DNA of 64,000 nucleotides, from positions 1,426,001 to 1,490,000 of the forward strand of contig JAOVFP010000014.1 in the NCBI GenBank assembly GCA_025738555.1, given 5' to 3'. The stretch comes from Cyathus striatus (taxonomy: Eukaryota > Basidiomycota > Agaricomycetes > Agaricales > Nidulariaceae). The notes below the pieces were generated by a model, which saw only the letters and a program-made list of their open reading frames with translations, ran no database searches and was not told where the DNA came from. Positions 1 through 64,000 of this stretch are shown here, one piece after another. Position 1 is the stretch's first letter. Each line of letters opens with the position of its first letter. The position numbers and the translations under genes are program-made.

Positions 1-140
1 TTGCAAATTTGAATGGAAATTTGATGATTTTAATACATTTGAGGTGGAGTGTAGTACATATGAAGTACATGTGAAGTACATGTGAAAAGGTGGAATTCAC
101 ATGTATTCCACATGTAACAGGGGGCAAGCATAAAATCCTT
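1..140 (+). mobile_element. Right end of a truncated element with ATTCACATG repeats
   Basis: The window opens inside AT-rich DNA with repeats of the type TTCACATG/CATGTGAA, followed by a G-run and then GCAAGCATAAA. This matches the order at the right end of element E (subterminal CACATGAA repeats, G-run, GAGCGTAAAGAGCTC). It is probably the last part of a related element whose other end lies left of the window. The exact end and any target duplication cannot be set. Confidence 0.35.
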
Positions 141-379
141 TGTTTTTCTGGGATTACATAGTTCAGGCAATATTATGTTACTGTCATTTTATTGCACAAG
201 AAAATACACACAAGTGGCATTGGGCTGCTAACTTTTTGAGTTCCTGTTGAGTTTTTCAAGTTAAAGTCAAGTTTCACTTAAGTTATAGTTGAGTTCCAGT
301 ATTGAGCTCACTTACCTTTTTCAAGTTAAAGTTAAGTTACCTCAAGTGGCCATTTTATTATTTCGAGTGGACTTGAGTT

Positions 380-1980
380 CTATGGAAAGTCTAACGACCA
401 CGCTCAAACGCATCAATTATAATTGAGCTCCGGTGTCCGGCACCGCGGCTTCTCGGTTAGATATTACAATCTCGGTTTTAGAATTTCACTTAAGCGAGAC
501 TGAGTGCTTACTAACTGAAGCATGGTCGTCCGGTACATTGGTAACTATATATACACAAGCAATTATTTAGTTCATTACAATAAATTGAATAAAATACCTA
601 TAAGTATGAACTCCGATATAAGTATTTGTGAACTAGAGGCTAAGGTGGGGATCGAACTCGGGACCTGCTGAATTGTAAGCGAGCTATATACATCCTAGCG
701 TATTATTAGTATCCGCTTGCGTTCTCCACCAAATCTCTTCCTCAAATTATACCTCTTCGTGCACTGTTCCAACCGATACCCATCTCCTGCGACACTCAGA
801 GCTCCCAAAAAAATAGCTCTGAAATTGGCACTGAAGCAAGACCCTGAATTCAACAAGAAAACTCTCGTCTCATCGCAAACTCTTCAATTACTACTAGTCT
901 TTCAATTTTTCTTACTCAAGTTTCTCCGTTCACTAATAATGCTTCAATCTATTCTTTATATATTATTCTTCATTCCTTTGTATGATGTATACTGTTTTAC
1001 TACTTTTAAATTTATTTGTTTTTCCGGTACTTAAACCTCTGTAGTTCCACTACAGAATCTAATCAATTTTACTTGGACTCGCACTTGACTTCTAAAATTC
1101 GTATGACATATCGACAGTAATCCTCAATTCACGTGCTTTACATTCTCGCCAACTCTCGTTACGCTGGAACTTGGTCTTGAAGTTCATTTTCAATTAGTAC
1201 TTTCTGCATACTCATTTTATTGTTCAAATTTCGTTCTTCGCACCTTAGAATGCCCAATCGGACGGAAATCTCGACAGACTCGCATAATTTGTCTTCGTTA
1301 GGTAAGTGCAACTGCACTTTCACCTCTTCGAAATTTAGGGGCCACATTACTGTGAACTTTTTGGGAAAGTTTCCAATTTTAGCAATCCTTATACTCGCAA
1401 TCAAGCCCGAGTCACTTATCAGCGCAAACCATTCGATTTACCTTGATGAATGATAGAAAACTCATGGTAACATGCGGTGTTGAAGCAACTATTTCAACTA
1501 CTTATTTTAGAGCACTGTGTTACCTTGCAATATCCCACATCAAATTCTTATCAATTGGCAGGCTGTCAAAGGGATAAATCCGCTGTGGATAATTACATAA
1601 ATCAATATAAGTCGGGGCCAGACATAATTTATTTGAACTCGATGCAAGCCAAGGGACATTATAACACAATTGTAACAAGCATTCAGTTCATTTAATATGA
1701 GCACCGCTTACATCGTCGGTTCATCTCATAGTCCACAAATACTTATATCGGAGCTAATATAGGTATATTACTCTATTTTACAGTAACGAACTAAATAATT
1801 GCTGAGTACACATAGTTACCACTGTACCGGACGACCATGCTTCAGTTAGTAAGTGCTCAGTCTCGCTTAAATCAAATTCTAAAACCGAGATTGTAATATC
1901 TAACCAAGAAGCCACAGTGCTGGACACCGGAGCTCAATTATAATTGATGTGTTTGAGCGTGGTCGTTAGGCTTTCCATAG
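380..1980. mobile_element. Element K: 1.6 kb element with ~260 bp inverted repeats, nested in A
   Basis: Both ends read CTATGGAAAGYCTAACGACC inward, and the inverted repeats stay alignable for about 260 bp (380 to about 640 and about 1727 to 1980), with many transitions. AGTT flanks both sides (376-379 and 1981-1984). Element B, the sister of the host element A, has the uninterrupted site at about 15411-15420 with a single AGTT, so both limits and the 4 bp duplication are confirmed internally. The ~1.1 kb centre contains a tRNA-like relic and short open frames (717-1034, 1477-1695) with no recognisable protein. A 4 bp duplication with long inverted repeats is unusual; it could be a foldback-type or Sola-like element. 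Confidence 0.85.
640..716 (-). other. tRNA-like relic (B-box half)
   Basis: Read on the minus strand, the stretch contains AGGTCCCGAGTTCGATCCCC, which fits the eukaryotic B-box/T-arm consensus (GTTCGATCC), preceded by a CTCGCTTACAATTCAGC segment resembling an anticodon arm. The T-stem and acceptor stem do not pair and no convincing A box is present. It is a decayed tRNA-derived fragment at the inner edge of the left inverted repeat of K, not a functional gene. Confidence 0.3.
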
Positions 1981-2283
1981 AGTTCCCCACTTTTTTTTTT
2001 TGGTGAAAGTCGAGTTCCCTTGAGTGGACTTAAGTTCCTTGCTTATTTTTTTTTTGGTGAAAGTCAAGTTCCCTTGAGTAAACTTAAGTTCCTTGCTTAT
2101 TTTATTTTATTGAGTGAAAGTTGAGTTCCCTTAAATCAGGCTGCTAACACCTCAAGTTCCCTTTAAGTTTTTGAGTCAAATTTAACCTAAACTACTTATA
2201 TATTGTAATTAGACTCAGCTGTGTGGTGTAGGTAAATAGTGTAAGTGTACTATTGCTAAGACTACCTATAATACCAGGGAGAT

Positions 2284-2487
2284 ATGGAATGCCCTCCATG
2301 TGGCAAACCATGTGTTAATACTGTGTTTCAACAGCACCATATTTGCCATGGCCACAGTACTATTGTGGGATATGCACTATCTTCAGTAAGTGCTTGTTAT
2401 AAATATATCCAGAGTTACCAGCTCTTTCTGATGTGTGCATCAATAGTGCATGATGGCATGGAAGTTAAGTTTTTCAAGTGTACTTAA
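2284..2487 (+). CDS. Small Cys/His reading frame inside element A, unknown
   Basis: A 67-residue frame begins MECPPCGKPCVNTVFQ and carries spaced Cys and His residues. The paralogous position in element B (15720 onward) begins MEHPPCGKPCVNTVFQ, so the first ~38 residues are conserved between copies, up to a possible GTAAG donor. In A the frame then runs into GAGTT repeat. It may be the first exon of a lost element-encoded protein. No family is recognised; the zinc-ligand pattern is suggestive only. Confidence 0.3.
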   Translation: MECPPCGKPCVNTVFQQHHICHGHSTIVGYALSSVSACYKYIQSYQLFLMCASIVHDGMEVKFFKCT

Positions 2488-2679
2488 GTTCCTCACTAAT
2501 TTTTTAGTGAGTGTAAGTCAGGTTCCCTCAAGTTCAAGTTTCAAAATTTCAAGTGTAAAGTAAGTATAAATTAATTACTAGTACTACTATCTGAGTGAAA
2601 GTTAAGTTTTTTGAGTGGACTTAAGTTCCTCGCTAATTTTTTAGTGAGTGTAAGTTGAGTTGCAATCTAGAGGTCAGAA

Positions 2680-3130
2680 TGATAGCGGAAGCGTGGGAAA
2701 ATGTTGACTGAGAATGCGGACACCTGTAAACAGTGGAATAATGATGAAACCTTTATAATTCAGACATTGCACAATAAATATCTACCATAATGTACACAGT
2801 ATACATTAATATATTGGAAGAAAACTTAGCAAATTAATGAAAGGCAGAAATGTGGGAAATTATAAGTGCAATGGCAGAGGGAAACATTGAACACAAAGGT
2901 ATGTAAGCATGAATGTTAAGCGGAGGCATGGGAAACAATGAGCAGAGGTGTGGGTGACAATGAGTAGAGCATGGGAAACATTGAGTGCAAAAGTATGTAG
3001 GTGTGATATGTTAAGTGGGGGCATGGGAATTTATGAGTGGAGGTACATGCAACAATGAGTATGCACAAATTAATGGGAAATGAGTAAACATTGAATTATA
3101 GGCATGGGAAAGAATGAGCAGGGGGGCAGG
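2680..3130. repeat. Degenerate GTGGGAAA minisatellite in element A
   Basis: Irregular ~24-30 bp units of the type GGAGGCRTGGGAAAYAATGA recur here, in element B (17290-17860) and, inverted, in element I (30640-30960). Spacing is irregular and units are diverged. It is non-coding and marks A, B and I as related. Confidence 0.6.
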
Positions 3131-4629
3131 AAATGACACAAACTACTATATGTATTATTGTATGGTACTCCATACAATACAATTGTAGAACTTGCTTATT
3201 TTTCAAGTAAAAGTTAAGTTCCCTTGAGTAAAGTTAAGTTCCATTGAGTTGAGTTGAGTTCCTTGCTTATTTTTTTGAGTGAAAGTTAAGTTCCATCGAG
3301 TGGAGTTGAGTTTCTCACTTATAATATTTTTCAAGTGTCAGTCAAGTGGAAGGTAAGTTACCATTGAGTTACCTTTGAGTGGAAATTACCACTCAACTCC
3401 ACTTGAATTTGAGTCAAGTTCCATTCAAGTTCCACTTAAGTTCCATAATAAAAAACCCATACTTTATGATTGTGCTCATTGTTTCCCACACCCACCCCTG
3501 CTGCCATGGATGTGTAAAAATAGCACCATCATATCATCCATCAAATCCCTGATCATTCCACTTGCTCCTGATGATTGATGGTGATTGCATTGCACTTCTT
3601 CCATCATTGTGCTCAACAGTGAGCACATATTTTGTGCATTCTTCTCTCAGTTTTTCAATTTTTCCTGTGATTTTTTTTGTACAATGTGGAGTTAGTTATT
3701 TTGTATGTAATATAACATCTTAGTTGTATAAATGTTGTGTACTGTGCTTATAGAAAATATTACATGAATAATAATAATTTCAGCTATTCATACTATTTCA
3801 TAGGTAGTTTAGCTGTAATGTCAAAGCATTTAATATACATTCATATTCACAAAAAAATTGAGAGGAATCACCCAAGAACTCAACCAAAAATGAAATAATG
3901 GGTGCTCACTGTTTATGATGATGATGAGGCACATGAACATGATCAAACGTGCTGTGGAAAACAACATGCAGCACTCATTGATCAATTTGATGGACAGATC
4001 AAATTAATGATCGACATTCAGGGGTGTGGGAAATACAGAGCGCGGAGGCGCAATACACCTCAGACAAGGTCAGATCAGGGTAAGGTAAATATGGTACAAA
4101 CAGATCTTGTTAACAATTAGAATAATGATCAAAATTTGTTATTGTATCAGATTTATGTCCATATTGTAACTCGGAATGAACATTTGCTCTGTGTCCCAAT
4201 TGTTCAAACTGATTATGAATATGCCACAGTCCCATATCCATTGTTAGCCAATCGGAAAATTTTCAGTAAGGATATTTTCATGTCACATACTTTGACTCTG
4301 CTTTAATATCTGTACAATAAACCAATCCATGTTCCGTTTCTGAAATTGTTTATAAATATGTGTGGCAGATATATTTAGTGACATATTCTAAATTTTAACT
4401 AAATATGTTTGTACCATATTTACCCCCCCCCCCCAATTTTACTCCATCTGAGGTGATAGTGAGTAAGCATTAATCTAGCAATCCATAGCAGTGTTGGAAT
4501 GTCTGTCATATACCATACAATTTATATTTTTCGAGTTACAGGTAAGTTCTGAAGTCAAGTTCTAGTTGAGTTCCAGTCAAGTTCCATTCAAGTTACCAGT
4601 AACTCGAAAAGTTGATGGCCCATGGCATT

Positions 4630-6720
4630 AACATACATTGGAAAAATTGGTAAGAATGTCAGAGGTGGGAGACGATGGCAGGGAAAGCAGCAGAGCGCTG
4701 TCAGTTGGCGCCACAGATCAGTCAGTGGCACAACTTTACTAGATATGGAACCTGGGAATTTGACGGTATTTCCATCAACCTCATAATACAACTCGTATTT
4801 GTTTGCCAAACTGACTCTTACTTTAAATTAAAGTCACTAACGACAACTCCTTTGGCTTGAATTCCTACTTTTCTTAGTCCACACCGACAAACTTCCTCAT
4901 TGCTTCGAGTTGCGGATGCATTTCGATGTTGCCGGGGACTGACAGTATGCATAATACGTGGATGGAATAGTTAACATCATGCAGCGTTCAACATTTGTAC
5001 TCTTTTTCGTCAATCATCCCATACTAAAATACACCCTTCTTGCCCATCCTTATGTCGGAAAAATCGAGATCGCTATATTTGTCCAGACATGGCCATATCA
5101 AGCCAGATAAGGCCATCAGCCGTTTGGGGGTTCTACATGGCTCAAGAATCAACTAATGGTAGATTATTGCACTGATTGCTACTGATATGCATTATATTTA
5201 TTGATACAGCCAATCACCATTGATAGTTGACATTAGTAGGATCGAATTTATCACACCTGACAACTCTGACAAGTGCTGATATGGGCCTGCAAACTAATAA
5301 ACATTGTTACCATTTTTACTAAATATGTTTTTGAGTTTGGAAAGGCATAAAGGATTAAGTTTAAACCATATATTTAATTTGAACATCCTATTGACACCAT
5401 AATTTACCATACATCTAGCAGTACAAATTACTAATAAATACTACTCCCACAGGCTATTCTACATTGTGTGCACTAAATAGCTAATCTACACTATTTTCAC
5501 CTACCATGGACTCCGCTGACTATTTCATTTGTATATAGAAATTTGTACGCACCAGCTCACAATCATGAATACTACATAAGTACCTACCTTTTCATAGCTG
5601 GGTGGGAGAAGTTGAAATATGGGGGATGGAAAGGGAATATAATGTGGAAGATATTGTGAGTGGATGGGCAAGAGCTATGGACAGCTCCCAGTACGGCCCT
5701 GAGGTACGATACGAATTGAAAGTGGGGATATACAAAGCAGAATCGAATGTGCGTTCGCAGAGCATACAAGCGACAGTTTAAATAGATTTGGTAACAAATG
5801 GCCCGTATGTATGGATATTACTGTAAGTAGGTGACAGTAAGAATGTAGCGTGTAACGGTAATGAAAAACACATGTTTTGAAAACGTAGGCCCTACAATAT
5901 GGCTCCGTGTTCTTATTGTTTGCCTTCCCGTTCAGTTAAGAGTGGGGCGCCTACCGTCAACGTCGGGAATTGAAATTCTGTAACTCCATCTCGCAACCAG
6001 ACTCCAGACTCCAACGAGTCGCTTTCGCGCGCTCAAGTTTGGAGTCAATCAGGAGTGGAATCTGTTGTGAGAGCGGAAAAGTGCTTCTGCCCAGTACTGT
6101 AGCTATGATTGAGTACAGAAAGTATCATAAAAATTTACTACTACCGTAGCTTTAGTTATACTAATTGACCATATTATTATGACTTATGCAAACTTAACTT
6201 AAATCTACACGACTTGATACCACACTGACGTGACAACAGGCAAATTTAACGAGAACATATTATGAGGGGCTTAGTACAATCAGCAGTTTATGTGCTAAGT
6301 CGGTGCAGCTGACATATACATATCAGGTTAATATCAGGAGTTGATAGCATGTGGTATGTATTAGGTGGCGGGTACATAAACGTTGAATTGTATCCTGAGA
6401 CTATCCTCTATATCTTTCAATTTGAATCCCTGACCTTCTGCATTCGTTCTGCATGATTTGGTGATCTCAGTCCTGTTCGGGCCAATGAATGTATTCCCCT
6501 TGCCAATATAATGACTTACTCAACGATAAGAAAACTCGATCATTCCCCCTGTTCATATTCTTTGATGATCTCGCGCCAGAAGACCCAAACTTAATTCTCA
6601 ATCTCGCAGCGAGTGAACCTATGTGAGCCATGTCGAAGCTGCGTTGAGTTCACATGAGGAGTCGGAGTTCTCTCATGCGCGAAATAATCGGGCTTCGTGT
6701 TCCATCACATTTGACGCCAG
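4630..6720. other. Gene-poor spacer between element A and gene M1
   Basis: No complete gene is visible. On the minus strand at about 4670-4815 a short exon-like frame (it includes ANKYELYYEVDGNTVKFPGS) follows a possible acceptor and is cut by the insertion of element A; it may be the remnant of a gene disrupted there, but no family is recognised. The 61-residue minus-strand frame at 5584-5769 has no support. The rest is AT-rich, mildly CpG-depleted sequence. Confidence 0.4.
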
Positions 6721-6725
6721 AGCCA

Positions 6726-6751
6726 TATATATAACAGTTAAGTATATATAT
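6726..6751 (+). promoter_or_regulatory. Probable TATA region of gene M1
   Basis: TATATATAA at 6726-6734 and a second TATATATA at about 6743-6750 lie roughly 75-100 bp upstream of the M1 start codon at 6827, a normal spacing for a fungal core promoter. M2 has TATTTAAATA (15241-15250) at a similar distance from its ATG. Confidence 0.4.
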
Positions 6752-6826
6752 GCCCTGTAGCTTGATGGAAGTATCGCTACACCTTACGCGCAGTTCTCTA
6801 CACTTCTGTCGTCATTGCACTGTAGA

Positions 6827-8468
6827 ATGCTTATCCACGTCCTATTTTACTTCCTATTTCGCAACGCACTATCACTGCAACTTGCCAGTGCCTCGCCTAT
6901 TCTAGCCGTGACCGCAAATTATACCTCATCCGCTCCGGTATCGTTTTTATCCTTAGGCACGCGATCGCAAGGTGATTGTATCTGCAATGAGCGCACCGTA
7001 CTGAGTATTGTATGGAGCTGCCTCTCGACACTTTTTCTTTGCACGTGGGCTTCCGTGCATCCGAACGTACCTGATCCAGCAGAAGAAGGTTGGAAAGCCC
7101 TCTGGAGAAGGCTGAAAATTATGTACGCTAGCATAATGGCTCCTGAACTTGTTCTTACATGGGCAGTTCGACAATTTCTTGGTGCAAGAAGGATTTTTAA
7201 CATGTATAAACACCCAGGTAAGCCATTACTTGCTTCCCAGAAATTATTCACGCGTGGCTTATGCATCCATCAAGGGCGCAATTGGACCATGAACCATGCA
7301 CAATTCCTTCAGATGGGCGGTTTCCATTTTCGCTCTGGGAAACACAAGGGAGTTGTAAGCTCCATGAGTTTTGACACCTTGCTTCGAGAAGGAAAGATTA
7401 CCTTCCCTAACGTTGCGAAAGAGGAGATACAAGACAAAAGTAAAGCGGATGGCCTCTCAAAGACTATTATAGTTATACAGACACTCTGGTTTGTCATACA
7501 GTGCATAGGGAGAGGTGCTCAAGGACTGGCTTTGACGCAGCTAGAGGTAGCAACTCTCGCAGTTATCTCAAGTACCTTTATGTTGTCCGTCATATGGTGG
7601 CATAAACCTTTTGATGTCTGGCATCCAATCTACTTGGACAGTGCTATGGTATCTTCTCCGAAAGTTATCAGTGAAAGGACAGGATATGTACCGCAGATAT
7701 CGGTTGCTGAACGTGAGTAGCTCCCAACCATGGCTGTAAACTAGCTACTCACAGATTTTTGAAATAGAGACAGTTATAGGGAATGTTAACGGAGTCGGAA
7801 GTTCTGACACTGATTATCATCTAGCTCTTCATCATTTTATACAGTATGCTTTACAACGTTTTAAAGCGTTTTATGGAACAATACGGTCCATCGAAGAAAC
7901 AGTCTATGGTGCATTAGCTGCTTCGTTACGCAGGGAAGGACTTCTGGGAACAATAGTAAACGTGTTTATAATGTGGCCTATGGTCAACCCCATGGCATCC
8001 ATGGTGGATAACGATAGAAAAACCGTTTATAGGGGGAGAGTTTTCACACATTTTGCTGCCGACGAACCCGACTGTGATTTGTTGATGAACTTCGTAATAA
8101 AACAAAACTCTATAGCTTCATTGGGCGGGGCAGTTCTAGGTCTGGTCCATTGCATCTCCTGGGTTTCGCAATTCCCTACAACAGCGGAGAGCGACCTATG
8201 GCGAATATCAGCATTAGCATTAGCTGTTTCACCCGCACTGATATGCTTCTGGTTTGTACTTGGCCAAATTGTGGATAAATTAATGACTACGGATACAATA
8301 TGGGAATGGCCTAAATACCTTTTTATTGCAATACCGGTTACTATTCAAGTTTTGATCTACGTGACTGCCCGTTATTATCTAATTTTGGAAGCTTTCTTGG
8401 CGCTTAGAGCACTTCCGCCCTCTGCATTGCAGACCGTGCAGTGGTCAAACTTTCTCCCTCACATATAA
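6827..8468 (+). CDS. M1: multipass membrane protein of an Agaricomycete-expanded family (intact)
   Basis: Three exons, 6827-7217, 7275-7712 and 7768-8468, join in frame to 509 residues. The introns are 57 nt (GTAAGC...CAAG, 7218-7274) and 55 nt (GTGAGT...ATAG, 7713-7767). The ATG at 6827 is chosen because M2 and M3 start at the same place. Residues ~1-22 are hydrophobic and end in ALSLQ, like a signal peptide or first membrane segment. Further hydrophobic segments lie near residues 50-70, 190-207 and 222-240, with several more in the last third. Conserved marks of the family are WTMNHAQFLQMGGF, DKSKADGLSK, the WWHKPFDVWHP stretch and the C-terminal PPSAL.TVQWSNFLPHI. Function is unknown; such proteins are annotated as uncharacterised in fungi. 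The two paralogs in the window are broken. Confidence 0.8.
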
Positions 8469-8557
8469 TAATTACATAGTAGCACTTGCTTTGTACCCCA
8501 ATCATGTTTCTTTTATTGCCCATGTTACATTTGTGAGGCGCGAATCTTGCGCTTGCA

Positions 8558-8976
8558 GGAATATACGAAGCTAGGAACAAGCTAGGAAGGGATTCCGTTG
8601 GGGTCGCTTTAAGAAGGATATGGACTCTGAGACGTACAACTTTATGCATTTCCGTTTGTTACGTCGACGATCGTTCTTCTTGTATCAGCACAACACCTCC
8701 TATAAACATAGATTTACTCAAATTTGTCGTAAAATTGTCAATTTTCAACCTTGTTCGATCCAGCACTCCGCCCATGTCGCACGGGGATGAAAGGCAGGTT
8801 TCTTAGTGAACGATCTAGGCCGTGCAGTTATCAGTAGAGAAGGAGATGACACTGAAATGGATAACAATGTACGCGTGTCACATGAAATTGAAAGAAATGA
8901 ATCTGGGAGTACGATAGGTCGAGGACAGGTGTTCAACGCTCGATTGGTTTCCGCCAGTCGTTGGTACTCACCCTAG
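8558..8976 (+). CDS. Exon-like open frames downstream of M1, unknown
   Basis: A frame open from a CTTGCAG acceptor-like site (8558-8806) encodes GIYEARNKLGRDSVGVALRR and about 60 more residues. A second, overlapping frame open to 8976 encodes GRAVISREGDDTEMDNN followed by a charged stretch. Codon use looks protein-like, but no start codon, no unambiguous intron and no family are seen. It could be the remains of a small gene or the tail of a longer lost one. M1 itself ends cleanly at 8468. Confidence 0.22.
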
Positions 8977-9142
8977 AAAAGTGCCATATATAATAGACAT
9001 GTACAGCATCATACATGGAAGAAAAAAACTACGATCATACAAAAAACACAACGAAAAGCGAAAGCAAAGATATCAGATACTTGTAAAATATTAAAGTCCA
9101 AATCCTTCCTACCCCTCTGAATCATTGGATAACCCTTCCAAC

Positions 9143-12117
9143 TTACGACTCTTCTAAAACCTTCAAATGGCCCATCCCATACGCACCAACAGTTCAGTCC
9201 CTTACGAGCCTATACTTTCTCACCTGTCCACACCCAGGGACAACACACACTCCCGGCTTGCGCGCTTCTGCCTCTTTGCTCAGCTGTTGAGACTCTGCTG
9301 GTGGGGGTGCGGAGAATGGCGAGGCAGGTTTTGATGTATCTGGAGCGGGGTGGACGTAGGTGCCGGAGTGGGAATAGGTACCGTACTCGATGTCGCTTTA
9401 TCCTTTTCCCCCTCCTCCTTAGCCTCCACCTCCACCTCCCTATCAACATCAACATCCATTCCCTCCGCATCCTCCTCTTTAACCTGCCCAACCTCCCACT
9501 TCCTAACAGGCCAATAAGGCACCATCTTAACCCCAGCCACAACAGGCACCCCAAACGCAATCTTCATCTCCCCACCACGGGCCGAACACACCCACCTAAA
9601 CACCCTCGGCACCTCATTCTTCTTCTCCCCTTCTTCGCCTTCTTCCGCGTCTTCTTCGTCTGCGGCTGCTGAAAGAGTCCGATTGGCTTTACGCCTGGAT
9701 TGTTTTTTGAGGAGGCGGTTTATGGTATGAAGTGAGTTGGTGTGTGAGGGAATGATGGGGGGGGGAGAATGTACCTTCTCATCTTCTAGCTTCTTCTCTG
9801 TCAAATTCTTCCTCTTCCAAGCGGTCTCTCCCCCCCCCAGGGCAAGCTCAGTCTCGTTGAGAGGCTGCTTCTTGCTTCTAGTAGGTTCGTCTAGGGAAGG
9901 AGTTAGTTAGTGCGATAGCATACGTAGATAAAATGCGAACAAGAATAAGGAAGAATATACAGGGAGGCAAACAAGCGGAGTGCAGAGACCGCAGCAGAGC
10001 ACTAAGAATGAAACGCTATACCAGCACCCGGAAAGCGACATGCAATGGAGAAGGTATGGCTAAGGAAGAAAAATTCGTCTCCTCATAGCCACCACTTTCG
10101 AGACCCAGCAGCAGCAGTACATTTACAACAGTGGAGCAGGGCGACTTTGCAGTAGTTACATTCATCAAGAACACACCACCACCCACGAATGCACCCTCGA
10201 GGGGACTTTAGCCCCAACCACACGGGTTTCGAAGCATGCCCAGGGAAATGCATCCCCACAACGTATCCATACGCTTCATAGCAGAACTGTCCACCGCAGG
10301 AGCCGGAAGGCAGAAACAAGAACAAGCGCTCTCGAACGAAGTGCATGGAGAGAACATAAGCTCGACGCTGTTTTCCAGCCAGAGCTATCATCACGTCCCG
10401 CTTTCCTCATTCAATATAACCGCACCACGAGACGGACGCATGGGCACCGGCACGATACGAGGTACACAGCCACGGCCTCTCGTCGTCGTTCTCGCTATGC
10501 CCTAGCTAGCCACGTCAAACGAGACCAGAGTAATATCCTCCCGCTCTCCCCAGTCAAGCGAGTCGCTACGAGTGGAGCAGTCATCAACCACCCTTCCCCC
10601 GTCCCGGGCCGAGATTGACTTATCCCATCCCAACAAAAGTTCCAACAATCTCCATCCTCGGTGTATCACCAACATACACCACCACACCCATCACCCCAGA
10701 AAAGGAAAGAAAAACTTACTAAGCTCAATAATCAACGACACTAGCCAATACCGCCTGTCTCGTCGTCATCGCTTTCGGTACCCCCCCTCCCCTTCCCCCT
10801 CCCGCTCCACCCTGTACCAAAGCAGGAGTACTAGCGCCTTCAGGGAGGGGGAGGGGTGTAGATTCTTCCTCAAGTTCAGCTTCAACTTCCGCTTCTGATT
10901 CGGGCGAGGGCGAGGAAGATGGGAATTCTATGTCTGTGGAGGCGTTAAAGTGGGTATGAGATGGATGGATAACGTGAACGAAGAGGAATGAGGGCGGGAA
11001 GCACGAGAAGGAGGCGAGGGAGATGGAGAAAAGGCGGGAAAGGAAGGAGCGGAAGAGCGAGTAGGCATTTAAAAGCAAAGACACATACATCGCCTCGAGA
11101 GGCGGCCTTTACATTTGGGTGGGGGATGCAGATGTTGATCCTGGGCGTGTGGTGGCTGGTAGTTTAAGTGTGATTTTTAGTTTTCAGGAGGTTCCTATGC
11201 ATCCCTTAGTATAACAAGAAAGGGGGAGGTATGAAGGAAAGGGGAAACGAACTTCCCCAACATCAACATCAACATCACTCTCCTCATCCACCACGACCTT
11301 TTTCTTTCCCCTCGCTTTTACTTTGGGTGCAGGCTGCTGTTCGTCTATATCTTCCTCCTCCTCCTCTTCCTTCTTCTCTACTTTCTCCTCCTTCGCCTTG
11401 GTATCCTTGTCTTCTTGGTCAGGCGTAGAATCGTCGACATCAACGTCCATATCGCTTTCTGGAGTGGGTGAATCGTGCACTTTGGCGAGTGCTTGGAGGG
11501 CTGCTGCCCGGCGGGTTGTTATGCGCATTGTTGGTGTGGTGGTGGTGGTTGGTGTGAAGGAGGTAGGGGGGTAAGGTTAGATGTGAAGGTGGCCAGGAGA
11601 GTCACGTATGGTGTACAGTTACAAGTACAGGCAGTGTACAACAGTGGATTGAGTTGAGTTGTTACAGTCAAGGATAAAGGGGTTGCAATGCCAGTGGGAG
11701 TCAGTGGCATGGTTTGTAAGACGTGCCACAGAAGCAGGTTCGTGGAGCCCAGCGATCGAAGTCCACAGAATACGGCGTGTTGGTTTGGTGTAGCCGTAGC
11801 ACAGTCGATAGTCGATAATCGTAGCGTTGAATAAGAGAGTGTGCCAGATCCCAGCGAAGCAATGCACGTCACGCCCAATCGAATCAATAGCGGGAATCAA
11901 AAGTAAGAGAACAAAGCAATCCGTCAGTTCAATCAATTCCAAGGAATAAGAATCAAGAATAACAATCGAAATAACAATAACAATAACATAATCACCACCC
12001 ACGTCGCACCCACCCATGCAACTAACCAATGTTCCCATCACCACCATGGCCAAGGTGGTCCATTCGTACCATCAAACATCATGAGAAAAGCTTGTTTGAC
12101 TCAACAGAATTAGCCAT
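9143..12117 (-). pseudogene. P1: INO80 complex subunit (Ies2/INO80B-like) pseudogene
   Basis: Pieces in order on the minus strand: ATG exon MANS at 12117; acidic exon at 11528-11250 (MRITTRRAAALQALAK, then Asp/Glu/Lys-rich); acidic/proline exon with MTTRQAVLASVVD near 10740; a KRKNLTEKKLEDEK...TINRLLKKQS segment (9830-9700), the PAPA-1-like signature of INO80 subunit B/Ies2; FRWVCSARGGEMKIAFGVP; and a final zf-HIT-like CVVPGCGQVRKYRLVRD...GHLKVLE (9240-9150). The intact protein would be a nuclear chromatin-remodelling subunit. Lesions: first donor changed (GGTGAG to GTTGAG), one base lost in the exon at 11185, the basic middle segment kept in P2/P3 deleted, an 8-G tract one base short (9831-9838), a frameshift near 9350, the HIT-finger Trp turned to a stop and one Cys to Tyr. 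Confidence 0.7.
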
Positions 12118-13535
12118 TTCCTTCTTCTTTCCCTTTTTCGTCGGAGATAGTGTGGGTTATTTATAAGTCTATGTCTAGTAGTGGGTATGGGGGAGGTGAA
12201 ACGGAAACGAAACGAAACAGAATGGAACGCGCTGGCTGGACTGCTGTGTGCTCCGTTGGGCATGTTCGGTTAAGGCTGTGCCCGTGTGCCGTGTGCCGCG
12301 GGAGGGCGTTGGTAAATAAATGCAAATTTATGGTTTTTTTTGGCATTGACGATCGTTGTGACTTCCTTCGAGCTACCATCCATTACTGGGCCCCCTCTTA
12401 TATTATTAGCATCATATAGCCGGACATAAACCACGGTAAAATGTGGTTCAAAATTTCTGAAACTCATTTATCATTAAGGATGGCGCAGAAGCTTCAGTTA
12501 TCGTCCTAATGATCGTCCTAGCTCCCAACCAACCAATTCTTCTTGAATATTTCCTTCAGGTCAAACAGCCAACCATCGTGCTCTCTGGCCTCCCTGATAC
12601 TACTCCTTTTCAAGAATTAATGATTTGATTGATTAAAAATAGGAAAGGATTAGCAAATTTTGTCAACACATTATTATCTTCATTGGCATAAACCAAAGTG
12701 CTAAGCCCAATTTGTGAGTGTGACTACATTCATAACACAAAACCTCGCTGGTACTAACGCCTCAACCGGTCTCACATATATTACAGACCACATCTATAAC
12801 ATATCGTCAGATACTTGAATAACCCACGCGTACACCAGTCCCATGATCAAAGAGCCGAAGTAAAAGTCATATTAGTAGGCTCCACAGAGTATGGAGACAA
12901 CTAAGACTATTGTTCCCCCCGGGCCGTCTTTTTCCCTCTTTTTTTTAAAATAAATACATGAATACTGTATTTTATGTCGGTAATGATAAGCCATATGTCA
13001 CGACAGTGCAATGTCTACCGTATAGGAAGGTATTGTCCTAGGTGACCTACAAAATGAGGAAGACTCGGGTTGAGTGCAAATGCGGCTGTAAAGTGTAAGT
13101 CTCGGGATGCCCTAACTGGGGTAGGACACCAGGAGATGTGTGGCTGGAGGCGTCATGGTTTTTGAACGCGCACTGGCACGTTTTAGGTGTAGGTGGCTAC
13201 TAGTATGTGCCAAAGCGTTGGAGCGGTGGCGCACGGCGTGGTACTCTCCCTCGTTCTTTAATATCACCTCACTCCGAGTCTTTTCACCTTTATTTCTCTT
13301 CCCTTAGACTTACACGAAGACATCGCCCTTCCCAGAGTTCATCCCCACATCTGGAGTCCTGCAGTACTAACGCCCCCCCCTTCCATACGATTCATAATCC
13401 AACTTCTACACACACCAAACACCTCCCCGCCTTCATTTAAGTTCACATTGCACAATTTAGGTATTTCCACTGCAACGGTACTAATATATATTTCGAGGCG
13501 GCGAGCATAGTACATAGCCCCAGCACTACTGCATA
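12118..13535. other. Spacer of duplicated unit 1 (P1 to M2), non-coding
   Basis: No gene is seen. 12150-12960 aligns, with many substitutions, to 24190-24398 plus 28194-29400, and 13260-13440 aligns to 31640-31830; these flank elements H1 and I in unit 2. This stretch therefore holds the empty sites for both. The 12970-13250 part has no counterpart in unit 2 that I can see. Confidence 0.55.
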
Positions 13536-15172
13536 TTATATATGAGGGATGAAATTTGACCACTGCACGGTCTCTAATGCGGAGGGCGGAAGTGACCTAA
13601 GAGCGTAGAATGCTTCGAAAATCAGATAATAACGGGCAACTACATAAATCCCAACACTAATAACAAATGGTACCGCAGCAACAGCCATAATCACCATAGA
13701 TGCTTCCTCGAATGGTTTCGTGGATGTCATAGTATGTATGATATAAGCTATTGCACACCATAAAATTATATTTGCAGCTGAAGCAGCTAATGCCAAAGCT
13801 GATATTCGCCATAGATTTCTCTCAATGGACCAGACCCAAAACTGCCCCGCCCAATGAAGATATAGAACTTTGTTTTATCACGAAGTTCTTCAACACATCA
13901 GGGGCTAGTTTGTCGGCAGCAAGATATGTGGAAACTCTCCCCGTATAAACGGTTTTAGTCCCAATGTTCGTTATCTCATCTAACGGCTTGAAGATAGGCC
14001 AACCAATAAATACGAAAAATATTGTTACCAGATACCCTTCCTCGCGTAACGAAGCAGTTAAAGCTTCATAGGCTGTTTCGGTGATCGATTGCAGTGTTCC
14101 ATAAAATATTTTTAAGGGGTGCATAGCCCATTGCAAAGCACACTGTACAAAATGACAAAAGGCAACAAGACAATTGCCAGTGTCAGAAATTTCGACCTCG
14201 TTAACATCCTCTGTAATAGTCTCTGTTTCAATGATCTGTCGTGAGTATTTTACAGCTACGCACCTTCGGCGGCCGATATCTGCGGCACTCTCCTATTATT
14301 TGTAAATCTTGCTCTTCAATGATAACTTGCCGAGAAGAGACCATAACACCATCCAAATAGATTGGATGCTGGACATCAAGAGGTTTATGCCACCATATCA
14401 TGCACAACATAAAAGTACTCGAGATGACGGCAAGAGTTGGAACTTCTAGCTGTGTCAAAGCCAGTCCTTGAGCATGTCTCCCGATACATTGTATGACAAA
14501 CCAGAGTGTTTGTATAATGAGAATAATCTTTGAAAGGCCATCTGCTTTACTTTTGTCTTGGATCTCTTCTTTCTTAATGTTAGGGAAGGTTATCTTTCCT
14601 TCTTGAAGCAAGGTGTCAAATCTCATGGGGCTTATAACTCCCTTATGATCCGCAGAGCACGAATGAAAACCTCCCATCTGAAGGAAGTGTTCATGGTTCA
14701 TGGTCCAGTTGCGCTCTAGATGGTGTAAGACATGTACCATTTGTTTCTAAGCAACAATTAAGGGCTTACCCAAGCTATTATACATGTTGAAAATCTTTCT
14801 TGCACCAAGCAATTGTCGAACTGCCCATGTAAGGACAAGTTCAGGAGCCATCAAACTAGCGTACATAATTTTAAGCTTTCTCCAGAAGGCTTTCCAGTCT
14901 TCCTCTTCTGGATCAGGTACATTCGGATGTACGGAAGCCCATGTACAAAGAAAAAGTGTCGAGAGGCAGCTCCATAGAATGTCCAGTACAGAGCGCTGAT
15001 TGCAACTGCAAGGCCCTGCGGGACCATCCTGCGATCGTGTGTCTAAGAATAAAAGCGATACTGCAGTAGATGTGGTATAATTTGCAGTCACAGCTGGAAT
15101 AGGTGAGGCATCAACTGGCTGCAATGACAGTGCATGGCGAAGTAAGAAGTATAATAGAACATATAAAATCAT
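13536..15172 (-). pseudogene. M2: membrane protein paralog of M1, frameshifted
   Basis: Reads from ATG at 15172 (MILYVLLYFLLRHALSLQ) through the same exon layout as M1; intron 1 is about 56 nt (GTAAGCCC...CATCTAG, ~14717-14772). Exon 2 diverges before the second splice site so that the phase no longer matches. In exon 3, right after GGAVLGLVH, 35 bases present in M1 (just after position 8150) are missing; the frame shifts and meets TGA at 13822. The C-terminal part (13536-13796) survives in another frame, ending [15 protein letters not shown]. It is a recent pseudogene: most of the sequence is still close to M1. Element B sits 88 bp upstream of its ATG. Confidence 0.85.
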
Positions 15173-15240
15173 TTGTGACCTAGAAGGATGGTGTGTGTGG
15201 GAAGGGTGGGTATTGCCATCAATGTACGGGACCTGCACTG

Positions 15241-15250
15241 TATTTAAATA
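15241..15250 (-). promoter_or_regulatory. TATA-like box of M2 next to the element B insertion
   Basis: TATTTAAATA lies about 70 bp upstream of the M2 ATG. The target duplication of element B (ATATAGAG, 15253-15260) starts two bases further out, so the insertion separates the core promoter from all upstream sequence. Confidence 0.4.
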
Positions 15251-15719
15251 TCATATAGAGGGGCTGCAAACTTTTCGAGTTCCTGTCGAGTTTTTCGAGT
15301 TAAAGTTGAGTCTCACTTAAGTTATAGTCGAGTTCCAGTACTGAGCTCGCTTAACTTTTTCGAGTCAAAGTTAAGTTACCTCAAGTGGCCATTTTCTTAT
15401 TTCGAGTGGACTAGAGTTCCCCAATTTTTTTTTTGGTGAAAGTCGAGTTCTCTTGAGTAAACTTAAGTTCCTTGCTTATTTTATTTTGAGTGAAAGTTGA
15501 GTTCCCTCAGATCAAATTAAGTTATTACCTTATATTTTTCCAGTGAAAGTCAAGTTCTTAAGTTCCATTTGAGTTATCAGTAATCTGAAAAGTTGATGGC
15601 CCCTTGCTCTCCTCTAGCTAACCTAAACCACTTATATATTGTAATTAGACTTGGCTGTATGGTGTAGGTAAATAGTGTAAGGGTACTACTGCTAAGACTA
15701 TCGATAATACCTGGGAGAT

Positions 15720-16180
15720 ATGGAACACCCTCCATGTGGCAAACCATGTGTTAATACTGTGTTTCAGTGGCACCATATTTGCTGCAGCCACAGTACTATT
15801 GTGGGACATGCACTATCTTTAGTAAGCACTTGTTATAAATAGATCCGGAGTTACCAGCTCTTTCTGATGCATGCATCAATAGCACGTGATGGCATAGGTA
15901 CAGTCCTTGACTGTTTCGGGGCTCCACAAGGTTTTGCACATGTCATTTGTACAAACATTTGGATTCTCATATGGGTGGTATGAGATACATTTAATAAGAT
16001 TACAGATCTGAGTGATTACTGGCACAGGTAACCCAATTCAGGATTTTTCTCAGAACATTTACATAAGTTGGTATGTGGTGTGTTGGACTTCATTGCAGGG
16101 ATGCTATTCGTGGTGTACATGAGTGATATAACAGCTTCATCATAGAATAATAATAATAAAAATTAAACAAGTAGCTTCAT
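15720..16180 (+). pseudogene. Decayed reading frame in element B, unknown
   Basis: Starts MEHPPCGKPCVNTVFQ, parallel to 2284 in element A, and runs to a possible donor near 15823. Beyond it, a frame interrupted by two stops contains GTVLDCFGAPQGFAHVIC and SGFFSEHLHKLVCGVLDF, which look protein-like. It may be the residue of an element-encoded protein. No family is recognised. Confidence 0.3.
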
Positions 16181-17289
16181 AGCTACCATGAAAAGAACAT
16201 AATACTTTTAAATAAGTGCAAGGAACTGAGGCCATATGATATATTTTTCAGTACTCTTGGTTTGTACCAATATGATACTTTAGCTGGTGGCATGGGCCTC
16301 AGCCTCAGCCCTTGTACTCTTCTCTTAGTAATGTATCTTGTAGAAAATACTATAGTTGGCAATTCAGGACTCATTTGCAATAATAATTAAAGAATAAGTT
16401 TATTCTAAAAGCCAGTGTATCACCACTATTGAACTCACTTATTCTTATTGAGTGGAAGTTAAGTTTTTCAAGTGTACCTAAGTTCCTTGCTAATTTTTTA
16501 GTGAGTGTAAGTCAAGTCCCCTCAAGTTCAAGTTTCAAAATTTCAAGTGTAAAGTATGTATAAACTAATTACTAGTACTACTATCTGAGTGAAAGTTAAG
16601 TTTTTCGAGTGGACTTAAGTTTCTCACTAATTTTTTTTCTGAAAGTTGAGTTCTCTTGAGTTAAGTTAAGTTCCTTACTAATTTTTTAGTGAGTGTAAGT
16701 CGAGTTCCCTCAAGTTAAGTTTTTTGAGTTGACTTAAGTTCTTTGTTAATTTTTTTCTGAAAGTTGAGTTCTCTTGAGTTAAGTTCCTCACTAATTTTCA
16801 AGTTCCTTTCGAGTTCCTTCAAGTTCAAGTTTCAAAATTTCAATTATACAATAACTATAAACTAATCACTACTATTGCTACCACAGCTCTGTCCTGCACC
16901 CCACCTGATTTCATCTACATTTCCCATGCACTCTGCCCACCTTTATTTACTTCTGTTTGCATGCAGTGTTGAACCATCACATCTATCACACACAAATATT
17001 CATCACTGCGATGTCAACACATTGTGTGATTTTTGATGTGCACTCTTCCTTATCATATATGCTCATCATGCTCAACAGTGAGCAAGTCTTTTCTGAATTT
17101 TAAGCTCAATTCTTGCTCTTTTTATTTCAATCTTTTTGCATCACTTAATATAAGTTGTTATACATTTAGTAGGCCATATTATACTAAGTACTAATGTAAA
17201 TAAACTTATAAAAATGCGAGTTATATATGTATTTAGTCTTCTATTATAATATGTTCCATGCTTTGTACAGATTATGTGATTTGTTCAGA

Positions 17290-17860
17290 GAATGTATTAG
17301 TTGTGAGGGAAAATAAGAGCGGAGGCATGGGAAAATATGAGTGGGAGGGTGGGAAATAATGAAATGTGTGGGAAATTGTGGATGGGAGGGAGGGAAATAA
17401 TGAACAGAGGTCGGAATAATAAGTGATAGCATGGGAAAATGTCGAGCGGGGATGCAGACAGCAGTGAACAGCAGAAGCGGAAGCATGGGAAAATATAAGC
17501 AGGAGGGCAGGACATGATGAAATTGTGGGTGGAAGGGAAGGCAGGAAATAATAATTAAAGGAGAAGTGAAAGCGTGGAAAATGCTGAGCAGGAAGTGGAC
17601 AGCAGTGGACAGCAGATATAATAAGAGGATGTGTGGGAAATTATGAGCAGGAGGGTGAGAAATAATAAGTAGAGGTCAGAATGATAGCAGAAGAGCATGG
17701 GAAACATTGGGCATGAAAGTATGTAGGTGCAATATGTTAAGCGGAAGCATGGGAAATTATGAGTGGAGGTGTGCGCAACAATGAGGATGCACAAATTAAT
17801 GGGAAATGAGTAAACATTGAATTATAGGCATGGGAAAGAATGGGTGGGGCAGCAGGAAAT
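17290..17860. repeat. GTGGGAAA minisatellite in element B
   Basis: Irregular units around GGGAAATTATGAGYGGAGG, the counterpart of 2680-3130 in element A. The open frames on its minus strand are repeat artefacts. Confidence 0.6.
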
Positions 17861-18924
17861 ACTGTGCATTATTGTAAGGTACTCCATACAATACAATTGT
17901 AGAACTTGTTTATTTTTCAAGTAAAAGTTAAGTTCCCTTGAGTAAAGTTAAGTTTCTTGCTTATTTTTGAGCAAAAGTTAAGTTCCATCAAGTGGAGTTG
18001 AGTTTCTCACTTATTTTTTTTGAGTGAAAGTTAAGTTCTATCAAGTGGAGTTGAGTTTCTTGCTTATAATTTTTTCACATGTCAGTCAAGTGGAGTTAAG
18101 TTCCTCACTTACACTAAATTCGAGTGTCAGTTAAGTTACTGGATAATTTCGACCAAGTGTTCAGACCCTTTTAGGTGTGACGGTCCAAACCTCTGTTCAC
18201 AGCTCTATAGAATGTGTGACACTTGAAGTGAACTGTTCACAGCCTAAGCCATTAGGTGAGCAAAATTTAAGCTAGAATAGATTTGAATGGCTTTCAGCTG
18301 TAATTATTATACTCATTACACACTTCAGGAGGTATATATTGGTATCAACACTGTTTTAAATATTACTACTCATTTAATTTAATTTTTGATGAATTTTCAC
18401 AATTTTTTGTTTTCCTTGTACCTGTGTTCATGAGTCTATGTGATGCATGACCAACAGCTAAATCTGTTCTGTTCATGGTCCTGTGTGATGCATGACCAAA
18501 CAGTTGGTCGAAATTATCCAGTACCATTGAGTTACCTTCAAGTGATAAATGCCACTCGACTCCACTTGAATTTGAGTTGAGTTCCATTCAAGTTCCACTT
18601 AAGTTCCTCAAGTTCCATAACAAAAAACCCATACATTATGATTGTACTCATTGTTGTCATGATCCTTTAGCTTGTTGTTTCCCATGCCCACCCCTGCCAC
18701 CATGGATGTGTAAAAATAGCACCATCACATCATCCATCAAAATCCCTGATCATTCCACTCACTTTTGATGCATTGATGGTGATCATGTCACACTTCTTCC
18801 ATCATCATGCTCAACAGTAAGCACGTATTTTGTGCATTCTTCTCTCAGTTTTTGGATTCTTGCTGTGATTTTTTTTTACAATGTGAAGTTAGTTATTTTG
18901 TATGTAATATAACACCTTAGTTGT

Positions 18925-19987
18925 TAAAAGGGCAACGAGGGTTACTAGGGAGTAATAGCTACGAAACTATGTAAAGGTCGTCGCTTACTCTTGCTAACAA
19001 TCAAGCAGGGGCGAGTCCGGGGGAATATCTTCAGAATACACAAGGTAATTCCGGGCAAGGGAGGGATGAACACACTATAATATTCACTTGTAATCTATAA
19101 CGCTTGTAATCACTAATATTAAACTAAGCTTCTTTGAGGTCCTGGGAGGGCTTAGATCACACTGGGTTTTTACACTCGGAAATTGAATAGATTGTCACGA
19201 ATACGCTAAATAGCACTGATAGCGGAAGGAATCGATACAGGATTGCTTGGTTCTACATGAGCAGGTTTGCGAGTCTTATATACTACTGGAAAAGCGGAGT
19301 TCTTAGGTACTGTAAAGGTACTGTACAGGTATAGCAGATGTCTAGATAAGGTAATTAACTACGACGCTGGGCAGAGGGACATGTGCGAAGGTCTGGATAG
19401 GAGAGCGTTGGACTTAGCTCCTCGAAAGGGGCGGGCACATGTGATAATAGAGACGCGCTTATTGGCTGATGCGCGGGTCTTAGACGCCCCGTCGCGTCGC
19501 GGGCCTAAAGATAGAACCATCGGCAACCACGGCTTCAGGTATATGGTCCATTCGCTTTGATCGGTAGATCAGGGTGAGATCTCATTCGCAAGATGCTGAG
19601 GACCAATCTGGGTTGAGTCCAGAGTTGCGGCAATGGCTGTTGGCGCTTGATGGGTGCCTCGACGCTGTCAGCTTCTTTGGGTAAGTTGCGCTGCCGGAAC
19701 CATCCTGTGACCTGGACGCGTCGCATTACCGCGTGCTTATGGTGGATCAAGTGCCGCTGGGGTTCTATATACATGCTTTCTTGCTAATCCCTTACTATAA
19801 TCACTATTGCTTTTAGATCTGTTTACTATGTCCTTAGTGGTGGTGACTATAAATAGCACGATCGTTGGCAGTTCGGACCTCACTCCAACGCTTAGGTAAT
19901 CCAATTGTGATCGCAAGTGAGTGATTTATATTATGTAGATATTGCAAAAATACGCTTATATACGTTGTACATCCGTCAGGCGTATCA
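18925..19987 (+). mobile_element. Probable solo LTR inserted in element B
   Basis: About 1.06 kb that is absent from element A at the matching place (A reads CTTAGTTGTATAAATG near 3720). TTGT flanks it on both sides (18921-18924 and 19988-19991). If read as starting TGTTAAAAGGG and ending GTATCA it has TG...CA limits like a long terminal repeat. A CTATAAATAGC box near 19848, about 140 bp before the right end, fits a U3-R-U5 layout on the plus strand. It is clearly richer in CpG than its surroundings, suggesting a younger insertion. The 97-residue frame at 19267-19560 is not recognised. The exact first base is uncertain by about 3 nt. Confidence 0.5.
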
Positions 19988-20287
19988 TTGTATAAAATGC
20001 ACTGTGCAAAACAATGTGCGACACTATTGATTAATTTGATAGAGGTAGAGGCATCAGATCAAATTAATAATTGACATTCAGGGGCATGGGAAACAATGAG
20101 TGTGGAAGTGCAATAGTGAGTGATCATTAATCTAGCAATCCATAGTAGTGTTGGAATGTCTGTGATATACCATACAATTTACATTTTTTGAGTTACAGGT
20201 AAGATCCTAAGTTAAGTTCCATTCAAGTTCCAGTTGAGTTCCATTCAAGTTACTGGTAACTTGAAAAGTTGACAGCCCCATATAGAG

Positions 20288-22130
20288 CTGTGAGTACTAA
20301 TAATGCAGTTCTGATAGAATTTAATATTGTGCGAGATCACCATGTGAATTCTCAGCAATAATGAAGTTTGAACAGCATGAATGGTCATGTCATTATTATT
20401 AAGTCGAGTGCTTAGATCACCAGCTCACATGATAGGTAATTATGTTTTGTAGTCCTGGGTGGAGGATTTGTGCTAAGTACTACTACTGAGTAAGTATGTA
20501 CATGTGCTCAACCTACAAGTTTAACAAAAAGAAAAAGATAATAATTCACTCTCTAAGTAGTAACCATGTATATAACAGTCAGATCTGAATGCTTAGTGGG
20601 ATTAGTGCTGCTGAAAATTGCTGTGAGATACCTCTTTGCACCAATAACAGTGTTCTGTGAAACCCAAGTGAAATATAGGTTGACATCACTACTGAACTGC
20701 AAGACTTTAAAGAGTAAGCCTTATGTTTGGGTGCCTGTGACATGCTGTGTGCAGCACAATACTCAAATAATAATGTCTAAAAGAAAAATAATCAAAGTTG
20801 CAATGAAAGGTCATACATGTACTCTTGAGAACATACACTGTATTTGTCACGACTGTGCCCCTAGCCTGACTTGGCAGTGGAGTATGAGAGGGTGACTGCA
20901 GAGAAATGAGGGGTGAGTATGAGATGAAAGTGGAGAATGAGAACTCAGGGGGTAGGACTTTGGCTTCAGCTTATGTGCTGCACCCCTGGGATTCCTGGTC
21001 CTGGATTTCGGAGTAAGGGCAAGCCCTTTGGAGAAGATGAGAGATGAGAAGACGAGAGGTGTAACTCAAGTCAGACTGAAGGGTGGGGATGTAGTTCAAT
21101 ATGAAACTGAGGTCTAAGTACAAATCAAGTACTACTTAAATACTAGAGACTTGGAGTAAGTAATGGCTGCTGGCCAAGGCCAGTGAAGAAGTACAGTCAG
21201 GGTAGGCATATGTAGAATGAATACTATAACTAATTAAACATAATAAAATGTGTGGGAGAAGTGAGTGCGTATGGTGGTGTAAAGTGAAACTGATAGTGGT
21301 GCACTTAAGAATGATAAGTGACTCACTATGAGATGTAAACTACAATACTGAGGGGATAGCTCAGTAGGGTGGAAGAAAGGAAATGAAGGTAATCTATGTA
21401 CAGTAAGCAATAAGTAATATTAGAAATGTAATCAAAGTCCAGAGTAACAAAGGGAAATGGTGGAGTAAAAGACTAGAGGTCTGGAGGTAGGCAATATGGG
21501 ATATGACAGTATTGAATGAAAATACTTGGAAACTTTCACAATGTTGATGATAAGGCAATAGGAAAAGTGCTGGCACTGTGATTACCTACAAAGAATGTGA
21601 AGGTGTCAGCACAGTGATCAATATATATAATATATTTACCACATGAAAGAGTGCACATAAAATAAAGCCCAGGTGAAGCTGCCATGTGCATCAGGAGCCT
21701 AACACATGATATCTGCATGGCTTCCAAAATGCAGTATCCATACATCTGTTAGATATTCTGGGTTGCACAGCTTCTTTGACAGCTGTCACTTGTCACCTGT
21801 CATACTTGACAGTTTTGTGATTGACAGATCCTTGATTGACAGTTCTGTGATTGACAGATATGTGATTGACAGATTGACAGTTGTCAGTTACCTTAGTTAC
21901 ATGGACCTTCATTGGGACTTTGGTAGACAGCCTCAGTATATATATACACTCTGTAACTTGGTAGTAGTAAATTAGTTTCCTCCCCATCTGTGTCTGTGTC
22001 AGTGTTTGTGTTTGAGTTCTTGCTCCTTCACCACTCTTTGCTTTCTTATCATCCTCTTTGCTCTCAACCACCCTCTTTATTCTTTGTTACTTCTGACAAC
22101 ATCCCAATCCCCATGACATGCATTAGATAC
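20288..22130. other. Spacer between element B and P2; nothing coding seen
   Basis: AT-rich sequence with short open frames that lack support (20566-20895, 21706-21975). The only structure noticed is a short tandem array at 21805-21888. Confidence 0.4.
21805..21888. repeat. 15 bp tandem repeat TTGACAGTTCTGTGA
   Basis: About five head-to-tail copies of a 15 bp unit (TTGACAGWTCTGTGA with substitutions), ending in a palindromic TTGACAGTTGTCAGTTA. The open frame across it repeats VIDR.LID and is a repeat artefact. Confidence 0.7.
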
Positions 22131-22732
22131 TGGTGTACATATCGCACTGAAGCACAATAAGTAGAGATGAGATCTCAAGAACCCCCAGAAACCCTGGCAA
22201 ATACAACAACTCTTGGGATGCAGATACACAAGTATAGAAGCCCATGAAAAGTATCATCATAAGCATGACACTGCTTTCCAGTTAAAGAGTGCCAGTACAT
22301 TCTGCATTCATTGTAAGACAAGGCTCCTCCTCTGCCCCAGCTAACACCATCAAATGAAACCAGAGCAGCATCTCCCCTCTCTCCCAGATTGCCAACACAC
22401 ATGTGTAGCATACCAGTGAGAGAAGCAATCAACAACCACCCTCATCTGTGCTCGACTGATCCAGCTAGATCCAAGACATCACATCATCCAGCCAGATGTA
22501 TCATAGACCCAAGCCAAAAACCCAAGGAGAAAAAGAGAAAATACATCCAACCACACACCCACCTGGTGTATCACTAGGAGTCGACACCACAAGTAGTAGT
22601 GACCAACTATAGATTACAAACACCCACTCTCCACAAATAAAAACACACTTCCACCAGCCCCAATGTGGAGGGGCAATGTCCCATATCATAGAAGCGAAGA
22701 AATGAAGTAATGAGAAATCAAAGAAAAACAAC

Positions 22733-24168
22733 TCACTAAGCTCAACATGAGTAGAATAAACAACACTAGCCAACACAGCCTGTCTCATCATCATCACCTT
22801 GGTACCCCCCCTTCTGTTGCTTCCCCAGGAACAAGAGCAGGAGTACTAGCTCCATCCCCAGTGAGAGGGAGGGGAAGAGGAGTAGATTCTTCTTCCTCCT
22901 CAAGCTCAGCTTCAACTTCTGCATCATCATCATCTGAGTCTTCTGATTCTGGGGAGGGGGAGGGGGAGAGGGAGGAGGATGGAGATTTTATGTCTGTTGG
23001 AGAGAGTGTTAGTATTGGTATGAAATGGGGAGGAATGGAAGAGAAGAGAAAGAAGAATAACATAAGTGGGATATAGGGAGGAGAGGTAAGAGGAAGGGGG
23101 AAGAAAAGGAAAGAGGGGGAACATACATTGTATAACAGGCCTCCTAGTCCTCTTCAGACTCTCAACCTTCCCCCTCTTTCTTTCCACAGCCTTCTCTCCA
23201 ACCCTCCCAACAACCCGTTCAACAACCCTCTCAACCTCTCTCTCCTCCTCCTCTTCATCTTCATCAGGCATCAATATGATCTTCCTTGCCTTCCTCCCTC
23301 TTCCTCCTCCTCCACACCCATGGCAGCCTGCATGCTTAGTGGGAGACCCACTGTGTGAGATTGATGCAGCTGATGCTGTGGAGGCATGGCCTTTGCACTT
23401 GGGAGGTTGGAAGGGGGAGGGGGCATAGCTGATGCTGATGTTGATCCAGAGGGTGTGGTAGTTGGTAGTTTGAGTGTGATTTTTAGCTTTTTGGGAGGTT
23501 CCTGTGTGTTTCTTTTAGTACCATATAATGGAAGGGTAGGAAAGTAAGGAAGAAAGAATGGGGGAGAAAGGAAATGAACCTCCTCAATATCAACATCAAC
23601 ATCACTTTTCTCATCCACCATGACCTTTTCTTTCCCTTTGCTTTTACTTTGGGTTACTCCTGGCACACAGATATATTGCGGTGTTGCAAAATTGATTGCA
23701 AAATGGTCTGCAAAGTGTTTTCATTTTGACACATGCAAAATGGGGTGAAAATCCATTTCCTTAACAGGTAATTTTATCTATATAAGGAAAGCATTTTACT
23801 TACAATTAGCCCTTCTCAAAACTTAAACATCTTGCAACCAATTTTGCATCAGATTTTGCAGTACACAATCTTTAAAAGCATCAGGTCAGGAGTGGGTGCA
23901 GGCTGCTGTTCATCTATATCTTCCTCCTCCTGAATCAATAGCAGGAATCAAAAGTAAAAGAACAAAAAGCAATCCATCAGTTCAATCAACTCCAAAGAAT
24001 AAGAATCAAGAATAAGAATCAAAATAACAATAACAATAACATAATCACCACCCACATCGCACCCACCCATGCAACCAACCAACATTCCCATCACCCCCAA
24101 GCAAGGTCATCCATTTGTACCATCAAGCATCATGAGAAAAGCTAGTTTGACTCACCAGAATTAGCCAT
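22733..24168 (-). pseudogene. P2: second INO80-subunit-like pseudogene
   Basis: Starts ATG GCT AAT TCT G at 24168 with a proper GTGAGT donor (P1 has lost it). The acidic exon is largely deleted, leaving KSKGKEKVMVDEKSDVDVDI near 23640-23580. Then come EPPKKLKITLKLPTTTPSGS (23506 leftwards), the basic segment EREVERVVERVVGR and KVESLKRTRRP (23270-23130), a Ser/Glu exon (about 22980-22860) and MMMRQAVLASVVYSTHVELS up to ~22733. It preserves middle exons that P1 lost, but the downstream LLKKQ and HIT-finger exons are not found to its left. A 238 bp MITE interrupts the second exon. Non-functional. Confidence 0.65.
23656..23893. mobile_element. 238 bp MITE with GCAAAAT repeats
   Basis: Absent from the same place in P1 (CTTTGGGTGCAGGCTGCTG near 11325). 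Ends are ACTCCTGGC and, reverse complemented, ACTCCTGAC, flanked by GGGT on both sides (23651-23654 and 23894-23897). Subterminal TTGCAAAAT-type motifs occur in opposite orientations near both ends. It is too short to code. Confidence 0.7.
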
Positions 24169-24479
24169 TTCCTACTTCTTTCCCTTCTTCCCTTTTTTGT
24201 CAGAGATAGTGTGGGGTATTTATAAGTCTATGTTTAGTAGTGGGTATGGGGGAGGTGAAATGGAAATGATATGGGGAGGGTTGGAGTGCAGTGGACTGTG
24301 CTCCACTGGGCATGTACAGTTAAGGCTGTACCCATGTGCCATGTGCCATGGGAGGGTGTTGGTAAATAAATGCAAATTTATGGTCCTTTTTGGCATTGGA
24401 GGGGTGTCAGCCAATTTGATCATATAACAGCAGTGTTATATGATTGCCCCAATCATACAAGCCATGCCACTATATGATT

Positions 24480-25090
24480 GGGATCATAAACAATCATTGA
24501 TCTTTTCTAATTGAATATTAGCATAAATGGTTAGGCAATCATAAACAATCATTGATTTTTCTAATTGAATATTATTATTGTATGGATGGTGAGGTGATCA
24601 TAAACAATCATTGATGTTTTCTAATCCAATATTAATATTGAATGGTAGTTAGGCAATCATAAACAATCATTGATTTTTTCTAACTGAATATTATTATTGT
24701 ATAGATGGTTAAGCAATCAGAGACAATCATTGATTTTTCTAATTGAATATTAGTATGAATGGTTAGGCAATCAGAGACAATCATTTATTTTGAATATTAT
24801 TATTGTATGGATGGTGAGGTGATCATAAACAATCATTGATGTTTTCTAATCCAATATTAATATTGAATGGCAGTTAGGCAATCATAAACAATCACTGATT
24901 ACTACTAATTGAATATTAGTATGGGTGGTTAAGCAATCATAAGCAATCATTGATATTTTATAATTGAATATTATTATTGTATGGGTGGTGAGGTGATCAT
25001 AAACAATCATTGATTTTACTAATTGAATATTAGTATAGATGGTTAGGCAATCATAAGCAATCAATGATAACTACTAATTGGATATTACTA
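24480..25090 (+). repeat. H1 left outer array, ~60 bp units
   Basis: About ten units of the type AATCATAAACAATCATTGAT followed by TTTTCTAATTGAATATTATTATTGTATGGATGG-like sequence. The mirror image is at 27600-28110. AT-rich and non-coding. Confidence 0.75.
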
Positions 25091-25094
25091 CAGT

Positions 25095-25590
25095 ATGGAT
25101 TTGTCACATTTCCTCATGTGTCACGATTGTCACACATATTCCCGCGCCTCACATATTTCCCGCGCTTCACACATTTCTCACGCATCCCATATTTCCCGCG
25201 CATCACACATATTCCCACGCCTCACATATTTCCTGTGCATTACATATCTCCCACATGTCACGCTTTTCACATTCTTCGTGTGTCACAAGTGTCACATATA
25301 TTCCTGTGCTTCATGTTAGCTATGTGCGTCACACTTTCATATATTCCCACATGTCACATTTGTCCTGCGCGTCACAATAGTCACATATATTCCCGCGCTT
25401 CATCTTAGTCACACACATCACCATTGTCACATATGTTCTCACGCATCACAATTGTCACATACATTCTCGCGCTTCATGTTTGTCACGTGCGTCACGGTAT
25501 TCCCACGCGTCACCGCTTTCATGTGCGTCACATTTGTCACACTTTTAGCGTTCGTCACACTTGTGACATTGCTACATTTGTCATGCTTTG
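25095..25590 (+). repeat. H1 left inner array, GTCACA/TTCCCGCGC units
   Basis: Irregular ~17-34 bp units built from TTTGTCACA and ATTTCCCGCGCATCACAT. The mirror image is at about 26990-27600. Three overlapping frames of 74-114 residues rich in His and Ser arise here and are artefacts. Many CpG sites remain intact. Confidence 0.75.
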
Positions 25591-25639
25591 CAATCATGCC
25601 TTTCATGGGTATTACTCTTTGATTCACATGCCATAATTT

Positions 25640-26955
25640 TCACAGCTCAGTAATCTAATTTGGCCTTTGACATTGACAACATATCTAAATTTGAAACTTT
25701 GTGAAGTGGGGAATACTCAGCATATCACTTGTTATGCTCTACTACCCTATCATGGTTTTCATTTGTATTATGTTTTTGATGCAAGTCACATGTCAAGTTT
25801 GTCATGTTCTCAATATGCATCTCATTTGTCACATATTTCATGGGAACACAAGACTTCTTGAACTTATTATGACATGTAGAATATTTTAACTTTATTTATC
25901 TGGCATAAGATATATCAACTGTAAGCATGTGAACTTAAATTTGCTTCTTAAATTTGCTTACACTTGAGCTGGTCATGTGTGTCTGGTTACCTGTATATCT
26001 ATATCATTGTTCAAATTGTAACAGAACAGAATTATCCAAAACTGCAGAGTAAATTATTAAAGCAAAAAAAACAAATATGTTCTTGCTATATTGAAGGTTA
26101 TAACATGGGATATAACAATGAGTAAATTATGGAAGTCTAATAGTAAGAAGCAATTAGAATGAAAAATGTACAGTGTGTATGTAAGTCCATTGACATTTTA
26201 CAATCAAGACTAGAGATGTGATAAGATGGCACTGAACATTTTCATATTGAAACATTTGGGGATCAATCCACACATGGACAAAAAATGTGAAAGAACAGTG
26301 AGATATGTAATTCCATATCTCATCAAACTTACACATCTCAGTCATTAGATGATCATGATTCTTGTATCACTAGTGGTTATACTGATATCTTCAGTACACA
26401 TTATTGAGTCACATATCTGCTTACTCTATATAACTACATGACAATTCAATTTATTGATACAGTGAGGTAATGAAAACTATCTTCATTCATATTGATATTT
26501 TGTCACAATGTAGAGCAGGCAAATTGCCTGTACCATAGAATTAGTTTTATTTCTCTTTTTAATACTCAGCTCACTACCATTGTTCTGTACCTATTTAAGT
26601 ACAGTACATTACATTCATTAAATACAGGTTACTTTACATCACTGGTACCTATGGATAGATGGATGTGCTATTAACTCAAAAATTCTTTGCCTTAGAATTT
26701 CCTTCAACTCAGAAACTTCTTCCATGACAATCAGTTTCACTTCTATACTGCCATATGTGTTGACATCTCTGATATATGTTGTTTATTCTTGTACATGCAT
26801 GGTTTAATCTTTGAGATAAGCATATGACTATTGGCTGAATGAATCAGTTAACTACTCAGACAGCATCAGGATGTGGTTCCACATGCTATTGCTGACTATC
26901 CTTCTAGTAATATAGTTTTCAATTTGCCACCTACACTAAGAGCATGACAAATGGC
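25640..26955. other. Unique centre of H1; nothing coding seen
   Basis: AT-rich, non-repetitive sequence forming the loop of the H1 palindrome. Short open frames (25667-25889, 26154-26345, 26492-26674) show no family resemblance. Confidence 0.45.
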
Positions 26956-26959
26956 ATGC

Positions 26960-28110
26960 TTATAAAGCATGATTATTAAGGTGTAAAGCATAAAAAATGT
27001 AATGAAATGACAAATGTGAGAAATATGACATGCATAAAAAGTGTGACTAATGTGAAGCATGGAAATGTATGTGACAATTGTAATGCATGGGACAAATGTA
27101 GCGATGTGACAAGCGTGACAAGCGCTAAAAACGTGACGAATGTGATGTGTGTGATATACATGAAAAGCGTGACTAATATGAAGCGCGGGAATGTATGTGA
27201 CAATTGTGACGCGCGGGGATACCATGACGCACATGACAAACATGAAGCGCGAGAATGTATGTGACAATTGTGATGCGTGAGAACATATGTGACAATGGTG
27301 ATGTGTGTGACTAAGATGAAGCGCGGGAATATATGTGACTATTGTGACGCGCAGGACAAATGTGACATGTGGGAATATATGAAAGCGTGACGCACATAGC
27401 TAACATGAAGCACAGGAATATATGTGACACTTGTGACACACGAAGAATGTGAAAAGCGTGACATGTGGGAGATATGATGTGAGGCGTGGGAATATGTGTG
27501 ATGCGCGGGAAATATGGGATGCGCGAGAAATGTGTGAAGCGCGGGAAATATGTGAGGCGCGGGAATATGTGTGACAATCGTGACACATGAGGAAATGTGA
27601 CAAATCCATACTGTAGTAATATCCAATTAGTAGTTATCATTGATTGCTTATGATTGCCTAACCATCTATACTAATATTCAATTAGTAAAATCAATGATTG
27701 TTTATGATCACCTCACCACCCATACAATAATAATATTCAATTATAAAATATCAATGATTGCTTATGATTGCTTAACCACCCATACTAATATTCAATTAGT
27801 AGTAATCAGTGATTGTTTATGACTGCCTAACTGCCATTCAATATTAATATTGGATTAGAAAACATCAATGATTGTTTATGATCACCTCACCATCCATACA
27901 ATAATAATATTCAATTAGAAAAATTAATGATTGTTTATGATTGCCTAACTATTCATACTAATATTCAATTAGAAAAATCAATGATTGTCTCTGATTGCTT
28001 AACCATCTGTACAATAATAATATTCAGTTAGAAAAAATCAATGATTGTTTATGATTGCCTAACCATTTATGCTAATATTCAATTAGAAAAGATCAATGAT
28101 TGTTTATGAT
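26960..28110 (-). repeat. H1 right arm arrays, mirror of 24480-25590
   Basis: Reverse complement of the left arm, base for base over long stretches. A visible difference is a deletion of about 17 bp near 27475 relative to the left copy (25210-25250). Confidence 0.75.
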
Positions 28111-28201
28111 CCCAATCATATAGTGGCATGGCTTGTATGATTGGGGCAATCATATAACACTGCTGTTATATGATCAAATTGGCTGACACTTATGGGCATC
28201 A

Positions 28202-29401
28202 ATGATCTTTTTGACTTCACTAACTTTTATAATCCACTCTTTCATTCTTCCCCCAGTCGTCAAATTGATGAACTCTGTCTGCTGACTCTGCTCTCCTCCT
28301 GACACTGTCAAGTGCAACTGTCACCCCCACCCATAGGTAACACATTAAAACTTAAAGCTTCATTCTTTAAGTTCCAACTTGTATGACCATTGTTCAAAAT
28401 AAACTTCAGCACCATATAGCAGGACACACAGTATGACCAAACTTGATTCCAAGCTCCACCAAACACTGGCCCCCTGCCATTCACAGGCTTTTCCAAGTTA
28501 CTAAAACTCATGTATCATTCAGGATGGCACAGTCTCAGAAGCTTCAGCTATCTTTCCTATGTCTTCCCAGCTCCCAACAGGTTCATCTCAAATCTCTTAT
28601 TCAAGTCAAATAACCAAACATCATGCTCTCAGGCTTCCTTCATTTCAACTTGACTTTCAGTCTATGATTGTTGAAAACTTAGAACTCATCTTCCATTCAA
28701 GATCTCTCCTAAATATTCTACATTTCCTTTACAGCGACATACTTAACAAGATATATAGAGCACTTAAATCTGATTTGTGCAGTTTATACAGCAGAGAAAA
28801 TAAGCTTCACATAATTTCAACAGCATGCACAAGATGACCAAGTGCTCAGAGTTCCCAGTGAGTTTTTCTCATGTAGTTTCAAGTTCCTGCTTTTGTGCTG
28901 TTCACCACCCCCCCACCCCAAGCTGCTAAAACTTATGCACTCACTATTCAAGTAGTCCCTCTTGAATTTCTCCTTGAAGTCAAACAACCAACCTCTAACT
29001 CACTTCCTCAAGCTCTCTAGCTTCTCTGACATATGATACTACACTCTTTTTCAAGAATTAAACTAAACAAAAACAAAAGAATTCAGTTAATTAAAGATTT
29101 GAAAAAATTAAAAAAGTCTGTCTGTACATTATTAATTTGCATCATAATGCGAAGTACTATGTAAGTGCAACTACTTACATTTCTAACATACAACCTCACC
29201 AGTTCTAATGTCTCAACCAGTCCTAATTAGCTAAAATTTCCCAGCTGATTAAGTTTTTAAGTACGTTGTAAAATTCCAGCTCATCTCTGAAGCCTATATC
29301 AACACCAGTCCCATGATCAAAGGAGTGAGAAGGAGACAGCTAGGATTATACCACAAATCATTTCACACAAAAACCCTGATAAAACTGTTCTCCCATCCTC
29401 C
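28202..29401. other. Continuation of unit 2 spacer
   Basis: Aligns with 12345-12960 next to P1 (for example AGGATGGC.CAG..GAAGCTTCAG near 28520 against 12478). No reading frame is supported. Confidence 0.5.
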
Positions 29402-29409
29402 TCCCCATT

Positions 29410-31598
29410 GGGGCCTACAGGAAATCCAGTTGAGTGTCACTCGAATGTCACTTGAATGGTCACTCAAAGTGTCACTCAATTTTCACTCAATTTTCACTTG
29501 CTTAATTATCTTGCTTAATTTCAGTGGCCTAATTACATGATTTCTGTACTTGTTTGCTACTCCAGTCATTAAATAGCTATCTTAATATTATGTACTTAAT
29601 GAACAATACATTAAACTGAAACAACTAAGTAAAATGAGCAAGAAATGAGCTAGTAATAATATAATATTTTTCTCACTATTGCATATGTCACTCAAATGTG
29701 TTACATCTGTGTCCAGAATCTGCTATTCCGCACTATCCTGACATTCCTGCACTTCCTGCACTTCCACATTGGCCACATTTCTGACCAATTGTTGGATATG
29801 TCATTATGATTTATCAATTACTTGTGCTCATCCACTATGTCATTATTTTGACTTACTCCTCTATTACTACTCCTATCCATTTCACTATATCACATACAGC
29901 CTTTCCTTCCATTCTTCAGCCACTACTCCTCTATGGTGGCTGACTCCATGTTTACCTATCCCTAGTTATACCCTTATACTTCACTCAAAGTAAACTACTC
30001 CACTAGTTACTTAGAATTTAAGACTTCATTTCTGTAAAGTAACTTTAGTTTTCATATTGACTATGATTACAAATATACCACTATACTCCATCCTCTTGTC
30101 TCTAAGGTTTTGTCCTTAGTTCTGGGTCCCTATTCCAACTTTCCTCTGTTCCAACCTTTCTGTGTTTCATACTTGAGCTTGCTCCTACCTCAAGCTTGTT
30201 CCTACCTTGACCTTGAAATATGAACCACTGAGAATCACAAGGGGCGCAGCATATAAGCTGAAGCCAAGGTTCACCTCTGCACTTTCTGAGTTCTCTGCTT
30301 CTGACCTCAAGCTTACATAATACTCTGACTAGCTCCCTCCATGCTAAACCCAGCACCTCCCTTATCATCCCTCTGAGTGGTATGGTACATAACAAAATGT
30401 CACTCAAATTTCACTCCAATTTTGAATTGTCACTCAATTGTAACTTGAATGCTACTCAAATGCTACTCAAATTTTTACTCAAGTGAAATTGTTGTCACTC
30501 AAAAAAAATGTCACTCGAATCTTACTTGAATGTAACTTGAATGCCACTTGAATGCAACTCAACCTTCACTTGAATGTAACTTGATTGTCACTCGAATTTA
30601 CTCACTTAACTCAATTTTATGTCAATAAATTTAATTGTACTTCTTGTGTATCCCACTCTCATCCACTCTCACACTCATTATTTCCCATGCCTCTGCTTAT
30701 CATTTATGATAGATGCCAACTCTCCTGCTCATTGTTTCCCACACCTCCGCTTATTGTATTCAATTCCCACTCACCACTTCCCACCCCTCTTCTTTCAAAA
30801 ATTCCCACAGTATTTCCTTCACCAAATACTCACCTTTAACATTTTCCATGCATTTTGGCATTGCCCGCCATCACTTATGATTTCCCATGCTTCACTATTT
30901 TATCAATTTGTCATTTCCCGCCCTCCGCTTTCATTTTCCCATGCACATATTGCTAATTTATTGCACTTTCTTTTAAATTTATAATCATTCAAAAGTACCT
31001 ATGCTTCATGAATTATAATTGTACCATTCATTGTACAAAAGTATTAATTATTCCATAGTAAAAATTTGAATTATTCCGCATTTTAATAAGATTACCTTTT
31101 CATACAACATCTAAGGTACAGTCTAATGTATAAAGAAGAATATATAACAGATATTACAAAAAGATTCAAGAGAAAATAGGAAATATTGAGCTAGAAAATG
31201 CGAATTTACTTGCTCACTGTTGAGCATGATGATGAGGAAGGGTGCCCATCAACAGATCACCCATCAATTATGTGCAGCAGCATTGAGGAAGCGAGTTTGA
31301 TGGCATTGATGGATGTCAATGACAGCAATTGCAAACATGGACAAAGGTGAGAAGAAGCATGTGAAAATTTGAACAAGGTAGAATGTTGAAGGAAAAGGCA
31401 GGCAGGGGGGGAAGACAGTGATAGTAGTGTAGAGTATAAGTATTTATTAAACACTTACCTTTACAGACTTAATTTTTTAATAACTTGAATACTCGAATTG
31501 TCACTCGAGTGCAACTCAAATGCTACTTGATTGCAACTTGATTGCAACTTGAACTCACTCAAACAAAATTGTTGTCGACTGGAATTCTTGTAAACCCC
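29410..31598. mobile_element. Element I: 2.2 kb element with GTCACTCGAATG repeats
   Basis: Ends GGGGCCTACAGGAAATCCAG and, reverse complemented, GGGGTTTACAAGAATTCCAG. Exact 8 bp flanks TCCCCATT at 29402-29409 and 31599-31606. Subterminal zones are filled with CACTCAAATG/CACTTGAATG motifs in both orientations. The interior carries the TTTCCCAC/CCTCCGCTTATT minisatellite (30640-30960) and the GCTCACTGTTGAGC palindrome (31211-31225), both shared with A and B. No transposase is seen. Confidence 0.85.
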
Positions 31599-31606
31599 TC
31601 CCCATT

Positions 31607-33083
31607 GTGCCATTATCTTTCCCTCTTTCCCAAAATTCACTGTCCTTCCCCTCTTCACTTTTACTTTTCTGCCCTTGGACTTATACTTACTCATCACTCA
31701 TGGAGTCCATCCTCAGTCTATGCAGTACTAATGCCCTCTCCTTCTATAATTCATAATCCAAATCCTACACACATCAAATACCTCCCCACCATTACATTGT
31801 GCCACTTAAGTATGCCCTGCATGCTAATACACCACTTATAATTGTCATGTTTTAAGTACACAGGTATGCATAACTTGAACATGTATGCTTCATGGCTAAT
31901 GATCTCATAGTAAAACATACACACCAAAGGACGAGTGTTGTATGAATATACAACATAATATTTAGTTCAAGCTTTACTTAACTGTACCTGATGAGACAGC
32001 AAATACACTATGATATCTCATTCCAATCCCTCCACTTCACATGGTCAGCAATAATATATTTATTAAATAAAGGAATAGGGCCAACAAGTGGCAAAGCCCA
32101 CTACCAAAAAAATTAAACCAGGTATGGCCATTAAGTGCTCATGGGAAGATGAATAATACATGTACTACAAGTAAGGCACAAGACATAAATCCCAGTTGCA
32201 CCTACAATAATGGCAGGAAGGTAGCTAACACAAGGGAGAGACACAGAAAGACAGTGAAATACTAACTAACATTATGTGATATGCATGGTGCCAGACATGA
32301 GAGAAAACACTGAGTATGTGTGCTTAAATACCAGTGTACAGACCAAAGACACATGATGCACTGGACATCTAAGTGGTAGTTAGCAACTGTGTTCAAACCT
32401 TCAGCAAGAATGTTTGTCACTCCAGTGTTGCAAGTGCACTGCATAGGAGTAGATAGAGCCTTTGCCTAGGAGATACATATCCTGCCATGCATGTGGCATG
32501 GTCATGTCCTGAATACTTATGGTAATAAGCTGCAGCTCAAGTGCATGAATGAACATGATACATCCAGCTGAATGAATGAGTTCAACTTTTAGTATGAAAC
32601 AGAAATACAGTGGGGTCTCATTAAGTTTGGTGATCCATGAACATTTTGGGTGGGTGTTCAGAAACTTCTAACTGAGGCATCTTGATGTTACCCCTCCTTT
32701 CCTAATAACTATTACCAGCCAATGGCATGAAAGTTACCCCCTGCCACCACACAATCCCTTTCTTCTGCATGTATGGGCACCCCAGATGCACTTGTAGACC
32801 CAGTAGGCAGGAATTCACTCTAGAAAAGCCAAAAATGAACCTGTGAGCAGAGAAATTATCAAGACATGTTCAATGGTAGATTTGGCCAAGATATGGAACT
32901 TCTACTCACATTTATGCAATACAACATGCACCATTAGCATTGTGATCACAATTATAATGCAGATCAGAACTGTTGTTAGTGTAGATAGTAAATGTGTATA
33001 AAATATGAAGCATCAAGAAAGCATATTGGAATGATTTAGAGACAACTTACAGCTTTAAACAGAAAGAGATCCAAGTACTCTGC
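31607..33083. other. Unit 2 spacer and unassigned sequence
   Basis: 31607-31840 aligns with 13260-13460 upstream of M2's 3' end; the alignment resumes near 37700, so about 31860-37700 is inserted DNA. Within it, CAGTGGGGTCTCATTAAG at 32608 preceded by TA resembles a pogo/Tigger-type inverted end, but no partner end was found. No gene is supported. Confidence 0.4.
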
Positions 33084-35427
33084 AGGCTCTTTACACTTAG
33101 CCATGTGTTCTGTACAGATCCGCACGGAATCCGTGCGGAATCCGTACGGAATTTTCGGAGTCCGTGCGGAATCTGCACAGATTTTTTTCATTTTGGCAGA
33201 GGTTTTTTTGGGTCTGTACAGATTCCGCACAGATTCCGAAAATTCCGTACGGATTACACGGAATTCCTCGGAATTCCGCATTACAGACCTGAAAATTCTG
33301 TACAGATTCTGTACAGAATCTGTACAGAATTTTATTATACTTGTTTCCTTGCATGTGACACACTGCATTAAGCATGACACTAGGTGTTGAGTGTGATACT
33401 AGGTGTTGAGTGTGACACTATACGTTAAATGTGACACTATAAGCGTGACACTAGGTGTTGAGTGTGACACTATACATTAAATGTGACACTATAAGCGTGA
33501 CACTAGGTGTTGAGTGTGATACTAGGTGTTGAGTGTGATACTATACATTAAATGTGACACTATAAGCGTGACACTAGGTGTTGAGTGTGATACTAGGTGT
33601 TGAGTGTGATACTATACATTAAATGTGACACTATAAGCGTGACACTAGGTGTTGAGTGTGATACTAGGTGTTGAGTGTGATACTATACATTAAATGTGAC
33701 ACTATAAGCGTGACACTAGGTGTTGAGTGTGATACTATACATTAAATGCAATACTATAAATGTGACACTATATGTTAAATGTGACACTATAAGCGTGACA
33801 CTAGGTGTTGAGTGTGATACTAGGTGTTGAGTGTGACACTATATGTTAAATGTGACACTATAAGCGTGACACTAGGTGTTGAGTGTGACTAAGCGTGACA
33901 CTAAGTGTTGAGTGCGACTAAGCGTGACACTAAGCGTTGAGTGTGACACTAGGTGTTGAGTGTGACACTAGGTGTTGAGTGTGATACTAAGCGTTGGGTG
34001 TGACACTAAGTGTTGAGTGTGACACTAAGCATTGAGTGTGACACTAAGTGTTAAGTGTGATACTAAGCATTGAGTGTGACACTAAGCATCTAGGTGTTGA
34101 GTGTGACTAAGCGTGACACTAAGTGTTGAGTGCGACTAAGCGTGACACTAAGCGTTGAGTGTGACACTAGGCGTTGAGTGTGACACTAGGTGTTGAGTGT
34201 GATACTAAGCGTTGGGTGTGACACTAAGTGTTGAGTGTGACACTAAGCATTGAGTGTGACACTAAGTGTTAAGTGTGACACTAAGCATCTAGGTGTTGAG
34301 TGTGACTAAGCGTGACACTAAGCGTTGAGTGTGACACTAGGCGTTGAGTGTGACACTAGGTGTTGAGTGTGACACTAAGCGTTGAGTGTGACACTAAGTG
34401 TTGAGTGTGACACTAAGCATTGAGTGTGACACTAAGTGTTAAGTGTGACACTAAGCATTGAGTGTGACACTAAGTGTTGAGTGTGACACTAAGTGTTGAG
34501 TGTGACACTAAGTGTTGAGTGTGACACTAAGTGTTGAGTGTGACACTAAGTGTTGAGTGTGACACTAAGTGTTGAGTGTGACACTAAGCATTGGGTGTGA
34601 CACTAAGCATTGAGTGTGACACTAAGCGTTGAGTGTGACACTAAGCATTGGGTGTCACACTAAGCGTTGAGTGTCACACTAAGCATTGAGTGTGACACTC
34701 TGCATTGAGTGTGACACTAAGCGTTGAGTGTGACACTAAGCGTTGAGTGTCACACTAAGCATTGAGTGTTACACTAAGCATTGGGTGTGACACTAAGCAT
34801 TGAGTGTGACACTCTGCATTAAGCGTGACACTAAGCGTTGAGTGTGACTAAGCGTGACACTAAGTGTTGAGTGTCACACTATACATTAAACATGACACTA
34901 TGCATTAAGTGTGACACTATACATTAAACATAACACTATACATTAAGCATGACACTAAGTATTGAGTGTGACACTATGCATTAAGCATAACACTAAGTGA
35001 TGAGTGTGACACTCTGCATTAAGTGTGACACTAAGTGTTGAGTGTGATACTATACATTAAGCATAACACTATGCATTAAGTGTGATACTATGCATTGAGA
35101 ATGATACTATATATTGAGTTTATCATGGATTTTGTATAGTGTGACACTTTTCACCTAGAGTTACACTTGACATGTGTGACAAGGCAGCAATGCATAAATC
35201 CACACAGAATCCATGCAGAATATGTATGGAATCCATATAGAATAATTACCTCTAATAATAATAATAGCTACTATATAAATTCTGTATGGTATCTATACAG
35301 GTCTGTACGGGTCTGTACGGATCCGCACGGATCCGTACGGAATTTTCGGATTCCGTGCGGATTCCGTACGGATCCGTGCGGATCCGTACAGATCCGTACA
35401 GACCTCTTGGGGGAGTGTAAATTACTG
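33084..35427 (+). mobile_element. Element C: satellite-filled TIR element
   Basis: Ends AGGCTCTTTACACTTAGCCA and, reverse complemented, CAGTAATTTACACTCCCCCA, matching element D in inverted order. Inside each end lie 200-250 bp of CCGTACGGA/CCGTGCGGA palindromic motifs, and the centre is a 1.8 kb satellite. No target duplication is visible (TACTCTGC left, AGAAAAAG right), unlike D. No protein is encoded; the ~90-115 residue frames in the CCGTACGG zones are artefacts. Confidence 0.7.
33359..35160 (+). repeat. 19 bp satellite GAGTGTGACACTAAGCGTT in element C
   Basis: Tandem units of 19 bp (GAGTGTGACACTAAGYRTT). At the left (about 33425-33740) a 71 bp higher-order unit made of GACACTATAAGCGTGACACT plus related monomers repeats about four times. 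To the right the array is plainer, and after 34860 it decays. The same satellite, inverted, fills element D. Confidence 0.9.
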
Positions 35428-35747
35428 AGAAAAAGTCACATTGAAGTACAGGTCTTGAGGTTGGTAAGGTAGATCTCAAGCCAAGTGAGTCATGAAAGTG
35501 TAAATCAGAATGCAGGTGTAGGAGGAAGGTAGACCATGAATTAGATCCTGAAAGGTCAAACAGCACTGTTTCCTTTTTAATTTGCAAGGACAGCATCTGA
35601 GAGAACATAGTACATGTCATCTACACTGTGGGATTAAGTGAGAAATCAAAACATGTAAGGTACTGTAGCATACCTACCATTCATCACACACAATCCAACC
35701 TGTCTTCAATCTTTCTCCAACCACCATCCTCACCCCTCAAACCTCAA

Positions 35748-37340
35748 GTCATCAGCAAATTCCCACATCACAAATTTAGCCAATTTAGCTGAAATTAAGA
35801 GTGAGATAAGCTGATTTATGGATAATTTAGTCCACATAAGGCATTTTAGGTGAATTAGCTGAGGTCCCCTACTTATTCCGAAAAATTAGGTGGACATTAG
35901 CTCACAATTAGGATATTATAGGTAAGTTTTGATTTAAATTAGTGATTCAGTTTCACTCATTAGTTCTCTATTAGCTCATAATATTGCTCACAATATGCTT
36001 GCATTATTTCAGTTATAGGATAGAGGGTAGAAGCATTCTATTAAACACATACAATACATAAACATAGTATAGTCTAGGTAGTAACTATCACTACTATACA
36101 CTCAGCCATCAATTGCAAAATTTAAGAGGAAGCACTAGATGTAAACAGTGCCAGGAGTGAATGAACAGGCAGTAACTAGAGCAAAAGAGCACAAAAGAGC
36201 AAGAGTAAGAGTGAGATTGTGAGAGAAAGGTGAAAGTATAAGAGTACATGTCAAAGAGAGTGAGAGTAACTTCTGAGAGAGTGTTTCTGGGAGTGTGTTC
36301 AGGAGAGTATGTCCAAGAAAGAAGTGTGTCCAAGAGTCCCAGAGAATGAGAGGGCAAGAGTGTGTGTGTCCAAGGGTGAGAGGGTGTGTCCAAGAGACTG
36401 AGAGAGCATGTTCAGGAGGCAAGAGTGTGTGTCCAAGGGGGTGAGAGTGCATGTCTGAGAGGGTGAGAGTACATGTCCAAGGGGGCAAGAGTGCGTGACC
36501 AAGAGTGTAAGAGTGGGAGAGGGGAGTGAAAGAGTGAAGGAATGAAAGAAGAGAGAGGGGAAAAGCAAGGGGAAAGTCAAACAAGTTGAATGAGTTGAAT
36601 GAGTTTGTGACATGGAATTATTTATGTGAAAACACATCATTCTTCCAATAATTTGATTGGCTGATGACTCTTCGGCTGGACATACTTCAGCTCAACCAAC
36701 AACAGAGCTATCACATTAAGTTACAGCCAAGTTACTGTAGCTTTACTTAAGTACTGTAATCTGGCTTGGGATTTCTCAGTTTCATTGCACATCACAAGCT
36801 CAGCTAATACAATAATAAGTACTTTAATTTATTGCATAGTTAGAATGATAGAATAGTATAAATACTACAGGAGGTAATACAAGTAAGTATGCATGTAAGT
36901 AAATCTAAGTAGAGTATGCTCACCTCAGTTCTCACAGAGTGGCAATGACTGAGGAGGGCAGAAAAGCTCTCTAATCAACTTAAATATGAATTAAATTTTC
37001 TAATATGGAAACAAATGAGGTCAATGGCCTTGAAGGCAGCATTGTGCCAGCCTGTAATGATACAGCACATCAATAGTGCATGGATTGCATAAGCAACCCT
37101 TTGCGTTCCAACATGGATAAGTATATTTAAGTATCAAATAAGTACATTATATGTAATGAAATAAATAGCATATAGTGATTACTAGGTTGCAATTAGTTAC
37201 TGGTGGCAGCTTATCTTTACTTATTAACACTTACTTATGAATATAAGCTCCAAATAAGCAAAGATTAGATGTAATTAGGTGATGGGTACCCCTTATTGAA
37301 CTAATTACACTAATTTAGTGCCTGGGGAATTTGCTGATGC
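35748..37340. mobile_element. Element J: 1.6 kb element with TTAGCT/AATTAG repeats
   Basis: Ends GTCATCAGCAAATTCCC and, reverse complemented, GCATCAGCAAATTCCCC. Flanks AACCTCAA (35740-35747) and AACCTCCA (37341-37348) form a near-perfect 8 bp duplication. Subterminal zones are AT-rich with AATTTAGCT-type motifs. Includes a GTGTCCAAG minisatellite at 36240-36520. No transposase is seen. Confidence 0.6.
36240..36520. repeat. GTGTCCAAGAG minisatellite in element J
   Basis: Purine-rich ~24 bp units (GAGAGGGTGTGTCCAAGAG and variants). The 94-149 residue minus-strand frames over it are leucine/threonine-rich repeat artefacts. Confidence 0.6.
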
Positions 37341-40300
37341 AACCTCCAACAAATGATCTCAAGTGTGAACTCTTTGCAGGAAGAAGAGTATTGTGCAGAT
37401 TAGTGTAATGAACAAAGGCAATGATGATAGTGAATAAGGTTACCAGGAGGAACATCACATGAACTCAGATACAACTCCAGCCAATCAGGTTGAGATCTTA
37501 TCCAAGATCCTCAAATTACCATATCCAGTGGCTCAAATGTCCCTAATACCCAACTACCTTAAAGGTAGTGGGAATAATAAATTACACTGCTAATGACAGC
37601 AATGACTGTGCTAACTTCTCAATCATGAGACAATGCAAGTAATCCATTGTTTTCTTTACTACTAATATTTTTATCATAAAGCTAAAAGGAGTCATCTGCC
37701 AGAGAATACTGCAACCAATACTACTAATGGTATATACATTTCGAGATGAGCATAGTGCATAGTTTTAGTACTACATATTATATATGAGGGAGGAAATTTG
37801 ACCACTGCACAGTCTCCAATGCAGAAGGTGGAAGTAATCGAAGCACCAAGAAAGCTTCCAAAATCAAATAGTACCTGGTGGCTATGTATGCACAAATAGC
37901 AATAATACATGATATACCAGCAATAGAAGCTATTACCTTAAGGACTGGCCTGAACTTGGATATCATCATAGATGCCATGTCATCCATAATAACACAGGAA
38001 GATACAAGTAGAGGTGAAGCAGCTAATGCCAATACTGATATTTGCCATAGGTCCTTCTCCACTGTTGTAGGGAATTGTGAGCTCCATAAAATGCAATGGA
38101 CAAGACCTAAAACTGCCCCACCCAATGAAGATATAGAATTTTGTTTTATCACATAGTTCATCAACTTATTGGGATGTGGTTCATCGGCAGCAAAATATGT
38201 GGAAACTCTCCCTGTATAAACGGTTTTGGTGGTATTGATCACCATGTTATTTAATGGAATGAGGATGGGCCACTTCAAAAACATATTTGCTATCATTTCC
38301 AGAAGTCCCACTGTGCATAATGAGACAACTAGTGCTTCCAAGACTGCTTCTTTGATTGACCATAGTGCTCCATTAAGTGTTTTTAAGGGATGTAATACCC
38401 ACTGTATAAAATGATGAAAGGCAGCAAGATAGTCAATGCCAGAACTTTCGACATCTTTAATATCCCCTGTAACAGTCACTGTTTCAATGATCCATGAGTA
38501 TTCTACAGACATCATCTTAGGAGCTACTCATGGTCAGCAACTAATATCTGTGTTGTGTGTGCTCCTGTTTGAACATAAAAACTGTCCAAATAGATTGGAT
38601 ATTGGACATCAAGAGGTTTATGCCACTATATAATGCACAACATAAAAGTGCTGGAGATGACAGCAAGAGTTGCAACCTCTAGCTATGTCAAGGCCAGTCC
38701 TTGAGCATGCCTCCCAATGCACTGTATGACAAACCAGAGCACCTGTACAGCTAGAATAATCTTTGAGAGGCCATCTGCTTTACTTTTGTCTTGGATCTCT
38801 TCTTTCTTAATGTTAGGGAAGGTAATCTTTCCCTCTCAAAGCAAGGTCTCAAATCTCATGGGGCTTATAACTCCCTTATGATCCGCAGAGCATGAATGAA
38901 AACCCCCCATCTGAAGGAATTGTGCATGGTTCATGGTCCAATTGCACCCTTGATAGATACATAAGCCATGTACTGATTATTTATATGCAACTTCCATAAA
39001 ACACTTACCTGGGCTTATGTACATGTTGAAAATCTTTCTTGCACCAAGCAACTGTTGAACTTGGTGGTAGGTCCCCTGTTATAACTCGATGTGGATCTAA
39101 GGGTCCTAAATTCCCAAAATGGGATTGCATGTGATTGGTTTGCAAGCCAGTTTGAGGCTTTGAGCGGTGCTGTGGCAGATGGAAGCACACTTATATTCTC
39201 CCATGCATGTATTTATGTACTCTACATGGTACATACACTGGTTTTGTAAATAAATATATAGTGTATCAGTGATGTTAAACCTATGAGTTAACTAATGCTG
39301 CCAAGACAGACATTGAAAGCATAGTTGCTTTCGAATAAAATACAAAGAGAAAAATTGATAGTGATAGCATTACATGTTATGACTGTATTAAGCTGATTAC
39401 AAGCGCACGAGAGGTACAACTGGTTAAGTATTTTACTAGCTCGTTATGACATAGTTACAACATTCCAGGGCAGTAGTAAATATGTACTACTGTCACAATA
39501 GTAGTGATAGTACATACTTACTGCACATATGCCATGGTCAAGGTACGGTACAAATTTTAGAACTGACTAGCCGATCTTTTATGTGACATGATTTAAGTAG
39601 CATACTTAACATACAAGCAAGAACCAATATTACTCTAGTAAGTTAGTTTTCACTTATACAGATACTAAGTACAGTGGAAGTAGCACTCAGATAAGACTAA
39701 AAATTAAGAAAAACCCATATTTACTACCTCACAACATGTGTAAACATTACTGAGTGAAGAAAGTGAAAAAAATGGAAGAGAGAGCTTTACAATTAAATCA
39801 ATGACCTGTCCATGTTGTGTTCATGAGCATCCTATGTGTAAGTGCTTGTAAGCGCCTTCTTAGCTGTGCGGACTGGTTTGCTGATGGACACGTGTTTCAG
39901 GGTCAATGCTAAGCAAGTTATAACAGGGGACTATGGAAGGACTCTCAAATATCCCTACTAAGGTTGTTTCCAAAATGTTTGATTTTGGGGGTTATATGTC
40001 CAGACAAAAAATCAGTACTTTACACTCCCCCCCCCCTTCACCATGAATTCACATGAATTTCACATGAAAGGCAGAAATTCACATGAACTTCACATGAATA
40101 TCACCAATTTAGAGTATATTTCTCATGAAATTCACATGAAATTACATGAACTTCATGTGATTTTAAATATTTTCTAAAAAGCATAGGTTCATGAACTTTC
40201 ATGTATTTTAGGTGAAATTAAAGTGAAAATATAGTGAAATTCACATGAAAAATTGAGTGAAATTCATTCAAAAATATGGAGAAAATGAATTTATTTATTG

Positions 40301-40368
40301 ATCATGTGACTAATTTACATATTACAAAGCAACAATAATATTACATAATATCCCCCAACTTCCTGCCC

Positions 40369-40745
40369 TTGCACTCGATGTCCCATCCCTGCTTTCCCAC
40401 GCCTCCCGCTTCTCCGCTCGCTGTGCGCCTCATCCCGCTCGCTATCCCGCCCCTCCGCTCAATGCGCGCCTCATCCTACTCGCTATCCCCGCCCCTCCGC
40501 TCGCTGCGCACCCCTTCCTACTCGCTATCCCCGCCCCTCCGCTCGCTGTGCACCCCTTCCTACTCACTATCCCCGCCCTTCTGCTCGCTGTGCGCCCCAT
40601 CCCGCTCGTTATCCCGCCCTTCCGCTCGCTATCCCGCCCCCCGCTCGCTATTCCGCTCCCTGTGCACGTTGTGCGCTCTAACGCACTCGCTATCCTGCCC
40701 CTCCCGCCCCGCCATCCCGCCCCTCGCACTCGCTGTGCGCCTCCC
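40369..40745. repeat. CpG-rich ~41 bp tandem array in element E
   Basis: Units of the type CCCGCCCCTCCGCTCGCTGTGCG joined to CACCCCTTCCTACTCGCTAT, about eight in a row, with dense intact CpG in an otherwise AT-rich window. Followed by a purine-rich tract to about 40910. The 78-147 residue frames are repeat artefacts. Confidence 0.75.
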
Positions 40746-41048
40746 GCTTTCCCGCGCTCTTGTTGTTACTGTATTGGTTCTTGATAGAGAAAGAGGAGGA
40801 GGGAAGGAGTGAAATAGGGGAGGAATGAGGGTGGAAGGATAAGAGAGTGGAAGGGAGGAAGGAGAGAGGGGGAGAGGGAGGGAGGAGAGGGAGGGGAGAA
40901 GGAGTGAATGATAGTGATGTGGCAAGAAGCAAGAATCAACAATGGTGCGACGTGTTTTGGTCATGTGATATGTCAATCATGTGACAAAGTATTAGAAAGC
41001 GGAGGGTTGATGGGGGTATATAGTGTGGGAAATAACTTTTCTATACAA

Positions 41049-41137
41049 GTTCTTATGGTGTAGTGGTTAATTGCTGAACTGTGGGAAAAACTATTAGTCA
41101 TCACTCGGAGGCTGTTGGTTCAATTCTGACTGGAGTC
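41049..41137 (+). other. tRNA-like sequence in element E
   Basis: A perfect A box TGGTGTAGTGG (41056-41066) and a near-perfect B box GGTTCAATTCT (41117-41127), 50 bp apart. The T-arm GTTGG-TTCAATT-CTGAC pairs with wobbles. The 5' half (TTCTTATGGTGTAGTGGTTA) resembles glutamine tRNA. The acceptor stem pairs poorly and no clear anticodon arm forms, unless an intron lies in it. Probably a tRNA-derived piece carried by the transposon; it may still act as a Pol III promoter. Confidence 0.45.
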
Positions 41138-41805
41138 ATTATTTACTATGTACATTTATTTTTATTATTAGTAAGCAACACCATGAAATACAATTGAAGC
41201 TCATTACTATTGTATAAGCTCCATGTGAATTCCTGGTGAAATTTATGTGAACTTCACCAAGTGACATGAAAATTTGGTGAAAATTTTCATGTGAAGATCA
41301 AGTGAATTATTCACCTGAATTCACATGAATTGGTGAAGTTCATGCGAAATTCATGTGAAATTCAGGTGAAATTATTAGCAGTGTTCTCACTGAAATTCAG
41401 CAAAAATAATGCGAAAAAGTTCACCTAAATTTCACATGAACTTCACATGAACTTCACCAATTCATGTGAATTTCATGTGAAATTCACATGTAAGGGGGGG
41501 GGGAGCGTAAAGAGCTCCAAAAAATCACAAAATTTGAGGAAATATGTCTGGAGAGCGCCTAGGGTACCAGCTGGGGCCGAAATATGTCTAGATTTCAGGT
41601 TCTAACCTCAAAAAAACACTATTCATCATTATCTTCATGTTTTTTTTGTGATTTTTGCATGAAATGGCACTTTCTAGACTCTAGAGCAACTCTAGAGAGA
41701 CCAGGGATGTTGGAGGGCTGCATGCAACATGTATATAGTGTAATATACCATACAAGAAAATGAGTTAACTACTGATGAACATACCAACACACTAATCTTC
41801 GCTAT

Positions 41806-42456
41806 TTAAGCATCTAAGCCCACTCTAGGTCCCCTTGCATTAAAAATCTTGACTGCTGCAGTGAGCTTTCTTTCCTGCACGATAAGGTCTTGGAACACAG
41901 ACATGTAATATCCATTATCCAAGGCTGGACCTCCATTTTGTTGGATTGTAATGACAGAAGGGAGGACCACCATGAATTGGATAGAAGGGACATGTTGAAA
42001 ATAGTGTGTATTGAGAAGCATTGTTGCTTGTGGTGTAGCATTGAAATGATTGATGCCATTGGAAGTATATAGTCGAGTATTTCATGGATAAAGGCATTGG
42101 AACCTGGAAGTAGTCTCCCTCTCTCTCATGGCGGTATAGAGAGCTCGGATTCTGGTAATATGGATAGGCATTTTAGATGTAATTGGATTCAAATATACTG
42201 TCACATACCGATCCATTCATTTTCAATAAATTCCAAAGAATCTTCACCAATCACAATGGGATCATCTTTCATGAGAGGCTGTAGACTTGTTTACCAGGTT
42301 ATATTTGAGATAGTTGATTGATACTAAATAAAATGTTGCTTCGGTGAAAGAGAAAGGAAGTTTGTGTGTTGGTGTCACAACCTGCGCCCCTATTGATAAT
42401 GTGTTATGATATTTCCCGACATTTCTGAGATGCTCAATAACTGTTAACAATAACAA
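41806..42456 (-). pseudogene. Decayed coding segment inside insertion F, unknown
   Basis: Two protein-like minus-strand frames, 42456-42262 (with HKLPFSFTEATFYLVSI) and 42021-41806 (with IQQNGGPALDNGYYMSVFQD), are separated by a stretch with several stops. They may belong to one element-encoded or captured gene. No family is recognised. Confidence 0.3.
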
Positions 42457-42477
42457 ATGCTATAACAAAATGTTGAG

Positions 42478-42556
42478 GTCACAAGGGTTCAAACTCGTGT
42501 TCTGAAAAATTCTGTCATTCCAGTTACAAATTGTACCAATGGACTATATGTCCGGA
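42478..42556 (-). other. tRNA-like relic in insertion F
   Basis: On the minus strand, an A-box-like TAGTCCATTGG is followed about 50 nt later by the B-box-like GAGTTTGAACCC, whose flanks (ACGAG/CTTGT) can pair as a T-stem. The acceptor stem does not form. A decayed tRNA-derived sequence. Confidence 0.35.
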
Positions 42557-43095
42557 TAATAATACAAGTTACAGGCTTGTCCTTAGCTCATGTCTGGACA
42601 AACATACCAAGAGAAACGCCCGGAGAGCCCCAAATCTGTCTGGATTGCACCTAACTTCCGGGGCCTATGGCCCTGGTATATGTCCAGATGGGCAAAAAAC
42701 CTTAGTAGGGATAATCGAGGGTCCTACTATGGACTCTGTCGAACTGCCCATGTAAGGACAAGTTCAGGAGTCATCAAACTAGCATACATAATTTTAAGCT
42801 TTCTCCAGAAGGCTTTCCAGTCTTCCTCTTCTGGATCAGGTACGTTTGGATGTATGGAAACCCATGTGCAGAGAAAAAGGGTTGAGAGGCAGCTCCATAG
42901 AATATCCAGTACGGAGCGCTGATTGCAACTGCAAAGCACTGTGGAACCATCCTGCAATTGTGTGTCTAAAGATAAAAGCGATACTGCAGCAGATGTGGTA
43001 TAATTTGCAGTCACAGCTGGAATAGGTGAGGCATCAGCAGGCTGCAATGACAGTGCATGACAAAATACAAAGTAAAATAGGATGTGTATAAGCAT

Positions 43096-43849
43096 TGTAT
43101 GATCTTGAAGTGGTGATGATAGGAGCTCAGAGAAATGTGTGTAGAGTTTGGATACACTCGCGCAAATTCATGGGCTATATTTAACTGTGGTTCAGTGCAC
43201 CATGATCACTAATGATGTGATTTCCTGACTCGGAAATAAAACTTGAGAGCCAATTTTCTCACATATAGAAGAACTATGACTAGTTGACTCATGTAAGCGC
43301 AATGCAGCTTCAATGCGGTTCTCATTGCCTCACCCAGCCTCCCCAGATATGTGATTGACTTACTGGGGTAATGATCTGAACCTGATAAACATGGCAATGG
43401 ACTGGTCTGTCGCTAATTCTATATGGGAAGTGCCTACACTGTGAACCAGCTTCAAAGTGTCATATATAAAGAGACAATAAGTATATGCACTCAGTGTACA
43501 AAGGTGAAGTATACAGCGCTTATATCTGAAACAAGAAGGATTGCAAGCTGCGGAAACTTGAGGCTGGACATAAACGTTTATACCATGCATAGAACAATTA
43601 TGACTGTAGTCGAAGCAACATAGCAAAAAGCCAGAGCCACAGACCTCAGATGTAAGTGGAAGATCTATGGCGCACAATCGACGATAGTGCTCCTTTCGGA
43701 TCACCACAGGCTGGTTGGCTAAGGACGGATGGAAGAATTTCCTAGTATAGATTGTGACCATAGTCAAAGCTGCAAAGCAAATGGCCACAAAGCATCACAC
43801 ACAGATCTGATGCAGATGATCAACGGCATACGATGGTGCTGCTTCTAAT
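43096..43849. other. Spacer upstream of M3; nothing firmly coding
   Basis: A minus-strand frame of 142 residues (43360-43788) is cysteine-rich but has no family resemblance, no paralog in the window and no splice context; treated as chance. Confidence 0.35.
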
Positions 43850-44419
43850 TGCTACAGCTATCACACCACTGGATGATCGCATCTCATGTACATAGTCAAT
43901 CATCCACCCTAAGGCAAGCAATGCTTTCCAGTCAACAAGCATCATCGCGCACTCAGCTCACATGCCCCATGTCCTGTGCTAACATTCAACATAAATGCAT
44001 GTACAGCATGCGGCCCCTCCCTCTTCCCTCCCCTCTCTGCCCAGCTAACACCTTTAAACGAGACAACAGATATACACCCCAAGGCCATAATCACAACATA
44101 CATCCACCATCAAGTAAGATGACAGCGGTAGCTGTATCTCTCTGCTCTCCCCCGTCAAGCGAGAAGCTAGGCTACTTCACACGAGCGAGCGAAGCAGAGC
44201 AGTCACCAACCACCCTCCTCACGAGCTGCAGTTGACATATCCCATCCCAACAAGGGTACCAACATATTCCCTTCACATCATCCAGCCAGACACGTCACAG
44301 CGAGTGGTGTCAGCCAATTTGATCGCAAATTGCTCAGGATAAATGAGTGCTAGTGATCCTGATTCTCCACCAAAAAAATGAGTGCCATTTTTATAAGGCA
44401 TATTCAGTAAATGTAATGG

Positions 44420-45075
44420 AGTGGTGATCATTGGCACTCATTTATCTATTGCTATTGACAACTAGGGGATTATATTAGTATAGTATGAGGACACTCAAAA
44501 GTGATCATTTTAAGAATATTAGAAGGTGATCATTGGCACTCATTTATGTATTGTTGTTGATTACTAGGGAACTATATTAGTATAGTATGGAGGCACTCAA
44601 AAGTGATCATTTGAAGAATATTAGATGGTGATCATTGGCACTCATTTATGTATTGTTGTTGATTACTAGGGAACTATATTAGTATAGTATGGAGGCACTC
44701 AAAAGTGATCATTTGAAGAATATTAGAAGGTAATCATTGGCACTCATTTATGTATTGGTATTGACTACTAGGGGATTATATTAGTATAGTATGGGGACAC
44801 TCAAAAGTGATCATTTTAAGAATATTAGAAGGTGATCATTGGCACTCATTTATGTATTGTTGTTGATTACTAGGGAATTATATTAGTATAGTATGGAGGC
44901 ACTCAAAAGTGATCATTTTGAGAGCATTAGGAGGTGATCATTGGCACTCATTTATATATTATGGTGTTTATTACTAGGGGATAGTATTAGTATAGAATGA
45001 GGGCACTCAAAAGTGATCATTTGATGAATATTAGGAGGTGATCATTGGCACTCATTTATGTATTGCTATTACTGA
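44420..45075 (+). repeat. ~102 bp tandem repeat, about seven copies, in H2
   Basis: Each unit contains GTGATCATTGGCACTCATTT and ends with CACTCAAAAGTGATCATTT. Starts recur near 44421, 44527, 44630, 44732, 44833, 44935 and 45038. The inverted single unit lies at about 45310-45450. Confidence 0.85.
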
Positions 45076-45084
45076 TTACTAGTT

Positions 45085-45300
45085 GATCTGCGCTTCGCAT
45101 ATTTCCCACGCTTCGCATTTGTCACATACTTCCCGTGTGTCACGTTGGTCACACATATTCCCGCGCCTCATATTTTCCCGTGCATCGCATTTGTCACATA
45201 CTTCACGTGCATCACATTGGTCACATATATTCCCGCGCCTCGTGTTTTTCCCATGCATCACATCTATCACGTACCTCACGCGCGTCACGCGAAGCGCAGA
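45085..45300 (+). repeat. GTCACA/TTCCCGCGC block in H2
   Basis: Short counterpart of the inner arrays of H1 and H3. It is bounded by CTGCGCTTCGC and GCGAAGCGCAG, an inverted pair that closes the block. Confidence 0.65.
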
Positions 45301-46615
45301 TCAACTAGTAATCAGTAATAGCAATACATAAATGAGTGCCAATGATCACCTTCTAATATTCTTAAAATGATCACTTTTGAGTGTCCTCATACTATACTAA
45401 TATAATCCCCTAGTTGTCAATAGCAATAGATAAATGAGTGCCAATGATCACCACTCCATTACATTTACTGAATATGCCTTATAAAAATGGCACTCATTTT
45501 TTTGGTGGAGAATCAGGATCACTAGCACTCATTTTTCCTGAGCAATTTGTGATCAAATTGGCTGACACTTGTATCGCAGCCTATCCCAACCCAACCCCCC
45601 AGCCACCCAACACCCCCCCTCCTCCCCCACCCCCCCAAAAAGAAAAGAACTCACTAAGCTCAACATGCTTAGAATCAACAACACTAGCCAACACAGCCTG
45701 TCTCATTGTCATCGCTTCAGTACCCCCCCCTCCTCCTCCCACTCCTCCCAGTGTACTAGCCCCCTCAGGGAGAGGAAGCGGGAGAGGGAGAGGAGTAGAT
45801 TCTTCCTCCTCAAGTTCAGCTTCGACTTCTGCTTCCGTGTTGTCGTTGTCTAAGTCTTCTGATTCTGGGAAGGGAAAGGGGTATGATGATGATGGGGATT
45901 CTATGTCTGTTGAGGGGGTGTCAGTGAATCATAAGGAAGGGGAAGAAAGAAAAGAGTAAAGAGAAGAAAATAAAACATACATTGCCCAACAGGCCTCCTA
46001 GTCCTCTTCGGACTCTCAACTTTCCCCCTCTCAATAACCCTCTTAACAACTCTCTCAACCTCCCTCTCCTCCCCCCCATCCCTATTAGGCATGAGCATAA
46101 CTTTCCTCACCTTCCTCCCTCCTCCACTTCCTCCCTGTCTGCGGCGCACATGTTTCGCAGGGGACCCCCTGTTTGGCAAGTGCTTGGAAGGCTGCTGTAT
46201 AGTGGGTTGTTATGTGCATTGCTGGGTGGGGTGGTAAGAGATAAGGCCCAGTCAAAAGTCACGCAGGCCTGGTCCGGCAACATCCAGAAATTACAGTTGC
46301 ATCTGACGTTCTGTAATTTTCGGATTTTTTCTTGATTTTGATATCTTTTCTGGATTGAAAACGGTTCTCAACAGTTCTCAACCATTTTTATCTGACACAA
46401 TACACATATTCACATTACAATAATTTCAGTTTATTACAGTAATGTACAGGAATTAACAGATTCATCTGTACACTATGGATACTCGATACCACTTAGAAAA
46501 AATACATAACATCCCACCTAATAGCCATGATAGGCCCAAGAAAATACAACACTATGATGTACCAAGAAGTGGAAACCATGGAAAATGACTAAAGCTATTA
46601 AAAAGCAGATAATTG

Positions 46616-48828
46616 CAGTAATTTACACTCCCCCAAGAGGTCTGTACGGATCTGTACGGATCCGCACAGATCCGTACGGAATCCGCACGGAATCCGAAAA
46701 TTCCGTATGGATCCGTGCAGATTCCGTGCAGATCCGTACAGACCCGTACAGACCTGTATAGATACCATACAGAATTTATATAGTGGTTATTATTATTATT
46801 AGAAGTGATTATTCTATATGGATTCCATACATATTCTGCATGGATTCTGTGTGGATTCATGCATTGCTGCTTTGTCACAGGTGTCAAGTGTGACACTACA
46901 CAAAATCTGTGATACACTCAATATATAGTATCATGCTCAATGCATAGTGTCATGCTTAATGTATAGTGTCACACTCAACACTTAGTATTACACTTAATGT
47001 ATAGTTTCATGCTTAATGCATAGTGTCACACTCAACACTTAGTATCACACTTAATGTATAGTGTCATGCTTAATGCATAGTGTCACACTCAATGCATAGT
47101 GTCATGCTTAATGCAGAGTGTCACACTCAACACTTAGTATCATGCTTAACCCTTAGTGTCACACTCAACACTTAGTATCACACTTAACCCTTAGTGTCAC
47201 ACTCAACCCTTAGTGTCACACTTAATGCAGAGTGTCACACTCAATGCTTAGTGTCACACTCAATGCTTAGTGTCACACTCAACACTTAGTGTCACACTCA
47301 ATGCATAGTGTCACACTCAATGCTTAGTGTCATGCTGAACTCTTAGTGTCACACTCAATGCTTAGTGTCACGCTGAACTCTTAGTGTCACACTCAACCCT
47401 CAGTGTCACACTCAACCCTCAGTGTCACACTCAACCCTCAGTGTCACACTCAATGCTTAGTGTCACACTGAACACTTAGTGTCATGCTCAATGCTTAGTG
47501 TGACGCTCAACTCTTAGTATCATGCTAAACCCTTAGTGTCACAATAACTGCGGAGTGTCACACTCAACGCTTAGCATCACACTCAACGCTTAGTATCATG
47601 CTTAACCCTTAGTGTCACACTCAACACTTAGTGTCACACTTACTGCAGAGTGTCACACTCAATGCTTAGTGTCACACTCAACACTTAGCGTCACACTCAA
47701 CCCTTAGTGTCATGCTTACTGCAGAGTGTCACACTCAACACTTAGTGTCACACTCAACCCTTAGTATCATGCTTAACCCTTAGTGTCACACTCAACACTT
47801 AGTGTCACGCTTAACCCTTAGTGTCACACTCAACACTTAGTATCACACTCAACCCTTAGCGTCACACTTAATGCAGAGTGTCACACTCAATGCTTAGTGT
47901 CACACTCAACACTTAGCGTCACACTCAACCCTTAGTGTCACGCTTAACACTTAGTGTCACACTCAACACTTAGTGTCACACTCAATGCATAGTGTCACAC
48001 TCAATGCTTAGTGTCATGCTGAACTCTTAGTGTCACACTCAATGCTTAGTGTCACGCTGAACTCTTAGTGTCACACTCAACCCTCAGTGTCACACTCAAC
48101 ACTTAGCGTCACACTCAACCCTTAGTGTCACGCTTACTGCAGAGTGTCACACTCAATGCTTAGTGTCACACTCAACACTTAGTGTCACACTCAACCCTTA
48201 GTATCATGCTTAACCCTTAGTGTCACACTCAACACTTAGTGTCACGCTTAACCCTTAGTGTCACACTCAACACTTAGTGTCACACTCAACCCTTAGCGTC
48301 ACACTTAATGCAGAGTGTCACACTCAATGCTTAGTGTCGCACTCAATACTTAGTGTCACACTCAACGCTTAGTGTCACGCTTAACCCTTAGTGTCACACT
48401 CAATGCATAGTGTCACACTTAACCCTTAGTATCACACTCAACACTTAGTGTCACAATCAATGTATAGTGTCACGCTTAACCCTTAGTGTCACGCTTAACT
48501 CTCAGTGTCATGCTTAACTCTTAGTGTCACGCTTAATGCAGAGTGTCACACTTAGTGCTTAGTATCACACTATTTTCTATTCTAATTTTCCATAAGGAAA
48601 TAAGTATAATAAGATTCTGTACAGAATTTTTCAGGTCTGTAATGCGGAATTCTGCGGAATCTGCACGGAATTTTTGATTCTGTGCGGAATCTGTGCAGAA
48701 TCTGTACAGACCCAAAAAAACCTCTGCCAAAAAGAAAAAAGTCTGTGCAGATTCCGCACAGATTCTGAAAATTCCATACGGATTCCGTGCGGATCCGTAC
48801 AGAACACCTGGCTAAGTGTAAAGAGCTC
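46616..48828 (-). mobile_element. Element D: satellite-filled TIR element with exact 8 bp TSD
   Basis: Ends CAGTAATTTACACTCCCCCA and, reverse complemented, GAGCTCTTTACACTTAGCCA. Exact flanks GATAATTG at 46608-46615 and 48829-48836. CCGTACGGA/CCGTGCGGA zones (46640-46870, 48610-48805) bracket a 1.7 kb satellite. It is the inverted counterpart of element C and is nested in L1. No protein is encoded. Confidence 0.9.
46880..48570 (-). repeat. 19 bp satellite in element D
   Basis: Plus-strand units AGTGTCACACTCAACRCTT and variants, the reverse complement of the element C satellite. Variation is mostly at CpG/TpG/CpA positions. Non-coding. Confidence 0.9.
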
Positions 48829-48836
48829 GATAATTG

Positions 48837-49525
48837 TGAGTATATTGGACAGGCGACTGACAGCTTCTCACCAGAAGTGTCTCAGAAGGGTGATATTGTC
48901 ATGGCATTCCTGAAAAAACACATAAGTAGGATGCCATATCAGTGGACAGCAGCTCACATCTACTGTTTCTTCTTCACACACACATCATATTCCTATAATA
49001 AATCAAATAAGAAAATATAATAGCAGAAGATGAAACGAACTTACATCTTTGATGGACTGAGGAACTAATGCTGTCCAGACAGCGTTAAAATCGGCTAACA
49101 TTGTGTTCAGATATATATCTCTGTATTCTGATGCATAGAGGTTTCTGTTGAAAAAGGTTAGAAACAGTAATTAAACATATATACGGCTTACTTGGCACTT
49201 CGAGCACCAGTGATCTTCATCGGTGCCCCTTTCTTGCCTTTCACTGATGATCATGTTGGAGGTGGAGGAAATCGGGCTGGTCCCTGATCCAACTTGCATG
49301 GATCGGTTGGATCTGGAGGGGATACTTGTAGGCTGGGCTGGACAGTTGGCTGGGGCAGTGAAGTGGGGCTTGGAATGGCAGGTGGCAACAAAGAGGGTAA
49401 TGTTGAAGGCGATGAAGCACCAGTAGCGGGGGGTGGGGGTGGAGGTGGGGAGAGCAATCTTGTTGGCGGTGACTTAGAACTATCATGACTTGAAGCCGGT
49501 GGCGATGAAGCTTTGGTACTGGGAG
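48837..49525 (-). pseudogene. Gene fragment in L1 with Pro/Ser-rich segment, unknown
   Basis: Minus-strand frame from 49525: SSPPASSHDSSKSPPTRLLS, a proline run, then GKKGAPMKITGARSAK ending at a GTAAG donor near 49197; next exon NLYASEYRDIYLNTMLADFN...ALVPQSIKD (about 49145-49045) with a donor. A TGA (from CGA by C-to-T) stands before the lysine-rich part. H3 cuts its 5' side and D its 3' side. Splice sites and codon use suggest a real gene piece. The family is not recognised; it could be captured or native to the transposon. Confidence 0.45.
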
Positions 49526-49859
49526 TGAGGGGTGTCAGCCAATTTTTTCATTAAATGCCTAGGTTTTATGATCATGGTGATCATATAAGCTAGGCATTTT
49601 TTTTATGATCACCCACTATTATATATGTAGTATTGAATGTATGATTAGTATTGAATGTATAGGTGATCTTAAGTGATCTTTCAGTGTTTTAGTAGTGTTT
49701 CAGGTGGATATTCACTTACTACTGGTACTATTGAATCTACAGGTGATCATAAGTGATCATTAGGTGTTTCAAGTACATATTCACTTATTACTGGTACTAA
49801 AGAATGTATAGGTGATCATAAGTGATCATTATATATTACAATAGTATATTATTTTGGGT

Positions 49860-50600
49860 AATATCACATTTGTCACGCATCCGCACGCGTCACAATTGTC
49901 ACATCATTCCCGCGCTTCGCAAATTTCCCGCGCATCATATTTGTCACATCATTCCCGAGCGTCACGCATTTCCCGTGCACCACATTTGTCACGCATCCAC
50001 ACGCGTCACATTTGTCACATCATTCCCGCGCTTCACGCATTTCTCGCGCATCACGCATTTCCCACGCATCACATTCGTCACACATTCACGCACTTCGCAT
50101 TTGTCACGCATTCGCACGCGTCACATATGTCACATCATTCCCGCGCATCACGCATTTCCCACGCATCACATTCGTCACACATTCACGTGCGTCACAATTG
50201 TCACATCATTCCCGCGCTTCACATATTTCCCGCGCATCACGTTCGTCACATTTGTCACATCACCCCTGCGCTTCATATATTTCCCACGTATCACATTTGT
50301 CACATCATTCCCGCGCTTCACGCATTTCTCGCACTTCACATTTGTCACACATCCACGCACGTCACAATTGTCACATCGTTCCCGCGCTTCACATATTTCC
50401 CGCGCATCACATTTGTCACACATTCACACGCTCATCCCCGCGCTTCGCATATTTCCCGCGCCTCACATTGTCACACATTTCCCACGCGTTACACATTTGT
50501 CACGCTTTAACGTGTTTGTTATGCTTTGGAAGCGCGTCACATGTCACATTTGTCACGTTTTACTTGAGCGTCACACATGTCACATGTGTCACATTTATGA
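49860..50600 (+). repeat. H3 left inner array
   Basis: Units ATTTGTCACATCATTCCCGC + GCTTCACGCATTTCCCGCGC and relatives, ~34-45 bp. Three overlapping His/Ser/Ala-rich frames of 211-265 residues are artefacts of the repeat length being compatible with all frames. Confidence 0.85.
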
Positions 50601-50609
50601 GGAGTGCCA

Positions 50610-51735
50610 TACATTTTAAGCACATTGTGCTTGCATGTGTGTCATGATTGTAGCATGTTGATGGTATTCCAACAAGTCTATAATGAAAATGTTTTTATAC
50701 TTTTTACAGATCCTATCAATAACAATACTGCACATGACTATGGAGAAGTAATAGTAAGTTGTTTTAGGCAAGAGAGAAGAAAAGGCAAAAGGCCTTAAGT
50801 GAATAAATACTAAACTAAAGAATAGAAAAGCAAGTAATCACTGCTGCACAAGAATGTGTAGAGAATTATAAGAGGTGGTTTTCATATGTATAAATGACTG
50901 ATACTAAAAGAGCAATATCACATATGTCAGAAAAGTGAAACACATATGACAGTGTAGAAGTGTCATGTAATCATACCAAGTAATCATATATGTGACTCAA
51001 TAATGTGTGTTGAAGATATAAGAATAAGTAATGGTTGATACAAGAATCATAACCATCTAATGACTGAGACATGTGAATTTGATGTGATTTGGGATCACAT
51101 ATATTCACCATTCTTTCACATTTGTCATGCATGTGTTGTTCTTTCATAGCCTCATCATCTCTCATATCCAGACAAACCATTATAGTTTTTACTTTGTTAT
51201 TTCATTACATCTCTAGACCTCATATAAAACATCTCATACCATCTCATTCTCAAGTATCTCATGCTCTGTCAATAGTGCTAAGACTCCAACTACATAAACA
51301 CTCTACATATTTCATTGTAGTTTCTTATTACTACCACAATTCCATAACTCTCTGATTGTCATTTTCCATGTTAAGTCTTCCAATTCTACAAGTACATATT
51401 GTTTCCTATGCATTTATAATTTACTCTGTACCTTGGATACTTACTCCACTGTTATAGCAATTTCAATAGTTGCAGAGACAAATAAATCTCACATGATTGA
51501 GAAGTGTGACATTTGCAAAAAAGTTGCAACATGCTTGACAAACACAACATTTGTGAAAAACACATTATGTATCTCAAAAACATGGCAAATGTGCTGCACC
51601 TCAGAAATGTGGCTATTGCAGAATCATCAATGTAGAGTTGTCAATGCAAGAGCCTGAATTACATTACTAAACAATGGGTTGGGGGTTTAATGTAGCATTA
51701 CTGGGTGCTCTAATTCACTGATTGTGAAAAGTATA
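50610..51735. other. Unique centre of H3; nothing coding seen
   Basis: AT-rich loop of the palindrome. Short frames (51089-51355, 51433-51657) show no family resemblance. Confidence 0.45.
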
Positions 51736-51739
51736 GAAA

Positions 51740-52480
51740 CATGTGACATGCTTCCAAAGCATGACAAATGTGTAACGCGCGGGAAATATGCGAAGCGCGG
51801 GAATGATGTGACATATGTGACGCGCGCGAATGCGTGACAAATGCGAAGCGCGTGAATGTGTGACAAATGTGATGCGCGGGAAATATGTGAAGCGCGGGGA
51901 TGATGTGACAATTGTGACGCGCGTGGATGTGTGACAAATGTGAAGCGCGAGAAATGCGTGAAGCGCGGGAATGATGTGACAATTGTGACGCGCGTGGATG
52001 CGTGACAATTGTGATACGCGGGAAATATATGAAGTGCGGGGGTGATGTGACAAATGTGACGAACGTGATGTGCAGGAAATATGTGAAGTGCGGGAATGAT
52101 GTGACAATTGTGACGCACGTGAATGTGTGACGAATGTGATGCGTGGGAAATGCGTGATGCGCGAGAAATGCGTGATGCGCGAGAAATGCGTGAAGCGCGG
52201 GAATGATGTGACATATGTGACGCGCGCGAATGCGTGACAAATGCGAAGTGCGTGAATGTGTGACGAATGTGATGCGTGGGAAATGCGTGATGCGCGAGAA
52301 ATGCGTGAAGCGCGGGAATGATATGACAAATGTGACGCGTGTGGATGCGTGACAAATGTGGTGCACGGGAAATGCGTGACGCTCGGGAATGATGTGACAA
52401 ATATGATGCGCGGGAAATTTGCGAAGCGCGGGAATGATGTGACAATTGTGACGCGTGCGGATGCGTGACAAATGTGATAT
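51740..52480 (-). repeat. H3 right inner array, mirror of 49860-50600
   Basis: Reverse complement of the left array with local unit gains and losses. The frames of 204-269 residues on the minus strand mirror those of the left arm. Confidence 0.85.
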
Positions 52481-52940
52481 TACCCAAAATAATATACTAT
52501 TGTAATATATAATGATCACTTATGATCACCTATACATTCTTTAGTACCAGTAATAAGTGAATATGTACTTGAAACACCTAATGATCACTTATGATCACCT
52601 GTAGATTCAATAGTACCAGTAGTAAGTGAATATCCACCTGAAACACTACTAAAACACTGAAAGATCACTTAAGATCACCTATACATTCAATACTAATCAT
52701 ACATTCAATACTACATATATAATAGTGGGTGATCATAAAAAAAATGCCTAGCTTATATGATCACCATGATCATAAAACCTAGGCATTTAATGAAAAAATT
52801 GGCTGACACCCCTCATATGTTTGTGGACTGGACAATATGTAAGAATAATAAAGTACCATATTGTAGCGAGCCTAGCGAGCAACTAGTTAGGCTATATAAA
52901 TGTCCCCATAGTGTCCTATGTGCTGACTAGTGTAACAGCA

Positions 52941-53400
52941 TCAGAAGTCAATGTTGCGAGCTACACACTTGAACAATGCAATGGACCAACACTCCATGAA
53001 GAAGCTGTGGGCTCGAGTAATGAATATGAGAACCTGCGAGATACAGGTTCTGCTTGATATCAGCGTGGGGGAGATTGAAGATGGCAAGGAGACCAATAAG
53101 CTCGAAACCATTTCCTTCAGCCTCGTGGTCATCACCTTCAACTTTCTCAAATGCAACAGCGAGGTTCTCAATCTCATTGGTCTTGTTGCACATGCAAAGC
53201 TCAACAATGATTCCAGTCATACCCTTGGTGACACACTTAAGTTTGCCAGATGCCTTCTTGAGGTAAGTGATCTCGATACGCTTATCGACAGGGTTGAAAG
53301 GCTTGTAGTCCAGAAGCTTGATGCCGGCAGGCACCGACAGTGAGATTGATGGACAACACAGTGGGCATTGCAAGTGCGACATCAGGAAACGTCCCAGAAC
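52941..53400 (-). pseudogene. Captured fragment of plasma-membrane H+-ATPase (nucleotide-binding region)
   Basis: The minus-strand frame contains AGIKLLDYKPFNPVDKRIEI, SGKLKCVTKGMTGIIVELC and EVEGDDHEAEGNGFELIGLL, diagnostic of the N-domain of fungal Pma1-type P-type ATPases (proton export at the plasma membrane). It breaks off after LLAIFNLPHADIKQ into unrelated sequence, and an internal stretch (normally RGLRA before LAVA) is missing. The upstream catalytic DKTGT part is absent. It belongs with 54675-55120, but other gene pieces lie between. Confidence 0.8.
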
Positions 53401-53712
53401 TCCCCTTCCCACCCTGCCCCTGCCCCCCACCTTGTCCTTGTTGCCCAGGCTGCTGGAGCGCAGAGGCAAGAGGCATCATACTTAGGGCTTCATCCTGCAT
53501 TATGCACCTGTGAGGGGGAATTTGATGTGTTGGAATTGGAGTGAATGCACTATTCGTTGCGTCAGCGGTGATATAGGAAATGAAGAAGAGAAAGAAGAAT
53601 GTACTTCCAACAAGGCCTCGGCGCTTCCTGAAACCACTTATGGAACAGCACTTGACACGCTGTAAGCCTATTATCAGGGTTATACGCAAAGAGGTGCTTG
53701 AGGAGGTCATAG
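53400..53712 (-). pseudogene. Captured fragment resembling a CDK8/SSN3-type kinase C-terminus
   Basis: One minus-strand frame reads DLLKHLFAYNPDNRLTACQV then LFHKWFQEAPRPC, typical of the last helices of a cyclin-dependent-like kinase domain. After an intron-like stretch with GTACAT...ACAG, another frame reads HQIPPHRCIMQDEALSMMPL followed by Gln/Gly-rich sequence, resembling the tail of fungal CDK8 (Mediator kinase). The two parts are in different frames, consistent with an intron. The catalytic core is absent, and the sequence passes directly into the H+-ATPase piece. Confidence 0.55.
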
Positions 53713-53713
53713 C

Positions 53714-54010
53714 CTAGTGGCGAAAACACGTGCGAGAGACACCATTCTTGGAGCTAGACACAGTTTCAGTGTTCCCCTGAGCCCCATTCGAAGAAATCGG
53801 CACAGTAGACATAGCCAATGGCCCCTCAGTGCTCTTCTCAACCCTCGAATGCCCAGGAACTTGGATCATCGTCGAGTCAACCACCTTGGACAACGACGGT
53901 ACAGGTTCATTGGAACCAATCTGTGCAGTAGACACCTCAACCTCCACCTCCCCAGTGATCATCCCAGAACCAGTGTCATTCAACGCATTCTCCAGAGTAG
54001 TTCTGAAGCT
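53714..54010 (-). pseudogene. Captured coding-like fragment, unknown
   Basis: An 89-residue frame (NDTGSGMITGEVEVEVSTAQ, then Ser/Thr/Val-rich) that can be extended upstream as KSFRTTLENAL in the same frame. Good codon-like composition and no repeats. No family is recognised. It lies between the alcohol oxidase and kinase pieces in the same orientation. Confidence 0.35.
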
Positions 54011-54039
54011 CTTTTCATAGTATGATCCTCCATAGCCTG

Positions 54040-54650
54040 AGAATCACCCAATGTAGACTTAGACGAAGAGCCGGTGTCATGGTCGTCGATGGCCTTCTTG
54101 TCTTCCTCGGTGTACTTGGTACCAGGCTTATACCAGGTACCCATGTGGATGCCGACAGTGAAGCATTGGACAAGACTCCCTTTGCGGTCTTGATGTCGAT
54201 GTCCTTAGCCGCTGCAGGGGAGGCAGGGTGGAAGCATGAGTGGTGAGAAGTGGGTTCACCGTGGTGTGTGTCCATCCTCCTCGTGACCTCACATGTCTTC
54301 TTGTAACTCCAGTGGATGAGAGCGAAGTCGGCTTTGTCATTCATGAAGCCACTGTTGAAGAATGGCTCCTGGTATGGGTTGGCAGATTGGATGTGGATCT
54401 GGTATGATTGTGGTTAGTGTTATCTCTTTTGGCTGGAAAGGCACTTACTCTTCCATGACTAGCCAGGTATTCCTGTATGGAGGAGTATAAGTACTATATT
54501 GGGAACTATGTCCAGGGATTGCTTGCGGGGTACTGGAACATCGTGAGGTACTTGTTGGGTGGAAGCAGAGTGTGGTCGGCATAGGTGCCTGATACAATGG
54601 AATTGAACCTAGACCACTGTTAGCAGGGGTTACATCATCCCACAAATCAT
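54040..54650 (-). pseudogene. Captured fragment of alcohol oxidase (GMC oxidoreductase), C-terminal part
   Basis: Pieces in order: LLPPNKYLTMFQYPASNPW (near 54560), SSIQEYLASHGR, an intron of about 50 nt (GTAAGTGCC...ACCAG, near 54445-54395), then HIQSANPYQEPFFNSGFMND, KADFALIHWSYKK and a TSHH...FHPASPAA segment, and, one frame over, VGIHMGTWYKPGTKYTEEDK. This is the substrate-binding/C-terminal region of fungal methanol/alcohol oxidases (peroxisomal or secreted FAD enzymes that oxidise short alcohols to aldehyde with H2O2). The FAD-binding N-terminus and the catalytic His region are missing; stops and a frameshift break it. Confidence 0.75.
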
Positions 54651-54674
54651 GGGCATATGTCACTGGCTGACTGA

Positions 54675-55130
54675 CAAGGGATGAAGCGCGACCGAAGAAA
54701 GTGTTGGCACCGGTGGAAATGACAACACTTTCAGCCTCACCCTGCCTACAGGTGAATCCACTAAAATCAAAGTAGCCTGATCGATAGACATTGATTGCCT
54801 CAGTGAGATGACAGTTGGCAGGAACAATATCTCCAACCTTGAAAGAGGCCATATCACCAGGAACGAGATTGGTGGACTCAATTTCAGACCACGAGCCACC
54901 ATGCTTGATCTTTGCCTTGGGTGCGAGAGTCCATGAGAGCCTTTACAGCATTATCAGCATCCCTTTCTTCATAGAAGACAATACCAATGAAATCCTGCCA
55001 ATCGGGGGGGTTGCCTTGGCCGTTGGAGAGTACGATAGCAATAAGCATCAAGCTTTTTGCAAAACAAAAGGCAGAACTCTTGCTTTGCAATTTCTGCCCC
55101 ATGGCAGCGGCATTCATAGTCCTTCATCTG
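54675..55130 (-). pseudogene. Captured fragment of plasma-membrane H+-ATPase (actuator domain region)
   Basis: Reads [40 protein letters not shown], then one frame over [40 protein letters not shown] and LTEAINV, a TGES-loop remnant SIDQATLILVDSPVG (the TGES motif lost), and QGEAESVVISTGANTFFGRA. Order matches Pma1 membrane segment 2 to the end of the actuator domain. Membrane-segment residues between GIV and FYEER are deleted. The matching nucleotide-binding piece lies 1.3 kb further on (52941-53400). Non-functional. Confidence 0.85.
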
Positions 55131-55439
55131 CTTGTCCCCATGTCTTGAAAACACCCATGGGACGAGCAGTCACACTCTCCACATCCCTTGTCAACTTCGT
55201 AACACCCCTATAGCTTTAATCCACCCCACATGCGCATCCAAGGTATTCAAAATGAACTATCGCTCAGTAGCTTCATTGGGAGATGGGAGAGGGACAGTCG
55301 TTGGCTGTTCGAGTGCACATAGGAGCATGCATGTTGCATCGATGGATGGATGTGATGCATTTCGGATATTCGACAAATTCCTGCTCTGTGTTAGCTACCT
55401 AGCTTGGTAGAGTAGAACTGTAAAGATGAATCCGTTTTA

Positions 55440-55620
55440 CTGTCCCATTCCTTTCCTCCTCTCCACACACTGACAAAGGCATTGAACCATGGCTTCACAC
55501 TGTGGCTCACAACAGTATGTAAACTCTCACATGGGGTTTCGGTTACTGAATTGCCAACAAGCCGCTGGCGGTGGCATTCACCAGGCCAACTAGAGATTAA
55601 CCTAGAAATACAAGGTCAAA
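55440..55620 (-). pseudogene. Captured coding-like fragment, possibly dynein-like
   Basis: A 53-residue open minus-strand frame contains GECHRQRLVGNSVTETPCES followed by LHTVVSHSVKPWFNAFVS, which is vaguely like the N-terminal tail of fungal dynein heavy chains, where a PxESLH...V.PYF.A motif occurs. Too short to be sure. Lies between transposase copy 1 and the H+-ATPase piece. The adjacent 55130-55440 includes another coding-like patch (LTRDVESVTARPMGVFKTW) of unknown origin. Confidence 0.25.
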
Positions 55621-56064
55621 ATCAAAATAATAATGTATCAAAGGCACTTACAGACTGTACACATTCTTGCATTGAGTGTCTCCTGCCCCTTTTCTCCATG
55701 CACATGTCGACTACCAGACGTCGATTTTCAGAGCTGTCAAGTCACTTCCTAAAAAAATCCAGTGTACCATAGCAGGAGTCTGAGGGCCAGTTGTAAGAGC
55801 TTGAAGTAGTAGAGAAGAGTGTTGAGAAAGAAATAATCCAACTGTGATGGACAGTGAACAACAACATCACGTGATATTTGACGTGGCATATCCGACCATT
55901 ACCTCTACCAAAGATAAATTAAGTCTGCTTTCAACTGCTTTTGTACCACACAATAAGGTAAGAAACAAAAAAACATGTAAGATACATATACAGCAGTAGA
56001 ATATATAGAATTATTTTATTTTCAAGTAAGCACAAGAAAGACAATATTAAATTCAGTTACAAGA

Positions 56065-59000
56065 CTATTGTTCATCATTCTCTTCTTCTTCATTTTCATC
56101 TTCTTCATTCACCAAAATCTCTATGTCAAAGTCATCCATCCCAGGCTTCTCAATGACAAACCACAAATCCTCTGCTTCACCAGGAAAAAAAGGTAGCTCT
56201 TGCATTGATACAAGGCAAATAATATCTTGTACTTCGATCACTTGCAGATTTTCTAAACCTTGGTAGCTACAAGCCCAGATAGTTTGGAATGATTCTTCCA
56301 GTAACACTGGATCGGGGGGAGAGTAGAGGGACACCAAAGCATAGGCTTGCTCACCCATTGGGGATTGTTCAAGAAAATAGAATTGAACTTCACCATACTC
56401 TATGTTCTCATTGATATTAATCTACAAATAATATGTCAGAACATGTAAGTCACAAAAAAAAGTACATTGAATTTACCTTAATGTTTCTAGCTATATGCAC
56501 CCTATGCTTGGTATAGGCCTTCTCCTTCCAGATGGAATGTATCTGTTGACCATTGGGAAGCTGCAATTCTGCCCAGTGCTGTATTTGTGCATGCCCTATA
56601 GTTCTTGAGATTACTTCACCCTCAATTCCTTCTATATCTGTTTTATAGCAATCTCTCTTTGGATGAAGAGTAAAACCATTGCCTAAATCATAAGCACCTT
56701 GAGGAATTTTCTTCTGAATTGACTTGTTAAATTCAGGACACATGCTTTGAAGTGCATTTGTTTGAGCTCGATGTAAACCTTGCTGGGAAAGGTTTGCAAA
56801 GGGATTAGATGGCTGCTTTACTTCTTCACTTAGATTACCAATAGTCCTTTCAATGGTAAACTGAGTTGAATAACAACCTGAACCAACACGGGCTACTTCT
56901 GGAGCAAGGTGAAGGAGTGTATGAATACATGGAGGACAAAAATGAATCTGATCAACATGGCATTGATAGTAAATATCCTCAAACTCTTCTGCTGTCTGGA
57001 CTAGGCTGGTATGAGCATCTTGAAGTTCTTCATCAGAGATGGTTCACTGTAAGATGATGCGCACACCATGAGTTAGACGGCAAAAGTTATGCCAATATTC
57101 CTGAGGCAAAATAACTCTGTAGCTTTATAGCCACTATTAAGCTTCTCTGCTGGGTTGCGAGGAGGTTGACTAAAGGATGTAGGGAAATTTTGTGTGCAGT
57201 CTGCAATTGCCTTGCCATGCTCTGTCCATGTATCTCCAATAAGTTTCATCCAAGGCCAATCCAATTTACTATCTGTTCATTCACATGAGATTGTTCCACG
57301 CCAAAGACTTAAAAGTAGCTCAGGAATATTGAGCTTCAGGAGATGCATGAGGTCCAAGACCCAACAGTGTGGAACAGGTGGCATTAGTGTTGGATTCAGC
57401 CCTGAAAAGATAGTTGGCTTGCTAAGACCTGTTTCTTTCCTGTTATGGCAGTACTGAGCTTGAGTTGTGGAGGTAGAAATAGTAGCAAGGTCCCTAAGAT
57501 AGTCTTCAACATTTCCTGTCTGGAGATTCCTAATATCAACATCAGGATGATCACATCCTGGTATTGCATCTGAAGGATGATTATGTGGTAAATGATAATG
57601 ACCACTACCAGGCTTGTGTCTGCCTTTTGTCTGGCAGTGCATTTGGCATGCTTTAGCCCCATGGTGACCAACCTGTCCATCAATTTCTGGCATCCCTAAT
57701 GCATCAGCCATTCCCATCAAAAAAGCAGCTCAAGAATATATAACTTTTTCCTTGGAAGCATCCCAAACACACATACCATGACCATTATTCTCCTTTTGTA
57801 GAGCAGAGAGATGGTGTAAGCCACAAAAAAGAAATGTGTCCATGTTTTTGGGTTTCCAGGGACCAGGAATAAAGCATCCAGGTAAAACACTCCTTTTCTT
57901 GTAATGACTGCTAGGATGTAAATCATCAATAATCCAAATGGATATCCAAGTATCTGAAGCTTTATTTTGGTAGAGTTGACAGCCATCAAGAGATAGTGAG
58001 ACAACAACATCATCTTCGGTAAGATGAGCTCTCTGATGAAGATCAAGGTATTCTGAACCACAGAAAATATCATCATAACTGTAATCTTCATCTTCATTCA
58101 AATTAAGAATATTCATTGTCTTCTGATGCCGATAACCCATAGCAGAGGACCCCTCAGGTGATCAGTGAAGTGCCTGGAGCTGAGGTCCAAGTAATATAGT
58201 GTGAAATTGTTGTCATGGAATCAGATCCCTGCCATCTGATTCCTCAAATTGCTGTTGATCATAACATGGCTCTGAACAAATAGAGCATAATATATCATCT
58301 GCAAATGGTCCTGTAAAAGCAAGACAGGAATTGATACACATGTCATCAACCATGGAAATAACTCCAGTTATTTCAGTAACAAGTTTCTTTACATGATAGT
58401 ATGAAAGTAGTGACTCTTCAGGATGATGACGAAGATAGGCATCTCGAATAGCATCATATGTCTCTTGAGATGCATTTGTTACAGCTAGAAAGAAGTCAAT
58501 AGAAAGTCGAATGGCTGGATCTGATATATCCACAGGTTCCTCTATTGGATTTTGGAGACGAAAGATAGTGTCTTCATCAAGATTTCCATTTTCTAGAGTA
58601 GCAGCTTTTATCTCCTTGATGAGCTGCTGTGGTATACGTACACTTTCAATATTTAACAGCACATCTGAATTTTCTTCCACAGGATCATCCTCTTCTCGTA
58701 CATCCTGCTGAAGTGGGGGGAAGTCCTGATCATGCTGTTCTTCTTCACCTTCAAGATCAGGTAAGAAATCATTGCGCTGAAACTCCTGCTCCATATCCTC
58801 TAAGTTCCCAGGATCTTCCTCATTGAAAGTATGGTTATAAGGACCATTTCGTAGTTCCTCATTGAATGTGGGAGACGGTGAGCAACTTTCATTTGATGAG
58901 CTCAATGATGTAGACTAAATTACAATACAAGAACATATGAATACAATAGTCATAGCAGTAAGAGAATTATAAGTATATAAAAAACATACAGAAATGCTTC

Positions 59001-59169
59001 GAGAACGCTTCTGGGTAGCAGAAGAACTATGCTCAGCTACCCATGAATTAAAAGAAGGCACCAGTCCTAATTCTTGTGGCCTACCACCATGGTGATTTCT
59101 CACCTGCTTACTGACTTCTGCACCTTTGCACTTTCTGCAGTAACACGGTACCCTTTCTCTTGGTGCCAT
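56065..59169 (-). pseudogene. Tnp2-type (EnSpm/CACTA-like) transposase, copy 1, decayed
   Basis: Exon 1 (59169-58991) starts MAPRERVPCYCRKCKGAEVS, a CxCxxC zinc-like motif. Intron ~58990-58916. Exon 2 includes an acidic segment, EITGVISMVDDMCINSCLAF, then GHHGAKACQMHCQTKGRHKPG, DIRNLQTGNVEDY, ETGLSKPTIFSGL and PHCWVLDLMHLLKLNIPELL, characteristic of Tnp2/Transposase_21 proteins. Last exon (56400-56065) ends in an acidic tail EEDENEEEENDEQ after a clean GTAAAT...TTGTAG intron. Lesions: TGA after DGRDLIP (shared with copy 2), TGA after KVIYS (57727), TGG to TGA before TDSKLDWP (57277), and a ~46 bp deletion after GYKATE. It is the original coding cargo of L1; ATG lies 1.1 kb inside the right end. 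Confidence 0.85.
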
Positions 59170-59179
59170 TAGTTTAAGT

Positions 59180-59620
59180 GTAGATGCTAAGGGAAAAAGA
59201 ACGTAGGAGGGCATGTGGAAAGAGAAGGCATGTGGACACAGAGAGTGGGCGCGAGGCGCATAGAGAGAGTGCGAGGCAAGTAGAGAGAGCACGAGGCAAG
59301 CAGAGAGAGGGCACGCGTTGAGAGAGAGTACATGTAAAGAGAGGATGCGTGGAGAGAGAGAGCACACATAGGGAGAGGGGGCCTGGAGAGAGAGAGCATG
59401 CGTAAAGTGACAACACATTGAGAGAGGGGGCATGTAGTGAGGACACGCAGAGAGAGAACACGTAGAGAGAGAGGGTATGTAAAGAGAGAGTGCATGTAAA
59501 GTGATGACACATTGAGAGAGGGGGCATGTAACGAGGACACACAGAGAGAGAATGCATAGAGAGGTGTGTAAAGCAAGGACACATTGAAAGAGAGGGCGCA
59601 GGTGCAGAGGATCAAGCTGG
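59180..59620. repeat. GAGAGAG-based minisatellite upstream of transposase copy 1
   Basis: Irregular units with GAGAGAGAGNRCATG and GTAAAGTGA/CACATTGAGAGAGGGGGC. On the minus strand it is a pyrimidine-rich leader just upstream of the transposase ATG. The 136-172 residue frames over it are artefacts. Confidence 0.65.
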
Positions 59621-60310
59621 TGGTAATGTTACATTAGTTATGGACAACAACAAAAGTGGTCAACAGAATTAGCATACCTTTGGCTTGGATGGAAGAAGTT
59701 GGGTTTTGTTGAGCTATCTAGCCACTCCAAGATTGTGGCTGAATATGTGCCAGAATGAACAAGGTGAGATCAAGATAGATTGAAGCCATAGGCAGAGTTA
59801 CATTATATCAGTTATGGAGCAGGAGGTGATGATGACTGTGATAGACATACCTTTTTAATGAATTTTTAGGGAATTTAATCCCTCCAAGATCGGGACTGCA
59901 AAGTACTTGAAGCAGCAAGGCAAGAGCAAGAGTTACGAGAGCTTCGGAAGGCAAGAGCAAGGAGAAAGCAAGAGCAAGGAGAACGAAGAGAGGGGGAGAG
60001 AGAGAGGCTAGCACAATGGTGAAGGTAGGTAGGGGCAGCAATAAGCTACTGTGCCCCGAGAGAGAAAGGCAGCAAGATGAGAGTACCTTTACCAGGAAGA
60101 TAGCAATGGGAGAAGGTGTGGGGGAGAGAAAGAAACTAGTGTGAGTAAACAGCATAAACATGTTGACGCGCACTGGCCATATTACTCAGTGATGAACCAT
60201 GCACATGAGCAAACAGAATGCTGCACGGATTTGCCTGCTGGAACCGGTAACTCCCAGAAATTGCACAATGCGCCAGACCAGGCCTGTGCGACTTTTGACT
60301 GGGGATAAGG

Positions 60311-60605
60311 TGTGGAGGTGGAGGTGAGCTGGTATGAGGTACAGGTACAGGCAGTGTACAGCAGTGGATTGAGTTGAGTTGATACAGTCGACAAGGACAC
60401 AAGCGTTGAAAGGGGTTGTGTTGGTACAGTGGCGTGGTTTGTAAGACGTGCCACACAAGCAGGCAGGTTCATGGAGCCCAGTGATCAAAATACACAGAAT
60501 ATGGCGTGTTGGTTTGGTGTAGCCATAGCACAGTCAATAGTTGATAATCGTAGCATTGAATAAGAAGAAAGTGTGCCAGGTGCCAGTGAAGCAATGCACG
60601 TCATG
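60311..60605 (-). pseudogene. P4: 5' intron part of the P3 pseudogene, cut off by L1
   Basis: Aligns with 11590-11875 in P1 (for example GTACAGGCAGTGTACARCAGTGGATTGAG, in part near 60350, and AGCAATGCACGTCA near 60595). It is intron sequence of the INO80-like gene. It continues P3 across L1 (shared GATAAGG) and is itself cut at 60606 by L2. Confidence 0.75.
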
Positions 60606-60834
60606 CCCAGTCAAAAGTTGCACAGGTGTGGTCTGACATGTCCAGCGTGTTCTGAAATATTTGGGAGTTACCGTTACTAGCAGGTAAATCCGTGCCGCAT
60701 TCTGAAAATGGTACATTGACTAAGCTTGGTCTGTGCGTATTGCTGCACTTTCTGACTAAGATACTGACTGTGCTTCTTCGCCTTCATGGTTTCTCTCTTT
60801 ACTGTGCCTCTCTCTCGCTCTCTCTTTCTCTTGA

Positions 60835-61030
60835 CACTGCCTTTTATGCTATCTCAAGTCCATCCTCTCACTCTCTCAAGTCCCTCCTCCATTCTCTCAA
60901 GTCCCTCTTCTCACTCTCTCAAGCACTTCCTCTTGCTCTCTCAAGCCCCTCCTCTTGCTCTCTATCAAGTCCCTCTCACCATTCAATCAAGTCCCTCCTC
61001 CCACTCTCAAGTTCCTCCTGCTGCTCTCTC
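60835..61030. repeat. CTCTCAAGTCCCTCC minisatellite upstream of transposase copy 2
   Basis: About eight ~22 bp pyrimidine-rich units (CACTCTCTCAAGTCCCTCCT and variants). Like copy 1, the transposase is preceded by a pyrimidine-rich repeat leader, though the unit differs. Frames across it are artefacts. Confidence 0.65.
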
Positions 61031-61272
61031 TACAACCTTTAAATCCATTCTGCCATATTCTGGGGGCACTTTCACCACAATCTCATCAAAGCTGTGCTTG
61101 CTGCCTCACTTGCAAGCTGCAGTGTGCTTCTCTAGTGCCTCGCTCACCCTCCATTTGCTGTTTCTCTCACAAACTTGATTTACAACGACCCTCCTGTTCT
61201 CTTGCACACCACCTCTCCCCTTCTTATCATCAGGTGTCTCTCCTATTACTGAACACCTCTCAAGACACATAA

Positions 61273-64000
61273 ATGGAACATAACAAAAAGAATCAGAGGA
61301 CTTGTGATTGTACGACTTGCAAGGGAGCAGAAATAGATTGTCGTTCAAAAGCTCGTCATGCCAACTGACCTCAGCAACCCTGCCTTGTACCATCTTATAG
61401 GTCATGGGAAGCTGAGCATGGTAGTTCTACTGGTGGTAAGTGGCAGCATATACAAAGTAAATCTGTATGTTGTACTTTACATTTAATTATGTATCATTAG
61501 TATCTCAATTATATTTTATTGTTTGCCAGCCCAGCAGATCGAGATCTCCTATGAATGAAGACCACTTACCCTCTCCAACTATTACTGAGCTACCTCAAGA
61601 TTTTAGTTGCTTACCATCTCCTGCCCCTGAAAACAATGTAAATACACCACAAAGAGATGCTCAGGACAATAATCCATCTCATGAAGAAGAGAATCTTGAT
61701 CCTGGGAGTTTAGAGGATATGGAACAGGGGTTGGACCACAATGATTTTAGACCAGACAATGATGGTGAAGGTGAACATTATGACCAGGATCGCCACCTCC
61801 TTGAGCAGGAACATCAACAAGAGCAAGATCCTGCAGAAGAAGATGCTGAGGTGCTTTCAAATATTGAAAATGTGTGCATTACACAGCAGCTCATCAAGGA
61901 GATTAAGAATGCTACTCTGGAAAATGGTAATCTTGATGAAGAAACTATTTTCCATCTTCAAAACCCAATAGAGGAACCAGTGGATGTATCTGATCCAGCC
62001 ACTCGGCTTTCAATTGATTTTTTTCTAGCCATTACAAATGCATCACAAGAGACATATAATGCTATTTGGACTGCTTATCTTCAGTGTCATCCTGAAGAGT
62101 CACTACTTTCATACTACTGTGTCAAGAAACTTGTTACAGAAATAACTGGAGTTATTTCTGTGGTTGATGACATGTGTGTTAATTCCTGCCTTGCCTTCAC
62201 AGGACCATTTGCAAATGATATCATTTGCTCTATTTGCTCTGAGCCATGTTATGATCAACTCCAATTTGAGCTCTCAGATGGCAGGGATTTGATTCCATGA
62301 CAACAATTTCACACTCTATTACTTGGGCCTCAGCTCCAGACTCTCCGATGCTCACCTGAGGGGTCCTCTGCTATGGCTTATTGGCACAAAAAAACAACTG
62401 ATATACTTAACAATATGAATAACAGCTATGATGACATTTTTTCAGGTTCTGAATATCTTGATCTCCATGAGACAGCTCACCTTACTGAAGATGATGTTGT
62501 TGTTTCATTATCACTTGATGGTTGTCAACTCTACCAAAATAAAACCTCTGACACTTGGATTTCAATCTGGATCATTGATGATTTGCATTCTAGCAGCCAT
62601 TACAAGAAAAGGAGTGTTTTACCTGGTTGCTTCATTCCAGGTCTTTGGAAACCAAAAAACATGGATACTTTTCTTTTTCATGGTTTACACCATCTCTCTG
62701 CTCTACAAAAAGAGAGTAATGGTCTTGGTATGTGTGTTTGGAATGCTTGCAAGGAGCAAGTTATACATTCTAGAGTTGCATTTTTGATGGGTATAGCTGA
62801 TGCATTGGGGATGCCAGAAATTGATGGGCAGGTTGGTCATCATGGAGCTAAAGCATGCCGATTGCGCTGCCAGACAAGAGGTCGACACAAGCCTGGTAGT
62901 GGTCATTATCATACTCCCCATCATCGTCCTTTAGAAGTGATTCCAGGATGTGACCATCCTAATGTTGATATTAGGAATATTCAGACAGGAAATGTTGAAG
63001 ACTATCTTGGGGACCTTGCTAGTGCTTCTACTTCTAGAACTCAAGCTCAGTATCGCCATAATAGGAAAGAAACAGGTCTTAGCAAGCCAACTATATTTTC
63101 AGGACTGGAACCAACACTAATGCCACCTGTTCCACACTGTTGGGTCTTAGACCTCATGCATCTCCTGAAGCTCAATATTCCAGAGCTACTTTTAAGTCTT
63201 TGGCATGGAACAATTTCATGCGAATGGACTGATAGTAAATTGGATTGGCCTTGGATGAAACTTACTGGAGATACTTGGACAGAGCATGGCAAGGCAATTG
63301 CAGATTGTACTCAAAATTTCCCTACATCATTTAATCGACCTCCACACAACCCAGCAGAGAAGCTTAATAGTGGCTATAAAGCAACAGAATTTTATTGGTA
63401 TATCTTTGGCTTAGGTCCTGCACATTTTCATCTCATTTTGCCTCAAGAATACTGGCATAACTTTTGTCATTTAACTCATGGTGTCTGCATTATCTTACAG
63501 AGAACCATCTCTGATGAAGAACTTCAAGATGCTCATACCAGTCTGGTCCAGAGTGTAGAAGAGTTTGAGAATCTCTACTATCAATGCCATGTTGATCGCT
63601 TTCATTTCTGCCCACCATGCATTCATACACTCCTTCACCTTGCTCCAGAAGTAGCCCATGTTGGTCCAGGATGTTACTCAACACATTTTAGAATTGAAAG
63701 GACTATTGGTAATTTGGGTGAAGAAGTAAAACAGCCATCTAATCCCTTTGCAAACCTTTCTCAGAGAGGTATATGTTGAGCTCAAACAAATGCACTTCAA
63801 AGCATGTGTCCTGAGTTTAACAAGTCAATTCAGAAAAAAATTCCTCAAGGTGCTTATGACTTAGGGAATGGTTTTATTCTTCATCCAAAGAAGGATTGTT
63901 ATAAAACAGATATAGATGGAATTGAGGGTGAGGTAATCTCAAGAACTATAGGGCATGCACATATACAGCGCTGGGCAGAATTGCAACTTCCCAATGGTCA
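61273..64000 (+). pseudogene. Tnp2-type transposase, copy 2, truncated by window end
   Basis: Exon 1 from ATG at 61273 has CDCTTCKGAEIDC (zinc-like motif as in copy 1) and a TGA after ARHAN. After an intron (donor near 61435, acceptor at ~61531) an acidic exon runs to TGA at 62298 (DGRDLIP-stop, as in copy 1). The long frame 62373-63779 (468 residues) includes FLMGIADALGMPEIDGQVGH, CRLRCQTRGRHKPGSGHY, the PHCWVLDLMHLLKLNIPELL core, YWYIFGLGPAHFHLILPQEY (deleted in copy 1) and CIHTLLHLAPEVAHVGPG. A TGA follows SQRGIC where copy 1 keeps CGA. Beyond it, coding similarity continues to the window edge. Defects are few, so a working relative may exist in the genome. Confidence 0.85.

Follow-up and report, generated by a model that had tools for sequence, protein, structure and literature searches.

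The window analysed here, a 64,000-nucleotide stretch of the Cyathus striatus genome, contains a decayed 14 kb transposon, L1, at positions 46247-60303. It is recognised as a real transposon by its 21-bp inverted ends, a GATAAGG target site duplication and a paralogous empty site. The sequence CCCAGTCAAAAG is found without mismatch at 46247 (plus strand) and 60303 (minus strand), the two ends of L1, which continue as terminal inverted repeats (TIRs) of at least 21 bp (46247-46267, plus strand, and 60283-60303, minus strand). A third exact copy, at 60606 (plus strand), is the start of a neighbouring element, L2; in a shuffle control at no more than one mismatch, the mean was 0.36 matches, and three were reached in 1 of 100 shuffles. 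The 7-bp GATAAGG copies lie immediately outside the two ends, at 46240-46246 and 60304-60310 (both plus strand). When the flanks are joined with a single GATAAGG, they align to a paralogue at 10.5-12.0 kb that lacks the insert; its empty site is located at about 11559-11580 (plus strand), with a 7-mer that differs from GATAAGG by at least one base. The matching inverted ends, the flanking duplication and the empty site had all been claimed in the original prediction, and all three are borne out. Within this one assembly, the matching duplications and empty sites rule out an origin of the two ends from separate elements, and the duplications and empty site also contradict a reading of the gene fragments as ordinary genes that decayed in place.

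Approximately 5.5 of the 14 kb consists of two nested repeats unrelated to L1, which leaves about 8.5 kb as the element's own sequence. The left subterminal region (46268-46615, plus strand) ends in the eight bases GATAATTG, one copy of the 8-bp target duplication (46608-46615 and 48829-48836) of a high-copy repeat at 46616-48828 (plus strand). This repeat carries a 19-bp satellite array and has a second, inverted copy at about 33086-35427. The array was considered as a subterminal repeat of L1 and rejected, since it is part of a nested repeat with its own duplication. Left-half family sequence follows at 48837-49525 (plus strand) and is also present in the short family members C2:6595798, C12:3623626 and C19:1167733, and partly in L2 and C7e, an element on contig 7. 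The second nested repeat (49526-52815, plus strand) has long inverted arms and at least 198 matching pieces in the genome (40 of 965 candidates scored), and no target duplication was recognised at its borders.

The single Tnp2-type transposase that had been predicted for L1 is present on the minus strand, but it is broken: its two blocks (56453-58551), 85-86% identical to the open frame of C7e, contain four TGAs and one TGA, respectively. An open frame for the N-terminal part of the gene is located at 58213-58914 (minus strand). In the C7e transposase (P0001), the PF02992 (Transposase_21) profile was matched at E 9.1e-7 with 28.7 bits against a cut-off of 28.6, while the scores for the L1 pieces and for L2 (18 and 19.2 bits, respectively) fell under the cut-off. 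Pfam supports the Tnp2 assignment at the threshold. P0001 has D186, D397, C550/C553 (CxxC), H555/H559 (HxxxH) and E579, with the CxxC and HxxxH motifs between the second D and the last E, and D186 is tentatively read as the first catalytic D. D397, H555, H559 and E579 are invariant across 24 aligned homologues and D186 is found in at least 90% of them, with the strict form of all motif parts in 8 of the 24. Among the best 120 of 456 matches, the best transposase match is a Cyathus striatus annotation, with 88% identity over 76% of the query.

Captured host-gene fragments

The cargo of L1 covers about 2.6 kb (52971-55541) and consists mostly of abutting pieces of five host genes, all on the minus strand and in sense with the transposase. 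It starts with a 3' part of an H+-ATPase gene (52971-53042, 79% identical to its parent) and two pieces of the middle part (53049-53373, 75% and 84%). These are followed by a fragment from the 3' end of a gene for a CDK8-like kinase (53393-53750), which matches two parental C2 loci at 88% and 85%, and by a fragment of an unnamed gene (53751-54078), which is 84% identical to C6:5122561 and 91% to the C7e copy; the 961-codon open frame of this donor had no Pfam match. Next are an alcohol oxidase (GMC) fragment (54082-54668, 86-89%), a 5' part of the H+-ATPase gene (54668-55039, 81% and 91%) and four colinear pieces of the 5' part of a dynein heavy chain gene (55047-55541, 82-84%). Among the 12 joins, eight are spaced by 0-7 bp, three overlap by 1-17 bp, and one, between the CDK8 and ATPase pieces, has a 19 bp spacer.

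The original prediction of at least three host-gene fragments in the transposase orientation is therefore exceeded. The search for parental genes that it proposed found a separate locus for every fragment, from which the cargo has diverged by 9-25%, and these separate loci support the claim that a Tnp2-type element captured several unrelated host-gene pieces. Substitutions in the cargo are mostly unconstrained and CpG-heavy: CpG transitions exceeded transitions at other C/G positions in all eight comparisons. The ATPase piece of C7e has a third-position excess (11/5/23). In a weak control, the 4.9 kb downstream of a transposase relic on C23 gave 96 matches, which are read as dispersed or local repeats, and none at the five donor loci (40 of 1532 candidates scored).

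Sister copies and the timing of capture

Overlapping cargo patchworks are present in C7e and in L2, which lies next door in the opposite orientation (60606-64000, plus strand, running on to the window-equivalent of 70972). L2 is flanked by CGTCATG/TGTCATG and has its own empty site in the paralogue, at about 11864-11885; L1, L2 and C7e occupy three separate places, each flanked by a different duplication. Cargo with shared changes is found at all three, which indicates that it moved after capture. In the unnamed gene, L1 and C7e agree against the parent at 28 sites (18 outside CpG), with 8 and 16 private changes, and have a 9-bp insertion in common. L1 and L2 share 18 changes in the alcohol oxidase (private 20 and 25), and C7e and L2 share 23 in the 3' end of the ATPase (private 18 and 25). 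The shared sites in coding frame change an amino acid in 18 of 28, 9 of 18 and 15 of 22 cases, respectively, a pattern expected if the elements, and not the parents, have changed, although in these three-way comparisons, made with no outgroup, some shared changes may be the parent's.

These common substitutions, many of which alter an amino acid, point to a start of capture before the split of L1, L2 and C7e. Alternatively, each sister element might have acquired these genes on its own at a spot prone to capture, as the differing donor order and breakpoints of L1, L2 and C7e could suggest. The donor order in C7e is unlike that in L1. L2 and C7e also contain several joins whose spacers measure 22-46 bp or longer. 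In addition, only 11 of 72 such dynein sites are common to L1 and L2, so the dynein piece may have been captured separately. The ATPase piece of L2 is 83% identical to two loci on C3, versus 81% to the C18 gene. For the cargo as a whole, however, independent capture is improbable given the shared changes in three genes, the common insertion and the ATPase-alcohol oxidase neighbourhood found in both L1 and L2.

The proposal that the cargo was acquired after the transposase stands in a weaker form. Cargo-parent divergence (9-25%) is similar to the DNA divergence of the transposase regions of L1, L2 and C7e (about 9-15%) and below that of the transposases of two further elements, C3e and C22e, which are 29-30% diverged from that of C7e at the protein level (about 70% identical). 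A search of C3e and C22e gave no match to the cargo, though it might miss old copies. The cargo is not a recent gain of L1 alone, given the overlapping patchworks in L2 and C7e.

The element family and its 7-bp duplication

The genome search for other ends that the original prediction had proposed gave 76 matches to the end pattern at no more than two mismatches, versus 2 for a reversed-pattern control. A 7-bp duplication with at most one mismatch was found in 23 of the 29 end pairs inspected (19 exact), where the chance expectation under equal base frequencies is 0.0013 per pair, and position 5 is A in all 23. The remaining six pairs have no aligned duplication; in two of them, C1:1305442 and C19:1837490, the 7-mer is displaced by 3 bases. 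The count leaves out C1:1997816/2016947, with identical, inverted outer flanks, and ends without a facing partner.

Tnp2 genes sit between the ends of L1, L2, C7e, C3e and C22e, the last two also with 7-bp duplications. Seven of 18 Tnp2 places have a listed end within 4 kb, in these five elements and one C6 copy. The other 11 have no listed end within 57 kb. Two close relics, at C19:2083421 (68%) and on C23 (80-90%), have none nearby. More distant Tnp2 copies were observed at 41-46% identity.

Another enzyme, such as a hAT transposase, could have moved the family with the Tnp2 gene as passenger DNA, since hAT7 families are reported with 7-bp duplications in the parts of PMC12730594 consulted and a 14.7-kb family member, C5:2797151, holds a hAT-type gene. 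Among 44 places matching this gene, however, the query copy alone lies within 13 kb of any of the 76 ends, and the next nearest copies, 13.7 and 16.1 kb from ends, are outside elements; the C5 gene itself is ruled out as the mover, its relatives being away from family ends. A non-Tnp2 mover is also unlikely because the Tnp2 gene has the same position in L1, L2 and C7e, is also enclosed by the ends of C3e and C22e, which have end variants of their own, and accompanies ends whose opening nine bases, CCCAGTCAA, are those of the Aedes TRC element of the CACTA superfamily (PMC1636069, consulted in part).

Proposed history and comparison with known systems

L1 is very probably a defunct copy from a cut-and-paste family mobilised by a Tnp2-type (Transposase_21) DDE enzyme, carrying a shared captured composite that has since decayed. 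The family has CCCAGTC... inverted ends, and we infer that NNTNANN-like targets are cut by the Tnp2 enzyme with a stagger of 7 bp. The common ancestor of L1, L2 and C7e may have gained an H+-ATPase stretch just 3' of the transposase, after which alcohol oxidase, dynein, CDK8-like and unnamed pieces would have been added within or beside it. End-joining or template switching could have produced the joins, and repair of an excision gap or internal break would be the simplest occasion for it. Copies of the composite would then have reached further sites and decayed, for the most part free of coding constraint, under CpG-biased (methylation-like) mutation.

Capture took place from DNA and not mRNA, as introns are kept in the cargo: read by eye, two putative alcohol oxidase introns and the 3' end of one putative ATPase intron are retained. 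Entry as cDNA would account for the uniform sense orientation of the five donors and for pieces that skip parental stretches, but it is contradicted by these introns and hence highly improbable; the stretch skipped beside 55370 in dynein is coding sequence and no intron, and five of five in one orientation has a chance of 1 in 32. The original prediction did not include the two nested repeats, capture at the DNA level, the sister copies or the point that this duplication length is unusual for a Tnp2-type element.

There is a slightly better than even case that the family is a distinct Tnp2-type lineage, with an enzyme whose cuts around a TNA core are staggered by 7 bp and with a capture-prone spot beside the transposase, where repeated stitching was followed by spread through the genome. 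The locus provides a fungal element with at least five gene pieces and sister copies carrying cargo, and since parental loci, introns and copies are all in one assembly, the order of events can be reconstructed. A 7-bp duplication in two Tnp2-type subfamilies would, if true, widen the cut geometry reported for the CMCT clade, to which Transib and RAG1 are related according to the parts of PMC12730594 consulted; cut geometry is a biochemically testable property.

Fungal EnSpm/CACTA, Plavaka and other CMCT elements have the same DDE order as C7e, in which CxxC and HxxxH precede the last E, and the Transposase_21 DDE domain is shared. CMCT elements make 2-5 bp duplications and have mostly CA..TG ends in the consulted parts of a 2025 paper (PMC12730594), whereas the L1 family has CCC..GGG ends (CCCAGTC..GACTGGG, not CACTA or CA..TG) and 7 bp. 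This length is unusual for a Tnp2-type element and exceeds the range given there for the clade, though 7-bp Tnp2 elements may already have been published. Plavaka elements, unlike L1, end in TGT..ACA or CATCA..TGATG and make 2-3 bp duplications, and hAT7 agrees in the 7-bp duplication but not overall. Closer in their ends are the TRC elements, CACTA-superfamily members with CCC termini (SmTRC1; Aedes aegypti TRC, ends CCCAGTCAAC), which also have Transposase_21 and the CCC core, with one element of 9.2 kb; the Aedes end is identical to that of the L1 family in its first nine bases. TRC elements differ in their 2-bp direct repeats and, unlike L1, show no host-gene cargo in the parts of PMC1636069 consulted.

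L1 is no Helitron, since it has TIRs and a target duplication; Pleurotus Helitrons, a basidiomycete case for comparison, are reported without captured host genes or fragments in the parts of PMC4289320 consulted. With separate host-gene fragments between TIRs flanked by a duplication, L1 has the structure of a gene-capturing, Pack-TYPE-like TIR element. Most known cases of DNA transposons taking up gene fragments come from plants, and Pack-TYPE elements also carry host-gene fragments. Captured host-gene fragments are described for plant CACTA elements too (PMC8978399, consulted in part). Compared with plant CACTA and Pack-TYPE elements, L1 resides in a fungus, and its pieces from five donors are joined with few intervening bases next to the transposase gene.

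Insertions, ends and target sites

The ends, target duplications (GATAAGG) and empty site originally predicted for L1, a 14-kb transposon with a Tnp2-type transposase and host-gene fragments (46247-60303), can each be read straight from the sequence of the window (G000:C14:1426001-1490000; C plus number denotes the contig in the 107-Mb, 24-contig genome). The sister element L2 lies beside it in opposite orientation, from 60606 to a contig position equal to window 70972, with a 7-bp duplication containing one mismatch (CGTCATG/TGTCATG). The empty site of L2 is in the same paralogous segment as that of L1, and the joined flanks align without the insert (86.5% over 363 bp). L1 and L2 are real insertions, and both sit in the same copy of a locally repeated segment. 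Such segments, with pieces approximately 69-92% identical, are found at 222-20278, 10.6-12.6 kb, 22.7-24.4 kb, 45.6-46.1 kb and 60.3-60.6 kb and are a local segmental duplication, of which one segment took both elements.

Two nested repeats, together approximately 5.5 kb, are present in L1, one at 46616-48828 with an 8-bp duplication (GATAATTG) and one at 49526-52815 with long inverted arms; the remainder of L1 is made up of the transposase gene, the cargo and family end sequence. A further long inverted-repeat element (24404-25513 and 27206-28189, arms 95%) has arrays similar to those of the repeat at 49526-52815.

Other ends of the L1 type, which the original prediction proposed to seek in the host genome, are present: the 21-bp end pattern of the family (CCCAGTC..GACTGGG) gave 76 genome matches at up to two mismatches, and its reversed form gave 2. 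Of 29 facing end pairs, 23 show a 7-bp duplication with no more than one mismatch (19 exact), the chance being 0.0013 per pair if equal base frequencies are assumed. In the C1:1305442 and C19:1837490 pairs, three additional bases at one end shift the 7-mer, and no matching 7-mer was found at C12:3623626, C5:584756, C24:93972 and C3:3967759 (4 of the 29 inspected pairs). This count omits partnerless ends and the C1:1997816/2016947 pair. The family ends at C1:1997816 and C1:2016927 are 19 kb apart with outer flanks that are identical but inverted, which suggests an inverted duplication whose two arms each carry a family end. The target consensus from the 23 duplications, NNTNANN, is nearly palindromic, with A at position 5 in all 23 and T at position 3 in 17.

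The transposase and its link to the family

A Tnp2-type transposase is located at the corresponding place in L1, L2 and C7e, a sister element on contig 7 (C7:1931161-1941330, duplication CTTTAAT). The frame is interrupted by stops in L1 and L2, and C7e has an open frame of 716 codons (PF02992, E 9.1e-7). Among 120 listed of 456 database matches, the best is to a protein annotated in Cyathus striatus (88% identity over 76% of the query), and the rest of those named come from mushroom-type fungi, Pleurotus and Coprinopsis among them; the host was placed from these matches. Two further family elements of 9.1 kb, C3e (C3:6419247-6428332, duplication ATTGAAG) and C22e (C22:1877396-1886480, duplication GTTCAGC), have transposases 70-71% identical to that of C7e, and each has its own end variants.

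A family end is present within 4 kb for 7 of the 18 Tnp2 places compared, and these 7 belong to L1, L2, C7e, C3e, C22e and a C6 copy. The other 11 have no listed family end within 57 kb; they include relics on C23, the C19 copy at 68% and copies of no more than 46%. The C23:342000-351900 relic, with pieces 92-98% identical to L1, has none of the 76 listed ends nearby, and its match ends at window 55800, near the transposase/cargo edge. The 14.7-kb member C5:2797151 contains a hAT-type gene, which is most likely a nested insert, because its matches sit away from family ends (44 genome places, none but the query within 13 kb of one).

Origin, decay and history of the cargo

A genome search gave 33 matches for L1 52816-56064 (all 18 first-look candidates scored). 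The expected host-gene fragments, all in transposase orientation, were traced to five donors in L1, with parental loci located. In transposase orientation and element coordinates, these are the 5' part of a dynein heavy chain in four colinear pieces (4763-5257), the 5' part of an H+-ATPase (5265-5636), an alcohol oxidase (5636-6222), an unnamed gene with a 961-codon stop-to-stop frame (6226-6553), a CDK8-like 3' end (6554-6911) and the middle and 3' part of the H+-ATPase (6931-7333). Pfam supports E1-E2 ATPase, GMC oxidoreductase, protein kinase and DHC_N1 at the parental loci and gave no match for the 961-codon parental frame; the names CDK8-like, H+-ATPase and alcohol oxidase are readings of protein sequence and more specific than what Pfam gives. 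Several copies or fragments of the CDK8-like donor lie within approximately 75 kb of one another (C2:6080495, 6120610, 6148228 and 6152546). Donor pieces share the transposase orientation in both L1 and L2, and C7e has a single short CDK8-like match in reverse orientation, against one of two paralogues. Five of five in one orientation has a chance of 1 in 32, from which nothing firm is drawn.

Putative parental introns, identified by eye through GT..AG borders and open frames, are kept, which indicates capture at the DNA rather than the RNA level. Two putative introns survive in the alcohol oxidase fragment, one with an altered donor site, and the ATPase fragment retains the last bases of another; one dynein stretch skipped in L1 is coding sequence. 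Of 12 joins in L1, eight have spacers of 0-7 bp, three overlap by 1, 3 and 17 bp, and the CDK8/ATPase join has a 19-bp spacer; some joins have longer spacers in L2 (22 and 46 bp) and C7e (33 and approximately 210 bp). Long shared homology was absent from 20 joins viewed by eye. The joins fit end-joining or template switching, which may have occurred during repair of a break or gap. The alcohol oxidase fragment of L2 contains a 739-bp insert (element positions 5044-5784) whose edges overlap the parent by 10 bp; it resembles C2:2407722-2408445 (85%) and is probably a small nested transposon.

Substitutions relative to the parent are fairly flat across codon positions for the alcohol oxidase (17/8/17 in L1, 15/13/18 in L2) and the unnamed gene (14/14/14 in L1, 33/42/47 in C7e), and transitions per site are 0.20-0.43 at CpG versus 0.04-0.12 at other C or G (eight comparisons). 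For the most part the cargo behaves like methylated, non-coding DNA. The exception to the flat codon positions is the C7e ATPase piece (11/5/23). Its open frame of 262 codons matches a hydrolase at a score under the curated cut-off, so its coding use is possible.

The donor order is dynein, ATPase, alcohol oxidase, ATPase in L2 and unnamed gene, dynein, CDK8-like, unnamed gene, ATPase in C7e. The alcohol oxidase adjoins the same ATPase region in L1 and L2, and the donor series closes with ATPase in L1, L2 and C7e alike. Shared sites, at which two sister copies match each other but not the parent, were counted without an outgroup, so some may be parental changes. For the unnamed gene, L1 and C7e share 28 (18 outside CpG) versus private counts of 8 and 16, and a 9-bp difference comes in addition; for the ATPase 3' end, C7e and L2 share 23 versus 18 and 25. 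L1 and L2 share 18 in the alcohol oxidase (7 + 11, two segments) versus 20 and 25, 3 in the ATPase 5' piece versus 5 and 6, and, in the weakest case, 11 in dynein (4 + 7) versus 34 and 27. Of the shared sites in frame, 18/28 in the unnamed gene, 9/18 in alcohol oxidase and 15/22 in the ATPase 3' end change the amino acid, as would be predicted for element copies free of constraint and not for functioning parents. Since sister copies share changes, many amino-acid-changing, we conclude that capture began before L1, L2 and C7e split, with losses and rearrangement later. A C24 locus with similarity to the L2 and C7e left half, adjoining the ATPase end, may be what remains of another copy.

The cargo differs from its parents by just 9-25%, which argues for capture after the subfamily split better than the absence of C3e and C22e from the cargo matches, as a search at the DNA level could miss cargo dating back as far as the divergence of their transposases. 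Two inverted loci approximately 15 kb apart (C3:3167072-3167606 and C3:3182378-3182915), each 83% to the L2 H+-ATPase fragment, have a Tnp2 fragment (C3:3174213) between them and are perhaps another capture element or donor.

Comparison with known systems

CCC ends occur in animal TRC elements of the CACTA superfamily, one of which, from Aedes, begins CCCAGTCAAC, but the repeats there are 2 bp (PMC1636069). Duplications are 2-5 bp in the CMCT clade, with mostly CA..TG ends, 2-3 bp in Plavaka and 7 bp in hAT7 (PMC12730594). Captured fragments are known in plant CACTA elements (PMC8978399), and host-gene capture is reported absent from Pleurotus Helitrons (PMC4289320). Limited literature searches found no paper on CACTA-type gene capture by basidiomycete DNA transposons or on EnSpm transposons with a 7-bp target site. 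Because these searches were limited, the element is presented as a variant on known kinds and not as a first report.
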